This document shows, one piece after another, positions 1 to 64,000 of a DNA stretch of 64,000 nucleotides. Location: positions 206,663 through 270,662 of the forward strand of contig JAPJBO010000230.1 of assembly GCA_030068145.1 (NCBI GenBank), written 5' to 3'. Position 1 is the first letter of the stretch, and each line of letters opens with the position of its first letter. The translations under genes and the position numbers were made by a program. The stretch comes from Diplonema papillatum. Its lineage: Eukaryota; Euglenozoa; Diplonemea; Diplonemida; Diplonemidae. Under the pieces are notes generated by a model. The model was not told where the DNA came from. It made no database searches and was given only the letters and a program-made list of their open reading frames with translations.

Positions 1-1005
1 AGCTTTCGAGGAGCGGGTCGCAGTCACGTTTCTGATGGTCACGCCGTCGATGAACAGCTTGCTGGGCCCCTGCTGGGTGCCGGTGTAAAACTGCGAAATC
101 AGGATTGCGGTCTCGACGTCTTCCATCACCAGGTTCGAGTACGTGATGTCGCTGACCAACCCGGCCGAGGCGTCGTTGTCCGTCTTGATCCGGACGCCGG
201 TGGTCGTGTTTTTGAACCTAATGTTGTCGAAGGTGATGTTCCGGAACACCCCCCCCGACAGCGACCCGATGCTCGCCCCGTGCCCCGTTCCGAACACGCA
301 GTTCTGGACCAGCGTGTCGTTCGCGTGCGCGGCGATGTTGTCGTCGCCCGTGCTGAAGTAGCAATCGTGCACGTAAAACGGCGACCCGTGGACGTCCACC
401 GCGTCTGTGTTGTGCGACGGAGTCGGATTCGATGGCGACGGATTCCCCGACGGCGGCGCGAGCACTGTGACGTTGTCGATCTCTGTGTAATCCGTGTACA
501 TCTCAAGGCAGTGGTTCGGCGGGTCCTTCAAGGTGAAGTCCTTCAGCAGGAAATGCGACCCGTGCGCGTTGACCGCTCTGGGGCGGAACTGCGAGGTATT
601 CGACCACCAGTATTGGCCTTGCCCGTCCACAAGCCCGGGGCCGGTCAACACGAAGCCGGTGACGTCGCTCAGCGTGAAGAAGTCCTGCCCGTCGGGCCAC
701 GCGCCGCGGTCGCTCGATATGCGGAGGACACTGCCGGTTTGGAGCGTAAGAGCCACGTCCTTTGCGCCCTTCACCGTCAGCGGGTTGCACAGGAACACCT
801 TCCCAGCCGGAATCACGACCTCGCCATTGGTGTTGGCCGCGTAGCAGTCGTCCATCGCCTTCTGCACGGCCAACGTGTCGTTGGCGACTCCGTCTCCCTT
901 CGCGCCGTAGTCCATAGGGTCGCACTGCTTCGAGTACGTCCGCTCCTTCACCCACAGCCCGGCGTGGGCTCCGGCGACCACCGCGAGCAGCAGCATGCTC
1001 CTCAT
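1..1005 (-). CDS. Polygalacturonase (GH28), copy 1, 3' end cut by the window
   Basis: Secreted glycoside hydrolase family 28 enzyme expected to hydrolyse alpha-1,4-galacturonan (pectin). I read it from the ATG at 1005, which begins the hydrophobic leader MRSMLLLAVVAGAHA, a likely signal peptide. The frame stays aligned with copy 2 at a constant offset of 4,246 bp over nearly the whole length, so no net indel is seen. The family motifs NTD, GDD, GHG and RIK are all encoded. The last ~24 bases at the window edge diverge from copy 2, and the C-terminus (about 50 residues by comparison) lies outside. The substrate range (endo- versus exo-acting, possibly xylogalacturonan) cannot be told from motifs alone. 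Confidence 0.88.
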   Translation of the reverse strand, partial: MRSMLLLAVVAGAHAGLWVKERTYSKQCDPMDYGAKGDGVANDTLAVQKAMDDCYAANTNGEVVIPAGKVFLCNPLTVKGAKDVALTLQTGSVLRISSDRGAWPDGQDFFTLSDVTGFVLTGPGLVDGQGQYWWSNTSQFRPRAVNAHGSHFLLKDFTLKDPPNHCLEMYTDYTEIDNVTVLAPPSGNPSPSNPTPSHNTDAVDVHGSPFYVHDCYFSTGDDNIAAHANDTLVQNCVFGTGHGASIGSLSGGVFRNITFDNIRFKNTTTGVRIKTDNDASAGLVSDITYSNLVMEDVETAILISQFYTGTQQGPSKLFIDGVTIRNVTATRSSKA

Positions 1006-2160
1006 ATTGTTGTCTTTGTTCGTTTTGTATGAAAGGTGGCTGCGTGAATGTTTAGATTACACAATCCCCATCGTTGTCCGTGCCGACGTCCTCCCGTACG
1101 TGTAGCGACTGGTGGCTCTGGCAAGGTGGGTGACAAGATCTTAAGCCAGAGACATCCCAGGCAGGCGAGTCGATTCCCGGGAGATTGCTGTCTCGCTACG
1201 CCGCAGATCTATTATTGTCTACCGCATGGCATATGGCGGCGGCCAGCCCTGCCTTTTCTCTGCCCCTTGTTTGTCCTGGCCAAGGCGAACCGACGAAGGA
1301 AAATCAATGTGCGCACGGTGCAGACCGGCGCAGGGCGAGACTGGAGGCAGAAGTTAAAGTTCGGGAAATAGTAAAGTTCGGGCGAAGCTAAGTTCTGGTG
1401 AAGCAAAGTTCGGGCGATGCTAAGTTCTGGTGAGCAAAGTTCGGGCCATGCTAAGTGCTGGCGTTGTTTTGTTCGGCCTGGCGTTGACCAGGCTATTTCC
1501 TTCGGCGACAGTCCTCCCACTGTCTGGCTTTCGCGGCCGAGTTTTCAAGCAAGAGAAGAAGGGACAAAAAAGGATTGTTTCGACAGCGTAAGGGGAAGTA
1601 GATAAACGTTCGTGGGCGTCCTGCGTACGACGCGACTTGCTTTCACATTCTGAGTGCGCCGAAAAGAGGCGTATTGCCCTCTTTCACTGACATGCCGAAA
1701 CTAAATTCCACGCTGTCGTTTGGCTCCGAACTTTGTAGGTCCAGCGCTCTGGATGTCCTACAAAGCTTGCACTTTCGTTGGAGCGTTGTGGATGTCCAAA
1801 CGTTGGGTGCGTGAAAGAACAGGGAGATACCATTGTCTTGCTTCGACAAAGGGTTTCCTGTTGCTTGTGCGCCTGGGAACCATGTTTACATGGGGATCCA
1901 AACGCAACAAACGGTTCTTTCAGACGAATGACGGGGTTGTTTCCCGTAACAAAGCCGCCGACAAAACGTGCAGCGTAGGTAAGGGAGGTCGGAAAAAGGA
2001 CGATATTCGATGCACACGCGAGGCACGCGTATATCTCTCAGAATTGCAATTGCCACACCTGGAATTTGACGGTACGTGTCATGTGCCAAGCGTCGGTGAC
2101 ATTGCGAGTCCTCACGAAGGGGGCGTGGGTCGCTTCTGCTGGCGACTCTCGCAAGCGTGA
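1006..2160. repeat. Upstream block shared with the 5' flank of polygalacturonase copy 2
   Basis: The flank upstream of copy 1 resembles that upstream of copy 2 (5252-6190). Shared stretches include the 5'-leader motif near 1040/5290, a block near 1170-1262 matching 5657-5750, and a match near 2078 to 6174. The gene duplication therefore included roughly 1 kb of upstream DNA, with later indels. The block presumably carries the promoter; no specific promoter element is recognised. Confidence 0.6.
1354..1466. repeat. Short degenerate tandem repeat, about 32-bp unit
   Basis: About three imperfect units alternate the words aagttcgggc and aagttctggtg. The block lies upstream of polygalacturonase copy 1 and is not present at the same place upstream of copy 2. 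Confidence 0.6.
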
Positions 2161-4096
2161 GGTGAGCACTACCCTGCAGGATAAAGGGCCTACCATTACC
2201 AAATTGGTCTTGCAATAGATTGACTACCAACGTTTGCTGTGTCTATTAGAATGACCGCCAGCTTTCCATACGACTAAGGTAACGTTCCACCAAGTGTCAA
2301 CACGACGACCAACTTCAGAAATTACCAAACGTCAATCCCTTCCTGCAAAGCTACGCACGCGCTGAGGCAGAAAGTTTGTTCTTGCTAAATCATCTCGTTG
2401 TGCCCAGACCTAATGCTTCAGAATACCTTTTTTTTAGTCTGGCATGGACAGAGAGCATTCCCGTTTGCTATGCACGTCACCTGGTACGCGGCGTTTGCAA
2501 GCCTGCCAGACAAACCAGCTGCAGAATGACGTTCCAGCTTCTTGGTCTGGGGGGTGAGGTCCAAGCTCATCTCAGAAAAGTCTGTGGTCACTCTGGTAAA
2601 TACGACAAAGGCTCGGATCAAGTGGGCAAATCACCCTAAAATGTTTGACATATGATCGGCGTCAAAAGCGGATGAAAGGCACTCCTTGCCCAGCGCTCGG
2701 CCTTCGTTGCCGCTACAGCTTCTTCCTTTGCCACACAAGAAGACAGCATTGAAAGCGTTGATTGGAAACAAACTAGTGTCATTTTTTTAGAAAGGAAAAG
2801 GCGCAGAACCGAGAGGTTTTTTTTTTTTTTTTGGATGGAGGGGACGCAGGGTGTGGTGGTGGCTCTGCGACCTTCTGCCTTTCTGAAATCGAATTATGTG
2901 AGTGTGACCCGCTACAACGTGTTGTTTTATTCTTCGCTTTTTCTCACGAACGGGGGGGTCGGTCCCTGCTTTTGGTTTTGTAGGTTCTCCCGACACCCCA
3001 ATTCGTGGTTAGCACAAACTCAAGAGGTCTAGTCAACCGTTCCCTGCAGTATTGGCATACTTTCAAAATATTAGTTGAACTTTACGGGTCACGGGCATGC
3101 ATGTATTCCAAAAATGCTCGAGGGACTGCCTTGTGCTTATTTCGACGGAGGTTAGAGGGGGAGAACAATGCAACTACAAGAGTGGGTCTCTTTTGTTGAA
3201 CGTTTACGCCCGCCACCAAACCCAGATTCACCTGGGCTACAGCACGTGTACCTCCTTTGAGATTGAAATATTGCTGCGATGGTGGGGAGTCATCGGCATG
3301 CTGATGTACACCACACACCTTTGATATTTCGCAACTGGCAGTCTTCTCAAGAACTTCCTACAAAGCAGATGACACTAGAAAAATTGATCGAGAATTCAAA
3401 GAGACTCTTCGTTGCCGCAAAGGTGCCAAGAAAAAGACGCTGGCCAAATCAGACGGAGTTGGACAACCGGCACGCGCCGACAAAACGAACAAGCGTCACT
3501 TTCATTCTGGTTTAACGTGTGCAAATACTGCAGGGATAGACCTTGAGAGTGTGTGCTGCTCACGATTGCGGGTCGGAAACCCTAACGTACCCCTAAAGCA
3601 GTTCCGACCCCCTTTCGTAAGGCAAGCGACAAATATCATATGGTTTCCACTATCTTGTCGAGCTGGGAACCAACATTTCCCGGCGTTTTCCTCGCTCAGT
3701 CAGCTGTGGTTGTGCGTTCGAACGCTTATCTATATTATTTGATTTCTGTGTTTTTCCCCAACAGCAGCTCAGATTAGCCCGTCCGGAGGCGGTTGATTCG
3801 CGTTGGGGGCCAGGTTTTCTCTACCGGCGGATGTTGCTTGGAATAGCTTCTCATTTTGTTTTCGTTGGGTAATTGCAGTAGAGATTCGCAAACACACGGC
3901 AAGCAGCAAAATACAAGGGCTCCGACAAGTACGCGGCGAATGTCCGTAAATGGCCACGTACCCCAAAAGTTCTCGCTGCAAGACTGTTCGTGCGCGCCTA
4001 ATTTGGCGTGTTTGCAATGACTCCCGGGTTGTTTGGATGCATCCTCGTAAATACCGGAGTGCAGCTAGTGTGTTCTTCTGTCGAGCCCTTCTCACT
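2161..4096. other. Spacer between polygalacturonase copies 1 and 2
   Basis: No convincing coding region on either strand. Contents are a T-run near 2819-2832, a family A repeat (listed separately) and AT-richer unique sequence. It includes the 5' region of copy 1 and the 3' flank of copy 2. Confidence 0.5.
3100..3370 (+). repeat. Family A SINE-like repeat, copy A1 (diverged)
   Basis: Contains the family A landmarks in order: gctcgagggactgccttgtg, a region ending gggggagaa, cgcccgccac, a block like gggctacagcac, and cgcaactggcag. This copy has an internal divergence around 3260-3320 and lacks a clear A-rich tail. Confidence 0.65.
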
Positions 4097-5251
4097 TCAG
4101 TTCAAGAGGCAGCTCTGCGGCGTGACACCGGTTGCCGTCCCGTGGGCCTGCGCGCACACGAACTGCAGCGGCTTCTCGCCCGTGATGCTGACGCTCTGCA
4201 GGTCGATGTTTTTGCAGGGCGACGCGTCCTGGCACTGGAACCCGCCGGCGTCCGTGGTGCCGGTCGCCGTCACGTTTCTGATGGTCACGCCGTCGATGAA
4301 CAGCTTGCTGGGCCCCTGCTGGGTGCCGCTGTAAAACTGCGAAATCAGGATCGCGGTCTCGACGTTTTCCATCACCAGGTTCGAGTACGTGACGTCGGTG
4401 ACCAACCCGGCCGTGGCGGCGTTGTCCGTCTTGATCCGGACGCCGCTGGTCGTGTTTTTGAACACGATGTTGTCGAAGGTGATGTTCCGGAACACCCCCG
4501 ACGACAGCGACCCGATGCTCGCCCCGTGCCCCGTTCCGAACACGCAGTTCTGAACGAGCGTGTCGTTCGCGTGAACAGCGATGTTGTCGTCGCCCGTGCT
4601 GAAGTAGCAATCGTGGATGTAAAACGGCGTCCCGTGGACGTCCACCGCGTCTGTGTTGTGCGACGGAGTCGGATTCGATGGTGTCGGATCCCCCGACGGC
4701 GGCGCGAGCACTGTGACGTTGTCGAGCTCTGTGTACGCCGTGTACATCTCAAGGCAGTGGTTCGGCGGGTTCAGCAGCGTGAAGTCCTTCAGCAGCAAGT
4801 GCGACCCGTGCGCGTTGACCGCTCTGGGGCGGAACTGCGTGGTGTTCGGCCACCAGAAGTGGCCCTGCCCGTCCACGAAGCCGGGGCCGGACCACACGAA
4901 GTCGGTGATGTCGTCAAGCGTGATGAAGTCCTGCCCGTCGGGCCACGCGCCGCGGTCGCTCGACATGCGGAGGACGCCGCCGGTTTCGAACGTAAGAGCC
5001 GCGTGCTTCGCGGACTTCACCAGCAGCGGGTTGCACGTGAAGATCTTCCCCGTCGGAATCACGACCTCGCCACTGGTGCTGTTCGCGTAGCAGTCGTCTA
5101 TCGCGTTCTGCACGGCCAACGTGTCGTTGGCGACTCCGTCTCCCTTCGCGCCGTAGTCCATAGGGTCGCACTGCTTCGAGTACGTCCGCTCCTTCACCCA
5201 CAGCCCGGCGTGGGCTCCGGCGACCACCGCAAGCAGCAGCATGCTCCTCAT
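4097..5251 (-). CDS. Polygalacturonase (GH28), copy 2, complete
   Basis: A 384-residue secreted GH28 enzyme predicted to cleave polygalacturonan in a right-handed parallel beta-helix fold. I start it at the ATG at 5251 because the signal-peptide-like MRSMLLLAVVAGAHA begins there; the 31 upstream in-frame codons look like leader. The four GH28 motifs are visible: NTD (199-201), GDD (220-222, catalytic D221/D222), GHG (241-243, H242) and RIK (272-274). Many N-x-S/T sequons suit a secretory protein. No intron is needed. The length is typical of the family. The antisense strand is also open for ~440 codons, which I treat as a by-product of GC-rich codon use. It is the close paralogue of copy 1. 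Confidence 0.93.
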   Translation of the reverse strand: MRSMLLLAVVAGAHAGLWVKERTYSKQCDPMDYGAKGDGVANDTLAVQNAIDDCYANSTSGEVVIPTGKIFTCNPLLVKSAKHAALTFETGGVLRMSSDRGAWPDGQDFITLDDITDFVWSGPGFVDGQGHFWWPNTTQFRPRAVNAHGSHLLLKDFTLLNPPNHCLEMYTAYTELDNVTVLAPPSGDPTPSNPTPSHNTDAVDVHGTPFYIHDCYFSTGDDNIAVHANDTLVQNCVFGTGHGASIGSLSSGVFRNITFDNIVFKNTTSGVRIKTDNAATAGLVTDVTYSNLVMENVETAILISQFYSGTQQGPSKLFIDGVTIRNVTATGTTDAGGFQCQDASPCKNIDLQSVSITGEKPLQFVCAQAHGTATGVTPQSCLLN

Positions 5252-6407
5252 ATTGTTGTCTTTGTTCGTTTTGTATGAAAGGTGGCTGCGTGAATGTTTG
5301 GATTTCACAAATCGTCTTGTGTCAAGTGCGGCTGCAATACACAAATTCCCGTCGGTGTCCGTGCCGACCTCCTCCCATACTTGGTGCCCCCGTCCCGCCG
5401 AGGGCGTGTCGCGACCGGTGGCTTTGGCTAAGGTGGGGTAACAAGATCGTCCGCGGCATCGTCAGCAAAGGGTAAGTGTCGGCGTCTTCGGACAACGTCC
5501 TTGCTCCCGCTGGCTTGACGTGGTTAAATGCTCGCAGGCTCATGTCAGACACAGCGATCTTCTTCTACCCGTCTTAAAAACACGGACCAAAGAGTCTCAC
5601 GCGTGCGCGGGGCTTAGGGTGTCAAACCCACAAGCCGCACTGAAGGCGGGTCCGATTCCCGGGAGATTGCCGTCTCGCTACTCCGCGGACCTTTTCTTGT
5701 CTACTGCATGGCATATGGCGGCGGCCAGCCCTGCCTTTTCTCTGCCTCTTGCTTGGCCTGGCCAGGGCAAATCAACGAAGGGAAAAAGTCTCTGGTCCCG
5801 CCCCCGCTGCTTGAGTCAATTGACTTCGCAATGTGGCGTACTATGAGTACCAAGAGAAGAAGGCGCAAAGAAACGCGTGGTTTTGGAAAAAGGTAAAAAG
5901 CTTCCGCTCGGACGCAGGGAAAGGGAGGGGAGAGAAGTTAACGTTTTTGGTCCGGCGTCGCCGGTGCGACGCAATAAGCTGTCACTCTCGGGGACGCCGG
6001 AAAGGGACACGTTTCCCGCTTTCGCTGTGGGAACGCGGAAGCCAGGATCCATCCTGCGCATCGTTTTGCGGAAACTCGAACGCGCTGATCGCGAGGATAC
6101 GCCGATGCCGATGCAGAATGTGGTGCCCTCGTTGATCAAATCTGCAAGGTTTCCGCCTGGCATGTGACGGTGCGTGTCATGTGCCAAAGCGGTCAGGATC
6201 ACGTCATACGACGTATACGTGACGTCGATGACCAGCCGGTGTCCTGCGTCTTGACTGCGGACGGCTGCGGCGGTGTACCGAAAGACAATGAAATCGCAAG
6301 TGAGGCTATTGTACAATCACCCGCAGGGGACTAGCGCTCTCTCCACACCGCACACGCAGTTTTGTCAATACGCAATCCATCAGGCCGACAAGCATGCTGA
6401 GCCGATA
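5252..6407. other. 5' flank of polygalacturonase copy 2 and 3' flank of copy 3
   Basis: Contains the duplicated upstream block shared with 1006-2160. No coding region is supported; the open frames here are short and of non-coding appearance. Confidence 0.5.
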
Positions 6408-7544
6408 TCAGAAGCAGCTCTTCGGGGACACACTCACTGCTGTGCCCTGAACCTCCGCACACGTGAAGTTCATGGCCACCACGCCTTCGATGCTGACGTT
6501 CTGCATTTCGATGTTTTTGCACGGGGATGCCTCCTGGCACACGAATTCACCGGCGGACTGAGTCGTGCCAGTCGCCGTCACGTTGACGATGCGGACGCCG
6601 TCGATGAACAACTTGCTGTCCCCTTGCCCGGGACCTTCGTAGAACTGGGTGATGTCGATCACTGTGGCGACCGAGTGCATTACGAGATTGGAGTACGTGA
6701 CGTTGGTGACCACCCCGCTCGTGGCGTTGTTCTGCGTCTTGATGCGGATGGCGGTGGTCGTGTTCCGGAAGGTGATGCGGTCGAAGGTGATGTTGTTGTA
6801 CGAGCCGCCGGCCAGCGAGCCGATGCTCGCCCCGTGCCCCGTCCCGAACACGCAGTCCTGGACCAGCGTGTCGTTCGCGTGCGCCGCGATGTTGTCGTCG
6901 CCCGTATCGAAGTAGCAGTCGTGCACGTAAAACGGACTACCATGCACATCCACCGCATCTGTATTGTGCGACGGCGTCGCGACTCCGGTAGACGGCGGTG
7001 CGAGGATCGTCACGTTGTCGACTTCCGTGTGACTGCTGCGAAGCTCCAAACAATGCGTCGGCGGGTTGACAAAGGTAACTCCGCGGATCAACAGGTTGTC
7101 CCCGTGGGCGTTCACGGTGATCGGCCGGAAGTCATCCCTGTTTTCCCACCAGACCCAGCCTTGCCCGTCGACCAACCCCTGCCCCGTGACCGCGAAGCCG
7201 TCCGCGTCTTCGATGGTCAGAAAGTCTTGCCCCACCGGCCACGACGCGCGGTCGTTCGATATGCGAAGGGTGCTGTTGACGCCGAAAGTCAAGCCCGCGC
7301 CGCTGGGCTTGCTGAAAAGCAGGGGCCCGCAGAGGAACGCGCGGTTCGCCGGGAGGACCACCTCGCCCGCCGTCGCATTTGCGAGGCAGGCGTCGATGGC
7401 CTGCTGCACGGCCTTAGTGTCGTCCGCGACGCCGTCTCCCTTCGCGCCGTACTGCATGGGGTCGCACTGCTTCACGTACTCTCGCGGCTCAACAAGCCAC
7501 AACGCCGACGGGATGGCCGACACCATTGCAGCGAGGAGCAGCAT
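6408..7544 (-). CDS. Polygalacturonase (GH28), copy 3, complete and more diverged
   Basis: A 378-residue secreted GH28 enzyme. The start at 7544 opens a hydrophobic leader (MLLLAAMVSAIPSALWL). Motifs present are NTD (194-196), GDD (215-217), GHG (236-238) and RIK (267-269), so the catalytic Asp residues, His and the substrate-binding Arg/Lys pair are kept. It follows copy 2 in overall plan, including paired cysteines near the N-terminus (QCDPM) and C-terminus (SPCKN, KSCF), but differs at many positions. It is therefore the older duplicate of the tandem trio. It is intronless in this reading, with abundant sequons. Functional divergence in substrate or pH range is possible but not visible here. 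Confidence 0.93.
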   Translation of the reverse strand: MLLLAAMVSAIPSALWLVEPREYVKQCDPMQYGAKGDGVADDTKAVQQAIDACLANATAGEVVLPANRAFLCGPLLFSKPSGAGLTFGVNSTLRISNDRASWPVGQDFLTIEDADGFAVTGQGLVDGQGWVWWENRDDFRPITVNAHGDNLLIRGVTFVNPPTHCLELRSSHTEVDNVTILAPPSTGVATPSHNTDAVDVHGSPFYVHDCYFDTGDDNIAAHANDTLVQDCVFGTGHGASIGSLAGGSYNNITFDRITFRNTTTAIRIKTQNNATSGVVTNVTYSNLVMHSVATVIDITQFYEGPGQGDSKLFIDGVRIVNVTATGTTQSAGEFVCQEASPCKNIEMQNVSIEGVVAMNFTCAEVQGTAVSVSPKSCF

Positions 7545-8228
7545 ATTTGCTGGCGTCGGTGGTTCTGATTCCTTTGTCTTTTTCTCTTTCAAGTGTGTTG
7601 CGACCGGTGCGAGAAGAGCGGCTGTGCACACCTACGTATAGCTGACTGGAGCGCCAACCTCGGGTCCTGCGCCTGAGTTGGCGCCGACCAATGAGCTGCC
7701 GAACCTGACGGGTGCGCCAGGAGTTTGGAACAGCTAATTGAGCCAAAGAGCTTGCCACACACCGCTTCAGGTATGACGCCTGCGCAAAGACACATCAGCG
7801 GTTGCGACCCGTCGAACCCCCTGTTTAGCTAGCACCGCAAGATAACTACACTTTGTGGTAACCTCCAAACAAGCTAGTTTCCTCGACCGGTAAAGACCAG
7901 CGCATATCTCCATGAACAGGCAAAGCGGGAAGCGAACGGTAGGCAAAATTTGGTGTCGTTTCTTTCTTCGTCTCTCTTTATTTTCTACTCAACGCATGTG
8001 CCTTCGGTTCGTTTTCTTAATTACTGGGCATTGCGTGCGTCAGTGTGGAGGCAAACTGGGGCATGTGGAAAGGAACGGTGTCGCAACTCTTGGTCGGAGC
8101 CATAAAGATAGTGCAGCTGAATGAAGAAGGCGTCCGTTTACTCTATCGGTGGTAAGCTGGTTGATTGTTTTTCACTGTTTTTTTTTTTTTGTGTTTCCGA
8201 CGATCCATTTTTTTTTTTTTTTTTTTTT
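7545..8228. other. 5' flank of polygalacturonase copy 3
   Basis: No gene recognised. It holds T-runs near 8179-8190 and 8208-8229. Between them lies a short fragment (gtgtttccgacgatcc, about 8190) that matches the start of repeat family C at 32.3 and 37.0 kb. Confidence 0.45.
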
Positions 8229-8550
8229 TCACATCACCCAGGGGTCTTTAAAAGTTTGGGGGTTGGGGCGGAAAACTCGGTGTCAGCCAAAAACCCGGTG
8301 TGAGGTCAAATTTTTTTTTCCAACACTTGGGCAGCAGGGATGCCTTGGGACGAAAATCTGCGCTCTAAACCGGGGTTTTGGGGAATCACACGGCATTCAG
8401 CGGCCCCGACCCGCACAGTAGGCTGTCTTGACGCTTCGGGTGGGGGGAGACCTGCCCGCGCAGCGATATATTTTGTGGTGGTGAGCCACCTTTTGGCGAA
8501 GACCGATCCAGCAACTCTTCTTGTGGCGGTTTTGTGTTTCTTAAAGGAGC

Positions 8551-8850
8551 CCTGCGCCGCAGGCGCGGAAACTTTTAAACGGTCGCACTTACGGATCAAA
8601 GCAGATGGGCAGTAGGGTGGCTCGTCACAACTAGGTTGGCTGACATGTCAATTAAACCTGCGCCGCAGGCGCGGAAATTTTGACGGTCGCACTTACAGCT
8701 AAACAGATGGACGGGAACTTGTTGGTTGTTCACCGGCTGCAGCAGGTTTTCGTCCACGGTGGAACACTGTGAACAGAAAGAGCAAATAATGCGGTAGCCC
8801 CATTAAAGAAGATACTCAGCCAAAATAAAGACCTGCGCCGCAGGCGCGGA
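8551..8850. repeat. Three copies of an 18-bp GC palindrome-bearing motif
   Basis: The motif cctgcgccgcaggcgcgg occurs at 8551, 8657 and 8832. It includes the perfect palindrome cctgcgccgcagg apart from its centre. The first two copies are followed by an A/T stretch and the shared words acggtcgcacttac, so the repeat is longer than the palindrome. Confidence 0.75.
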
Positions 8851-8889
8851 AAATTTTTGGCGCCTTTCTGGCCAGCCAGCTAAGTACGA

Positions 8890-9640
8890 AGATCGCAAAA
8901 CAGTTTTCCGTGAAAGAAATTTCCGCCGGTGGTTTCTGCTCTGAGAAGATTTTTTCCATCAGGTTTCTGCCACGAGAAATTTCCACCAATGGGTTCCTTT
9001 AGAAAACATTTCCACCAACAATTTCTGTTAGAAAAGTTTTCCGCCAAGCTTCCCGTGAAAGAAATTTCCGCCGGTGGTTTCTGCCATGAGAAAATTTCCA
9101 TCAGTTTTCTGTCGTGAGAGAAAATTTCCACCAACAGTATTCCACAAAGAAATTTCCGCCAGTAGCTTTCGCCTCGAGAAAATTTCCACCAGTTTTCTGT
9201 CACGAGAGAAATTTCCACCACCAGTTTCCCACGAAACAAATTTCCGCGTAGTTTTCACGAGAACATTTCCATCATCGGTTTCCGTCACGAGAGAAATTTC
9301 CGTCAGTAGTTTCCGCCACGAGAAAATTTCCATCAGTTTTCTGTCGTGAGAGAAAATTTCCACCAACAGTATTCCACAAAGAAATTTCCGCCAGTAGTTT
9401 CCACGACAACATTTCCACCAGGTTTCCACCACGAGAGAAATTTCCGCCAGTAGCTTTCGCCTCGAGAAATTTCCACCAGTTTTCTGTCACGAGAGAAATT
9501 TCCACCACCAGTTTCCCACGAAACAAATTTCCGCGTAGTTTTCACGAGAACATTTCCATCATCGGTTTCCGTCACGAGAGAAATTTCCGTCAGTAGTTCC
9601 CGCCACGAGAAAATTTCCAGCCTACACAGTGACAAAACAG
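8890..9640. repeat. Complex minisatellite built on (c)gagaaatttccNNcag
   Basis: About 25-30 imperfect units of roughly 24-30 bp carry the core gaaatttcc. There is higher-order structure: a block from about 9171 recurs near 9460 (about 288 bp apart) and one from about 9114 recurs near 9345. Apparent open frames here are repeat translations, not genes. Confidence 0.85.
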
Positions 9641-9769
9641 AAATCTGGAATTTTTTTTTTCCCAGAATTTTTCTGACTTTTTTTTTGTTTTCCTCTTTTT
9701 TTGACACACCGGGTTTTCCCGGTGTCTGACACCGGGACACCGGGTTTTTAAAGTCCCCTGACATCACCG

Positions 9770-11044
9770 CTTGTCGGGCGTACACGGTTTGGGCACACAA
9801 ACGGAAGGATTTGACCGCAAGCCTTGAACGAACCAAGGGGGTCGGTACGCTCACAGTTTAATTCAAGTCGCACATCGAGTCCGCTCTTCAGGCATGCATT
9901 TGCACTCCTACATTGTTCTGTCGGCCAGTGGCTTTAGCCTAGGAGACCTATTGCGGTTAACGGTACGGCCCGATGCAAGAGAATGAGATCTCCCCTGGTT
10001 TTTCCCTGAACATCCACAAGACACCCTACTACACGAAGAAAGTGCAGCTTTCCAGGATAGTGAACCCTGTCCCCGCGTGAAGCGTTTCAAGGGTCAACCC
10101 TTCCCTCAAAAAAGAGACGACCGCATCATCCGGGGCCTGTGGACAAGGTCAACAGGCATCTCTCTCGTGCAGATTGCGAGATTTTTCCGCGAGCCTCAAC
10201 GCGCCTTCGTGCGCTCATTGGTTGGTTCCAGTTTGCCCTTTCGCATAAGTCCCCCAGGAACTCGCGTGTTGGACTCCCTGGTTGCTTCAAAAAGGTGGGG
10301 TTTCGGCATAGGTCCAGTGCGGCCCCCAGAACTCTCGCCTTTTTCACCTCGTAGTAAGGACGTGCGTAAGCCGCATCCTCTTCGTCCATATTCCTCGCAG
10401 GTTCGAGTGGCGGGTGATAACATGGGGCCCCCCATTTGATCACCACCTACATCCCGAATCGGGTTTTCAGGCACTGTGCACTGGAAACAGCTATTCGTTG
10501 GTTGCAACCAACGGCTGGCGCGCCGTAAGGACCCCGGCGTCAGGTTGTGCCAAGCAGCTTCGTCACATTCCGGATATCAAGCTAAAAACTGCAAAACTCC
10601 GATATCTTGTGTCACACAGTGCCGTTTGCAGACTCCAGAACGCCCTGTTGCGATGATTTGAGTGTGGTTTGGTGAGAATGTTCTCAACAGGCGGGTGATC
10701 CACCTATTTCGCAGCTGACCTCGTCGTTCCACTAACCCCGCACGAATTACGAATAGTGTGATGGACCTTTCTTCGGAGGGTCTCACGCACTCAAAGTTCG
10801 ACTTATATGCATAAACTACGCAGGAACTCCGCAATGCGGGGTAGGGCTACATCCTCATACTCCACATGCAGCTGGTGGCTAACTGAGTGTCTAAACGGTC
10901 CTGATAGGGCTTCTATAACTTGCCACTGCGGCGAAATAGTCCAGTACGTATAAAAATGTGGCCCTCGTCGACTTATACGCACGAAATAAACTTGGTGGAT
11001 CACCCCACCGTGGGAAGGTGTAGTAAGAAGACGACGACGCAGAC
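9770..11044. other. Non-coding spacer or intron downstream of the polyglutamine exon
   Basis: No exon that I can support. The stretch adjoining 11044 should be intron of the polyglutamine gene, because the frame leaves its exon at a donor-like site there. Later exons of that gene must lie somewhere below 11044 but I could not identify them. Confidence 0.4.
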
Positions 11045-11466
11045 CTGCTGGTACAGCTGCAGCTTGCGGTCCTCGAGGTGCCGCATGAGCGCGTTGAGTG
11101 CGTAAATTTCGACCCGGCGCCGCTTCCGCGCGTCGAGCTCCTCTTGCAGCGCCGCGGCGGCCGCGTCGGCCTTCGCCTTGCGCTCGGCCTGCCGCAGGTC
11201 CTCGGTCTGCCGCTGCTTGAGCTGGAAGAAGCGCACCCGCCGGCGGGCGGCGAGGTGCCCGTCGAGCGACTGCGACCGCGTTTTTATGCGCCGCGCCCGC
11301 GACGCGGGCGACGGCGCCGCCGCGCCGTTCGAGCCGCTGTCCGTCCCGTCCCCGTCCCCGTCCCCGGACGAGGCCGCCGAAGCCGCCGACGCGTCGCTCC
11401 GCCGCTTCTTGCCGGGCGACCGCGGCGGCTGCTGGCGCTGCTGCTGCTGCTGTTGCCGCTGTTCTC

Positions 11467-11500
<34 letters not shown>

Positions 11501-12728
11501 GTGTTGTTCTCGTTGATGTTGTTGTTGCGGCTGCTGCTGTTGTTGATGTTGCTGCTGTTGATGCTGCTGTTGATCGTGTTGTTCTTCTTGTTGTTGTTGC
11601 GGCTGCTGCTGTTGTTGGTGTTGCTGTTGTTGTTGGTGTTGTTGTTCTTGTTCTTGTTGATGTTGCTGCTGCTGCTGTTGATCGTGTTGCTGTTGCTGCT
11701 CCTGCGGCTGTTGTTGTCGTTGTCGCCCTTGTTGCTGTTGCTGCTGCTGCTGCTGGTTGTGCGGCGGCGGCGGCGACGACGCGGCGCCCCTCCCGTGGCG
11801 GGCCGCGCCGTCTGGGCCCTTGTCGGCGCCGGCGCTGCCGGCCCGCTTCGACACGCTCAGCCTCCGGCCGGTGATGACGGGCGCCCGCTTCCCTTCGACG
11901 ACGTCCAGCCCGCCGGCTTCGGCGGACGCGCCCTGCGGCCCCCCGTCCTGCTGCGCAAACAACTTTTTAGCCCCACCCCCGCCGCCGCCGGCCCCAAGCG
12001 GGGTCCTCAACGTCTCAGACCGACAGCGCCGGAGGGCCACCGTCGCTTGGACCACTCTCTGCTCAGCGACTTCGTGGACCGAGCGGATGTGGCGGTCTTT
12101 GACGTCGCGCACCCCGAAGGAAGATCGCTCTTCGGACGTGAGCCTTAAGGGCGCCCCCGTCGAAGCGGTTCGCGGGGGGGTAGACCTGGCGGCGTCGTGC
12201 GCGCCCTGCCCCTGCTGCCCTTCGGCCGTCAGCCACTGCGCGCAGCTGGGCAGCGACGACAGCGTCTTCGACCTCCGCTCGCGCAGGCCCATGACGCCGA
12301 GCACCCCCGCGGCGATCGCGCCGCCGGCGCCGGGCCGCGAGGCGGACCGGCCGGTCCGGCCGCCGTCGGGCTCGGGGCCGGGAGGAGCCGCCGCCGCCAG
12401 CGGCGGCGGCGGCGCGCCGAATCCGGCGCGCACGCGGGCCGGCCGCGGGCTCGACCGGTGCGTGTGCCAGTCGGCCGCCGGAGGCCGCGAGCCGCGGCGG
12501 GGCGGGTGCCCCGCCGCGGCCGCCGCTGCTCCCGCGTCGCAGCCGCCTCCCCCGTGGCTCGCCCGGCGCGCCGCCGCCTGCCCGGCGACGCCGACCCCCA
12601 CCCCGCTCACCATCAGGTCGACCGGCATTTCTTCTGTTTTTTCTGCAGTCTGCAGATGGTCTCGGATTTCGGCGTTCAGCGCGCGGCCCGTCGGTCGGGG
12701 CCTCTCGGCGCGGTCTCCAGGCGCAGTC
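11045..12728 (-). CDS. Exon of a polyglutamine-rich nuclear-type protein with C-terminal coiled coil
   Basis: A long GC-rich open frame of about 560 codons. In order, it contains a low-complexity Gly/Ala/Pro/Arg-rich N-terminal part, then a ~125-residue Gln-rich tract (about 11410-11755) broken by His, Glu, Pro and Arg. A KKRR basic cluster follows, then Ser/Asp/Gly repeats. The exon ends in a charged helix (LKQRQTEDLRQAERKAKA) likely to form a coiled coil. The right edge is placed at an acceptor-like CTCTCCCCCAG (12729-12738); alternatively translation could start at the ATG at 12628. The left edge is the donor CAG|GTCTGC at 11045/11044, after which the frame becomes intron-like. Function is unknown; the composition suggests a transcription or chromatin co-factor. 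The protein is incomplete here. Confidence 0.6.
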
Positions 12729-14796
12729 CTGGGGGAGAGGCCACTCCCGATCGCAAGTGACCACGTGCAACCTCTAAGCTGCTTCAAGGATGCTGCCCTC
12801 CTCCGCGTCTACGCAAGCACCTTCGAACTCTTCGAACTCTTCGAACCACTCGCTGCTTTGCTCCCCGCTTTTCGGATTGCAAGTGCACCTCTTTAAGCTG
12901 CACGCGGCTGGTGCTCTTTTTTCCCCAGCGAACCCGGCGGGGGGGGAAAGAAAAGAAACAGCCAGAAAAAAAAAGGGGGGGGGGGGGGGGAAGAAAGCGC
13001 CGTTCTTTGCGTCGTCGGGTGAGGAGGGGGTTGGAGTTGCGGGAACGTGCTTAGCACCGCAACCCGTGGGTTCGATCCTTTGAAGGGGGGGTGCGTTCCA
13101 GCGCGCCGGCCTGGCTCGCCAAGCCAGGGGCGCCCGCTGGACAAAAGGTAGTGCTCTTGACGGTGGCTTATGACTGCTACGCGTAGAGCTTCCACTTATG
13201 TGTCTCGTAAAGGTTGTATACGGCTGAATTCTCCGCCCTCCGGCAGCTGCAAGAGGCAAGAACAGGCTGCCTCAGTTCGATTCTGTGAACAGAAACCGAA
13301 CTCAGTTCCCCCCTCCAGAGTATCTGTTCTGGTTGTGGGAGCAAAAGCTTGCGAGGCTTGTGAGTGGTACACGCAACTCCCACTCCTACTCACCGGTTCA
13401 ATGCGGCGCGAGCGGCGAGCAATCGCCCTTCTCTCTCTCTCCCTCTCTGCACGAAAAATTGCCGGGTGCCCGTGTATGTATGGGGTCACCCCTTCCCTCC
13501 CAGGACGGGTTTTGCACCCTTCAAGACACTCGCTGCGGGACGAGAGACGGAGCCCTCCCTCTCTATTCGCAGGGTCGCTGCTGCCCTTTCAAAGCGAAAA
13601 TCGGGGAGCGTGTGTGTGTGTGTGTGTGTGTAAAAAGGAATTAGTGCGTCGACACGGCCCTGCTACGTATTAGCGGACATCATCGGCCTACCATTCGCAC
13701 GAAACTGTAGTCTGGCGGTGGTACCCTCGTTGCGGCTCTAGCTTCGTGACCAGTATCTGTTTCTGTGTGCTTTGTGACCGCCGTTTCACTGATCTTCTCT
13801 TCTTTCTACAAGGGAGATGGGAAAGCGTGTATGGAGTGTGTATGTGTTCCTTTTGCTATCTTCCTGGCAGTTGGATCGAGTGGTTGGTGCATCAGCGTAT
13901 TTTCCCTCCCGTGCAAAACGACAGCATTCGGACACTCGTTTTCCACTACAGGAGAAGCCCACGCGGACTTGCCTTCACATTTTCGTTGGCAAGGTTCTGC
14001 CATTTTTGGCGCGCTCGATGACTTTACAGGCTTTTCGTTTTCGAGGCACGGGTGGGGCTCTCCCTGACGCACCTCCTGCATCTAGTGGGGTCGTCGTTGG
14101 CTTCTTCCGTCTGCCACCCCCTGCCCTGAGCCAATCGATGGCACGCGCAAAGGGTCGATCCCGGCGTAAGTCCCTGCACTGCGTTTCCGCCTACTGGCAG
14201 AGCCTCTTTTTGGTCGCTTGAAACTCCAGGGTGCTTAACTCACTGTTGTGGATGCCCCGTACTGGAGTACTGGGCTTATTCGAGTTTCCATTCGATGCAA
14301 TTGGTTTTGTCACGTCTTCTGTTTGGCAGTGACTAAAACTAGTAGTGCGCGTGTGGGAATTTGTGCGCCACATTTAGCTTCAGAAAGGTGCGGCAAACTC
14401 GACATCCGAACGGAAGAACAAAAGGAAGGGCACTGCTTTTTTTTAGTTGAATCAACTCGTGCGAGCCGACGTTCCGCCGGTGTTCGCCGTCCACCCCCGC
14501 CGAGGGAACGCAACAGCAGCTGATTGATGCCCCGAAGGGCGACGAATTTCTCCGCAGGGACAACGAGATCTGATTGTTGCCCCCCATCGTAGCGGGCGGC
14601 GATTCCGGCCCCAGACTTGGGAGCAGTTGCTGCACTCCAACCTCAGGAGTCTAAATCCCGACATTCCCCTGCCCTATCTACTTTCGCTGGGGCGGCACAT
14701 CTGTTACACATTAACGCAGGTGTCCTAAGGCAAGCTCAGCGGGGACAGAAATCTCGCGTAGAGCATAAGGGTAAAAGCTTGCTCGATACACGACCT

Positions 14797-14907
14797 TCAC
14801 CTGTGTTTCGTGTGGGCTACAGCACATTTACCTCCTTTGATCAATCGCAACTGGCAGGCTCCTCAAGCATTTCCTACAAAGCAGGTGCTTATACAAAAAA
14901 ATTACCA
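14797..14907 (+). repeat. Family A SINE-like repeat, copy A2 (5' truncated)
   Basis: Begins at the cctgtgtttcgtgtgggcta block and runs through cgcaactggcag to cttatacaaaaaaa. The first half of the element is missing, as expected for a 5'-truncated retroposed copy. Confidence 0.8.
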
Positions 14908-15244
14908 CAGGGATAATCGCTTCCACACACCCACAAGCTGCAGCGGGTTTTTACACTGAAAGAAGCGTTCTGTGGGATCACCACTACTGTCGCGGCCCCG
15001 TTCCCTTTTTCGAAGTATCTTGGTGCTCTTCTCCATTGTGGCTGGACCACAACCAGAGTCTTCTCTCTCGCTGCGAGCTGCTGGGTGGATGCAGCAGTCG
15101 TGCCAGACCGCAGACAAAGTCTTGGAACTTTTCTGGGGTATGCCCAAGCTGCTGTAATAAACAAGAGTGAAGCTGATGCCCATTTGTCGCGGCGGATTTG
15201 TCCACAGCACCTCTTGCAGCAAGGGAGTTGAAGTATGGCTAAAG

Positions 15245-15405
15245 ATAAAGTGGTGTCACCTGAGGGGGTAATCTCAGGGCCGCCCACGTGATAAGCCGTT
15301 AAGCATTGAGTTCTTTTAAGTACATGAACCACATGGATTAGCATGCACTGTACCGTTAAGCAGCGGCTGCCGGCTTATCCCGTGACACCTTTTATATGTA
15401 CGTTA
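15245..15405. repeat. Imperfect inverted repeat
   Basis: The left arm has ggtgtcac ... gataagccgttaagc. The right arm, reversed, has ggtgtcac ... gataagcc ... cttaac. The arms are interrupted, the span is ~150 bp, and no coding potential is seen. It could be a small MITE-like relic. Confidence 0.35.
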
Positions 15406-15677
15406 TTGAAAGAGTAGCGTTGGCACTCTTACAGGTTCGTTCCCTCGTAGCTCGCCGGGAACGGGCACTCCAGTGAAACTGGGTATGGAAAATCCATCCC
15501 TTGGTTGGACCTGTCTCCAGAGAACTGCGACGACGACCCTGATGATTTGAACCTAGCACGAGCCCGCAGCTTCGGCAAAAATCGCTGGGTGGCCCCCCTC
15601 AGCGAAAGCGCGGCAATAAACCCTCGCCGCACGGTGAGCAACGGAGTGTGTTGCTGCAAGAACAAGGGTGTCCGAAT

Positions 15678-15740
15678 CTGCCCCCCCCCCCCCCCCCCCT
15701 CCCCTTTACGGGGGGGGGGGGGGGGGGGGCCCCGTAAAGT
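15678..15740. repeat. C-run/G-run perfect hairpin
   Basis: A run of about 18 C, then a short ctcccctttac, then a run of about 21 G, then ccccgtaaag. ctttacgggg and ccccgtaaag are also inverted copies. The DNA or RNA would form a very stable hairpin or G-quadruplex. Run length may be unreliable in the assembly. Confidence 0.7.
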
Positions 15741-17544
15741 GGCCAGTGGACAGGCCGCAGGAAACTCGCTCTAGGGGCGCGTGCATCTTTTTCCAAGGTC
15801 GCTCGCTTCGATTCGCCCACGTAACCCTTCCGTTCGCGTTGGCAAAAGCCAGCGTTTTAACGAGAGAAGGTCCAAAGATGGGATCACCCCACACAGGGAC
15901 AAAGACTCCCGGCTCACGATGACGGGCCCCCCGGTGACTAGTACTGCTTTGCTGCCTTCTTTTCTTTCTGGTGGAAACTCCACCCCCCCCCCCCCCCCCC
16001 CCATTCCCTTCAATGCAGGCGGATCATGTCAGACTATTTTCGAGTTGTTGAATGAATTGCACGGGTCGTCCCGTTCCGATTGTACTAGTCGGTCGAGCGT
16101 GAGGGAGACTGCGGTAGCACTGGCGGAGAGAGTTCAGGGGCCCAGGTATTTTGAACACGGTGATCTCTTGCCTCGGAAGCTGGTACCCACAAAAACGCGT
16201 GCAGAATGGACACCTAAAAAGCGGGTGCGCCAGCCGCTTCTCAACTCCAGCTTTAGCACAACCTTCTGAGGCTGGACTCCACCGTGTATGGGAAAGTCCC
16301 TGGGATCGTACCCCAGCCCAGGTGCGCTGTTGCGATGCATTGACGCAGGTCTTTTTGCAGGCCTTCGGTATGCTAGGGGTTTCCCCGGTTTATCCTGACT
16401 CGTTCCAACCGCCCGTTTCCACACTAAAAATGAGAATAATGGTCTCGGCTAGAGAAAGAGTACGAGGAACTGCGGCCTTTGCCCCAGCTCCGTTGGGCTA
16501 CGGCGGCTTCCCTCCGCCAACGACAACTCGCTCCGGGAGTGTGGCGGTTTGTCCGTGTCTGTAAACCCCTGTCCAAGGCCCGAACCCAGAATGCCGGTTG
16601 GCATTGCAGGTGAGGTGTACTGAGTGCCCTCGTCAATACCAACAGCTGCGACACTGTGCAATGCCGGGCGCTTGCACCCGGCAAGAGAGCAAGCATGCGA
16701 CAGTATCTGAAGGCAGACGAGAGGCATCGGGGGTCTAAAAGCTTGCGCCAATGAAGTGTCGGCGCTGGTGCCAGGAAGGCCGCTTTGGACAGGTTTGGCA
16801 GACTTGGAAAATGGCCGCACTGCTCAGAGACAGCGCCCTCATCGGGCCGATTTCCACATAACGATGATACCGACGAATCGAGACGAAAAGCTAAAAAAGC
16901 AAGGATATACAATACCCCACAAAAGAAAAAAAAAGAACAGCAAAGAAAAAAAAAAAAAAAAGAAAACCAGGAAGTTCTCGGACGCGAAACAGCCGCAGAG
17001 GCTAGCACGCGGGTGATTTTTTTGTGACCCTTCAGTAGTGGTCTTGAGGGTCCATTCTTCTTTCTTTTTGCGAAACTCGTGCGCTCGTCGTCGATTATGA
17101 ACTCGCAAGCGGAGGAGGCGTAGCGCACCGGTACCCTTCTCGGACGTATGGTCCTTCAGCATCTTGCTGGAGGCATGAACCCTACGACGGGTCGCAGAAC
17201 TGGCGAGAACAAGACTACAACCGAGGTAGCGACAGCACGACTGCAAGAGCTCGTGGCACAGATGTGGGCACATTCAACAACAGCCCAGCGCCGGCACCTG
17301 TGGAGGCGCTTCCAAGCTTGGAACACTTCCAACAACCTTCCGACCAATCCGGATTCAGCATGACCTTCCTCGTGAAGCAGCATTCGTTTCTAGCTGAGAC
17401 ACTCCCCGGCACCTGCTGTGCGTATGCGTCAACCTATGCGGGAGACCCTTCGGAAGGCTCCACGCATACGGCCTTGCCGCCTTTGTAGCCTCTCTTGCCG
17501 CGGGAAGCGTTGGTGCGGTCCAACGCACTGTGTGTCGTTCGTAC

Positions 17545-17812
17545 AGGACACGTGCTTATTTCGACGGTGGCCAGAGGGAAGAAATACAACTACTCTCTTT
17601 TGTTGAGCGCATTGTCCGCCACTAAACCCAGATTGTGTGGACCTGTGTTTCGTGTGGGCTACAGCCCACACGGAATGTACCTCCTTTTGCGATTTCGCGA
17701 CTGGCAGCCTCAAGTATTTGCTACAGCGCTTTTGCCTTCTTTGAGATTTCGCAACTGGCAGTCTCCTCAAGTATTTCCTACGGCTACGCAGGTGCCTACA
17801 CAAAAAGAGAAA
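17545..17812 (+). repeat. Family A SINE-like repeat, copy A3
   Basis: A full-length but diverged copy with a partial internal duplication: the cgcaactggcag ... cctcaagtatttcctac block occurs twice (about 17697-17730 and 17752-17782). Its A-rich end is 33 bp from the SF3B4 stop codon, so it lies in the 3' flank or 3' UTR of that gene in antisense orientation. Confidence 0.75.
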
Positions 17813-17844
17813 GCGCCGCGCGGGGGGGTGGGGGGGGCGCCCGA

Positions 17845-20537
17845 TCACCGGGGCGGCGGCGGGGGCTGGTTGGCCTGCGGCGGGGCCGGCTGCTGGTAGC
17901 CGGGCGGCGGGGGCGGGCTGAAGGCGGGCGGCGGCGGCGGCGCGTACGCCGGTGCCCGCGGCTCGGCCGGCCGCGGCGGCGCCGCGCCCCACTGCGGCGG
18001 CGGCGCCAGGGCCTGCGGGGCCGTCGGCCACGGGTTGTAGGCGGGGCGCATCGGCGGCATGCCCGGGTTCATGCCGTACCCGCCGTACCCCACGTTGCCG
18101 TACCCCATCGGCGGCGGCGGCATGCCGGGCGGTGGCGGGAGCCCTGCCATACCCGGCGGCGGAGGAGGCATGCCCATCGGCGGCGCGGGCATGCCCATCG
18201 GCGGCGGGGGGCTGCTGCCCCACATTCCGGGCGGCGGCGGCATTCCCGGGGGCGGCCCCCCCATTCCGCCCATTCCATGAGGAGGGGGAGGGCCGGCAGG
18301 GCTAAGCGAAGGCAGCCCTGGCATTCCCGGCGGCGCGTGGAGCACTCCGGGTTGTTGGTAGCCTCGTCGGTCCGGCGTCTGCGGCGCGTGCTGGTGCTGC
18401 TCAGCCCGCTCGTACGTTTGCGCTTTCGCGGCGTCCGGATCTTGCATTTGAGTGATCTGCGCGTGTGTGTGTTTATTTGGAGTGCAACCTGTTTGAACAC
18501 CCAGACCATTCGTGGCTTCGGGTGAGCGAGCCTAGGTAGGTCCTGTGCAAGATTGATGGGCAGCAAGATGGAAGGGTAGTCGAAGGCCTGACAATCACAC
18601 TAATGCAACAAATTTACCGATTGATGGGCAGCAAGATCGTCCACAAGATCTCCGAGCTTGCATGTGACGAACACAAATCAGCCAGGTAGGGGATCCGGGT
18701 AGGTCTGAAACCCCTGCTGGAGCAGCCAGGTAGGGGATCCGGGTAGGTCTGAAACCCCTGCTGGAGCAGCCAGGTAGGGGATCCGGGTAGGTCTGAAACC
18801 CCTGCTGGAGCAGCCAGGTAGGGGATCCGGGTAGGTCTGAAACCCCTGCTGGAGCAGCCAGGTAGGGGATCCGGGTAGGTCTGAAACCCCTGCTGGAGCA
18901 GCCAGGTAGGGGATCCGGGTAGGTCTGAAACCCCTGCTGGAGCAGCCAGGTAGGGGATCCGGGTAGGTCTGAAACCCCTGCTGGAGCAGCCAGGTAGGGG
19001 ATCCGGGTAGGTCTGAAACCCCTGCTGGAGCAGCCAGGTAGGGGATCCGGGTAGGTCTGAAACCCCGGCTTTACGATGGTTCGTGTAGCCCACAGATCAA
19101 CACTCATTCACGACACTCGCATCTCACTAAAAGGTGTCCGTTAGCGTCGTGCTGACACTACACGTAGCGCACGACCGGGATACACGTCGAAATACATTTC
19201 GAATCGAACCCGGCTCCGGCCGAATTCAATACAGGCGGGCTCTGGCCGGATTCCATTCTTCCCGGCCGGGTGAGGCACAGCCGACAGCTCGGGTCAAATT
19301 TCAATCCTTCGCGCATTCGATTCGAACACGTACCAGCTCTGGCCGGGCGCTTGTACCAACTGCGGCTGGATTAGACTTGACATGTGATTCGGACCTGCTC
19401 CGAGTGCGTGGTGCAACCCGGTCAGATCTGCAATGCAGAAAATGAGAGAGTGGGCGAGCATACAGTGGCTTCGTCGGCTGGGCCCGTGATCGGCCGCCCC
19501 GGACCGTCGCTGAAGTACCGGTTAGCCGCCAGGGGAGCTCGGTAGTAGTCGGCGGCGACGGCGTCGCCGGCTTGCCGCCCTGCGGCGAGGAACCTCTCCG
19601 CCTCGGTTCCGTGGCGCTCCTTCCCGTCCTTCTTCAGCGAGTACGACAGGTTCAGCTTCTTGTTCATCAGGTAGCGGCTGTTCATTGCCTGCGTGTGTTT
19701 TAGAGTACTTTAAGGTGCAGCGCCCGAGATTCTCCTTGGAACCTTTGTGGCTAGGAGCCTGCCGTCGGAGAATGAAAGGGAAGAAATGAACAAAAACCGC
19801 TCGAAACGAATGGACAGATGGACAACCCTTCTTGACCTTGACTCTCTGCCCTCTCACACATGTTTGATGCTATCACGAGCGCAATCCCGAAACACTGCAG
19901 TTAAGGAAAGAAGAGCCCGGAGGGTACCTCACCCAATGTTGTTCCTCTTAGGAATCCTGATCAATCATCACCCCACGCTGTCTACGTCTCTTCAAGTCTT
20001 CACAACACGTTGTCTGGAAGAAAAGAAGCGAGAAAAGAAACATGCCTCGATGGCTTTGTCTGCGGCATCGAAATTTTCGAACGAGACGAAGCCGTATCCC
20101 TTGCTCATCCCGGCGTCGTCGGTCACGATCTTGGGCTGCGTGGAGAGGGTGCCGAAGGTGGAGAACGTGTCCATGAGCAGCTTCTCGTCCACGTCGGGGT
20201 CCAGGTTGCCGATGAAAAGGTTCGCGCCGATGTCGACGTGCTGCACCGCCGCGTCGGCGGTCACCTTTTGCAGCCGGATCGGCTTGCCGAGGAGCTTGAT
20301 CATGTTGAGAATCCGCGTGGCGTAACTGGCGTCGTCTTCTATCTTGTACTCCACGTAGGCGACACCCTGCGACTCGCCGGAGGTCTTGTCCTTTGGGATG
20401 TTCAGCGTCTTCACCGGTCCCGCCTGGATCATCAGCTCCCACAGCAGCCCCTCGTCGCACTCAGGGTCGAGGTTGCTCACCCTCACCGTGGCCTCTTCAT
20501 TGTGCTCGTCGATAGGCCCGAAGGCAGTCGCCGCCAT
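17845..20537 (-). CDS. SF3B4: Splicing factor 3B subunit 4 (SAP49), three exons, complete
   Basis: U2 snRNP SF3b component with two RRM domains that contacts pre-mRNA near the branch site. Exons are 20046-20537, 19464-19688 and 17845-18456 (all phase 0), giving about 442 residues against 424 in human. Exon 1 starts MAATAFGPIDEHNEEATVRV and carries RRM1 (RNP motifs VRVSNL and GVAYVEY) and RRM2 (ANLFIGNLD and GYGFVSFE). Exon 2 continues with MNSRYLMNKKLNLSYSLKKD and ERHGTEAERFLA, the family signature after RRM2. Exon 3 is the Pro/Gly/Met-rich tail (repeats of PPPGM and PMGM) ending at TGA 17845-17847. Intron 1 reads GAG|GCATGT...CGCAG|GCA, a GC-AG intron; intron 2 is GTATGC...CGCAG. The splice sites are inferred from protein continuity, not from transcripts. 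Confidence 0.92.
18457..19463 (-). other. SF3B4 intron 2 (1,007 bp) carrying a minisatellite
   Basis: Bounded by ACT|GTATGC at the donor and CGCGCAG|ATC at the acceptor. It joins PADEAT to ITQMQD in phase 0. More than a third of it is the 44-bp tandem array listed separately. Confidence 0.75.
18681..19068. repeat. Minisatellite, nine near-perfect 44-bp units
   Basis: Units start at 18681, 18725, 18769, 18813, 18857, 18901, 18945, 18989 and 19033 (the last partial) and are essentially identical. Read on the gene strand each unit contains GGGGTTTCAG, an acceptor-like word. The opposite strand of each unit contains CAGGTAGG. Because 44 is not a multiple of 3 and no stop is generated, all three minus frames stay open across the array; these are not proteins. 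Confidence 0.95.
19689..20045 (-). other. SF3B4 intron 1 (357 bp), GC-AG type
   Basis: The protein must run AIEA-MNSRYL across this gap. The only junction with an AG acceptor that does so gives donor GCATGT and acceptor ACGCAG. It contains a copy of family I repeat sequence (about 19766-19865). Confidence 0.7.
19766..19865 (+). repeat. Family I repeat, copy 1 (inside SF3B4 intron 1)
   Basis: Shares cggagaatgaaagggaa, accgctcgaaacga, tggacagatggaca and ttcttgaccttgactct, in order, with 21037-21180. The family is ~100-140 bp and unclassified. Confidence 0.7.
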
Positions 20538-20754
20538 CGCCGGTCAACTGCCCTCGCACACCGCCGGTAGCCCTGTACCCCCGACCGCCCTCCCCCCAAA
20601 AGCCGCCTGGTTCTTTGCCAATTGGGTTTGACCATTTGCAAGCGAATGCGTACAAGGAATAGGTGTTTGGACGTTGCTTAGCCTCGCACATCCGCTCGTG
20701 GTTCTCGTTCCGGGCAACAACAGAATGCTGCGAGTCCGTGGAAGTCGTGTCAGT

Positions 20755-20970
20755 TTGCAATTTTCTGAGAAGCTCTGAATTACCTTTGTACGTGCAACAT
20801 CGTGGTTGAACGTGAAGAATGAAGCACGATGTGCCGGATTGCCACTGCAAGTGCAACATCGTATTTCTGACGACGAATGAAGCATGGTGTGCGCATGTTC
20901 TTGAGAAACTCCGAAATACCGCATTTGCGAGTGCAACATCGTGTTTTAGCGAATGAAACATGATCTGTGC
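20755..20970. repeat. Three degenerate copies of a gtgcaacatcgt motif
   Basis: gtgcaacatcgt occurs at about 20792, 20851 and 20931. Each copy is followed after 8-16 bp by a gaatgaa(g/a)ca word. The first and third copies also share an upstream gagaa(a/g)ctc-gaa stretch. It lies upstream of the SF3B4 start, so a promoter-associated role is possible but unproven. Confidence 0.55.
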
Positions 20971-21036
20971 ATCAAATGCACAGCACAGGTGCTGCCTTAT
21001 TCGCTTTTTCAGCTGCGGGCGCAGTACGCTCTATGC

Positions 21037-21180
21037 GCTCGGAGAATGAAAGGGAACAAAATGAAAAACAGAAGCCGCTCGAAACGACCCGTCAAAAGGA
21101 CGCAAAATAGTGCATGGACAGATGGACATTCCTTCTTGACCTTGACTCTGCTACCCCTCCCCGCGTCATGTTCCTTGTGT
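21037..21180 (+). repeat. Family I repeat, copy 2 (upstream of SF3B4)
   Basis: Second copy of the sequence in SF3B4 intron 1, with a short insertion (the stretch around gtcaaaaggacg). It is followed by a GA-rich microsatellite at about 21262-21290. Confidence 0.7.
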
Positions 21181-21312
21181 CTATGCAACAATTCAGACCT
21201 GGCAACTGTCAAATGCACCTTGAAGATGCGTGTGCTGGTTCCGTGGACTGCAATATCGAAGAGAGAGAGAGAGAGAGAAAGAGAGAGACGAGTTGGAGTG
21301 AAGGACCATCTC

Positions 21313-21640
21313 TCAGGGAGTCTCCGGTCTCCTCACGTCCTCACGTACTTCTATGGTGGCCCGCAAGTCGTCCAGTCGTAGGCGAGTAGCGAAGAGTGTA
21401 ATTTGGTACGTGTTCAGCCCTGTGTCCTCCCCGGGCGTGTTTGCAGGTACGGACAGGCGAGCCTTCTGCAGCATGTAATCCGAGTGCCAGCGGACAAGAC
21501 GGTGATGTGAGCCCGGCTTGCACTCATCTATGCAGGGGTAGGAATACGCAGGCAAGAATTGCCTGCCGCTACCCATCGGAATGGCCTGAGCGGCTGAGTT
21601 AGAATAGAAAGCAGGTGCGAGATCAGGCAAACCTTGTGCG
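21313..21640 (-). CDS. Candidate terminal exon, unknown protein
   Basis: An open frame of about 108 codons with coding-like composition, ending ...REDVRRPETP and a TGA at 21313. It has no upstream in-frame ATG before a stop near 21650, so it would have to be an internal-to-terminal exon spliced in at an AG near 21640. Alternatively it starts at the internal ATG of IPMGSGRQF. No domain is recognised. Residues include two Cys and a His pair (CIDECKPGSHH). Low certainty. Confidence 0.3.
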
Positions 21641-23207
21641 CTAGCTTCGTTTCACCGTGAATCTAATAAACGGGGCCTACCCCAAATTCTCGCTTTCATT
21701 TCATCAACTCTGTGTCAGTTGTTATCTTCACCGTTTCTGCCAACGCGAAATCTTCCGAAGCAGAACAACTAACGCGGCAGATTGTTTAAAATCCAACATC
21801 CAATATGCACTTTAGTTGAAAATATTACTCCGGCACTCTCTTTTGTTTGTGCGCAATAGCGGAACTAATCGTCTGCGTTGGTGAGTTTCGTGTAGTATGC
21901 TGTCAACTACCAATTTGTAGTACCGACAAAGCATTATTAACACAACACGCCACAGGTGCTCTGCATTCTCAAGATATATCATGGTCTACCAGAAGCCGGT
22001 TCTTCAAAAACACGGGGAGGATTGCAAGAACGTGCTTGGAATGGGTATGTGCTCACACGGCGTCTGCGCCGTGTTTCGGTCCTTTAAGCCACGGACACAT
22101 AAGGCGGACCATCATCAGCGCGGAACCTGAGTGTCTGCAGACAGGACTGCGGTGTGAGTTTGTCAGGCGCTGTTCGTAGCTCGTCACAGCCAGGATCACC
22201 CGTGCTACTAGAGCACAGGCGAATCCGTCACGGAGAGAAGGCCCCTACAACCGTGTCTGAGCAATCAGTTAAAAAACTCAGGGCACTCGCCCTGATGGTG
22301 ACTGCGACTCGCTAGGCAGCACTGACTTGTCTTCTTTTTACGGCAATCTGCGAAGTAAACTCCGCAGAGCACAGTTTGCCGTGTGCAGCCCCAATGGTTG
22401 AAGTACCAAAAGGGCAAAGAGTGCGAGGAAGTAATCCTGCGTGCTGAGGGCAGCAAGTCAAAAACACGGGGAGGGGGGTCTTTTCCCCGATGAGGAGCAC
22501 TGTCGGGGCTGAAAGGCCCCCGGATACCGCAGCGTGCTTCCGTCTTTGAACGTGCCGTCCACGCCCGAATCACAAGCGACTCCGCTGCCTTCACCTTGCC
22601 GAGCGTCAGCGGAAGCTGTGCCCGAACAACAAGATGAACGAATATACGGAACAACCTGAACGAATGATATCGCTTTCACCTGTCTCGCTTTCGCACGAGC
22701 CCCTCATTGCTGGGCCTGTTCCAGTCGGTCAAGAGAATAACTTGTAGCTAGGATAGTAGTTTCACTTGTATTACACTGTTACACTATGTACGGTTCCCCA
22801 CTTGAACTGTATTAGCTCCGGATTGTATACTGCAAAGTAACTGAAGCTTCGTCGTTGAAAAGCTGATGCACACTTCTCTCTCTCCGGTACTTGACGAATG
22901 TGTCAATCACCGTGTCGCCGGAATCCTCTCCGACCCACAGCCCTTCGCTTGGCTAGTGTCGGCCTTCTAGGCGGTCACGCGTGTTACCTGTGCAAGCTTT
23001 CTGTCACAGACACGCCAAAGGGCGTGATTTGAGATTCGGGAGGTAAAAGCGCACGTCTCCGGAACTGAACCCTGAGCAGCGGGGTCAGACGACGGAGCCA
23101 GCTTGCGACGACGTGGCGCCTTACTGTCAGCATTTGGAGATGCGGTCTGCGGATGCCTGTCCAACACGCCAAAAAGTATGATCGAAAAACGATCACGTCT
23201 CCGCAAT
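21641..23207. other. Spacer, no supported gene
   Basis: Low-complexity-free sequence of mixed composition. A minus-strand open frame at 22265-22654 is arginine-rich and could be exonic, but nothing supports it. The words gcgcacgtctccgg near 23052 resemble a motif of the 196-bp satellite further right. Confidence 0.4.
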
Positions 23208-23599
23208 CGATGCCTGAGTACCCCCAAGAACGCCTCGATGCCTGAGTACCCCCAACAACGCCTCGATGCCTGAGTACCCCCAACAACGCCTCGATGCCTG
23301 AGTACCCCCAACAACGCCTCGATGCCTGAGTACCCCCAACAACGCCTCGATGCCTGAGTACCCCCAACAACGCCTCGATGCCTGAGTACCCCCAAGAACG
23401 CCTCGATGCCTGAGTACCCCCAACAACGCCTCGATGCCTGAGTACCCCCAACAACGCCTCGATGCCTGAGTACCCCCAACAACGCCTCGATGCCTGAGTA
23501 CCCCCAACAACGCCTCGATGCCTGAGTACCCCCAAGAACGCCTCGATGCCTGAGTACCCCCAAGAACGCCTCGATGCCTGAGTACCCCCAAGAACGCCT
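23208..23599. repeat. Minisatellite, 14 x 28 bp
   Basis: A perfectly regular array of the unit tcgatgcctgagtaccccca plus agaacgcc or acaacgcc (28 bp). 392 bp equals exactly 14 units. The only variation is g/c at one position, giving an agaacg or acaacg type that clusters at both ends and the middle. It has no spacers, so it is not CRISPR. The minus strand is open in all three frames, which generates spurious ORFs. Confidence 0.95.
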
Positions 23600-23757
23600 G
23601 ACATGTTGCGATGCAGGTCACCTGCTGGGATGCGGTTCGGCGGGCAGAGCGGCTGAAACCGCCGTGTCCGGTGTGTAGGGGTGCTGAGAGCAGCAGCGGC
23701 ATCGGCCCTCAAATGAGAAACTCGGCCCAGCGGATCCTCGCGGCGCAGTCTCGCCAC

Positions 23758-24541
23758 CCGAGAGAAGCGGAAGAACTCTCCGAAACGCGCGACACTCGGT
23801 ATTAAACTTGCTGCCAAACACACCGCAAGGTGTGGTCGACGAAAGCTCACGTCTCCGGTATCGAAACCCGGGCGTCGGAGTCAGCAACGGCTATCGCGAC
23901 GTCTGCCGTGTTGGGGTGCGGGTGCGGGTGGATGAGTGGCGGCATCGGCGGATCCGAGAGAAGCGGAATAACTGTCCGAAACGCGCGACACTCGGTATTA
24001 AACTTGCTGCCAAACACACCGCAAGGTGTGGTCGACGAAAGCTCACGTCTCCGGTATCGAAACCCGGGCGTCGGAGTCAGCAACGGCTATCGCGACGTCT
24101 GCCGTGTTGGGGTGCGGGTGCGGGTGGATGAGTGGCGGCATCGGCGGATCCGAGAGAAGCGGAAGAACTCTCCGAAACGCGCGACACTCGGTATTAAACT
24201 TGCTGCCAAACACACCGCAAGGTGTGGTCGACGAAAGCTCACGTCTCCGGTATCGAAACCCGGGCGTCGGAGTCAGCAACGGCTATCGCGACGTCTGCCG
24301 CGATGGGGTGCGGGTGCGGGTGGATGAGTGGCGGCATCGGCGGATCCGAGAGAAGCGGAAGAACTCTCCGAAACGCGCGACACTCGGTATTAAACTTGCT
24401 GCCAAACACACCGCAAGGTGTGGTCGACGAAAGCTCACGTCTCCGGTATCGAAACCCGGGCGTCGGAGTCAGCAACGGCTATCGCGACGTCTGCCGTGTT
24501 GGGGTGCGGGTGCGGGTGGATGAGTGGCGGCATCGGCGGAT
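23758..24541. repeat. Satellite, four 196-bp units
   Basis: The word ccgagag recurs at 23758, 23954, 24150 and 24346, exactly 196 bp apart, and 4 x 196 = 784 bp. Units differ by only a few bases (for example gtgttgggg versus gcgatgggg). Each unit carries a short inverted repeat (caccgcaaggtgtg) and, on the minus strand, GGAGACGTGAGC. The right end runs into the candidate exon listed next. Confidence 0.95.
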
Positions 24542-24741
24542 CCTCGAGAGGGAAGTCGAAGGATGGGAACCGGACGCTGGCTACGCGGAGAGGGTTCGCA
24601 CGCCGCAGGGACACGACCGACGTTCTTTGGTCCTGGACGTTGTATCCAGACGCAAGGGACGAGCGCCTGCGGTCGTTCTCTTCTTCGACGTCGGGCACGT
24701 ACGCGAAAGACCCAGACAGCGCTGTCATCATTTTCGTCGGC
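24435..24741 (-). CDS. Candidate terminal exon, unknown protein, whose 3' part lies in the satellite
   Basis: A strong acceptor-like site, TTTCTTACAG, ends at 24742. The frame that follows (PTKMMTALSGSFAYVPDVEEEN ... FPSFDFPLEDPP) uses mostly G/C-ending codons. It then enters the first 196-bp unit and stops at TGA 24435 after ...ARVSIPET. Alternatively it could splice at the GTGAGC overlapping that stop. Upstream exons are not identified; it might be the C-terminal tail of the gene to the right. No domain is recognised. Confidence 0.35.
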
Positions 24742-26676
24742 CTGTAAGAAAGGGGTAGGTGCACGGGGGGTTTCGAGTTTCAAGTTCGCTGTTTTAAGTC
24801 TCCGGGTGACCATTGTCGGAAAGGTTTATCGTCTACTAGTAGTATGCGTATCGTATCTGCGGTGCTGGCAGTACGTGTGCATGTGTGCGTGGTTTTGTTA
24901 CCTGTTGCCGACGTTTCGACATATTTTAGCGCGCTCTCATTTCCTATGTGCCTTGTCATTTCCGGAGGAGTTCACGTTCGGGAGGAATGCGTTGTCGGAA
25001 CCCACGCCGCCTTACAAAACACATGACGAATCATCTGCTGTCCGGAAGGGGCAACTCTCTGGGGAGCTTTCTGAGGTTCGAAGGTCCGGCATTTGTAGAG
25101 CCCCCGCTTGCCCATTGCGGCTGGGTATCGGGTACGATTGCAAGATTGATCAGTGAGAAATGAGGGTTAATACAACTGGGAAACGATCAACCCGGCACGC
25201 GCACAAACAAAACGAAGCGCCTGTCTCTTTTGACGCGACAACACGCACACAGGGCTGGTTCACCTCTCTCTCTCTGTTGAACGCTTTGCGCCCGCCACGA
25301 AACCCAGATTTACCTGTGTTTTGTGGTCTGCAGCACTTTCCCTTCATGAAATGAAACCGAGCACACCGCAACAAGATGGTATACGTCATGTCGTCTACCT
25401 GCCCGGGACACGAGTAGAGAAAGGAGACCTGTGTGGTGGTTCGGGGAGATACGTTGTAGAGAGCAAGAGAACGTTTTTGGTTCGCAGACATAGGATGCAC
25501 GTAAGGAAGGAAACCCCCGATGATAGGAAGGAGCCAACACCCGTTGCTGAATGGGGAGAAGAGCTTCGTCCGGAGAAGGCTAGCAGACTGCTCAGCAGCA
25601 TGAGTGGGTGATGGCTACCTCATCGCAATCTATACGCGGCAATCGCCGGTTCGGCTGCCGCCGGGATCTCGGGGTATCGATTGAAAATAAGTAAATAACG
25701 GCAGGCGGACCTCTAGCTGTAGGTGCAGTTCGGTGAGAAAAGCGTTGACCAGCGCGTATGTATCTGCGTCGGGCGACACGACGTTCACGCTTATTATATT
25801 CGGCGGCCGGTGACACTGGCAGAATACCTGTGTGGTGGTTTAGAATAGTTGAGTCGCAGCTCTTGACAAAAGCACAGGAACTTCGCTTTTTCTCACGAAA
25901 AAGGGGGGTCTGAACTGCTTTAGGTTACGCTAGATTTTTCCCGTACAGATTGGCTGGTCATTTTTTCTCGTGCGGAGGCGGACGCAAGTGCAACGAGCAT
26001 TCGTCATTCGGTCGGCTGCGCCGTTCTTTTTTGAAGTTCGCTTGAATCTACGTTGCATTCGGCAATAAGGACCATACGGACATGTTCTTAAAGGTGGTAT
26101 GTGTATCGGTGTGAACCTTTGTTGTAGATCGTTCGCGGTTTCAGCCATTATCCAAAGCCCACATACGGTAGGCCTCCCCGCAGCATGGTGCCTGGTAGAT
26201 GACGGTCTGTCGTATCGAGCCTCTTCTCGTGTTCTTTTGGAGATTTGCGCGTGTCGGGTACCCGTACGATGTATCAAAATGCGAGGAAAATGCAATCTGA
26301 TACAATTTTATTTCCCTTCTCTGGGCTAGCAGCGACGGACCTCGCTTCGTGGTTCCAGCACGAGGGGAGGACTTGGAGATATAGAGAAACAATAAAATCC
26401 TCACTCCTATGCTTGTCTACGAAGAAAAACAGAGGGTTGGATGGAGAGGACGCCTGCCTTACGAAATACAACCTGGTTCGATTGCGGGAAAATAAAACCT
26501 CGGGGATGACAGACTGCGTGTTTTTCCCGTTCTAATATTCTCCTCCTTGGTGTGCGTCTCGTGCTGCAATCAGCTCCAGTCTCAGCGCCGCTGCGTAAAA
26601 AGGGTAAGTAGAAAACGAACCAACTGTTAAATGATCTTCGTGTGTTTGCCACATTTCCACATTTCCGTCAAGAAAT
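24742..26676. other. Spacer or intron, no supported gene
   Basis: Contains a family H-like stretch near 24770-24820 and a fragment of family A at 25276-25340. A poly-pyrimidine acceptor region lies at the left edge. No convincing exon. Confidence 0.4.
25276..25340 (+). repeat. Family A SINE-like repeat, copy A4 (fragment)
   Basis: Only the middle of the element is kept (gttgaacgctttgcgcccgc through cctgtgttttgtgg). Confidence 0.6.
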
Positions 26677-26894
26677 ACTCGAGGGACTGCCTTGTGCTCA
26701 TTTCGAAGGAGGCTAGAGGGGGAGAAAATAATACAACTACAAAGTGGGTCTTTTTTGTTGAACGCTTTACGCCCGCCACTAAACCCAGGTTTACCTGTGT
26801 TTCGTGTGGGCTACAGCACATTCACCTTTGATCTATCGCAACTGGCAGTCTCCTCAAGCATTTCCTACAAAGCAGGTGCTTATACAAAAAAAAA
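26677..26894 (+). repeat. Family A SINE-like repeat, copy A5 (full length)
   Basis: One of the best copies: from tactcgagggactgcc through cgcccgccactaaaccc and cgcaactggcag to cttatacaaaaaaaaa. The A-run ends 36 bp from the donor of the neighbouring minus-strand exon (26930). Confidence 0.85.
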
Positions 26895-26929
26895 GTTCGA
26901 TCGTCGGCGGGAGGGGGCGGGAAGCATAC

Positions 26930-27132
26930 CTGAGACAGCGGGGCGAGCAGCGCAAGGCCCGGGATGGCGCCGGTGAGCTTGTCGATTTCGCGGGCGCAGA
27001 CGTTTGAATCCTCGATCGACGGGTAATTTCCGGTGGCGCGCAGCGACCACGAGGCGCGCTGCCGCACGCCTTGCGAGTCCAACGCCACCTTCACGCATAT
27101 GGTACGAGGGTAATGTGGCGCCGTCGATGTCA
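26930..27132 (-). CDS. Candidate internal exon, unknown protein
   Basis: A 203-nt GC-rich exon bounded by acceptor GATTTCAG (27133-27140) and donor CAG|GTATGC (26930/26929). The coding-like frame reads SVTSTAPHYPRTICVKVAL ... LTGAIPGLALLAPLSQ. Its incoming phase (one base carried over) does not match the phase-0 end of the K+ channel exon to the right. At least one further exon would be needed if both belong to one gene. I see no certain domain. Confidence 0.4.
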
Positions 27133-27550
27133 CTGAAATCACCGCGGGAACTGGCTCGTAACGAAACTGAAAAGTGTAGTGTTCGTTTTATTTACTAGCA
27201 ATCTTGCCGGTTGCCATAATCATATTATTGCGAATGGCTCGTCGACACCCGAGAATATCTCCATGTTTTCTTGTCTCATCACGCAGCAGCAAGAACGCGA
27301 CGAGGAGAGTTTTTACGTAAAAAAAGATCAGGCACTGCGTCCAACGAACAACTATCTCTTCCCTCATCAAGTGGTCGTCGTTTGCTTTATTGGAACAACG
27401 TTGAAATGGATCCTTCATTGGGCAGAAATGCTGCTCCGAGCTCTGAACGGATACCTCAGGCTTGGCATACCGGTACCTGAAGTTTGGCATGAGAAGCCTC
27501 ATTTCCCCAAATTCCACATCCTTAGTGTATTAAGACCTTCGATCTTATGA

Positions 27551-27776
27551 CAAGAATACTCGAGGGGCTGCCTTGTGTCTACTTCGAAAGAGGTCAGAGG
27601 GGGAGACATAATACAACTAGAAAGTGGGTATTTTGTGTTGAAACACTTACGCCCGCCACTGAACCCAGATTCACCTGTGTTTCGTGTGGGCTACAGCACA
27701 TTTACCTCCTTTGATATTTTGCCGCTGGCAGCCTCCTCAAGCATTTCCTACAAGCAGGTGCTATGCAAAAAAAAGT
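27551..27776 (+). repeat. Family A SINE-like repeat, copy A6 (full length)
   Basis: Spans tactcgaggggctgcc to caggtgctatgcaaaaaaaa. It lies in the intron immediately after the K+ channel exon, with its A-run only 20 bp from the exon end and antisense to the gene. Confidence 0.85.
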
Positions 27777-27795
27777 AGAACCACGAAGCACACAC

Positions 27796-29769
27796 CTGAA
27801 ACGTGCTGCTCGCGCTATCCTTGATCTGCTGCGCCCGCAGGACCTCTTGGCTCCGCTCGTTGAACTTGCGGATCAGGTACTTGAACCCTAACCGCTTCAC
27901 GGACGCGACGGAAAACCGCGGGGCCGGTTTGGGGGGAGGGGCGGACAGCTTTTTGGCGGTGCCGTTGCCGTACGACGTGATGATCACCGAGTGGTACGTC
28001 GCTGACGCCTCGACCAGGAAGTGCGAGCAGACGGTGCCGATGGGTAACTCGTACTTGGTCTGCGGTCCGCCGAGGGCCGCCATCGAGCAGATGTTCGCGT
28101 CGACGAGCGTCTTCTGCAGCTCGCTTCGGAACGCCGTCAGCTGCTGCCCAACCTCTCGTCGGCAGTCTTCTATTGTAGGCGCCTCGTCCGGCGGCTCCAC
28201 TTCCTTCCCGAAGGCCCGCTGAACGAGTTCTGCCTGCCGTTTCGCCTTCGCCCGGTGCTCGGCCACCGCTTGGTTGAAGTTGTTGCCGATCAATATGACC
28301 GGGAAGGACGACACCAAAATGCTGCACAGCATCGTGACCGCAGCGACGCACCGGCCGAGGGTGCTGATCGGGGTCTCGTTTCCGTACCCGACCGTCGTCA
28401 GCGTCACGAGGCACCACCAGAAGGCGGAAGGGATGCTTTGGAACGGCGCGATCTGTGCGGTGTCGCCGATCAACCACTGGTCCGCGTCTTTGTCGAAGCG
28501 CATGTCGCTCTGCTCGGCGAGGAACATCGCGGAGGAGAACATCAGGAGGCAGATGATGATCAGGAAGAGGAGCAGCGACAGCGCGTCGACCGATCTCGCC
28601 ATCGCAATGGCCACCAGCTGCAGGTTCGTCGAGTACTTCGACAGCTTCAGGACCCGGAACACGCGGATCAACCGAATCACACGGAGGACGACAAGAGACC
28701 CTGCGCCACCCTCATCCACCGCCAACGCGACGTACCACGGGATGATGGACAGCAGATCGATCCAGTTCAGCGGGTCCTTCGAAAACTTCCGGAGGTGTTT
28801 CACGGTGTACAAGCGGAGGCAGAACTCGAGGGTGAAGATCCAGATGCAGCAGGTTTCGATCCGGGCGAGCGACGATGACTCTTCCTCGTAGAACTGCGGC
28901 AGCGACTCGATGCAGAAGCAGGTCACGGAGACGATGATGACCAGGAAGATGCCGATCGAGATCGCCTGCTGCCCCCGTATCGCGCGCGCGGACCACGCCG
29001 GCATCCCCGGGTCGAGCAACGCGTACACCTTCTCCTTCCACGTCGACGGCAGCCGGTGCAGCTCCAGCTCGTCGGCCATGCGAACGCGCTTCGCCGGGGC
29101 CAGCGACGGGGAAGACCGCTCCGCCACACTTTCAGCCGTCGCGTCCGCGGTCCCCGCGGGGACCGCACCGGGGAGCAGCGCCGAGCGGAGCGGCTTTCCC
29201 TCCGACCGTCCCAGGGAGCTGTCCGACTGCAACAGCTCGGCTTCGGCGCGGGGAGACGGCGGGGGGCCGCCAGGCCACTGCTGCTGCTGCTTTTTTTTGC
29301 TCGAATGCGCCGTCTTTCGGCAGCAGGTTCCAGACGGGCTGCGGGGGGCCGGGAGGCTCCCGTCGGACGCGGCCGACCGGTCGGTTTCCCCGCGCCCGCA
29401 GTGATTGCAGGCGGAGTCGCCGTCACACGACTCGGCGCACGCTCCGTTCACCTCGGGGCGGTCCGCAGACGCGACGGACGCGTTGTCCGCTTCGAAGACG
29501 ATGTTCCCCCGGCGCTGCGTGAGGGCGCCGGCGTCGAAGCTCGCCTTGTTGGTCAGCATCGGGACGATGAGCCGTGTGCTGCACAGGTTCGCGAACTCAG
29601 CGCTTTCGTCGAAGGTCCCCCCCGAGGTCATGAAAGTGCACGCTTGCCCCGACTTCGCACCCGCCGCACTCGCGTTGCTGTTCGTCGGGCTGTCGGCCCT
29701 CAAAAGCGTCGGCGGGAGGCATTCGGCGTTCTCTTCCGCCCCGTCGCCTTCATGCTCGCCGAGGGCCAT
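27796..29769 (-). CDS. Voltage-gated potassium channel (Kv-type), large first exon
   Basis: Forms the pore of a depolarisation-activated K+ channel in a membrane; four subunits would assemble. The ATG at 29769 opens a 658-codon exon with an acidic/Ser-rich ~255-residue N-terminus. Then come S1 (about 268-289), S2 (303-322), S3 (335-351) and an S4 sensor with arginines every third residue (R363, R366, R369, R372). S5 (396-417), a pore loop with selectivity filter TTVGYG (458-463) and S6 (474-497) follow. S6 contains FPVIL in place of the usual PVP hinge. A cytoplasmic tail follows to STFQ. The exon ends at CAG|GTGTGT (27796/27795), so C-terminal exons lie to the left. No T1 domain is recognised. 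An upstream exon cannot be excluded. Confidence 0.9.
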
Positions 29770-30077
29770 CGCTTCTCCATCGGCACCCTTTCCGCCGGGC
29801 GACGACTGGTCGTGTCAACGTCCAGCCCGCTTCACCGTCCCCTGCAGGCAGTCGCAGTAGGTAAACAGCCGTACTCACAAGTTCCCAATCTTTCGTGCAC
29901 CGTTTTCCGGTGCTTCGGATGGGTGGACGTGCGCGAGTCGCGCCTGCTTATTTTCGTTTACTTTTTGCAGTGTGCATGTGTAAGGGACCTGGTGTGGGCA
30001 GCAGTGAAAGGTTTGGTAGGGCTTCCCAACACACGAGATCGCAATCAAGGTCGGATCCAAAAATAATAGGCGCGATG

Positions 30078-30150
30078 TTTGTGTCCGTGCCGGGGGAAGA
30101 TTAGCCTGAATGCGATCGTTAAGCTAATCTTCTCCCAAGCACGCTGCCAG
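30078..30150. repeat. Family G hairpin repeat, copy 1
   Basis: gggggaagattagc and gctaatcttctccc face each other around a ~15-bp loop, preceded by tccgtgccg. The same arms and flanks occur at 47.75 kb. The perfect 12-bp stem suggests a small structured element or MITE. Confidence 0.7.
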
Positions 30151-31107
30151 CGTTCTCATTACGAAAAAGTGAACCGACAAACGTCAAACATGGGAGTTCG
30201 AGCTGTGGGACTATGGTATGGGCGTATACAGATATGAGACGATGCCAAACCCCCCCCCCCTCCCTTTGCACTAATAAAATACTTTTCGACGTCACCCCTT
30301 ACTGCCCCGAAACCCCATCTGGGCCCACTTGTGGGCATTCTGAGGCCCCTTACCTTCACTTAACCCGCCAAAACCCGTTTAGGGCCGCACAGACAGTGTT
30401 TCGGGGCCGGCATACAGTATAGGACGACGTCAAAAATTGTTTTATTAGTGTAATAATATTATGTCTTTCGACCTTTCGAAAATCGGTGTCCCTCGGGCCA
30501 AAGAATGGGCCAGCCGGGGAATCGAAGTGCGTACCCCGAGGGGGATATCTTCGTCGGTGTTGGATGGGGGCGGGGCATTCGATATTTAATCCAAAGCCAG
30601 GATTGATGGCTAAAAAGAGAGTGCAGGTGCGACGCCTCACTCGGCATACGTATGACTTCTTTTCATGCGGCAATGAGTAGGCTCGGTAGAGCTAGAATAG
30701 AGCTCGGCTTCTCTGAAACGAAGTCCGGGGGGTTTGTTTGCGCGCACGAGCGTTCAGGGCGAATGCGAGACAAAAGCAGCTGGAAGCTCCAACAACATGT
30801 CGAGGGTATAGAAGAAGATGGAAAAGTCTCCGGGCGGAGAGCGGAAAAAAGCGTGTGGTGGGGGAGAAGTAAAAAGGGGGAAGAGTGAGGGGGGAAAAGT
30901 AAAAGGGGAGAAAGGCGGGGGGGGGGGCGACAAAAAAAGAATGCTACGGGGTGCGGATCTTCTTAGGTAGCCCGACGTCTGATCTGGCGTAGACGATAAG
31001 CATCTCTTGCAGACGTCGGCAAACAATGGTGCAATCCCTTTCTCTCTCTCTATCAGCCTTCTTACAGCGGCCGCCAGGGTGGCAAACCGAAAAATCGTGA
31101 AAGCAAA

Positions 31108-31312
31108 TCCTAGGCTAATTGGCAAATGATCAAGATCAGAAGGTCCTACTCGGGCGGCTCAGTTTGCTCACACACAATCGTTTGTGCGTGCCGGTTGATC
31201 GTTTTCCCGCTTGTATTCACCCTGCGTCGTTCTCAGGTAAGGATATCCGATCAACCACCAAACGTCTTTTTATCCTGAATACATTGAAGGGCAATCCGCA
31301 AGATTGTTCGTA
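31108..31312 (+). repeat. Family E fragment joined to family F copy 1
   Basis: The E part (about 31108-31175) shares gatcagaaggtcctactcggg with other E copies. The F part (about 31190-31312) shares ggttgatcgttttcccgctt, gatcaaccaccaaa and gcaagattgt with 40008-40150. Confidence 0.65.
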
Positions 31313-32084
31313 CTAAAAAGGGATAAAACGGATTTTGCCCGGGTTGCACTTCTGCTGGGAAGGCTGATTGTTCCACGCTCGGAACCCTGGCAGCGGAAAG
31401 AAAGACTGAGTCCGCTCTTCTACTGAGGGTTGCGGGGAAAAAATAGAACAAGAAAAATGCACTTCGTGGTATTGAATAAGAATGTACGCTCAGAAAGCTA
31501 GGTGAGCGCGAGGAAAAAGAGAAGAAAAGGCCGGCCATCACCGAGGACGAGAGGCGACCAAAAAAAAAAGAGACAAAAATTGGAAACCAAAAAGAAAACA
31601 AGGAGGAAAAAAAAAGGGGGAAATTCCTCTCGTTGGCTACTGTATCCAACGAAAGGGGAAGCTTTGCTCAAGTGTTTCGGGCAGAACACTGCCTCTCACG
31701 CATTTCTTGTTCGAAGAAAATGAAAAGAGTGAGAGGGAGAGAAAAGAAATCGGGGGATTTGCGCGTTTTGACTGTTTGTCCTTCACAGTCGAGGTACTCT
31801 GCTGCGCGTGCTGCACGTGCTGCACGATGGTCTTCGCTTACCTTTTCGTAAACTTCCAGCTGGACGACCGCGGTGGCTGCCTTTTCGGCGGAGTAGAAAA
31901 CGGTCACAAACAGTCCCGGATATGGCTAGCCAGAACCCATAACGAAAGCATGCACTAAATATACAATCCGTAACCATAAAGCCCTTTCTTGCTCTAAGAG
32001 AACCCATTCATGAACGGTCGCACGGAGACCCTAAAACCCCGGTATTTCAAGCGAACTTTAACTCTAAAACAGTACGTGGGGATT

Positions 32085-32175
32085 CCTATTTTGGAACAAC
32101 TACGAAACCCAGCTTTGCCTGAGTTTTCGTGTGGGTTGCATTTTCCTCCGTTGGCAGCCTCCTCGAGCGTGTTCA
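32085..32175 (+). repeat. Family A SINE-like repeat, copy A9 (diverged)
   Basis: Retains gaaacccag-tttgcctg, ttcgtgtggg and ttggcagcctcctcgagc, followed by tcaaaaaagaaag. It is the most divergent recognisable copy. Confidence 0.5.
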
Positions 32176-32340
32176 AAAAAGAAAGTGTGAGCGTAAGGGG
32201 GGTGTGGTGCAAATCGTGGAAAGCTTAGTTTAAGCTACAAGGAGAAGAAAAAAACGTCCCGGAGAGAAAAAAAGTGGCGTACCCGCCGCTCGCGTGCAGT
32301 CCCGCCTTGCGACTTGTTCCTGAAGCTCTCTTCGAACCCC

Positions 32341-32460
32341 CTTTTTGTGTTTCCGACGATCCGAATGGACGTACAGATTGGTGTCTTTCGACCTTTTGGA
32401 TGCTTGTGAAGTTCAGCTTAGTGCGTGCTTGTGGTGATCGGTGGGGTTCCCAAAAGAAAA
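32341..32460 (+). repeat. Family C repeat, copy 1
   Basis: About 120 bp from tttttgtgtttccgacgatc to ggggttcccaaaagaaaa, nearly identical to 36989-37108 (one difference noted: cttagt versus cttagc). The high identity points to recent dispersal. Confidence 0.9.
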
Positions 32461-32469
32461 TGTTCCGTG

Positions 32470-32775
32470 TTATCGTATCTTCGAGCTAGACTTGATCTCG
32501 TGCATTAGCCAAGTGGCCCATTCTGTTGCTTTTCCGCTGGGCTCCTGATAGCGGACTCGCGCGCAAACAGACAGTATGACTGCTGTGTTGCGGGCTGCAA
32601 ATTCATCCAATACTTGTCTGTACGTTACCTCACTCTGTCCAAAGATGCGCGTGAGGTTGGCTTCGGGTCCGTAGCATAGAATATGTCGTTCATCGCCAGC
32701 CGTCAGGACATGATCTGCACTTCCTCGGTGGTAGCAGCCTTCTACGGCGCACTCGTTGCGGGTTTTGAACGGCAT
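32470..32775 (-). CDS. Small ORF, 101 residues, unknown, Cys/His-rich N-terminus
   Basis: Has a true ATG at 32775 in a favourable context (GCCATCATGC) and a coding-like composition with mixed codons. The N-terminal half has a spaced C, C, H, H, H, C set (C9, C14, H16, H22, H32 and C34, approximately) that might bind a metal. The rest looks like an alpha/beta segment (VTYRQVLDEFAARNTAVILSV). An A-rich run lies just upstream of the ATG and a family C repeat lies just past the stop. It could be a small gene, a single exon, or a relic of a mobile element. No homologue is recognised. Confidence 0.35.
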   Translation of the reverse strand: MPFKTRNECAVEGCYHRGSADHVLTAGDERHILCYGPEANLTRIFGQSEVTYRQVLDEFAARNTAVILSVCARVRYQEPSGKATEWATWLMHEIKSSSKIR

Positions 32776-34506
32776 GATGGCTCTTTTTTTTTTTTTTTTA
32801 GATTGGTAGTTCGCTTGAGGATCCGGGTGGCCTTCGTCGAAAGCTCATATAGTATTCGTGGCAGTAGCAGTGAATGTGCGTGTGTGGGTGTCCTTATTGC
32901 ATGTTGCCGACTATACTTATACTAACTAGCCGTGGGGTTAGGGGAAACTTCAGTTGGATACTCGGGGGTTCTGGCGTTTCGTGGCTCTGTCGCCACCGGC
33001 ACGGGCAACGGAACGGGTGCGTCCGACGGCAGAAAATTACCGAAATACTTCAAGCTTTCCCGACAGCGTTGGGAAGCCTGTAGGTCTACGTTGCTTGCCG
33101 CCGGAGTAGCAGCCGTCAGCCAAAGTTATATCATCTCACGATCGCTTGCGTCCCCCCCCCCCCCGACGTCGCCCCCCAGCTGCCCTCAAAAGTCCGGCAC
33201 ACGCCAAGAAGAAAAAAAAAGAAACGGAAAACAGAGAAAAAAAGAAGTCAAAAAGACGAAACGAAAGGAAGAATTTGGAGGGGGAGGGGAGGGGAAGGGG
33301 GAGAAAAAAACGGCGCCCCGGCGACGTGCTCGTCAGCCAGCAACGGAGGCGGATTTTATGACAGGAGAAAAGGAAAAAGGGGAAGGCAGGAAACCGAACA
33401 CCGCGAGAGTAGGAGAAAGAAGAAGGGGGGAGGAAATCTAGAAGTTTTTTTTTTTTTTTTTGTTGACCGCACGACCCTGATTTTGGTGGCGGGTGGCAAT
33501 CGATCATGATCGGAAGGGGTCCTACTCGGGCGGTTCAGTTTCCTCACACCTTGCATGCGGCCTCAAAAAAGAAAATGAAACAAAAAAGACGGGATAGAAG
33601 GGGAAAAACGGAGACAATTGTAGGTTTGCCGCCCCCGCGACGTAGCCAGCCAATATCGGGGGGTGGCAGCTCTTTACAAATGTTCACCCCGTGGTGCCCT
33701 CGTAGGCGACGGTCTGCCAACCTTGGAGAAGAACCTACGAGGAAACCAGTTCTTGAAGGGCGGGAGCCTGGTCCCATTTTTCTCCCGAAACTATCCCACA
33801 CCCCTCTGTCGCGCACGTGGGTTCAGTGAATTTTGTTGTGCCGCAACTGTCTGTTCAAATACACACGACCATGTGGCTGTATGCTGGAGAGAGTGGGGAA
33901 GGGAGTGCCACTTTGATTTATTTGTTTATTGCGGTTTCCGGGTCGTAGGGTCCGAAAACACTGCACAGAGGGAAACTGGGTTCTAGATCGCCTCACACTG
34001 CGTGCGTCCTACGACTCGCTGGACGGAAGAAACGCAAGGCATGTCCAAGATATGCCCAGACTGAGCACTGCTTGGCCTCTTTCATGGGGCAATTCATTGT
34101 CCACAGGCCTGTTTGATTCCGACTTGTAATGTATCCGGAGAACCCTGAGCTTGCAAATCTCGGATACGCCGTAAGTCAAGTTGCGGGCCTTCTCCAACGC
34201 CCCATCAAAAACGCATCATTTTCCCCGTCTCAGGCTGCCGAAGCACTTTGGCGGCTCCAGAACCTGGTCACGCGCTATACGTCATTCGTGATCGAAACGT
34301 AGCGGCGGGCGGCCGTGAGCTTGTGCGCCTGGATTGTCAGTGCGTGTGTGCGCAAAGAAGCAGAAAGGTCACAAAAAAAAAAAAGGGGGGGGGGGGGAGA
34401 AGAAAGGAAAAAGAGGGAAAACGGTGTTTGGGCGGGTCGACGTGCCAGCCTAATTCGTCGGAGCGAAAGTTCACCTTTGCGGTCGTTTGCTTGTGTACGG
34501 ATTGGC
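32776..34506. other. Repeat-rich spacer
   Basis: T-run at 32787-32803, C-tract at about 33151-33164, purine-rich stretch 33200-33310, a family E copy at about 33395-33580 interrupted by a T-run, and a G-tract near 34385-34397. No gene supported. Confidence 0.4.
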
Positions 34507-34850
34507 TTAGGCTAAGATCATGTGGGGCGCGGAATCAATTTGCTGGCGGGGGGCGACTTCGTTGTTTCTGTGAATGAAGCATCGTAGATGGTTAATCCCG
34601 CCGGCGTCTTTCCGAGTGCTTTGCGCTTCCTCGTGAAACATATGTGCGAACAGAGCAAAAGTCGACTCGAGTGATAACAGGGCACCCCTCACAAGCTCCT
34701 GTTGCCGTTTCTCAACTTCGCGGCGCAGGTTCAGCCAGGAACGCGCGAGGAGACACACATCGTTCAATAAAAAACACTGTACAACAGAGACGACCGTGGT
34801 AACATTTCCGGTTTCGCGGCTCGCACTCGCAAACGAAGCAACCGACGATC
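34507..34850 (-). CDS. Candidate exon, unknown protein
   Basis: An open frame of about 114 codons without an early ATG: ...SVASFASASRETGNV, VVQCFLLNDVCLLARSW, LRREVEKRQQELVRGALL and FALFAHMFHEEAQS. Composition and predicted helicity look coding, and an in-frame stop closes it upstream near 34853. It would need splicing at both ends; an AG occurs at TGTACAG (about 34782). No domain recognised, and expression is unknown. Confidence 0.27.
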
Positions 34851-36988
34851 AGCTCAAAACCGATACAGCACAAAACTGATGCGAAGTAATAGTGGAGTTG
34901 TATGGCAGCTACCTTTAACCAAAGCTTTCGTGGGCTTCGCGGTTCGACACAAACAGAAGCAATTCTCGTTTGGTCCGGTGAGCGCTTTCACGGAACTGAT
35001 GTGAAAGCGAGCACGAAAAGGACGGATGCGCGTCGCAGGTATGAAATAAGACAAGCAAGATAAACCTCTCTGGGGTAGCGCTTTTTACCTTGGATGCGTT
35101 CCGCGTTCCTCTTTCCGTGTAAAGCTGTTGTTCCGGAAATGTTCCCTTCAATAAACAAAAGAAAGGAGAGAATAGCCGGAGGCATTAAAAAAAGCCACCG
35201 GCATTCTTGAAAACAAGAAACAGAGTCTACGAAGGAATGTGAAAACGGGTGGCAGCTAGGTCAGCCCAAGGGCCTGGCAGCAACAGGAAGATCGCTTCGA
35301 AATCGTGAAACCCCTCTGACTTCGAGGGTGCCACAAGAAATATGCGAAAGGACGTGTTTTCTTAGCGACCGTACCTACCCTGGCACCGAAGCCCTTTTTC
35401 ATTTTGGCGCTGTCAGGCTTGGAGTGAAAGATCCTCTCAAGCCGTCGACGACACGTCTGTTCTGATCGTGTTGCTGACGATCAGGACCTTTTTTTTTTCC
35501 CGACGACCTTTTTTATTTCATTTTTCTTTGAAACATGGGCAGCCGTGCTCCATGCGGCGTACTCGGTCTTCTTTCTGCTGCGTTTTATTCATTTGAATTT
35601 TCGTTCTTCTTTTCCCCGTATTTGACCGTAACCCAGCGTGCGGAGACAAGTACGGGGGACGGCATTCGTTTTTTTTTTTTTTTCCATTTCTTTCTCTTTT
35701 CCGATTTCCACAACGTTGATATTGGCACATTCGGAAGACACTTTTCGTTTGAGTCGCAAGTGGAGACTCTGTTTCATGGAATATATTTTTTTTTAAAGTG
35801 AAAGCTCGCTCTGAAACCCTGGGGTGTTTTTTTTTTTTTTTTTTTTTTTTTTCGCTTCTTCTTTTGAAAAAGAAGAAGGAAAAGACGAAGAAGAACATTT
35901 CCGGAGTTAGGGTCTCACCCGTAACCGAAACCATGGACGATCAGCAACACCTGATCAGACGATGACGAAGTAAACGGTGTGCTGTTCGCGTGCACAGGGA
36001 ATTAACCTAGGGCGGTTTCCTATACTAGCGATTTATTTGGCTGGTTTCGGCTAACTTGCGCATGTGCGGCCGTTGATCCGGAAAATGCTCGCTTCAGTAC
36101 TGCAGGCACTACTGAGAAAAAAAAAGCCGTTCGTGACTACCATTTGAGCGTGTAAAAGGCTGCGCTATTCCGGGACGGATCTGGCAGGTGAGCAGCGATT
36201 GCTACTCGGGGGTCAAGCTTCGACACTACAGGTTGCGGCGGGTCTGCAAAGTCACGGACCTACGGGTCAAGTAGACGCCCATTCATCCCAAAGCCAAAGC
36301 AGCAAGCGTGTCGTACCTTGGGGGAGCTCTTGCGATGAATACAAGCCCGCAGAGACGAAATGCGGCAGTGTGCTAACCTCGACTCAAGCCGCTCTTGTGT
36401 GTCGGCAGCAGGATTCTTGGGAGGAGGGGTGGGGGAAGAGGACCCGACTCGCAGCGATCTTCCCTTCCCGGTAAAAGGAAGGAGAAGAGAAATCTCCGAC
36501 ACACTCCAGGGGCGGAAATCGGAGTGAAATGCTCAGACAGAACACTGCACGTTTGACGATTGCACCAACTCTTTGTCTTTGTAGGGAGAGATGCGTATAC
36601 CATAGCCTGCTGAGAGGGGTGGAGGCGTTCAACCACGTCCGGTAGAGATCCTGTAGCATAGTTTGCGACACTTCGTCGTTATTCTCCCCTGCGCAGGTCG
36701 GAAGACTTCTCTGTTCTGCGTCGCCGGGAAGGGGGGAGCGGCGGATTTAAGGAAAACGACGACGAAGTAAAAAAAAAAAAGAAGAAGAAAGAGAAGAAGA
36801 AGAAGAAGTATATATAAAAAAAAAAACGAGCTCTGGGTGGGTACAGGAGCGGGTGGCATGTCCGCCTTCTGCCAGCCGAGTGCTTTCGTGTCGAGAATGT
36901 ACAGTGTGCAGAGCTTCCCTTCCTCGTCGGGTTTGCGCTTCGGTCGCAAAACTACACGAACCGCTGCCACTGGGAAGCGGGAGGACCG

Positions 36989-37108
36989 TTTTTGTGTTTC
37001 CGACGATCCGAATGGACGTACAGATTGGTGTCTTTCGACCTTTTGGATGCTTGTGAAGTTCAGCTTAGCGCGTGCTTGTGGTGATCGGTGGGGTTCCCAA
37101 AAGAAAAA
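36989..37108 (+). repeat. Family C repeat, copy 2
   Basis: Nearly identical to 32341-32460. This copy ends in gaaaaatg and a 17-bp T-run. Confidence 0.9.
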
Positions 37109-38124
37109 TGTTTTTTTTTTTTTTTTTGGCTTATAACCTTGCCACTGGAGAGACGACTCCGCCCAGAATGAGAATGTGGCGAAAAGTTCCTTGAGACACA
37201 AGTGTGTCATGTCTCTTGGCTCACCGTGCGTTCCAGTTTCCACGCTTCAGACGCTCGGGATGTAGAGCCCGGGAGGGGACTCAACTCGTAGCACAAAAGG
37301 AAGAAAAAAAGAAGAAGTGGAAAAAAAAAAAAAGGACAAGAACGGGTGGGATAAACCCCCCAAACCTCCCGTCCCCCCCATCCTGACATCCCTCCCCAGG
37401 TCCTTCGTCATAACACCAGCAGGGAGGGGGCAAAGAAAAGAGGACAAAAAAAAAAGAATGAGAGGTGCCCCCCGTCTCTTGGTGCGACGTTGTATACCTA
37501 TTCTTTTTGTTTTCCCCCTTTCCGCCGCACTCTGGGACCCCTCACATGTGCAGCATACGTTGTGTTTATAGCAGTACTTGTGGATCAGAAGGTCGGTGTT
37601 GTTAGTCGCCGGTTGTCCGTGCAACCTTGCTAATTTCGTGAGTGAAAGTTCGCTTGTGAGTCCGGGGTTGTGAAGTCTCCCAGGCAGGCCCCAACGCAGC
37701 CTATAGCCAAAAGAAACTGTGCGCCAAACGTACCATCCGAAGCACGGCTCCGCAAAAACGTTTCAGAGCTTCAAAGAAGTTTTGCGTGATCTGGATGGCT
37801 TGCGGTAGCCAAAAGTGAAAGTGGCTATTCCAAAAAAACACACAATGCACGCATGCACATGGGGTAGGGACTGGAAACAAGTGCCGACGGTAGAGCTTGA
37901 TGCCTTCCTGTTCACTTCTTGAAATGTGCCTTTTATTTTTATTTTCAAGTATGCGAGTAGGGAACAGTGCCATAAGTTCGTGCTGCCACTTGCGTCAGAA
38001 AAAGCGAAGAAAGAAACCCTCTCTTCTCTCTATCTGGCAAAGAGCTGCAACTCAACTATTCGTAGAGTGAAAGATCCTTTTTTCGTTTTCTTTTTCTCGA
38101 CGTGTTTCTGGTCTCGTTTATGTT

Positions 38125-38160
<36 letters not shown>

Positions 38161-38459
38161 CGTTCTATTTTTCTCTTTTTTTTTCCTTTGTTCTTCACGG
38201 GGAAATAGTTCGACGGAATGGGAGGACAGATAAAATATGCGAAAGGAGGGAGGGTGATAGAGACGGAAAGATATGGCGAAGAGGTTACGAACCAAGAAAA
38301 AAACAAAAAGTGCAGCTACAGGCCAGCTTCTACCAGAAGGTGAAAGCTCCCGAAGGGGGAGAAATGAAGAAGTGGAAAGGGGAAGCTGAAAGGGTTTGCC
38401 TACCTGCCGCTTGGAGGGGGGAAATCATGAAACAAGAAAAGGATTTTCAGATTTTTTCG

Positions 38460-38496
<37 letters not shown>

Positions 38497-39349
38497 TGAT
38501 AAATGGAGAGCTCCAGGCCAGCTTCAGCGATGCGGCGAGCGTGGTGTGACAGCAACCGGCTTTTGTACAGCGGAGTTGTATTTTAGAGTTGCGCTTGAAA
38601 TTCCGGGGGTTTAGGGTCTCCGTGTGACCGTTGATAAATGGGTCCTCTTAGCAAGAAAGGGCATATATATGGTTACGGTTTGTATATTTGGTGCACGCTT
38701 TCGTTTTGGATTATGCCTAGCCGTGTCCGGGACTGTTTGTGACCGACACCAAGTACATTCCTTCGAGGAGTGTTGTCTTATTCTTATTATTATTTCATAA
38801 AAGAGCTGGCAAGCCTCGGGGGATTGCTAGAGTACGTGAGACAGAATACAGTGTGTCAGAGTTCTTTTGCCGTTGAAAGGTCCCGTCATTAGAGATTCCG
38901 GTACACCTTCTGGATGGGTATCGGTGATACATGCGTGCGTACCGTTTCAAGCCGGGGTTGTGACTACAAAAAATGCGACCGAGCCTTTTAGAGTTAAAGA
39001 GTGCGAAACAAAGTTCGCTTGAACTTTGTTCGCACTCGTTCATATGAGGTATGGATTTGCAAAAACAGCACGAACGCCAACGCGATGCTGAACCGCTTGA
39101 AGAGAAATGAGGTCGGCTGAAGAGGGGGGGGGGGGGTTGGAAAAAAGGGGGCTGGACGGGGGTGGCTATACACAGCAGCACAGACGCAAACGCGGGAACC
39201 CCGTCGCTCCCTTCTGTCGCGATCGCTTAGCACGCTCGGGAAGCGTGTGTTTTCGCACAGCGTCCATACGTTCTTTTTTGCGTTGACAATGTGCTGTTGG
39301 TACCAAGAATTAGTAGCTGGCAGCGTGCTACGCAAGTTGCAACGTCAAA

Positions 39350-39530
39350 AGCCGTACACCGCGAGAGTAGGAGAAAGTAGACTAGAGTTTTCGTTGGCCT
39401 TTTCGAAGTACCCTGAGCCCAAATCCTGGTGGTTTCAGGTGGCAAATCGGCGAATGGCCATGGTCAGAAGGTCCTACTTGGGCGGTTCAGTTTCTTCACG
39501 CATTGCATGTGGCTAAAAAATAAAAAAGCG
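39350..39530 (+). repeat. Family E repeat, copy 2
   Basis: Landmarks in order: caccgcgagagtaggagaaa, actagagttttcgttg, caaatcctgg, ggtttcaggtggcaaa, gtcagaaggtcctacttggg, cattgcatgtggctaaaaaa. It ends A-rich. It is shared with 43087-43270 and, in part, with 33395-33580 and 46485-46600. Confidence 0.8.
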
Positions 39531-40007
39531 GGCGGGATGTATGCGTGCGGACTGCTGTGTGATGCCGGGCTGAAAGAGAGAATGTGGGGGAAATCGAAAG
39601 GAAGCAATATAAAGCGGCAGGCGTGCGTGTGAGGGAGAGAGAAGTGTGTGTGTGAGTGTGTGTAGGACGGGCCAGACGGAAACGGGTTTCGCCACGGAAT
39701 CAACAGCGATTGACGTTCCGTGGGGTAGCCGCTCCCCCCCGTGCTGGCCCTGCCGCTGGTCACTGCTCTGGTCGCCCGGAGGGGCGGGGGGCGCGCGTGG
39801 CCTGAAGCCGAGGGCATTCCGACGTCGCGGAAACGCCGACGGCCCACTCTGCCTCTGCGCGGGCACGGCGCCCCCTTGTCATCCCCCGGCCGCAAAACCT
39901 TGCCAGCCGCTCGAAGGCGGGTAGAACTGATTGGTGGGGTGAACCGGAAGGGCGGGAGGGGGGCTCGGGCAGCATCCAAGAAGACGGGCGCTTCGGGATG
40001 TTCGTGC

Positions 40008-40150
40008 ATGCCGATTTTGATCGTTTTCCCACTTGTACTTAACCCTGTTTCATTTCCAGGTTGGGAATTCCGATCAACCGCCGAAACACGCTGTGTCTAC
40101 GTCTTTTTAGCCGTGCACAATACATTGACAGCCAACCTGCAAGATTGTCA
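40008..40150 (+). repeat. Family F repeat, copy 2
   Basis: Shares tgatcgttttccc, cttgtactt/cttgtattc, gatcaaccgccgaaa and gcaagattgtc with 31190-31312, at moderate identity. Confidence 0.65.
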
Positions 40151-40552
40151 GCACTCAACGTCAAGAGCTCGTCACTCGCGAAACGTACGTCCTTCCATTG
40201 GAAAGGTCTTCGCTACGGTCCTACGGCCGCCAATCCGAGAACGGTGCGTGATTGCATGCAAATCTCCGAACGATCCTGAGAATGCAATTTCATGGACCTA
40301 GCCCCTCCCTCCCCCTCCCAAGTCCTCTGCCACCAATCAAAACAAGCTAGTAAAGATAGGAGGATATTTTTTTTTTTTTTTTTCGTGAAAAAAGAAAAAC
40401 GACAAACAAGAAACTGTTTCTTGTCGGCCAGTCTTCTATTTCTTTTTTCAGATCTCAATGGTTTTCTTTTATTTTATTTTTCTGCCCGACTCGCGACAGG
40501 GTTTTCCGCGCTCCCGAATATCCACCCTTCCCCTGGCGTTCGCAAACTGTTT

Positions 40553-40620
40553 TTCTAGCGTTATTTGTGGATTAGAAGGTCGGTATTTTAAAGTCTCCGG
40601 TTGACCGTAGAGGCTTGGGT
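40553..40620 (+). repeat. Family D repeat, copy 1
   Basis: A 65-bp block from ttctagcgttatttgtggat to gaccgtagaggctt, identical by eye to 47654-47719. Weaker relatives occur near 37570-37620 and 44530-44575. Confidence 0.85.
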
Positions 40621-40785
40621 ATGGCGGGGGGTTGAGTTTTTCTTTTCGGTTCCGAAGTTGCAAGGTCTCGTGTGACCTTTCGGCACGAGACTTCAGGCAT
40701 TTTGGGCCGAGCAAAATGCGGGAAACTTCTTCCAAGTGAACGGTTCCATGCCAGAAACGGAGACCTAAAACCACGTTGTTCTGGA

Positions 40786-40909
40786 CATGGATTGTTTGTG
40801 CGCACTGCCTTCAAACCTGTTTTGTTCATCTAACGGGAGTGAGGATAGTACGCTGCCATCGATCTATTTTTGTTCTTGACAAAAACTGCATTTGTTAGAC
40901 ACAAAAAAA
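40786..40909 (+). repeat. Family B repeat, copy 1
   Basis: About 115 bp from tttgtgcgcactgccttc through ctaacgggagtgaggatag and gctgccatcgatct to gttagacacaaaaaaaa. It shares these blocks with the copies at 45.5 and 46.9 kb and ends A-rich. Confidence 0.88.
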
Positions 40910-43086
40910 AAGAAGAAAAACGCAACGGACGCCAGGGAGCCAAAAAGGAAGTCTCCGTTTTCCCGGGGTAAACCAAAACCTTCGAAAAGTCATGTGGCAA
41001 AACCCCGGTCCACAGCGAAGTCTTAGCTTAATGTTTAGGGGGGGAAGGATGGCGCGGGAAACCCTGCCCGCAGCTCTTTCTTTTTTTCCCTTCGGTCTGG
41101 TTTTTTTTTTTTTTTTCTTTTTTTAAATTTCATATTCTTCAAGAGAGTTTGGCATTTGCATCACCAAGGGGAGGTTCATCTTTTTGCATTTTCAATGGCC
41201 ACCTCACGGGTCGCGACGGGAGGGAGCGACAATCCTGACAGATCGCTGAATCGGCCAACGAGCACTGTCGCGCCTCGAACGCAGCAACACGGAGATGCAG
41301 AAAAAGAAAGGGTGCTGGCAGCAGGCAACACCCGCACCTCCCCTTTTCGCCTCTCTAAGTTGCAGCCGCTACTCAAAACTCTTGGCAAGAACACTTCGTA
41401 GTTTTTTTTTTTTTGACTGCTGTTGGATTGCTTCCTCCTTTTTTTTTTCTCCTTTTTTTCCTACAAAGACTGTCGTTCAAGGGAAAGTGCCGTCCGCCGT
41501 CCAGGTTTAAACAAGAAATGGTGTGGGAATAGCACCCTTCGGTTGTAGACGGAGGGAAACTTTACGTTCCCTTCTGTTTTCCAAAATTGCCTACCGTCTG
41601 CATGTGGTTTGCAGGTGATGCTACGTGGACGTGTCAAAAAAAGAAATGCTAGTCGACTTGGACCCATGAGGAGATAGAGCCTGAGGTGCCCTATGGACAG
41701 ACGATTCGCACGTTATTTACGATGCATATTTCGTTCGAACGACATTCTTTGTAGAAATACTGCCGACGGGTTGAATGCTGTTCACTCTCCGATGGAACGT
41801 ACCGAGTGGCGTCCCGAGCCCTAGCATGTATAATACAAAGCGAAGGGGACGGCCCTCACGTCCACAGAAGAGAGCGCATGATAACAAGGGTGGCCGGCAA
41901 AAACTTAGCTGAGGTTTGGGGGAGATGTCGCGAAGAATTCTCGTGTTTTTTTCTGTGCAGGCAGGGTATTAGCTTCGCACTTCTCGATTCCAGTGACGGT
42001 GGCGACGGCCTGTGCCGCAGAGCTTTCCAACAAAAACGGATGCGTTGGGCGTCTACATGAAAACGCGGAGACAGTGCTTTGACTAGTGCTAATGTGCTGC
42101 CAAATGAGTACCAGAGGGGTCTCAGATTACAACCGGGTACCGCAGCACGAGAATGCGAGACTCATTGAAGCAGCTGCATCGGTGAAGCGTACAACTTTCA
42201 GCCTGCCATACGGGAATTCTTCGCTTGTTGAGCCAATTGACCCCTACCCGATCGAACGTTGTCGAGCCTTGTAGATTTTTTTGGGATAGAATGCAACGTG
42301 TTTAGAAGGGCGTGATCGAGCGAAAACCCGAATGTAAGCCGAGTGGAATCACCGCGGAATTAAGTGTGGTCGCCGCGTACTCGAGTACAGGTCGCATCCA
42401 GGGAGGGTGGGTAGGTGAATTGGCTCAGTTTTGACTTTTACCCGCCGGCTACGAAATGATGCCGGCCTCCCCGCACCGTCGCATTATTTTTGTCTTTTTT
42501 TTTTTTATCTTTTCTCTGGTGCTCAGCAACTAGGCGCAGTCTCGTGACAGCGAGCCTCACCCTCTTTTCGAAGCGTGCGGCGCCGCTGTGGCTCTTTACC
42601 CACTCGCGCGAATGCTGAGCGAGCTTCTTCTCTCTCTTTCTCTCCCTTTACTTTCTCTAGTCTGTTTCATTTTATTTGCTTTTTTTTTTTTTTTGGATTT
42701 GAGAGCTGCAAAGAAAAAAGAAAAGGAAACTTTCCTTCAGATATTCTGACTACGCCCGCCCCCCCTCATAAGGAAGAAATTTCAGGGGGAAATAAGTAAA
42801 AAAAAAAAAAAAACATAGAAACGAAACGCGGAGTCCGCGTAAAAAGGAGCAACAAAAAAAAGGAGGGGCGAAAACCCCCTCAGAAAATAGAGACAAGAAA
42901 GAGTAGCAGAACGTAGAAAAGAAACCCGCGAAGAGCGGTAGAGACAAAAAGCTTTTAGGGTTGGAAACGAATGGGGGGGACGAACTTTATTTTGGAGATC
43001 AGAAAAATATAAAAACAAAGAAAACCGAAAAGAGAGGTATTTTTGCGAGGTCAACGCTGAAAAAAGATAAAAGCAGGAACCACCGT

Positions 43087-43270
43087 ACACCGCGAGAGTA
43101 GGAGAAAGTAGAACGGAACTAGAGTTTTCGTTGCCCGCACTATCCTGAACTCAAATCCTGGACGTGGTTTCAGGTGGCAAACTAGCAAATGATCATGATC
43201 AGAAGAGAAGGTCCTACTTGGGCGGTGCAGTTTCCTCACACATTGCATGTGGCTCAAAAAGAAAATGTAA
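43087..43270 (+). repeat. Family E repeat, copy 3
   Basis: Begins accgcgagagtaggagaaag, runs through gtcctacttgggcggtgcag to gcatgtggctcaaaaagaaa. It is close to 39350-39530. Confidence 0.8.
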
Positions 43271-44231
43271 AAGAAAGAGAGAGTGTTAAAAACAAGAAAT
43301 ATAGAGGACGATAGAAAGAGTGAGCGCGCCATCGGCAGGGAGGAAAAACGGCACAAAAAAAAAAAAAAAAACAGCAGCAAGCGCTGGCGGGGAAAAGAAG
43401 AGATTTTCCTCCCCCACTCCAGCGACTGCAAAGTCAGACCAGCCCACCGTCTTCTTCGCACCCGTTTCTCAGCATCGTGAACGGGCGACGGCGCTACCTG
43501 CATTCGCCAGACTTGTGCGGGTGCCACTTGACATAGTGACAAATACACACGCAGGGACGCAGGTTTTCAAAAAAGGCTCGCTTGACACGTGGATTACGTG
43601 AATCGGGTAGGAGGCTGCCCGAGCGGAACTAAAACTCCGGCGCTTTGATATGGGCTTCCTGTCCAACGCCCGATCTTCGTCACTGAACCGAAGGCGCACT
43701 CAGAAAATTGAAAGGGAAAACAGATGGCAAAGGGTGCGGGAGGGGGGTAAGGCTCTTCAGATTCTGTGGATTGAAGGGCGGGTGGTTGTTTGCGGAGGGT
43801 TGGGGGGGGGTGGTCAAAAAGAAACAGACGGCACGGGAGGGGGGAGGGGGCTGCAAATATCTTGCCGACGGACTGGGACAAGTTTGGAATTGGCCGATGT
43901 GCACGGTAGGCCAGTCTCCGAAGCTGGAGCTAACGAGGGCTGCTTTTTCGGGGTTCTGAAGGATTTCCTATTAGGAAATGCCTTGTGAGGTGGTGGTGAT
44001 ATCTCGCAAAGTGCGTCACAACCCGCGTTTGTGCTGACGAGCACCGCAGAGCAAGAGTTTCTTTGTAAGCATCGAACCGCGAGAAGAACCTCGACCACCA
44101 GGGACGCGCGAGGAACTGCACGCCCGGAAGGCGGGCCGGGACGCCCTTTTCTAACACCCGCTTCAGCTCCAGCTTCTAGACTGGGGGAACTCCACCGCGT
44201 GGCTAATTTCCTTTTTCCTTCGTGGCAAAAT

Positions 44232-44412
44232 ACTCGAGGGACTGCCTTGTGCGCATTCGAGCTGCTTCGGCATTTTTGTAAACGCGTACGCCCGCCACTA
44301 AACCCAGATTTACCTGTGCTTCGTGTGGGCTACAGCACATTTACCTCCTTCGATCTTTCGCAACTGGCAGTCTCCTCAAGCATTTCCTGCAAAGCAGGTG
44401 CTTATACAAAAA
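44232..44412 (+). repeat. Family A SINE-like repeat, copy A7
   Basis: From tactcgagggactgccttgt, with an internal deletion before cgcccgccactaaaccc, to cttatacaaaaaagaaa. Confidence 0.82.
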
Positions 44413-45489
44413 AGAAATCTTGTTTTTTTGCTGCTTAGAGTAAGTGGGGGCGTCTGCACAGATTGTACAAACTGGGGGACCGGCGAGAAGCGGGGGCAGG
44501 TCCTCTCATTCTTAGACTGTTTCGAGTTTTAAGAAGCCGGTATTTTTGAGTTGCCGGTCGACCGTCGAGGCGGAGTATCGAAGGATGGAGGGGGGGAAAT
44601 GTTTCTTGGGTTTGAAGAGCGCGTGGTGCTTGCACCACGCGCTATTCGGGGGGGGGGGGGGGGAAGGGGGAGGGGGGGGGGGGGGGATTGGTTTTGTTGT
44701 TTTCTGTCGTGGAAATGCGAGCTCAGTTGTCTTCTTTGAATTAGAAGTGCTCTAAAGTGCACGCTCGTTTGGGTTGAACTGCGGATAGCGGAGGCACGAG
44801 GGAACGGGGTCACTCGTTCAACATGGGTGCAAACCATGTGCCATACGAGAACAGACGAGGGGCCGTATCCTCAATATCCTACCACCCCTGTAAAAGGAGT
44901 GTGTGTGTCGTGGACTGTTTGCTGTTCGTCGCTGTTCTCGGTTAGGCTTCCACACGCATTTTCCAGAACGCGCACGCGATGGTGGACCCTCTGGAAGTGT
45001 GAAGCACTCGCAGCGTCTTTGTTTTGTTGCGCTCGTTTTCCTTGTCGTTCTTCGAGCGGGCAAAACGATTGCCGTCTTCGGCAGGCAAAGGCGGAAGGAT
45101 GTGAAGGGCGAGGGGGTGTGACAGCAGCTCCCCTCGCGTGGGCCGGACCGTCGGCAAAAATGCCCTGCCCGGGATAGGTGTTGGCCTGGCAGTCAGTCTT
45201 CGCGTACGGCCGCAAAGTCTTTTGTCGTCGGGGGAGGCTTCTTCACTTTTTTTCTTTTTTTGCGTTTCACGAGTGCTTTCTTTTTCTTTTCGTGGGGAAG
45301 GTGGGCTGGAGATGCCGTTTTACGAGAGGAGAAATAGTGACAACACTTCTTTCCCGCACTCACGGAAGGCCATCCAGGAGCGGCCTGAAGCGTTGTAACC
45401 CACTGAATGTGTTCGGTGAATTGCCCACCACAGCCAGGAAGCGGCAGCGCGGCATAGCGCGTGCATTAAAAAAACGGATCTGGCGCTTC

Positions 45490-45608
45490 CTTTGCTTGTG
45501 CGCACTTTCTTCAACCCTGTTTTGTTCATCTAACGGGAGTGAGGATAGCACGCTGCCATCGATCTGTTTTTGTTCTTGACAAATTGCATTTGTTGGACAC
45601 AAAAACAA
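45490..45608 (+). repeat. Family B repeat, copy 2
   Basis: Second copy: tgtgcgcactttcttcaacc ... gttggacacaaaaacaaaa. Confidence 0.88.
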
Positions 45609-45943
45609 AACTGTATCAACGACACAAACCGTCGCGCGGGATTCTGAAAAGTTGCAAGAAAAATGAGGAAAAAGAGAGAAAGAAGAGAGAGCAATACATT
45701 TTCCGCTGTTGTGTGGCTTTTCAGTTTTTTTCTTCTTTTTTCTTTTTCGGATTTTCTTTCAAAACCAAAACGTGTGTATTTTGCGTAGTATCTTTGGCTG
45801 TCTCTCAGTCGCAAAAGGCGGCTCTACCACTATTTTTTTTCCTCTCGCTCTATACAAGGGGATGGGTTTTGCTCAACAGAGGGTGGGTTCGAGGGGGATC
45901 ATGCACAGTGGAGAGATGCTAGAGGGAGGCGGCAGCGAATGTG

Positions 45944-45974
<31 letters not shown>

Positions 45975-46833
45975 AATTCTTGAGGATCGCCTCATCCTCG
46001 CTTCTTACCCCTCTCTCTCTCCGCCCACAGCGGCCAGACGACGGCAACCGTGTTGCTGCGGTGGGAGTTCGCTGCCTACACCGGGAGGTTTTGGATTTGT
46101 TTCAGAGTGAAAGTTCACTTGAAACTCCGGGGGTTTAAAGTCTCCGGGTGACCTTCGTCGTGATATACCCTTTGTGCTCTGAGTGTCGTAAGAGTGGTGG
46201 TTAAACGAGGTAAGAGGATCGGTGGGTACCTTGGTTGTTGGTCATTGGTGGTTTCGGCCATTGTCCACATACCTTACTTGCGGTAGGCCCTTTTCGTTGG
46301 GTAGTATATTGAGGTTTCGAGCTTGGAACAGTTCATTTGGTTCCCGTCATCATATGTTAAGTTACCAGTGCTTGCGTATTCGCGTGTTCCGATAAGGGGG
46401 TTTCTAGACGCCGGCATCGATACACCGCTGTGGGGGGCAGGGGAATCGAAGAGAGGAGGGCCACGGTGAACGACTGATGGAACGTACACCGCGAGAGTTA
46501 GGAAAAAGCAGTGCTGTTTACGTAAAGCTGGATTCAAGACGCACGTTAAAACGCCACGGTTCGCGCGACGAGCTTCTCATTTCCTCCAACATTTCATGTT
46601 TGGTAAAAAATAAATCCGTTTTTTTTGACCGAAAACTTACTTGTTGCACTCACTTCTTCCTTTGTGTTTTTCGAGGAACATGAAGATTTCCTGGGATTCC
46701 CTGCAGGAGCAAGGCTCGGGGAAGCACCCGAGGGTAGAAAGAACTCGGATTATTTGGTGGTCCTTGGTGCGCTGGAGGTTACCCTGCCGACACTGCTAAC
46801 AAACCTAGTCCACGCATGCTGATGAGTACCACA

Positions 46834-46882
46834 CTTTGATAACTCGCAACTGGCAGCCTCCTCTTTCCTACAAAGCAGGTGC
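46834..46882 (+). repeat. Family A SINE-like repeat, copy A8 (3' end only)
   Basis: Keeps tcgcaactggcagcctcctc and ctacaaagcaggtgctt. It is joined directly to a family B copy in place of its own A-tail. Confidence 0.7.
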
Positions 46883-47002
46883 TTTGTTTGTGCGCACTTC
46901 CTTCAAACCTGTTTTGTTTTCATCTAACGGGAGTGAGGATAGTACGCTGCCATCGATCTGTTTCTGTTCTTGGCAAATTGCATTTGTTAGACACAAAAAT
47001 GA
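46883..47002 (+). repeat. Family B repeat, copy 3
   Basis: Third copy, immediately following truncated A8: tgtttgtgcgcacttccttc ... gttagacacaaaaatg. Confidence 0.88.
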
Positions 47003-47653
47003 GAACGGCTCGGCCATTTTGCAAATGGAAATGCACGACCGCCAAGACCGTTGGCAGCACGTGTTGCATACTCTGCTACCATCGCATACAAGCGCAGCCA
47101 GCTCCTCGTCCGCTTGAGTAGCCCGCACAAAGCGTACGGCTCGCCTTCGATAATATAATCCATCAGCGGGGGAAGTGCCGACGCACCAAGACTCGAGTTT
47201 TCTTTTTTTTTTTTGGATTTTTTTTTAAATTTTCCCGTTTCGTTTTTCGCCGATTTACTTAGTTCCTCCTCCGCGCGTCACCGGCGGCGGCGGCACAAGA
47301 TCTGCAGGCCCTCCTTAGAGTATCGTGAAGCTCGAAGGATCGAGCTGTCTTCCAATGAAAGGTCAATGGATTCGAGAATCCTCGGGATTCCGCCAAATGA
47401 CTGCCAGCATCATGTGGATGCTGGGTCGTGTAGTATTTCCCGTAACCGTGTCCTGGCACTGCCACCTGACTGCGCTCGGAGGGAAAAAAAGAAAACAGAC
47501 GACCGCTGCACGGGCTTGCGGCGGGTAAATGGGCAAGAGTGGCGGCTAGGTTCTGGAGAGGGGCGATGGAAAAGGGTCTACTCTCCTTTCGCTTCTGACC
47601 TCGTGAAGGGCCGGGTGCGGGGACTACTGGGGAGGAATACTCAGGCTGGTGAA

Positions 47654-47719
47654 TTTCTAGCGTTATTTGTGGATTAGAAGGTCGGTATTTTAAAGTCTCC
47701 GGTTGACCGTAGAGGCTTT
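47654..47719 (+). repeat. Family D repeat, copy 2
   Basis: Matches 40553-40618 without a difference that I can see. It is followed by an A-run and then by the family G hairpin. Confidence 0.85.
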
Positions 47720-47744
47720 CGTAAAAAAAAAAGAATAGGCGTGT

Positions 47745-47838
47745 GTTTGTTCGTACGTGCCGGGGGAGGATTGGCCTGTTAGTGGATGATAGTGAGTGAA
47801 TATGCTCGTTAGGCTAATCTTCTCCCAAACACGCACAA
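47745..47838. repeat. Family G hairpin repeat, copy 2
   Basis: cgtgccgggggaggattggc ... gctaatcttctcccaaacac, with a loop longer by ~25 bp than copy 1 at 30.1 kb. The right arm is the same, and the left arm differs from copy 1 by two transitions (aagattagc to aggattggc). One would weaken pairing and one would leave a G-T pair. Confidence 0.65.
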
Positions 47839-49394
47839 CGCATTATTACTAAGCAAAACAGGCGGCACTGGCTACACATGCCATTCGGCACGCGAGATTT
47901 GCCGCACTGGTGTTGCTTTCTTGCCATGATCCAAGGGGTAATCAGTCCCACCTCTCTCATGGTCAGATTGTCGCGGGAATGTGGGCGAAAGGTACTTCTT
48001 TTTTTTCGTGCGCTCCATGCATTGGCAGCATTGCCATTGCCAATATTGTATGGCAGACTGCTTCTTGTGGTCGGAAAGTTGGTATCTTAAGTGAGAGGAT
48101 GGATTCCGAGTGAGCGTTGGTGACGTCCGCGGGACACTCTTCTTCCTTGGGCACACGAGTTCTTGTCTCCAGATTCGAAAGACAGCAGCCTTGAGTATTC
48201 CCTGCGAGTGGGTACAGAGAAATTCGCACATTTTTTTGGCTAGCAGTATAAAAAAAAGCGTTTTTCCCCGGGGAGGGGGGAGCGGACGAAGCGCATTGGG
48301 TGATTCATGCAAGAGCGAGAGCGGTTATGGGGTAGAGCAGTCCTGTATGCACAGGATGGGTTTAGTCGACTGATCATAATCTTCGAAGGTTAGCGTACCA
48401 AAAAGCGCATCACTAGGTGCCGCCCTGTACGGCTTTCGACTTCACTAACAATGAAACGAAATGCCTAAAAAGACGTGGGCAGCTTGGTCTTTGCGTAATC
48501 AGAATCATGACCTGAAATCGGAAACAAGTTAAAAAAAGAGCAAACGGAAAGTCGACCACAGCGCCTTGCCGTTCTTCGATAATATGGACTCCGGTGCATG
48601 AATCAAACCCTCGAAATATACGCATTCAAGAGTGTCCAAGGTGGCATTCTTCCGCCGTGGGGGAGGGTGAAAGAAAAGGTAGATATTTTCCAGCGCAAGG
48701 GGGAGGGAAAGAGTACAATCGTAACACAGGGGCGTGGGGTGGTATTTTCAACAGCCAGATGAAGTGGGGTAATCGTATGCGCACGGTGAACTGAAGTCAG
48801 AAGCTGGAGTTCGACTAGCGCGTGAGAAGTTTACGCGCGGGGCATGGGAGAAACACGTCTTTCATTCCGTCTCCTGTGGCTGACCGTATGGACTGGCAAG
48901 AGGCAAGCAGCGGACTACGAGTGCATGAGCGCTGTACGCACACATCTGCATTGATAGATAAGCCATTCCGACGTAGTGTGAAAAAACTTCGTCCACACAA
49001 AACAAATAACTCATTCATAAAGGACGCACCTTGCACAGCCAGGGTCGAAAACAACCCGTCTGGGTTCTGACACAGCATGTTGTTTGGACTGGAAACGGAG
49101 CCTCCGACTCCCCACATACAGTCCCGTTTGGTCGCCATTTCTCGGTGCCGTTGGGTGTTTTTCTTTTTTTTTTTTTGCTAGATTAAAGATCTGCATTTCT
49201 TCCCGCTCGGGAGAAAAGGGTAAGCTGAAAGCTTTTTTTTCATTTTGTTTTATTTATTTTTTGCTGAATGCCAGGCAGGGTGCCGATGCTAGGTTTCGGA
49301 GAACGTGTCTGGCGCTCACTTTTTTCGCTGCTCCTCGTATTTGTATAGACTGTTTTTTTGGTTTGTTTTTTCTTGCATTTTTTTTTTTTTTTTT

Positions 49395-49445
49395 TCGAGT
49401 GAAAGTTAGCTTGAACACCGGGGTATTGGAGCCTCCGGGTTTCTG
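49395..49445 (+). repeat. Family H repeat, one of several copies
   Basis: The words gagtgaaagttNNcttga, ccggggNNtt and ctccgggt recur with variation at about 38583-38630, 46107-46160, 37641-37680 and 24770-24820, and reversed at 32010-32060. They are usually next to a homopolymer run. Confidence 0.5.
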
Positions 49446-51022
49446 CCGGATTAAGGGGACACACGAGCAGGCTGTCTGGGAACCATATTCCGTTTGCGTC
49501 TCTGATGGACGTGTACAGTGTACCTTCTGCTATCTTGTTTTTTGTTTCGATTGCTGTTTTTTTTTTTTTTTTTTTTTTCGAACACCTTTCTGAAATAACA
49601 GCGCACTCGGTAGGAGCCTGTGCACCCGCCAACACGCGGGGTCGTGAAGTACCGAAAAGGAGGCAGAAGAAAAAGAAGTGAACCACGTGCGCCTTGCGCC
49701 GACGCAAGGGAGCAACTGCTCGCCCGTTTGTCATTTTCATTCTGCTCTGCCAGTGAGTGTGGATGCAAGCTTCGCACAATTTACTGTTGTCGGATTGCTT
49801 GGCGCGTGAACGAACACTTGTGTGTTGGTCTGAGGCGATTCGGTGAGCGGTTTAGGAACACGATTTGAAGGTAGACATTTTGGGATGGTCTGGAATCCAC
49901 TGCTGGTGTGCTGCTGCCGGAAAGAAATCCGAGTTTAACCCCTTACGGACGGAGGACAAATATTCATTGCCAAAAAAAGCCCGACCCCCGAGCTGGAAGT
50001 TCGGACACTGCGTCTCCAGAGTAAACACACGGCAAAAAGGACCAAGTGTTCGTGTTGCTGTGAACTGGCACTCCGTGGTAGCAGAGGGTCCACCACTAGG
50101 TGATAAGGAGGCTCATCCTAGGGTCGTAAGTGGCCTGGATATTATTATTATTGGGTGGATATAGGGCGATAAGAGGATACGGCCGTCATAAAAATTCTTG
50201 GATTCGCCCAAAGTTCCTCCAGAAGGCTTCTGCGCCCTCTGGGCAACCCCCCTTCCCCTCCGTCTGTAAGAGGTTAATGTTTAAGGGGGCAGCAGGTTCT
50301 GTTTTTGACTGTATTTTGTGTTACCGTCGATCCCGAGGATTGACTTGGGGGGGGGGGGGTCGTTGTATAATGGTTTAGCTTGAAGGGTGTTGGAAAGGTT
50401 GAAAAAGGTTTTGGGGGTCACCGTCGGTTTGTGTTTTTATTTTTTTCTGTATATTTTTTTTGGGGGGTAATTATTTTTTCGGGGGTTCGCGTAACCCTTC
50501 TTTTCCGGAAGATAACGTTATCTTTTCTTTTCTCTCTGGCGCTCTTTTTCTCTCTATCTCTCTCTTTGGCTAGCAAAGCGACTATTGCGACCGACACCAC
50601 GACCACACCCGTAATGAATGTGATCAAGGGCCCCCCACGTTCTACATGTTGAGCAGGGGTTGCCATGTAGCCCGTACCGGTCTAAGCCTTCATTGCAGCT
50701 TCCATAAGCACCCCCGTTGGGACGGGTCCGACGGTCCGTTAGTCATCAGCGACATCGGGCGGGAAAAAGTAAATAAAAAGAAAGGGGAAAAATGGGGGTG
50801 TGGGTGGATAAGCTCGTGGTAGGTTGTTCGGAAATAAGTACAACCTCAAACTACGCCTAGCACAGGGCCAGGCGGCATATACGTGCCTTCATCCTCTCAT
50901 GTTAGTGTGCGTTCACTCGTACAGACACTTCGAGTTTTTCCCGTTAGTCAGGGTAAACGGGTGCGGAGTGAAATATAGACCAGCCAGCAATCAAGAATCC
51001 GATGAGGCTCAAACGACGCGGA

Positions 51023-54000
51023 TCAGAATCTCACACCCGCGAGGTGGCAACGTCTCTCATGCGCGCGGAGTCCCCTCAGACCTTGGAACGTCTGGCCATC
51101 CTTCGTGCATTCGACGGAGCAGTGTTGACATCGCAGCACCGGGGAACCTGTTAACTGCTGTTCAAACAACTGACCATGCGGTGTCAGACATTGGGAGTCC
51201 GGCAAGGGCGGGCAGGGTGGCGAATTACCAAAGGGGCAGAAGGAGTCAGGTGATCCTTCCGACTGCCGGCTCATCAAATTACCGGCTGAACCTGGGGGTG
51301 CAGGCAAGTCGGGTAGCCGATCCTGAGTGGGAAGCACCATGGAGGGTGACGGGGCACGGACAGTCATGTCGTGGGCATTCCGGGGGATCCGGACAAAGGC
51401 CGCGAGGTAAACGTCACCCCACGGAATGTCGTCGACAGAGGTGACGTGCAGGTCGTCGAAGAGGATCCACCCCGTGTCTTGCGCAACGTACGTGACGTAG
51501 TGCCCGCTAGCCGTATCCTCCCCCATGTGCACCACGACGGCCGCGAGGCGTAGCAGATGGTCCGGCGGTCCGAAGAAGGGGGGCAGTTTCACGTCATTCT
51601 GGCGCCTGGCACCGTTTCTCGTGTAGATGCCAAACTGCATCAGAACACATTCAGCTGTCAGACGGAGATCCATGCTTTCAACCACCGTACCTACAGCCTT
51701 GCAGTCGCATACTCTCTCCGGATTCACAAACCCGTGCACGTGGAGAGAGTCTTCCAGCTTCCTTCCGCAAGGAATTTGCAAACATTGCATTACCTGACTG
51801 CTGGAAGAAGTGCGTCCACATGCACTGCATCGTACTGAGCTGGTCCAGCCGTTCTCCAAGCATGTTACGAAGAGTTGGTAGCCCGGGCAGGGGGTCCCCG
51901 TTTCGTCCGGACCCAGCGTCGCACTAGTCGCGCTGAGTATCGCTACCAGAGCTTCGTGCGCATCGTGCTGCCGTGCATCGCAGAAGTTTGCGAACATGCT
52001 CAGGATGGCTTGGACACCCATTCTCCGACAATCCCGGCTACGCTGGTCACCACTGTCGCGAGAGCTTGACAGCATGGCAAAGTAAGCCAGGAAGTCCCCG
52101 AGAAATCCACGGCAGTTGGGGAGGTCCTGCGCAAGGCTCCAGTACATCTCTCTGATCGGCCCAACCCGTAGCAGGAGCTGCAGCACCGCACCAAAGAAGC
52201 ACGTGTTCCCCAGATTCGGGAGGCCGGCGGGGCCAAACAGCGTCGGATCATGCCTCACGGAAGGCGGGTGTGTACAAACGTCTGATCGGTAGCACGTGGA
52301 TGGAGGGGCAACTGTTAGAACCGGTTTGTGGACATTCGAGCGGCGTCGCTTTGAAGCCCGTTGTTCGTCCTCTTCAGCCTTTCGCTTGTGGCCTTTCCGC
52401 GTGGACTCACGGGGGGCGGTCGTGTCAGCCTGTCGGGTCGGTGCTTCGGTGGGCGGTGATCGGGGGGCGTCATCTTCAGCTTCCGGGACAGGTTGGGGGC
52501 GGCCATTGTATTTCACGAAGGGTCTTTCAGCCAGAAGGCGCTCGATCGCAAGGTCCATCGCGGCCGGCTCTGGCAGTGATAGAGTGCGTTCCACCTCGTG
52601 AATGAGCCAGAAGAAGTGCCTCCGCACCTTCCCGCAATGCTCGCCAAATTTGGCCTCTGGGTATGTGTCCAGGAGCCATTTGCGGAATCCACTCTTCAAA
52701 ACGCTTTTCCGGTAACCACGCCGCATGAGTTTCAAGACCGTGTTGTTCATTTCGGTCTTGAAATCATATATGTTGTTGGCGATCCTACCGTTGCGAACGA
52801 GGGCCCCAATGAGGATGCTCGAACCGAAGTTTGACGGGGCCGTAGACAGGACTGACGTGTACGCGAGGGGGCGGTACGGGTAGGCTTTCGCCTTGTCCAA
52901 GACCGACAGTCGCATGTATCGCCTTCCAGACGCGCCGGAGACCTCATGTCGTATCCGTATGCCAAGGAAAGTCGCATCCCCTACGCATGCATTCGTCTGC
53001 TTGTACCCCATGCTGTAGATGGACTCGGGAGGGGGTTTCGTCCCGAAACAGAGCAGGTCATCTATAAAACGGCGCGTCATGCTGAGGAGTGTAGCCCGCC
53101 GGATGTCCCTTTCAGCCAGGAGTCTCATCATGTACCTCTTCTCCTTTGCGTAGCAGAAGAGATTGGCAATGTCTGGGGAGGCGTTAGCGCCCATCGGGAT
53201 GCCCAATATTTGCCGCATGAGGATGCCGTTCACCAGTACGTACGTGTTCGCCAGGCAGAAAGCGAGGAGGGCCTTGAGGTCGTGTGCAGAATATGCTGCC
53301 TGCTGTGAGCTCAGATCCGTCAACAGCATGAACGCAAAACAACGTTTCTTCTTCTGCGGCCCATGTTGGCTCTTCGGTCGTACTAGGACCAGTTCATCAA
53401 CCCGAACGCCGAGCCGTTCGGCCTCCGCTGCAAAGGCTTCGTCGATGGTACCAGCGATTTCCTCCAGCAGTTCCTCGAGTCCCAGCTGGTCGTACATGGT
53501 CGTGAAATCCCATGTACCCGCGACCAGGCCCGAGAGCTCGTCAACATGCGTCTTCAGAAAGAAGGCGGTGTCGTCACTGGACTCCGTGATCCAGAAGAAT
53601 CTAAACCCGGTCGCGTTGAATCGGTCGTTGTCCTCCCTCCGTAGGATCTCCATGACTGATTTCAACAGACCCGTTAGATCCAGCTGTGCATCCGTCGTCG
53701 ATGAAAATGTTGCATCGGGGCGGCGTGTTTCGCGTTCAGGAAAAGTCTCCCCCGGGCCCACAGTGTTTTTGCGGGAGACCCCGGCGATGTACCGCATGGT
53801 TATCACCTCCTTGTGTAGTTTCAAGGTGCCATAAAGGTAGGGGAGGGTGTTCGTGGGGCTCAGCCCTTTTTGCTCCAGGTACGTCTTGTGATCTGCTACG
53901 ACTTCTTCCGGTGTCTTCTCGCTCGGGGCGTAGTTCACGCTGTGGTTAACCTTCGTGTACAGATCCTGGTTGTAGAATCTTCTACACACGAACCCGAAGT

Positions 54001-55522
54001 CGTGAGAACTCTTGTCGACCGGGAGAATTACGAGGTCCTTGTGCAGTTCTCGCAGGCGTCGACGCGATGTGGTTGTCACCTCCGGTTCGGCACCAATACG
54101 CGTCACGCCGACGGTCGACATTATCTTCTCCCGCAGCAGTCTGGCGAAACTAGGCGGGGAGTCATTAAAGTACCCCTCGACGAACAAAGCCACCGCCCTA
54201 TCCACTTCAGTACAAATAGCTTCGTCGCCGCCATCCGGGCGGAACTTGCGACCTTTGTCGAAGAGCGTAACTAGTTCGCTGCAGGTGTCGAGGAGGTGTG
54301 CTTGCCCACACGCATGGCCTTGAATGTGGTATCCTTGCAGCAGATACTTTTGACACGGGCAGTCTTCGGGCGGAGGGGCCGGCTCCGGGGTCGTCTGTCT
54401 TGAAACCTCTGTGAAGTTGGAAAGGAGGACCCCGAGAGGGGGGTTGAGTGACGTAGAGACTCTCGTGTTGATGAATTCCGTGGGGTCGGCGAGGAGAGCA
54501 CGGAGTTGGGCATCATGGCGGAAGATAGCGGCAAGTTTGCGCTCGTCCAGCAGCTTGCTGACCTGTTGGATGCAGAACCACGGGGTTCGTGCCGCACTTT
54601 TCTTCTTTTTCGCGAGGTGGTTTATCTCACCAAGCCGTGCAGTGAGCAGCTCGTCCAGGATCCCCACCTTCGGATGCTGCAGGTGTTCGATCATGAACCG
54701 CCGAACCCACGTCCGAACCCTGTACACCCGGCTCTTCATCCACGGGTTCACGTCATACTCCCGCAGTGCGTCCTCCTCAAGTCCGAAGAGGTGCTGCAAC
54801 TGCCTACGGATGCCGAAGAATCTACCCCGTCCCTGGTTGATCCGTATCTCTTCGCCATCCACGTGAACCCACGGCTCCCCACGCTCGCGTGAAGCTCCTT
54901 GGGCGTCCCGTTCGTTGCCCGGTGCCTTTGTGAACGATGGTGCAGTGCGGGGCTTTTTCCTCCGTCTGTTCAAATCGCTGGCTGTCCTCACCGTGTTGAA
55001 CATCGGCTGCAGCATCGCGATGAACGCCATCTCTATCGGCTCCGACACCCTGTCGAACGAACTCCCGTCGGAGTAAAACGCACCAGGGATGTCGTAGAGC
55101 ACGAAAGCGTACGGCGGGGAAGGGAGGTTCTGTAAGTGACGCTTGAACTGGTCCTGTTTGCTGTTCCTGCCAGACCAGTGTTTGGCGACCCTTTCCTGCA
55201 TCGTCTTGCCTGTCTTGCCGATATATAACAGGTTAGCATGCGAGTCCACGAGTCCATAGATGAGACCCGAAGCCTTGTAGTTGCTCGGGTTCTCCGGCTG
55301 CTGGAGCTTGAGCGTCGCGTATGTGTGTGCAAGCTTCCTCCCGTATCTTCTCAGGAACCGGCTCGTGAATTCCACGCCTTGCTCCTTCCATTTCGACCAG
55401 TCGATCTGCGTCGTCTTTTCCGTCTTCGTACGAACGCAGTCGGTTTGGAAGAAGGGTGCGAGGAATGGTTTCGCAAACTCCGGGCGCCGCCGCATATCCG
55501 CGTCGGCAGGCGGTACACGCAT
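51023..55522 (-). CDS. Penelope-like element polyprotein: GIY-YIG endonuclease, reverse transcriptase, ubiquitin-specific protease, zinc finger (copy 1)
   Basis: Single ORF of 1,499 residues from the first ATG; the frame is open a further 83 codons upstream to 55771 without an ATG. Domain order: GIY-YIG nuclease about 85-179 (IYGL, YIGKT, R111, E164); RT about 490-900 with PVDK (501-504), GTLKLHK, WDFTTMYD (D672), GIPMGANASPDIANL (774-788) and FIDD (D821, D822). A basic bipartite NLS-like linker (1042-1062) follows. The USP domain spans about 1098-1380, with Cys box LPNLGNTCF (C1108), QHDAHE (1185-1190), finger cysteines (1232, 1235, 1272, 1274), GHYVTYV (H1341) and Asp1357. A C-terminal C2H2-like finger (C1465, C1468, H1488, H1493) resembles R2-type fingers. 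N-terminal GIY-YIG is the order known from the Naiad/Chlamys Penelope clades; the fused USP is the novelty. All catalytic residues look intact. Confidence 0.92.
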   Translation of the reverse strand: MRVPPADADMRRRPEFAKPFLAPFFQTDCVRTKTEKTTQIDWSKWKEQGVEFTSRFLRRYGRKLAHTYATLKLQQPENPSNYKASGLIYGLVDSHANLLYIGKTGKTMQERVAKHWSGRNSKQDQFKRHLQNLPSPPYAFVLYDIPGAFYSDGSSFDRVSEPIEMAFIAMLQPMFNTVRTASDLNRRRKKPRTAPSFTKAPGNERDAQGASRERGEPWVHVDGEEIRINQGRGRFFGIRRQLQHLFGLEEDALREYDVNPWMKSRVYRVRTWVRRFMIEHLQHPKVGILDELLTARLGEINHLAKKKKSAARTPWFCIQQVSKLLDERKLAAIFRHDAQLRALLADPTEFINTRVSTSLNPPLGVLLSNFTEVSRQTTPEPAPPPEDCPCQKYLLQGYHIQGHACGQAHLLDTCSELVTLFDKGRKFRPDGGDEAICTEVDRAVALFVEGYFNDSPPSFARLLREKIMSTVGVTRIGAEPEVTTTSRRRLRELHKDLVILPVDKSSHDFGFVCRRFYNQDLYTKVNHSVNYAPSEKTPEEVVADHKTYLEQKGLSPTNTLPYLYGTLKLHKEVITMRYIAGVSRKNTVGPGETFPERETRRPDATFSSTTDAQLDLTGLLKSVMEILRREDNDRFNATGFRFFWITESSDDTAFFLKTHVDELSGLVAGTWDFTTMYDQLGLEELLEEIAGTIDEAFAAEAERLGVRVDELVLVRPKSQHGPQKKKRCFAFMLLTDLSSQQAAYSAHDLKALLAFCLANTYVLVNGILMRQILGIPMGANASPDIANLFCYAKEKRYMMRLLAERDIRRATLLSMTRRFIDDLLCFGTKPPPESIYSMGYKQTNACVGDATFLGIRIRHEVSGASGRRYMRLSVLDKAKAYPYRPLAYTSVLSTAPSNFGSSILIGALVRNGRIANNIYDFKTEMNNTVLKLMRRGYRKSVLKSGFRKWLLDTYPEAKFGEHCGKVRRHFFWLIHEVERTLSLPEPAAMDLAIERLLAERPFVKYNGRPQPVPEAEDDAPRSPPTEAPTRQADTTAPRESTRKGHKRKAEEDEQRASKRRRSNVHKPVLTVAPPSTCYRSDVCTHPPSVRHDPTLFGPAGLPNLGNTCFFGAVLQLLLRVGPIREMYWSLAQDLPNCRGFLGDFLAYFAMLSSSRDSGDQRSRDCRRMGVQAILSMFANFCDARQHDAHEALVAILSATSATLGPDETGTPCPGYQLFVTCLENGWTSSVRCSACGRTSSSSQVMQCLQIPCGRKLEDSLHVHGFVNPERVCDCKAVGTVVESMDLRLTAECVLMQFGIYTRNGARRQNDVKLPPFFGPPDHLLRLAAVVVHMGEDTASGHYVTYVAQDTGWILFDDLHVTSVDDIPWGDVYLAAFVRIPRNAHDMTVRAPSPSMVLPTQDRLPDLPAPPGSAGNLMSRQSEGSPDSFCPFGNSPPCPPLPDSQCLTPHGQLFEQQLTGSPVLRCQHCSVECTKDGQTFQGLRGLRAHERRCHLAGVRF

Positions 55523-56221
55523 CTTGACCCGTTCCGGTAGGACCTCGCGCGTTTGTGGACCGGGTCGTCGCAAAACCGGACACGCGGAACAGTCGGGGGG
55601 TTTTTTTTGGGGGGACGGTGGGTCGTCGTGGAGGAAGGCCAACGAGTCGGAGGGAAGATCTATGACGTAACGTAACGTAACGGAAGGGGTGATAGGGAGG
55701 GGCGGGCGGATGGGGCGGCTTGTTCGTCTGGACGGTCGGCGGTGCAATACACGGGGGGGTAGGGAATTCACGCTTCTAAACTACTGCTACTGGTTTTTTT
55801 GCCAGGCTCAGGGCCCGACGCGTCTTTTGTCGATTTTCTGGGGTTTCGGTTGTACAATGGAACAGGTCCCGATTGGTAGTGACGAGACCGTACGGGGGCA
55901 GGATGGAGTTCACCTAAACTCTGCCCGGTCTCGATGCCGTGGTTGGTGGTACAGCGGGGCGAAGTCGATTTGGGTGGACCGTCTCCCTACCTGTACCGGT
56001 TGCTTCCTTCTCGTCGGTTGTGTGCACAAGGCGGGTTTTTTTCGGGCTCTGTACGTCCCTCGCGTCAGAGCCCTCAGAAAGCGAGCGGGTTCTTTTTTTG
56101 AGAGGTCACCCCGCGGCGTTTGGGGTGACTGGGTGGGTACGGCCGCTCCGTCCACCTAGGCCCCGGAATGAACCGGGTTCCCCTGTCGTTGATGGGAGAA
56201 GGACACAACAAACGAAGCACT

Positions 56222-56900
56222 CACATTCCGTCCAGGGGAACAGTCTAAATCATCCGCCCTAAGTTTTTCCGCGATATCGTCGCGCATCGCGTCTTCGGCT
56301 CGTGTCCGTGGATGGGTCATTGGCTTCTGACGGAGCAGCGGACTGGGTACCGGGCGTAGTTGTAGAGGAGGTGATAGTGCAGGTAGTCGGCAGCGGCATG
56401 TAAACATGGGGACGTAGTGTAGGGGAGAGGGGGGCGGCGCGTTGCACTAATCTGTATGTCAGTCAGCAGGCAGCCGTGGCATCCAATATCAACGGGCAGC
56501 CCGGTTGGCGGTCTACTCGGCGATGCGCGTCGCAGGAGGTGGACCGCCATCCGGGGGCCGGTGTGTAGAGCGTAGCTCCGAATGGGCGTCGTCCGGCAAA
56601 GTGCAACGCCGAAGGTACATGGACCCTTGAACTTGAACTCACATCCCGTCCGGGAGAGCCGTCTTATGGTCTTCCGCGATAGCGTCGCGCTTCGTGTCTC
56701 CGGCTCGCGTCCGTGCGTGGGTCGCTGGCCTCAATGGAGCAACGGACTGTACAGGGAACAGGCGCCGCCGGGAGTAGAGGAGTAGAGGAGTCGAGTAAGT
56801 GCTACGGTAGATAGTCGGCAGCAGCATGTTGCGTTGAGTAGACCGGGCCACACCGTAGAGGAGAGAGGGTGCTGATGGGCACGTCAGATTGCAAGTGTTG
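56222..56900. repeat. Degenerate direct duplication in the region upstream of the element ORF
   Basis: 56222-56410 and 56640-56835 share ttccgcgata, cgtcgcgc, ggctcg(t/c)gtccgtg and gtcggcagc in the same order, about 416 bp apart, with many substitutions and indels. This could be an old pseudo-LTR-like or promoter duplication, or a satellite in the interval between the two element copies. Confidence 0.55.
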
Positions 56901-58260
56901 TGGCGGTCAGTAGTATCGTGAAACCCGGGACGGTGGCTCACTCAGCGGATAAGCATTTGACCATCTACCGGGAGTCGAGATGTAGGACGCAGTTTCGAAA
57001 GGGGGTGTGGGGGTGGACTGCTATGGTGTGTCAGGCGGTGTAGTAAGTTGTGTGGCGACAGGCCGTTGCGTCGGTATTGCACGGATGATGGTTGTTGTAC
57101 AGTTGGAAGGTCGCAGGCGGTTGCAAGCTCGTCTGTGTCGTAAGTACCAGTCGTCTGCCACGGGGGCAGGGGGTGTAGGAAGCAGACTCGAGCAGTGTGT
57201 TGGCAGTAACCCTCTGTCGGTGTGTCTGGTTGCGTGGTGGTGGAGAGTCGTACGTCCGCGGGTTGTTGTTCGCGCCGGTTGGCAGGCGTTTGTGACACTC
57301 AGCAGCGCATCGCAGCCCAGATAAGCGGTCCCTCCCGCGGAAACGCATCGCGGGTGTGGATCGCAAATCAGGGGTGTAGGTGTTGAACGCAGCCTCGGAC
57401 AGGGGGCGGCAGGGTGCAGGCGTAAGCAGTTTTGAACAGGGGGCGGCTTCGAGTGTTGTCCGGCGGTGTGTGTTAAATCGTCGATCGGCAAAGTGCAGGT
57501 AGAATTGTATGATGTAGTGAACACGCTGGGCACCCGCGCGGCGGCTTCTCGTTCCCTGGACGTCTATCGATACAGGCGAATGTAGAAAATGGGAGATCGG
57601 ACTCTCGCCGGGTAGGACTCGTCAATATTCTCAAAAGGTGGCGGGCTCGAGGGGCATCGTAGCATGAGGCGGTGTCGGAAACAAAATGTAAGGCAGTCTG
57701 CCGGTGATCGCTACACACTTCACGACAGGTGCCATCCATTTCATCACGATCCGCACTGGCCGAGGTAAGGGAGTTTGCGAGCTGGGTGGCAGTGGCCGGG
57801 AGGGGGACATCGACTGATGAACCGGCCTCGTCAGTGGGGGCAGGGAGGGTGGGGATACGGACGTTAAAGCCACGATGAGGACTTGAACTTTCCGGGGCAC
57901 ATGGTTCCCCTGAGCAGCATGTAAAACGCAGTGGTCCCAGGTCCAACCCACTACGAGCGCGAGCGTAACATCAGTGCAGGCGTCGTTTCGTAGCCGAGTC
58001 TTTTGGGTACCCCTTTCCAGGCGTCCCGTCACGTAACCAACGGTCGACCAAGGACCAGGGAATATTGTAAAAAGAAAAAGAAATTTATGAAGGCTCACCA
58101 ACTTCGGCCCTCGCGAAAGGGGCGGAGAAGGCCACAGAGGGGCAAGAGGAGGGCCCATGCGTGCTTCAAAGGCTGTCGCCTGAGCTTGTTGCATGGCGGT
58201 AACGCCAGCGTGTCGAGGGCAGCAGCTCGCTTGCGCGAAGTACCCTGCTGGAATGGGGGG
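56901..58260. other. GC-rich interval between element copy 1 ORF region and copy 2 3' end
   Basis: No gene supported. It holds further internal near-repeats (acagggggcggc near 57399 and gaacagggggcggc near 57433). Whether it is 5' sequence of copy 1 or unique spacer cannot be decided within the window. Confidence 0.4.
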
Positions 58261-61200
58261 TCGTTGTATAATGGTTTAGCTTGAAGGGTGTTGGAAAGGT
58301 TGAAAAAGGTTTTGGGGGTCACCGTCGGTTTGTGTTTTTATTTTTTTCTGTATATTTTTTTTGGGGGGTAATTATTTTTTCGGGGGTTCGCGTAACCCTT
58401 CTTTTCCGGAAGATAACGTTATCTTTTCTTTTCTCTCTGGCGCTCTTTTTCTCTCTATCTCTCTCTTTGGCTAGCAAAGCGACTATTGCGACCGACACCA
58501 CGACCACACCCGTAATGAATGTGATCAAGGGCCCCCCACGTTCTACATGTTGAGCAGGGGTTGCCATGTAGCCCGTACCGGTCTAAGCCTTCATTGCAGC
58601 TTCCATAAGCACCCCCGTTGGGACGGGTCCGACGGTCCGTTAGTCATCAGCGACATCGGGCGGGAAAAAGTAAATAAAAAGAAAGGGGAAAAATGGGGGT
58701 GTGGGTGGATAAGCTCGTGGTAGGTTGTTCGGAAATAAGTACAACCTCAAACTACGCCTAGCACAGGGCCAGGCGGCATATACGTGCCTTCATCCTCTCA
58801 TGTTAGTGTGCGTTCACTCGTACAGACACTTCGAGTTTTTCCCGTTAGTCAGGGTAAACGGGTGCGGAGTGAAATATAGACCAGCCAGCAATCAAGAATC
58901 CGATGAGGCTCAAACGACGCGGATCAGAATCTCACACCCGCGAGGTGGCAACGTCTCTCATGCGCGCGGAGTCCCCTCAGACCTTGGAACGTCTGGCCAT
59001 CCTTCGTGCATTCGACGGAGCAGTGTTGACATCGCAGCACCGGGGAACCTGTTAACTGCTGTTCAAACAACTGACCATGCGGTGTCAGACATTGGGAGTC
59101 CGGCAAGGGCGGGCAGGGTGGCGAATTACCAAAGGGGCAGAAGGAGTCAGGTGATCCTTCCGACTGCCGGCTCATCAAATTACCGGCTGAACCTGGGGGT
59201 GCAGGCAAGTCGGGTAGCCGATCCTGAGTGGGAAGCACCATGGAGGGTGACGGGGCACGGACAGTCATGTCGTGGGCATTCCGGGGGATCCGGACAAAGG
59301 CCGCGAGGTAAACGTCACCCCACGGAATGTCGTCGACAGAGGTGACGTGCAGGTCGTCGAAGAGGATCCACCCCGTGTCTTGCGCAACGTACGTGACGTA
59401 GTGCCCGCTAGCCGTATCCTCCCCCATGTGCACCACGACGGCCGCGAGGCGTAGCAGATGGTCCGGCGGTCCGAAGAAGGGGGGCAGTTTCACGTCATTC
59501 TGGCGCCTGGCACCGTTTCTCGTGTAGATGCCAAACTGCATCAGAACACATTCAGCTGTCAGACGGAGATCCATGCTTTCAACCACCGTACCTACAGCCT
59601 TGCAGTCGCATACTCTCTCCGGATTCACAAACCCGTGCACGTGGAGAGAGTCTTCCAGCTTCCTTCCGCAAGGAATTTGCAAACATTGCACTACCTGACT
59701 GCTGGAAGAAGTGCGTCCACATGCACTGCATCGTACTGAGCTGGTCCAGCCGTTCTCCAAGCATGTTACGAAGAGTTGGTAGCCCGGGCAGGGGGTCCCC
59801 GTTTCGTCCGGACCCAGCGTCGCACTAGTCGCGCTGAGTATCGCTACCAGAGCTTCGTGCGCATCGTGCTGCCGTGCATCGCAGAAGTTTGCGAACATGC
59901 TCAGGATGGCTTGGACACCCATTCTCCGACAATCCCGGCTACGCTGGTCACCACTGTCGCGAGAGCTTGACAGCATGGCAAAGTAAGCCAGGAAGTCCCC
60001 GAGAAATCCACGGCAGTTGGGGAGGTCCTGCGCAAGGCTCCAGTACATCTCTCTGATCGGCCCAACCCGTAGCAGGAGCTGCAGCACCGCACCAAAGAAG
60101 CACGTGTTCCCCAGATTCGGGAGGCCGGCGGGGCCAAACAGCGTCGGATCATGCCTCACGGAAGGCGGGTGTGTACAAACGTCTGATCGGTAGCACGTGG
60201 ATGGAGGGGCAACTGTTAGAACCGGTTTGTGGACATTCGAGCGGCGTCGCTTTGAAGCCCGTTGTTCGTCCTCTTCAGCCTTTCGCTTGTGGCCTTTCCG
60301 CGTGGACTCACGGGGGGCGGTCGTGTCAGCCTGTCGGGTCGGTGCTTCGGTGGGCGGTGATCGGGGGGCGTCATCTTCAGCTTCCGGGACAGGTTGGGGG
60401 CGGCCATTGTATTTCACGAAGGGTCTTTCAGCCAGAAGGCGCTCGATCGCAAGGTCCATCGCGGCCGGCTCTGGCAGTGATAGAGTGCGTTCCACCTCGT
60501 GAATGAGCCAGAAGAAGTGCCTCCGCACCTTCCCGCAATGCTCGCCAAATTTGGCCTCTGGGTATGTGTCCAGGAGCCATTTGCGGAATCCACTCTTCAA
60601 AACGCTTTTCCGGTAACCACGCCGCATGAGTTTCAAGACCGTGTTGTTCATTTCGGTCTTGAAATCATATATGTTGTTGGCGATCCTACCGTTGCGAACG
60701 AGGGCCCCAATGAGGATGCTCGAACCGAAGTTTGACGGGGCCGTAGACAGGACTGACGTGTACGCGAGGGGGCGGTACGGGTAGGCTTTCGCCTTGTCCA
60801 AGACCGACAGTCGCATGTATCGCCTTCCAGACGCGCCGGAGACCTCATGTCGTATCCGTATGCCAAGGAAAGTCGCATCCCCTACGCATGCATTCGTCTG
60901 CTTGTACCCCATGCTGTAGATGGACTCGGGAGGGGGTTTCGTCCCGAAACAGAGCAGGTCATCTATAAAACGGCGCGTCATGCTGAGGAGTGTAGCCCGC
61001 CGGATGTCCCTTTCAGCCAGGAGTCTCATCATGTACCTCTTCTCCTTTGCGTAGCAGAAGAGATTGGCAATGTCTGGGGAGGCGTTAGCGCCCATCGGGA
61101 TGCCCAATATTTGCCGCATGAGGATGCCGTTCACCAGTACGTACGTGTTCGCCAGGCAGAAAGCGAGGAGGGCCTTGAGGTCGTGTGCAGAATATGCTGC

Positions 61201-64000
61201 CTGCTGTGAGCTCAGATCCGTCAACAGCATGAACGCAAAACAACGTTTCTTCTTCTGCGGCCCATGTTGGCTCTTCGGTCGTACTAGGACCAGTTCATCA
61301 ACCCGAACGCCGAGCCGTTCGGCCTCCGCTGCAAAGGCTTCGTCGATGGTACCAGCGATTTCCTCCAGCAGTTCCTCGAGTCCCAGCTGGTCGTACATGG
61401 TCGTGAAATCCCATGTACCCGCGACCAGGCCCGAGAGCTCGTCAACATGCGTCTTCAGAAAGAAGGCGGTGTCGTCACTGGACTCCGTGATCCAGAAGAA
61501 TCTAAACCCGGTCGCGTTGAATCGGTCGTTGTCCTCCCTCCGTAGGATCTCCATGACTGATTTCAACAGACCCGTTAGATCCAGCTGTGCATCCGTCGTC
61601 GATGAAAATGTTGCATCGGGGCGGCGTGTTTCGCGTTCAGGAAAAGTCTCCCCCGGGCCCACAGTGTTTTTGCGGGAGACCCCGGCGATGTACCGCATGG
61701 TTATCACCTCCTTGTGTAGTTTCAAGGTGCCATAAAGGTAGGGGAGGGTGTTCGTGGGGCTCAGCCCTTTTTGCTCCAGGTACGTCTTGTGATCTGCTAC
61801 GACTTCTTCCGGTGTCTTCTCGCTCGGGGCGTAGTTCACGCTGTGGTTAACCTTCGTGTACAGATCCTGGTTGTAGAATCTTCTACACACGAACCCGAAG
61901 TCGTGAGAACTCTTGTCGACCGGGAGAATTACGAGGTCCTTGTGCAGTTCTCGCAGGCGTCGACGCGATGTGGTTGTCACCTCCGGTTCGGCACCAATAC
62001 GCGTCACGCCGACGGTCGACATTATCTTCTCCCGCAGCAGTCTGGCGAAACTAGGCGGGGAGTCATTAAAGTACCCCTCGACGAACAAAGCCACCGCCCT
62101 ATCCACTTCAGTACAAATAGCTTCGTCGCCGCCATCCGGGCGGAACTTGCGACCTTTGTCGAAGAGCGTAACTAGTTCGCTGCAGGTGTCGAGGAGGTGT
62201 GCTTGCCCACACGCATGGCCTTGAATGTGGTATCCTTGCAGCAGATACTTTTGACACGGGCAGTCTTCGGGCGGAGGGGCCGGCTCCGGGGTCGTCTGTC
62301 TTGAAACCTCTGTGAAGTTGGAAAGGAGGACCCCGAGAGGGGGGTTGAGTGACGTAGAGACTCTCGTGTTGATGAATTCCGTGGGGTCGGCGAGGAGAGC
62401 ACGGAGTTGGGCATCATGGCGGAAGATAGCGGCAAGTTTGCGCTCGTCCAGCAGCTTGCTGACCTGTTGGATGCAGAACCACGGGGTTCGTGCCGCACTT
62501 TTCTTCTTTTTCGCGAGGTGGTTTATCTCACCAAGCCGTGCAGTGAGCAGCTCGTCCAGGATCCCCACCTTCGGATGCTGCAGGTGTTCGATCATGAACC
62601 GCCGAACCCACGTCCGAACCCTGTACACCCGGCTCTTCATCCACGGGTTCACGTCATACTCCCGCAGTGCGTCCTCCTCAAGTCCGAAGAGGTGCTGCAA
62701 CTGCCTACGGATGCCGAAGAATCTACCCCGTCCCTGGTTGATCCGTATCTCTTCGCCATCCACGTGAACCCACGGCTCCCCACGCTCGCGTGAAGCTCCT
62801 TGGGCGTCCCGTTCGTTGCCCGGTGCCTTTGTGAACGATGGTGCAGTGCGGGGCTTTTTCCTTCGTCTGTTCAAATCGCTGGCTGTCCTCACCGTGTTGA
62901 ACATCGGCTGCAGCATCGCGATGAACGCCATCTCTATCGGCTCCGACACCCTGTCGAACGAACTCCCGTCGGAGTAAAACGCACCAGGGATGTCGTAGAG
63001 CACGAAAGCGTACGGCGGGGAAGGGAGGTTCTGTAAGTGACGCTTGAACTGGTCCTGTTTGCTGTTCCTGCCAGACCAGTGTTTGGCGACCCTTTCCTGC
63101 ATCGTCTTGCCTGTCTTGCCGATATATAACAGGTTAGCATGCGAGTCCACGAGTCCATAGATGAGACCCGAAGCCTTGTAGTTGCTCGGGTTCTCCGGCT
63201 GCTGGAGCTTGAGCGTCGCGTATGTGTGTGCAAGCTTCCTCCCGTATCTTCTCAGGAACCGGCTCGTGAATTCCACGCCTTGCTCCTTCCATTTCGACCA
63301 GTCGATCTGCGTCGTCTTTTCCGTCTTCGTACGAACGCAGTCGGTTTGGAAGAAGGGTGCGAGGAATGGTTTCGCAAACTCCGGGCGCCGCCGCATATCC
63401 GCGTCGGCAGGCGGTACACGCATCTTGACCCGTTCCGGTAGGACCTCGCGCGTTTGTGGACCGGGTCGTCGCAAAACCGGACACGCGGAACAGTCGGGGG
63501 GTTTTTTTTGGGGGGACGGTGGGTCGTCGTGGAGGAAGGCCAACGAGTCGGAGGGAAGATCTATGACGTAACGTAACGTAACGGAAGGGGTGATAGGGAG
63601 GGGCGGGCGGATGGGGCGGCTTGTTCGTCTGGACGGTCGGCGGTGCAATACACGGGGGGGTAGGGAATTCACGCTTCTAAACTACTGCTACTGGTTTTTT
63701 TGCCAGGCTCAGGGCCCGACGCGTCTTTTGTCGATTTTCTGGGGTTTCGGTTGTACAATGGAACAGGTCCCGATTGGTAGTGACGAGACCGTACGGGGGC
63801 AGGATGGAGTTCACCTAAACTCTGCCCGGTCTCGATGCCGTGGTTGGTGGTACAGCGGGGCGAAGTCGATTTGGGTGGACCGTCTCCCTACCTGTACCGG
63901 TTGCTTCCTTCTCGTCGGTTGTGTGCACAAGGCGGGTTTTTTTCGGGCTCTGTACGTCCCTCGCGTCAGAGCCCTCAGAAAGCGAGCGGGTTCTTTTTTT
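58261..64000 (-). mobile_element. Penelope-like retroelement, copy 2 (5' part beyond the window)
   Basis: Direct repeat of 50360-56099 at a constant offset of 7,901 bp. The 3' boundary again follows a G-run (six G, 58255-58260), while the sequence left of it differs completely from that left of copy 1. Near-identity implies a very recent insertion, tandem duplication, gene conversion or an assembly duplicate. Confidence 0.88.
58924..63423 (-). CDS. Penelope-like element polyprotein, copy 2
   Basis: The same 1,499-residue ORF as copy 1, start ATG 63423, with every domain and catalytic residue conserved. I noted two differences. One is a Met-to-Val change in the USP finger region (residue 1245, near 59691 versus 51790). 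The other is a silent change near 62863. Its intactness beside copy 1 means the array carries two potentially functional coding copies. The 83 upstream open codons are present here too, up to 63672. Confidence 0.92.
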   Translation of the reverse strand: MRVPPADADMRRRPEFAKPFLAPFFQTDCVRTKTEKTTQIDWSKWKEQGVEFTSRFLRRYGRKLAHTYATLKLQQPENPSNYKASGLIYGLVDSHANLLYIGKTGKTMQERVAKHWSGRNSKQDQFKRHLQNLPSPPYAFVLYDIPGAFYSDGSSFDRVSEPIEMAFIAMLQPMFNTVRTASDLNRRRKKPRTAPSFTKAPGNERDAQGASRERGEPWVHVDGEEIRINQGRGRFFGIRRQLQHLFGLEEDALREYDVNPWMKSRVYRVRTWVRRFMIEHLQHPKVGILDELLTARLGEINHLAKKKKSAARTPWFCIQQVSKLLDERKLAAIFRHDAQLRALLADPTEFINTRVSTSLNPPLGVLLSNFTEVSRQTTPEPAPPPEDCPCQKYLLQGYHIQGHACGQAHLLDTCSELVTLFDKGRKFRPDGGDEAICTEVDRAVALFVEGYFNDSPPSFARLLREKIMSTVGVTRIGAEPEVTTTSRRRLRELHKDLVILPVDKSSHDFGFVCRRFYNQDLYTKVNHSVNYAPSEKTPEEVVADHKTYLEQKGLSPTNTLPYLYGTLKLHKEVITMRYIAGVSRKNTVGPGETFPERETRRPDATFSSTTDAQLDLTGLLKSVMEILRREDNDRFNATGFRFFWITESSDDTAFFLKTHVDELSGLVAGTWDFTTMYDQLGLEELLEEIAGTIDEAFAAEAERLGVRVDELVLVRPKSQHGPQKKKRCFAFMLLTDLSSQQAAYSAHDLKALLAFCLANTYVLVNGILMRQILGIPMGANASPDIANLFCYAKEKRYMMRLLAERDIRRATLLSMTRRFIDDLLCFGTKPPPESIYSMGYKQTNACVGDATFLGIRIRHEVSGASGRRYMRLSVLDKAKAYPYRPLAYTSVLSTAPSNFGSSILIGALVRNGRIANNIYDFKTEMNNTVLKLMRRGYRKSVLKSGFRKWLLDTYPEAKFGEHCGKVRRHFFWLIHEVERTLSLPEPAAMDLAIERLLAERPFVKYNGRPQPVPEAEDDAPRSPPTEAPTRQADTTAPRESTRKGHKRKAEEDEQRASKRRRSNVHKPVLTVAPPSTCYRSDVCTHPPSVRHDPTLFGPAGLPNLGNTCFFGAVLQLLLRVGPIREMYWSLAQDLPNCRGFLGDFLAYFAMLSSSRDSGDQRSRDCRRMGVQAILSMFANFCDARQHDAHEALVAILSATSATLGPDETGTPCPGYQLFVTCLENGWTSSVRCSACGRTSSSSQVVQCLQIPCGRKLEDSLHVHGFVNPERVCDCKAVGTVVESMDLRLTAECVLMQFGIYTRNGARRQNDVKLPPFFGPPDHLLRLAAVVVHMGEDTASGHYVTYVAQDTGWILFDDLHVTSVDDIPWGDVYLAAFVRIPRNAHDMTVRAPSPSMVLPTQDRLPDLPAPPGSAGNLMSRQSEGSPDSFCPFGNSPPCPPLPDSQCLTPHGQLFEQQLTGSPVLRCQHCSVECTKDGQTFQGLRGLRAHERRCHLAGVRF

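Follow-up and report, generated by a model that had tools for sequence, protein, structure and literature searches.

The genome of Diplonema papillatum harbors a young, probably recently active multi-copy retrotransposon, and its protein carries, behind a GIY-YIG nuclease and a reverse transcriptase (RT), a domain that we infer to be an apparently active ubiquitin-specific protease (USP). On sequence features the element fits the N-terminal-endonuclease type of Penelope-like elements. For the full reading, in which such an element is recently active and its USP deubiquitinates its own RT, and hence its RNP, sparing it from the proteasome, we see about an even chance.

The window, i.e. the whole stretch of 64,000 nt of D. 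papillatum DNA analysed here, contains a frame (51023-55771, reverse strand) that is open without interruption. Translation from the ATG at 55522, a start that subfamilies A (the window element), B, and C have in common, gives a protein of 1499 aa; upstream of this ATG, the frame remains open for 77-93 codons in all three, but the sequence diverges. A CCGTTACGTT-like string is common to these otherwise diverged leaders and lies at about 55670-55690 in the window. The protein consists, in order, of the GIY-YIG nuclease, a CxC linker, the RT, a basic linker, the USP, and a zinc finger (Table 1), and the first-pass annotation, which had read nuclease, Penelope-type RT, and USP in one frame at 51023-55522, is thereby borne out. 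The complete set of USP catalytic boxes that it described is also present in order, namely GNTCF (1105), QHDAHE (1185), CSACG (1232), CDC (1272), GHYVTYV (1340), and FDD (1355), and a C-terminal CxxC...HxxxxCH finger, absent from its list, follows them. Its domain assignments were upheld by Pfam for UCH (E 1.3e-20, profile 2-240 of 254) and, exactly at the curated cut-off of 22.6 bits, for GIY-YIG, but not for the RT, as no Pfam RVT family matches the window protein. In a phmmer search of the PDB with the same protein, the best match is USP36 (E 1.6e-6).

Table 1. Features of the element in the window (all positions are window positions; aa, residues of the 1499-aa protein).
Feature	Position	Strand	Remarks
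Tandem unit, 7901 bp	50354..58254	(-)	copy 2 (58255-64000) cut by contig end
Copy 1 3' end (..ACAACGA) and target C-run	50347..50360	(-)	
Copy 2 3' end, run of six C, joined to copy 1 5' part	58255..58261	(-)	
ORF copy 1, subfamily A, 1499 aa	51023..55522	(-)	stop codon included
ORF copy 2, same length as copy 1	58924..63423	(-)	end is 55522 shifted by the 7901 period
GIY-YIG nuclease, aa 86-129	55136..55267	(-)	Pfam stretch, 22.6 bits
CxC motif (CPC), aa 388-390	54353..54361	(-)	one linker CxC in 9/9 families
RT, aa about 481-1005	52508..54082	(-)	DFTTMYD 672, GIPMGANASP 774, FIDDLL 819; limits approximate
Basic linker, NLS-like, aa 1042-1061	52340..52399	(-)	sequence only
USP (UCH) domain, aa 1100-1365	51428..52225	(-)	Pfam and PDB profile
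Predicted catalytic Cys1108	52199..52201	(-)	conservation among USP families
Predicted catalytic His1341	51500..51502	(-)	conservation among USP families
Predicted third catalytic residue Asp1356 (N in family D)	51455..51457	(-)	conservation
C-terminal CxxC...H....CH finger, aa 1465-1493	51044..51130	(-)	also B, C, D (two), H, I; not E, F, G

The window holds the element twice, head to tail, in copies that are 99.965% identical over 5746 bp (50354-56099 and 58255-64000). A search of the genome (271 Mb in 2910 contigs; copy counts are lower bounds, with only the best candidates scored) with the window protein gave at least 32 scored matches. At least 14 of these are full-length and 100% identical, the two window copies included; one is full-length at 98%, three come close to full length (97-100%), six belong to subfamily C (85-86%), and eight are shorter or split. 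Internal stops are absent from 30 of these 32 A/C-type copies. Subfamily B is 67% identical to A over the protein, and with B as the query at least 31 matches were scored, of which 14 are full-length at 100%, four are C copies, and 30 have no internal stop. A genome search for the UCH family found at least 149 scored places; as counted from the listing, 112 match verified A and B copies in their end-points and score bands, and the other 37 resemble host USPs or fragments. As the copies sit on many contigs, the USP extends beyond a single locus, and a single-locus chimera or an assembly accident is ruled out. Two of the three observations that were to count against the first-pass reading, lack of a significant UCH match and a USP at this locus only, are therefore contradicted by the data.

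The ends of the copies are equally characteristic. In the sense of the element, the 3' end reads ..ACAACGA and is followed by a run of C. This end string was located in nine of 12 A-type 3' regions, and in all nine it is followed by five or more C before the flanking sequences diverge; it was not found in the remaining three (L010, L058, L059). Poly-C also stands behind the 3' end in B (two copies), C (two copies), and F (one copy); family G has just two C at its one candidate 3' end, and what was fetched of D, E, H, and I shows no poly-C 3' end. The copies have ragged 5' ends. A pseudo-LTR, in which the terminal 285-460 bp of the element's 3' side stand ahead of the 5' part, is carried by six of 10 fetched 5' regions, these six having been picked because the junction was already seen there; a seventh has about 16 bp of 3' end and the other three have none. 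Three loci (L034, L035, L036) have one flank in common, in which a B-type 3' end immediately precedes the C-run; these may be one event or related copies. The spacing of GIY-YIG matches reveals further tandem arrays on contigs C510, C2819, and C61, and at L010 an inverted 5' piece lies about 210 bp behind the 3' end. For target-site duplications, 11 pairs were prepared, three were dropped with the 3' end string missing, and eight were compared: one case is clear (contig C1408, 84 bp with one mismatch), three have flank scores slightly above shuffles (L003, L006, L007; 13-14 versus 11-12), two of them (L006, L007) via G- or C-runs, and the remaining four are not above shuffles. No hammerhead ribozyme was found in 49000-64000 at E up to 10, and the 10-base end of the spliced leader was found neither in the window nor in the loci fetched for comparison. 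Genome-wide, a diplonemid spliced-leader 23-mer has 604 exact matches and its reversed control has 0.

Pseudo-LTRs, ragged 5' ends, poly-C targets, and head-to-tail arrays together fit N-terminal-endonuclease Penelope-like elements. The RT itself was recognised by motif order and architecture, and its motifs are conserved in the nine families described below. RVT_1 gave sub-threshold matches in six of the nine (best E 0.013), a PDB search with the RT profile gave no RT match up to E 10, and hhalign comparison with a candidate telomerase and with LINE RTs gave scores no better than reversed controls. A candidate host telomerase was seen at C5:228580-228969 (L061, L074), in a frame of 1632 aa with a Telomerase_RBD match of 21.9 bits, which is below cut-off (E 0.03).

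Several features of the window and genome lie outside the element. A polygalacturonase (GH28) frame occupies 1-1005 on the reverse strand, within window positions 1-7631, and the GH28 stretch is repeated at 4253-5310 (92%) and near 6489-6979 (78-79%); pectin-degrading enzymes are reported for D. papillatum in the genome paper (PMC10161547). A eukaryotic LSU rRNA piece at 9927-10343 on the reverse strand (Rfam RF02543, model 1494-1884, 55.3 bits) fits the scattered 28S pieces that the same paper reports along with 13 rDNA clusters (PMC10161547). A universal 18S 23-mer has no exact match in the genome, though rDNA is reported in that paper (PMC10161547). In addition, the window encodes a voltage-gated potassium channel of 673 aa (27748-29769, reverse strand; Ion_trans E 4.6e-40; best PDB match Kv2.1), and self-comparison shows short tandem arrays at 18679-19070, 23207-23599, and 23758-24555, with offsets of 44, 28, and 196 bp. 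A genome search for an LHC gene found none, and a photosynthetic host was rejected on that account.

A genome search for the GIY-YIG domain gave 150 places among the matches listed, many of them in long frames of other sizes. Representatives were chosen by frame length and score (D, L044; E, L045; F, L046; G, L051; H, L047; I, L048), and second copies of D (L052) and H (L050) as well as two more C-termini (L053, L054) were also read. UCH matches in Pfam were found for D (E 4.8e-14), E (3.6e-18), F (8.4e-16), and G (4.2e-18), and likewise for L052 (4.7e-14), L053 (2.2e-17), and L054 (3.5e-17). Other Penelope-like RTs with a C-terminal USP, for which the first-pass annotation had proposed a search, thus occur within this same genome, with seven USP families sampled. 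Families H and I have an OTU domain (PF02338) at the position held by the USP in A-G, above cut-off (E 1.9e-5 in H, 1.7e-5 in its second copy, and 1e-8 in I), with the profile matched in part (1-90 and 2-106 of 128) and with Cys boxes (GDGNC, GNGNC) and His boxes (WHFIP, VHYIP). A deubiquitinase-type C-terminal domain is therefore present in all nine sampled families, seven with USP and two with OTU; this count covers the sampled families, and other groups among the 150 places may differ.

Other parts of the architecture vary. Pfam places GIY-YIG N-terminal to the RT at or above cut-off in A, B, and D-I and below it in C (20.1 versus 22.6), and none of the nine families has a CCHH cluster in the nuclease, whose 110 aa include no more than one Cys. 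The finger after the protease is present in six of the nine families. The basic linker, which the first-pass annotation had placed exactly between RT and USP, occupies that place in A, B, and C; D, E, F, and G lack it, and H and I have a basic cluster at the RT end, some 60 aa ahead of their OTU Cys box. Family D (L049 with L044, contig C679) has long open N-terminal repeats with a DTY/RTY..P.PY pattern ahead of the nuclease. L050 (C815:75200-80300) is a 5'-truncated H copy; upstream, its frame runs on without a break into a coiled-coil-like region, possibly a fusion with a host frame.

A profile of the seven USPs matches 107 PDB sequences at E up to 0.001, the best being USP12 (2.2e-23). The predicted catalytic Cys and His and the four zinc Cys are invariant in all seven families, and the third catalytic acid is D in six and N in one (family D). 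Of 250 ungapped columns 19 are invariant, and these include seven of the eight catalytic and zinc columns (P 3.5e-8, for columns chosen after the alignment had been seen). Nei-Gojobori dN/dS between A and C is 0.21 for the USP, 0.056 for the RT, 0.35 for the linker, and 0.38 for the tail; the corresponding values for A-B (USP 0.12, RT 0.057) and for pairs of E, F, and G (USP 0.09-0.11, RT 0.06-0.08) are less firm than A-C because dS above 1 is saturated in more distant pairs. By these substitution rates the USP part is under purifying selection, which is weaker than that on the RT given 0.21 versus 0.056. Among 20 host UCH loci, the best match of the element USP has about 24% identity (E 2.5e-10), and recent capture of one of these host genes is unsupported.

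The core tree of nuclease and RT joins the nine families as (A,C),B, as F,(E,G), and as D with (H,I) at 92/93 on long branches. A second tree combines the seven USPs with host sequences, namely 15 of the 20 loci compared, five partial ones having been left out; here a branch with 83/93, recovered in 83% of 200 bootstrap trees, sets the element USPs apart. Congruence of RT and USP trees, which had been proposed as a check, holds for three deep groups; the order within E, F, and G differs, being F,(E,G) at 83/86 in the core versus G,(E,F) at 93/89 in the USP when trees of the seven USP families are compared, so exact agreement is rejected in detail. With host USPs added, the USP tree gives F,(E,G) at 95/46. 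The trees are compatible with one old gain of the USP and with exchange between USP and OTU, but they establish neither of these and no direction. Pattern scans of viral contigs and of prokaryote genomes, which mostly reach close relatives, found no relatives in either.

How might a deubiquitinase serve such an element? In the mechanism we propose, the GIY-YIG nuclease would nick poly-C tracts, the RT would copy the element RNA at the nick, and the USP would remove ubiquitin from the element's own RT/endonuclease, and hence from the RNP, so that the proteasome would not degrade it. That USP and OTU, whose folds are unrelated, occupy the same site in one chain with the polymerase and have both been retained argues for ubiquitin removal as the likely selected activity, and the simplest substrate would be the element's own protein. 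The activity of the domain, ubiquitin as its substrate, the element's protein as the ubiquitinated target, and a need for the domain in transposition are all what we infer from sequence. A wider and more tentative idea, which we hold to be somewhat doubtful, is that a whole Penelope-like radiation in diplonemids depends on a deubiquitinase, with ubiquitin tagging of the RNP as a main host defence that USP and OTU would both answer.

Other roles for the domain deserve consideration. It might act at the target site, deubiquitinating histones H2A/H2B or repair factors such as PCNA and thereby opening chromatin or steering repair toward integration. The fusion in cis with endonuclease and RT, the basic linker of A-C, and the finger of six families would carry the protease to DNA, but E, F, and G have neither linker cluster nor finger and a sequence feature pointing to histones is absent, and we regard this role as unlikely, though a serious contender. 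That the domain, instead of protecting its own protein, inactivates in trans some factor of host defence or signalling is quite improbable: viral deubiquitinases do act so (PMC5967125), and two unrelated enzymes at one place suggest pressure from the host, but such a role does not need the fusion in cis. Viral cysteine proteases also process polyproteins (PMC5967125), and the domain could be a processing protease or else an inactive ubiquitin-binding scaffold. Both are very unlikely when the catalytic residues are kept in seven of seven USP families and a simple motif scan finds no L-x-G-G in A to G (LSGG occurs once in H and LFGG once in I), which leaves self-cleavage after a ubiquitin-like tail without a clear site. 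Finally, a captured host USP riding along with no function for the element, as the other, host-like UCH genes of the genome might suggest, is barely credible given its retention in seven families, dN/dS well below 1, and the distance to the best host locus. Protection of the element's own RT and RNP is the reading that we prefer.

The occurrence of two unrelated deubiquitinase folds at one polyprotein position amounts to natural evidence for a limit set by ubiquitin on these elements, and restraint of retrotransposons by the ubiquitin-proteasome system becomes directly testable in a cultured protist. USP- or OTU-bearing Penelope-like elements are, provisionally, new: in the literature searched, which did not extend to the main paper on the clade (Craig et al. 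2021), there was no Penelope-like element with either domain and no such element in diplonemids. A deubiquitinase joined to a Penelope-like element does not appear in the available portions of PMC12477816, PMC6431247, PMC5718144, PMC12278014, PMC5967125, or PMC3482391, the last of which mentions Penelope-like elements for their nuclease fold only, and the word 'Penelope' is absent from the main text of the D. papillatum genome paper (PMC10161547). A brown alga is reported to contain Chlamys elements, described there as new to TSAR (PMC12477816).

Among known systems, the element agrees with C19 USPs such as USP12, USP36, and USP46 in its full-length profile match, catalytic boxes, and CxxC/CxC zinc finger, and differs from them in being fused to a retrotransposon RT and distant from the 20 host UCH loci. 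Chlamys and Naiad elements reportedly have GIY-YIG before the RT, a CxC linker, pseudo-LTRs, tandem and inverted insertions, a microsatellite or simple-repeat target, and no hammerhead ribozyme. The window element shares the first three of these features and its family the tandem and inverted insertions, the simple-repeat target, and the lack of a hammerhead. The nuclease of the Chlamys group is without a CCHH cluster, as is that of the window element. Penelope-like elements are further characterised by an RT of the branch that includes telomerase, and those of the N-terminal-endonuclease type by an insertion-in-fingers domain in it. In contrast to Chlamys and Naiad, the diplonemid elements end in a USP or OTU domain, and such a C-terminal domain is not known as a described part of Chlamys or Naiad elements. 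The functional parallel, if our model is right, is the PRO protein of Turnip yellow mosaic virus (TYMV), an OTU deubiquitinase that is encoded together with the polymerase of the virus and stabilises it against the proteasome (PMC5967125). TYMV, however, is an RNA virus, and its PRO is an OTU rather than a USP, serves also as a polyprotein protease, and is no relative of the window protein. Mobile elements with ubiquitin-pathway domains have precedents in Helentrons, which carry an OTU-like protease, and in planarian Burro elements, which carry ubiquitination-related domains; unlike the window element, Helentrons are rolling-circle DNA transposons and Burro elements are Gypsy-like, and the available part of that source mentions no USP in them (PMC6431247).
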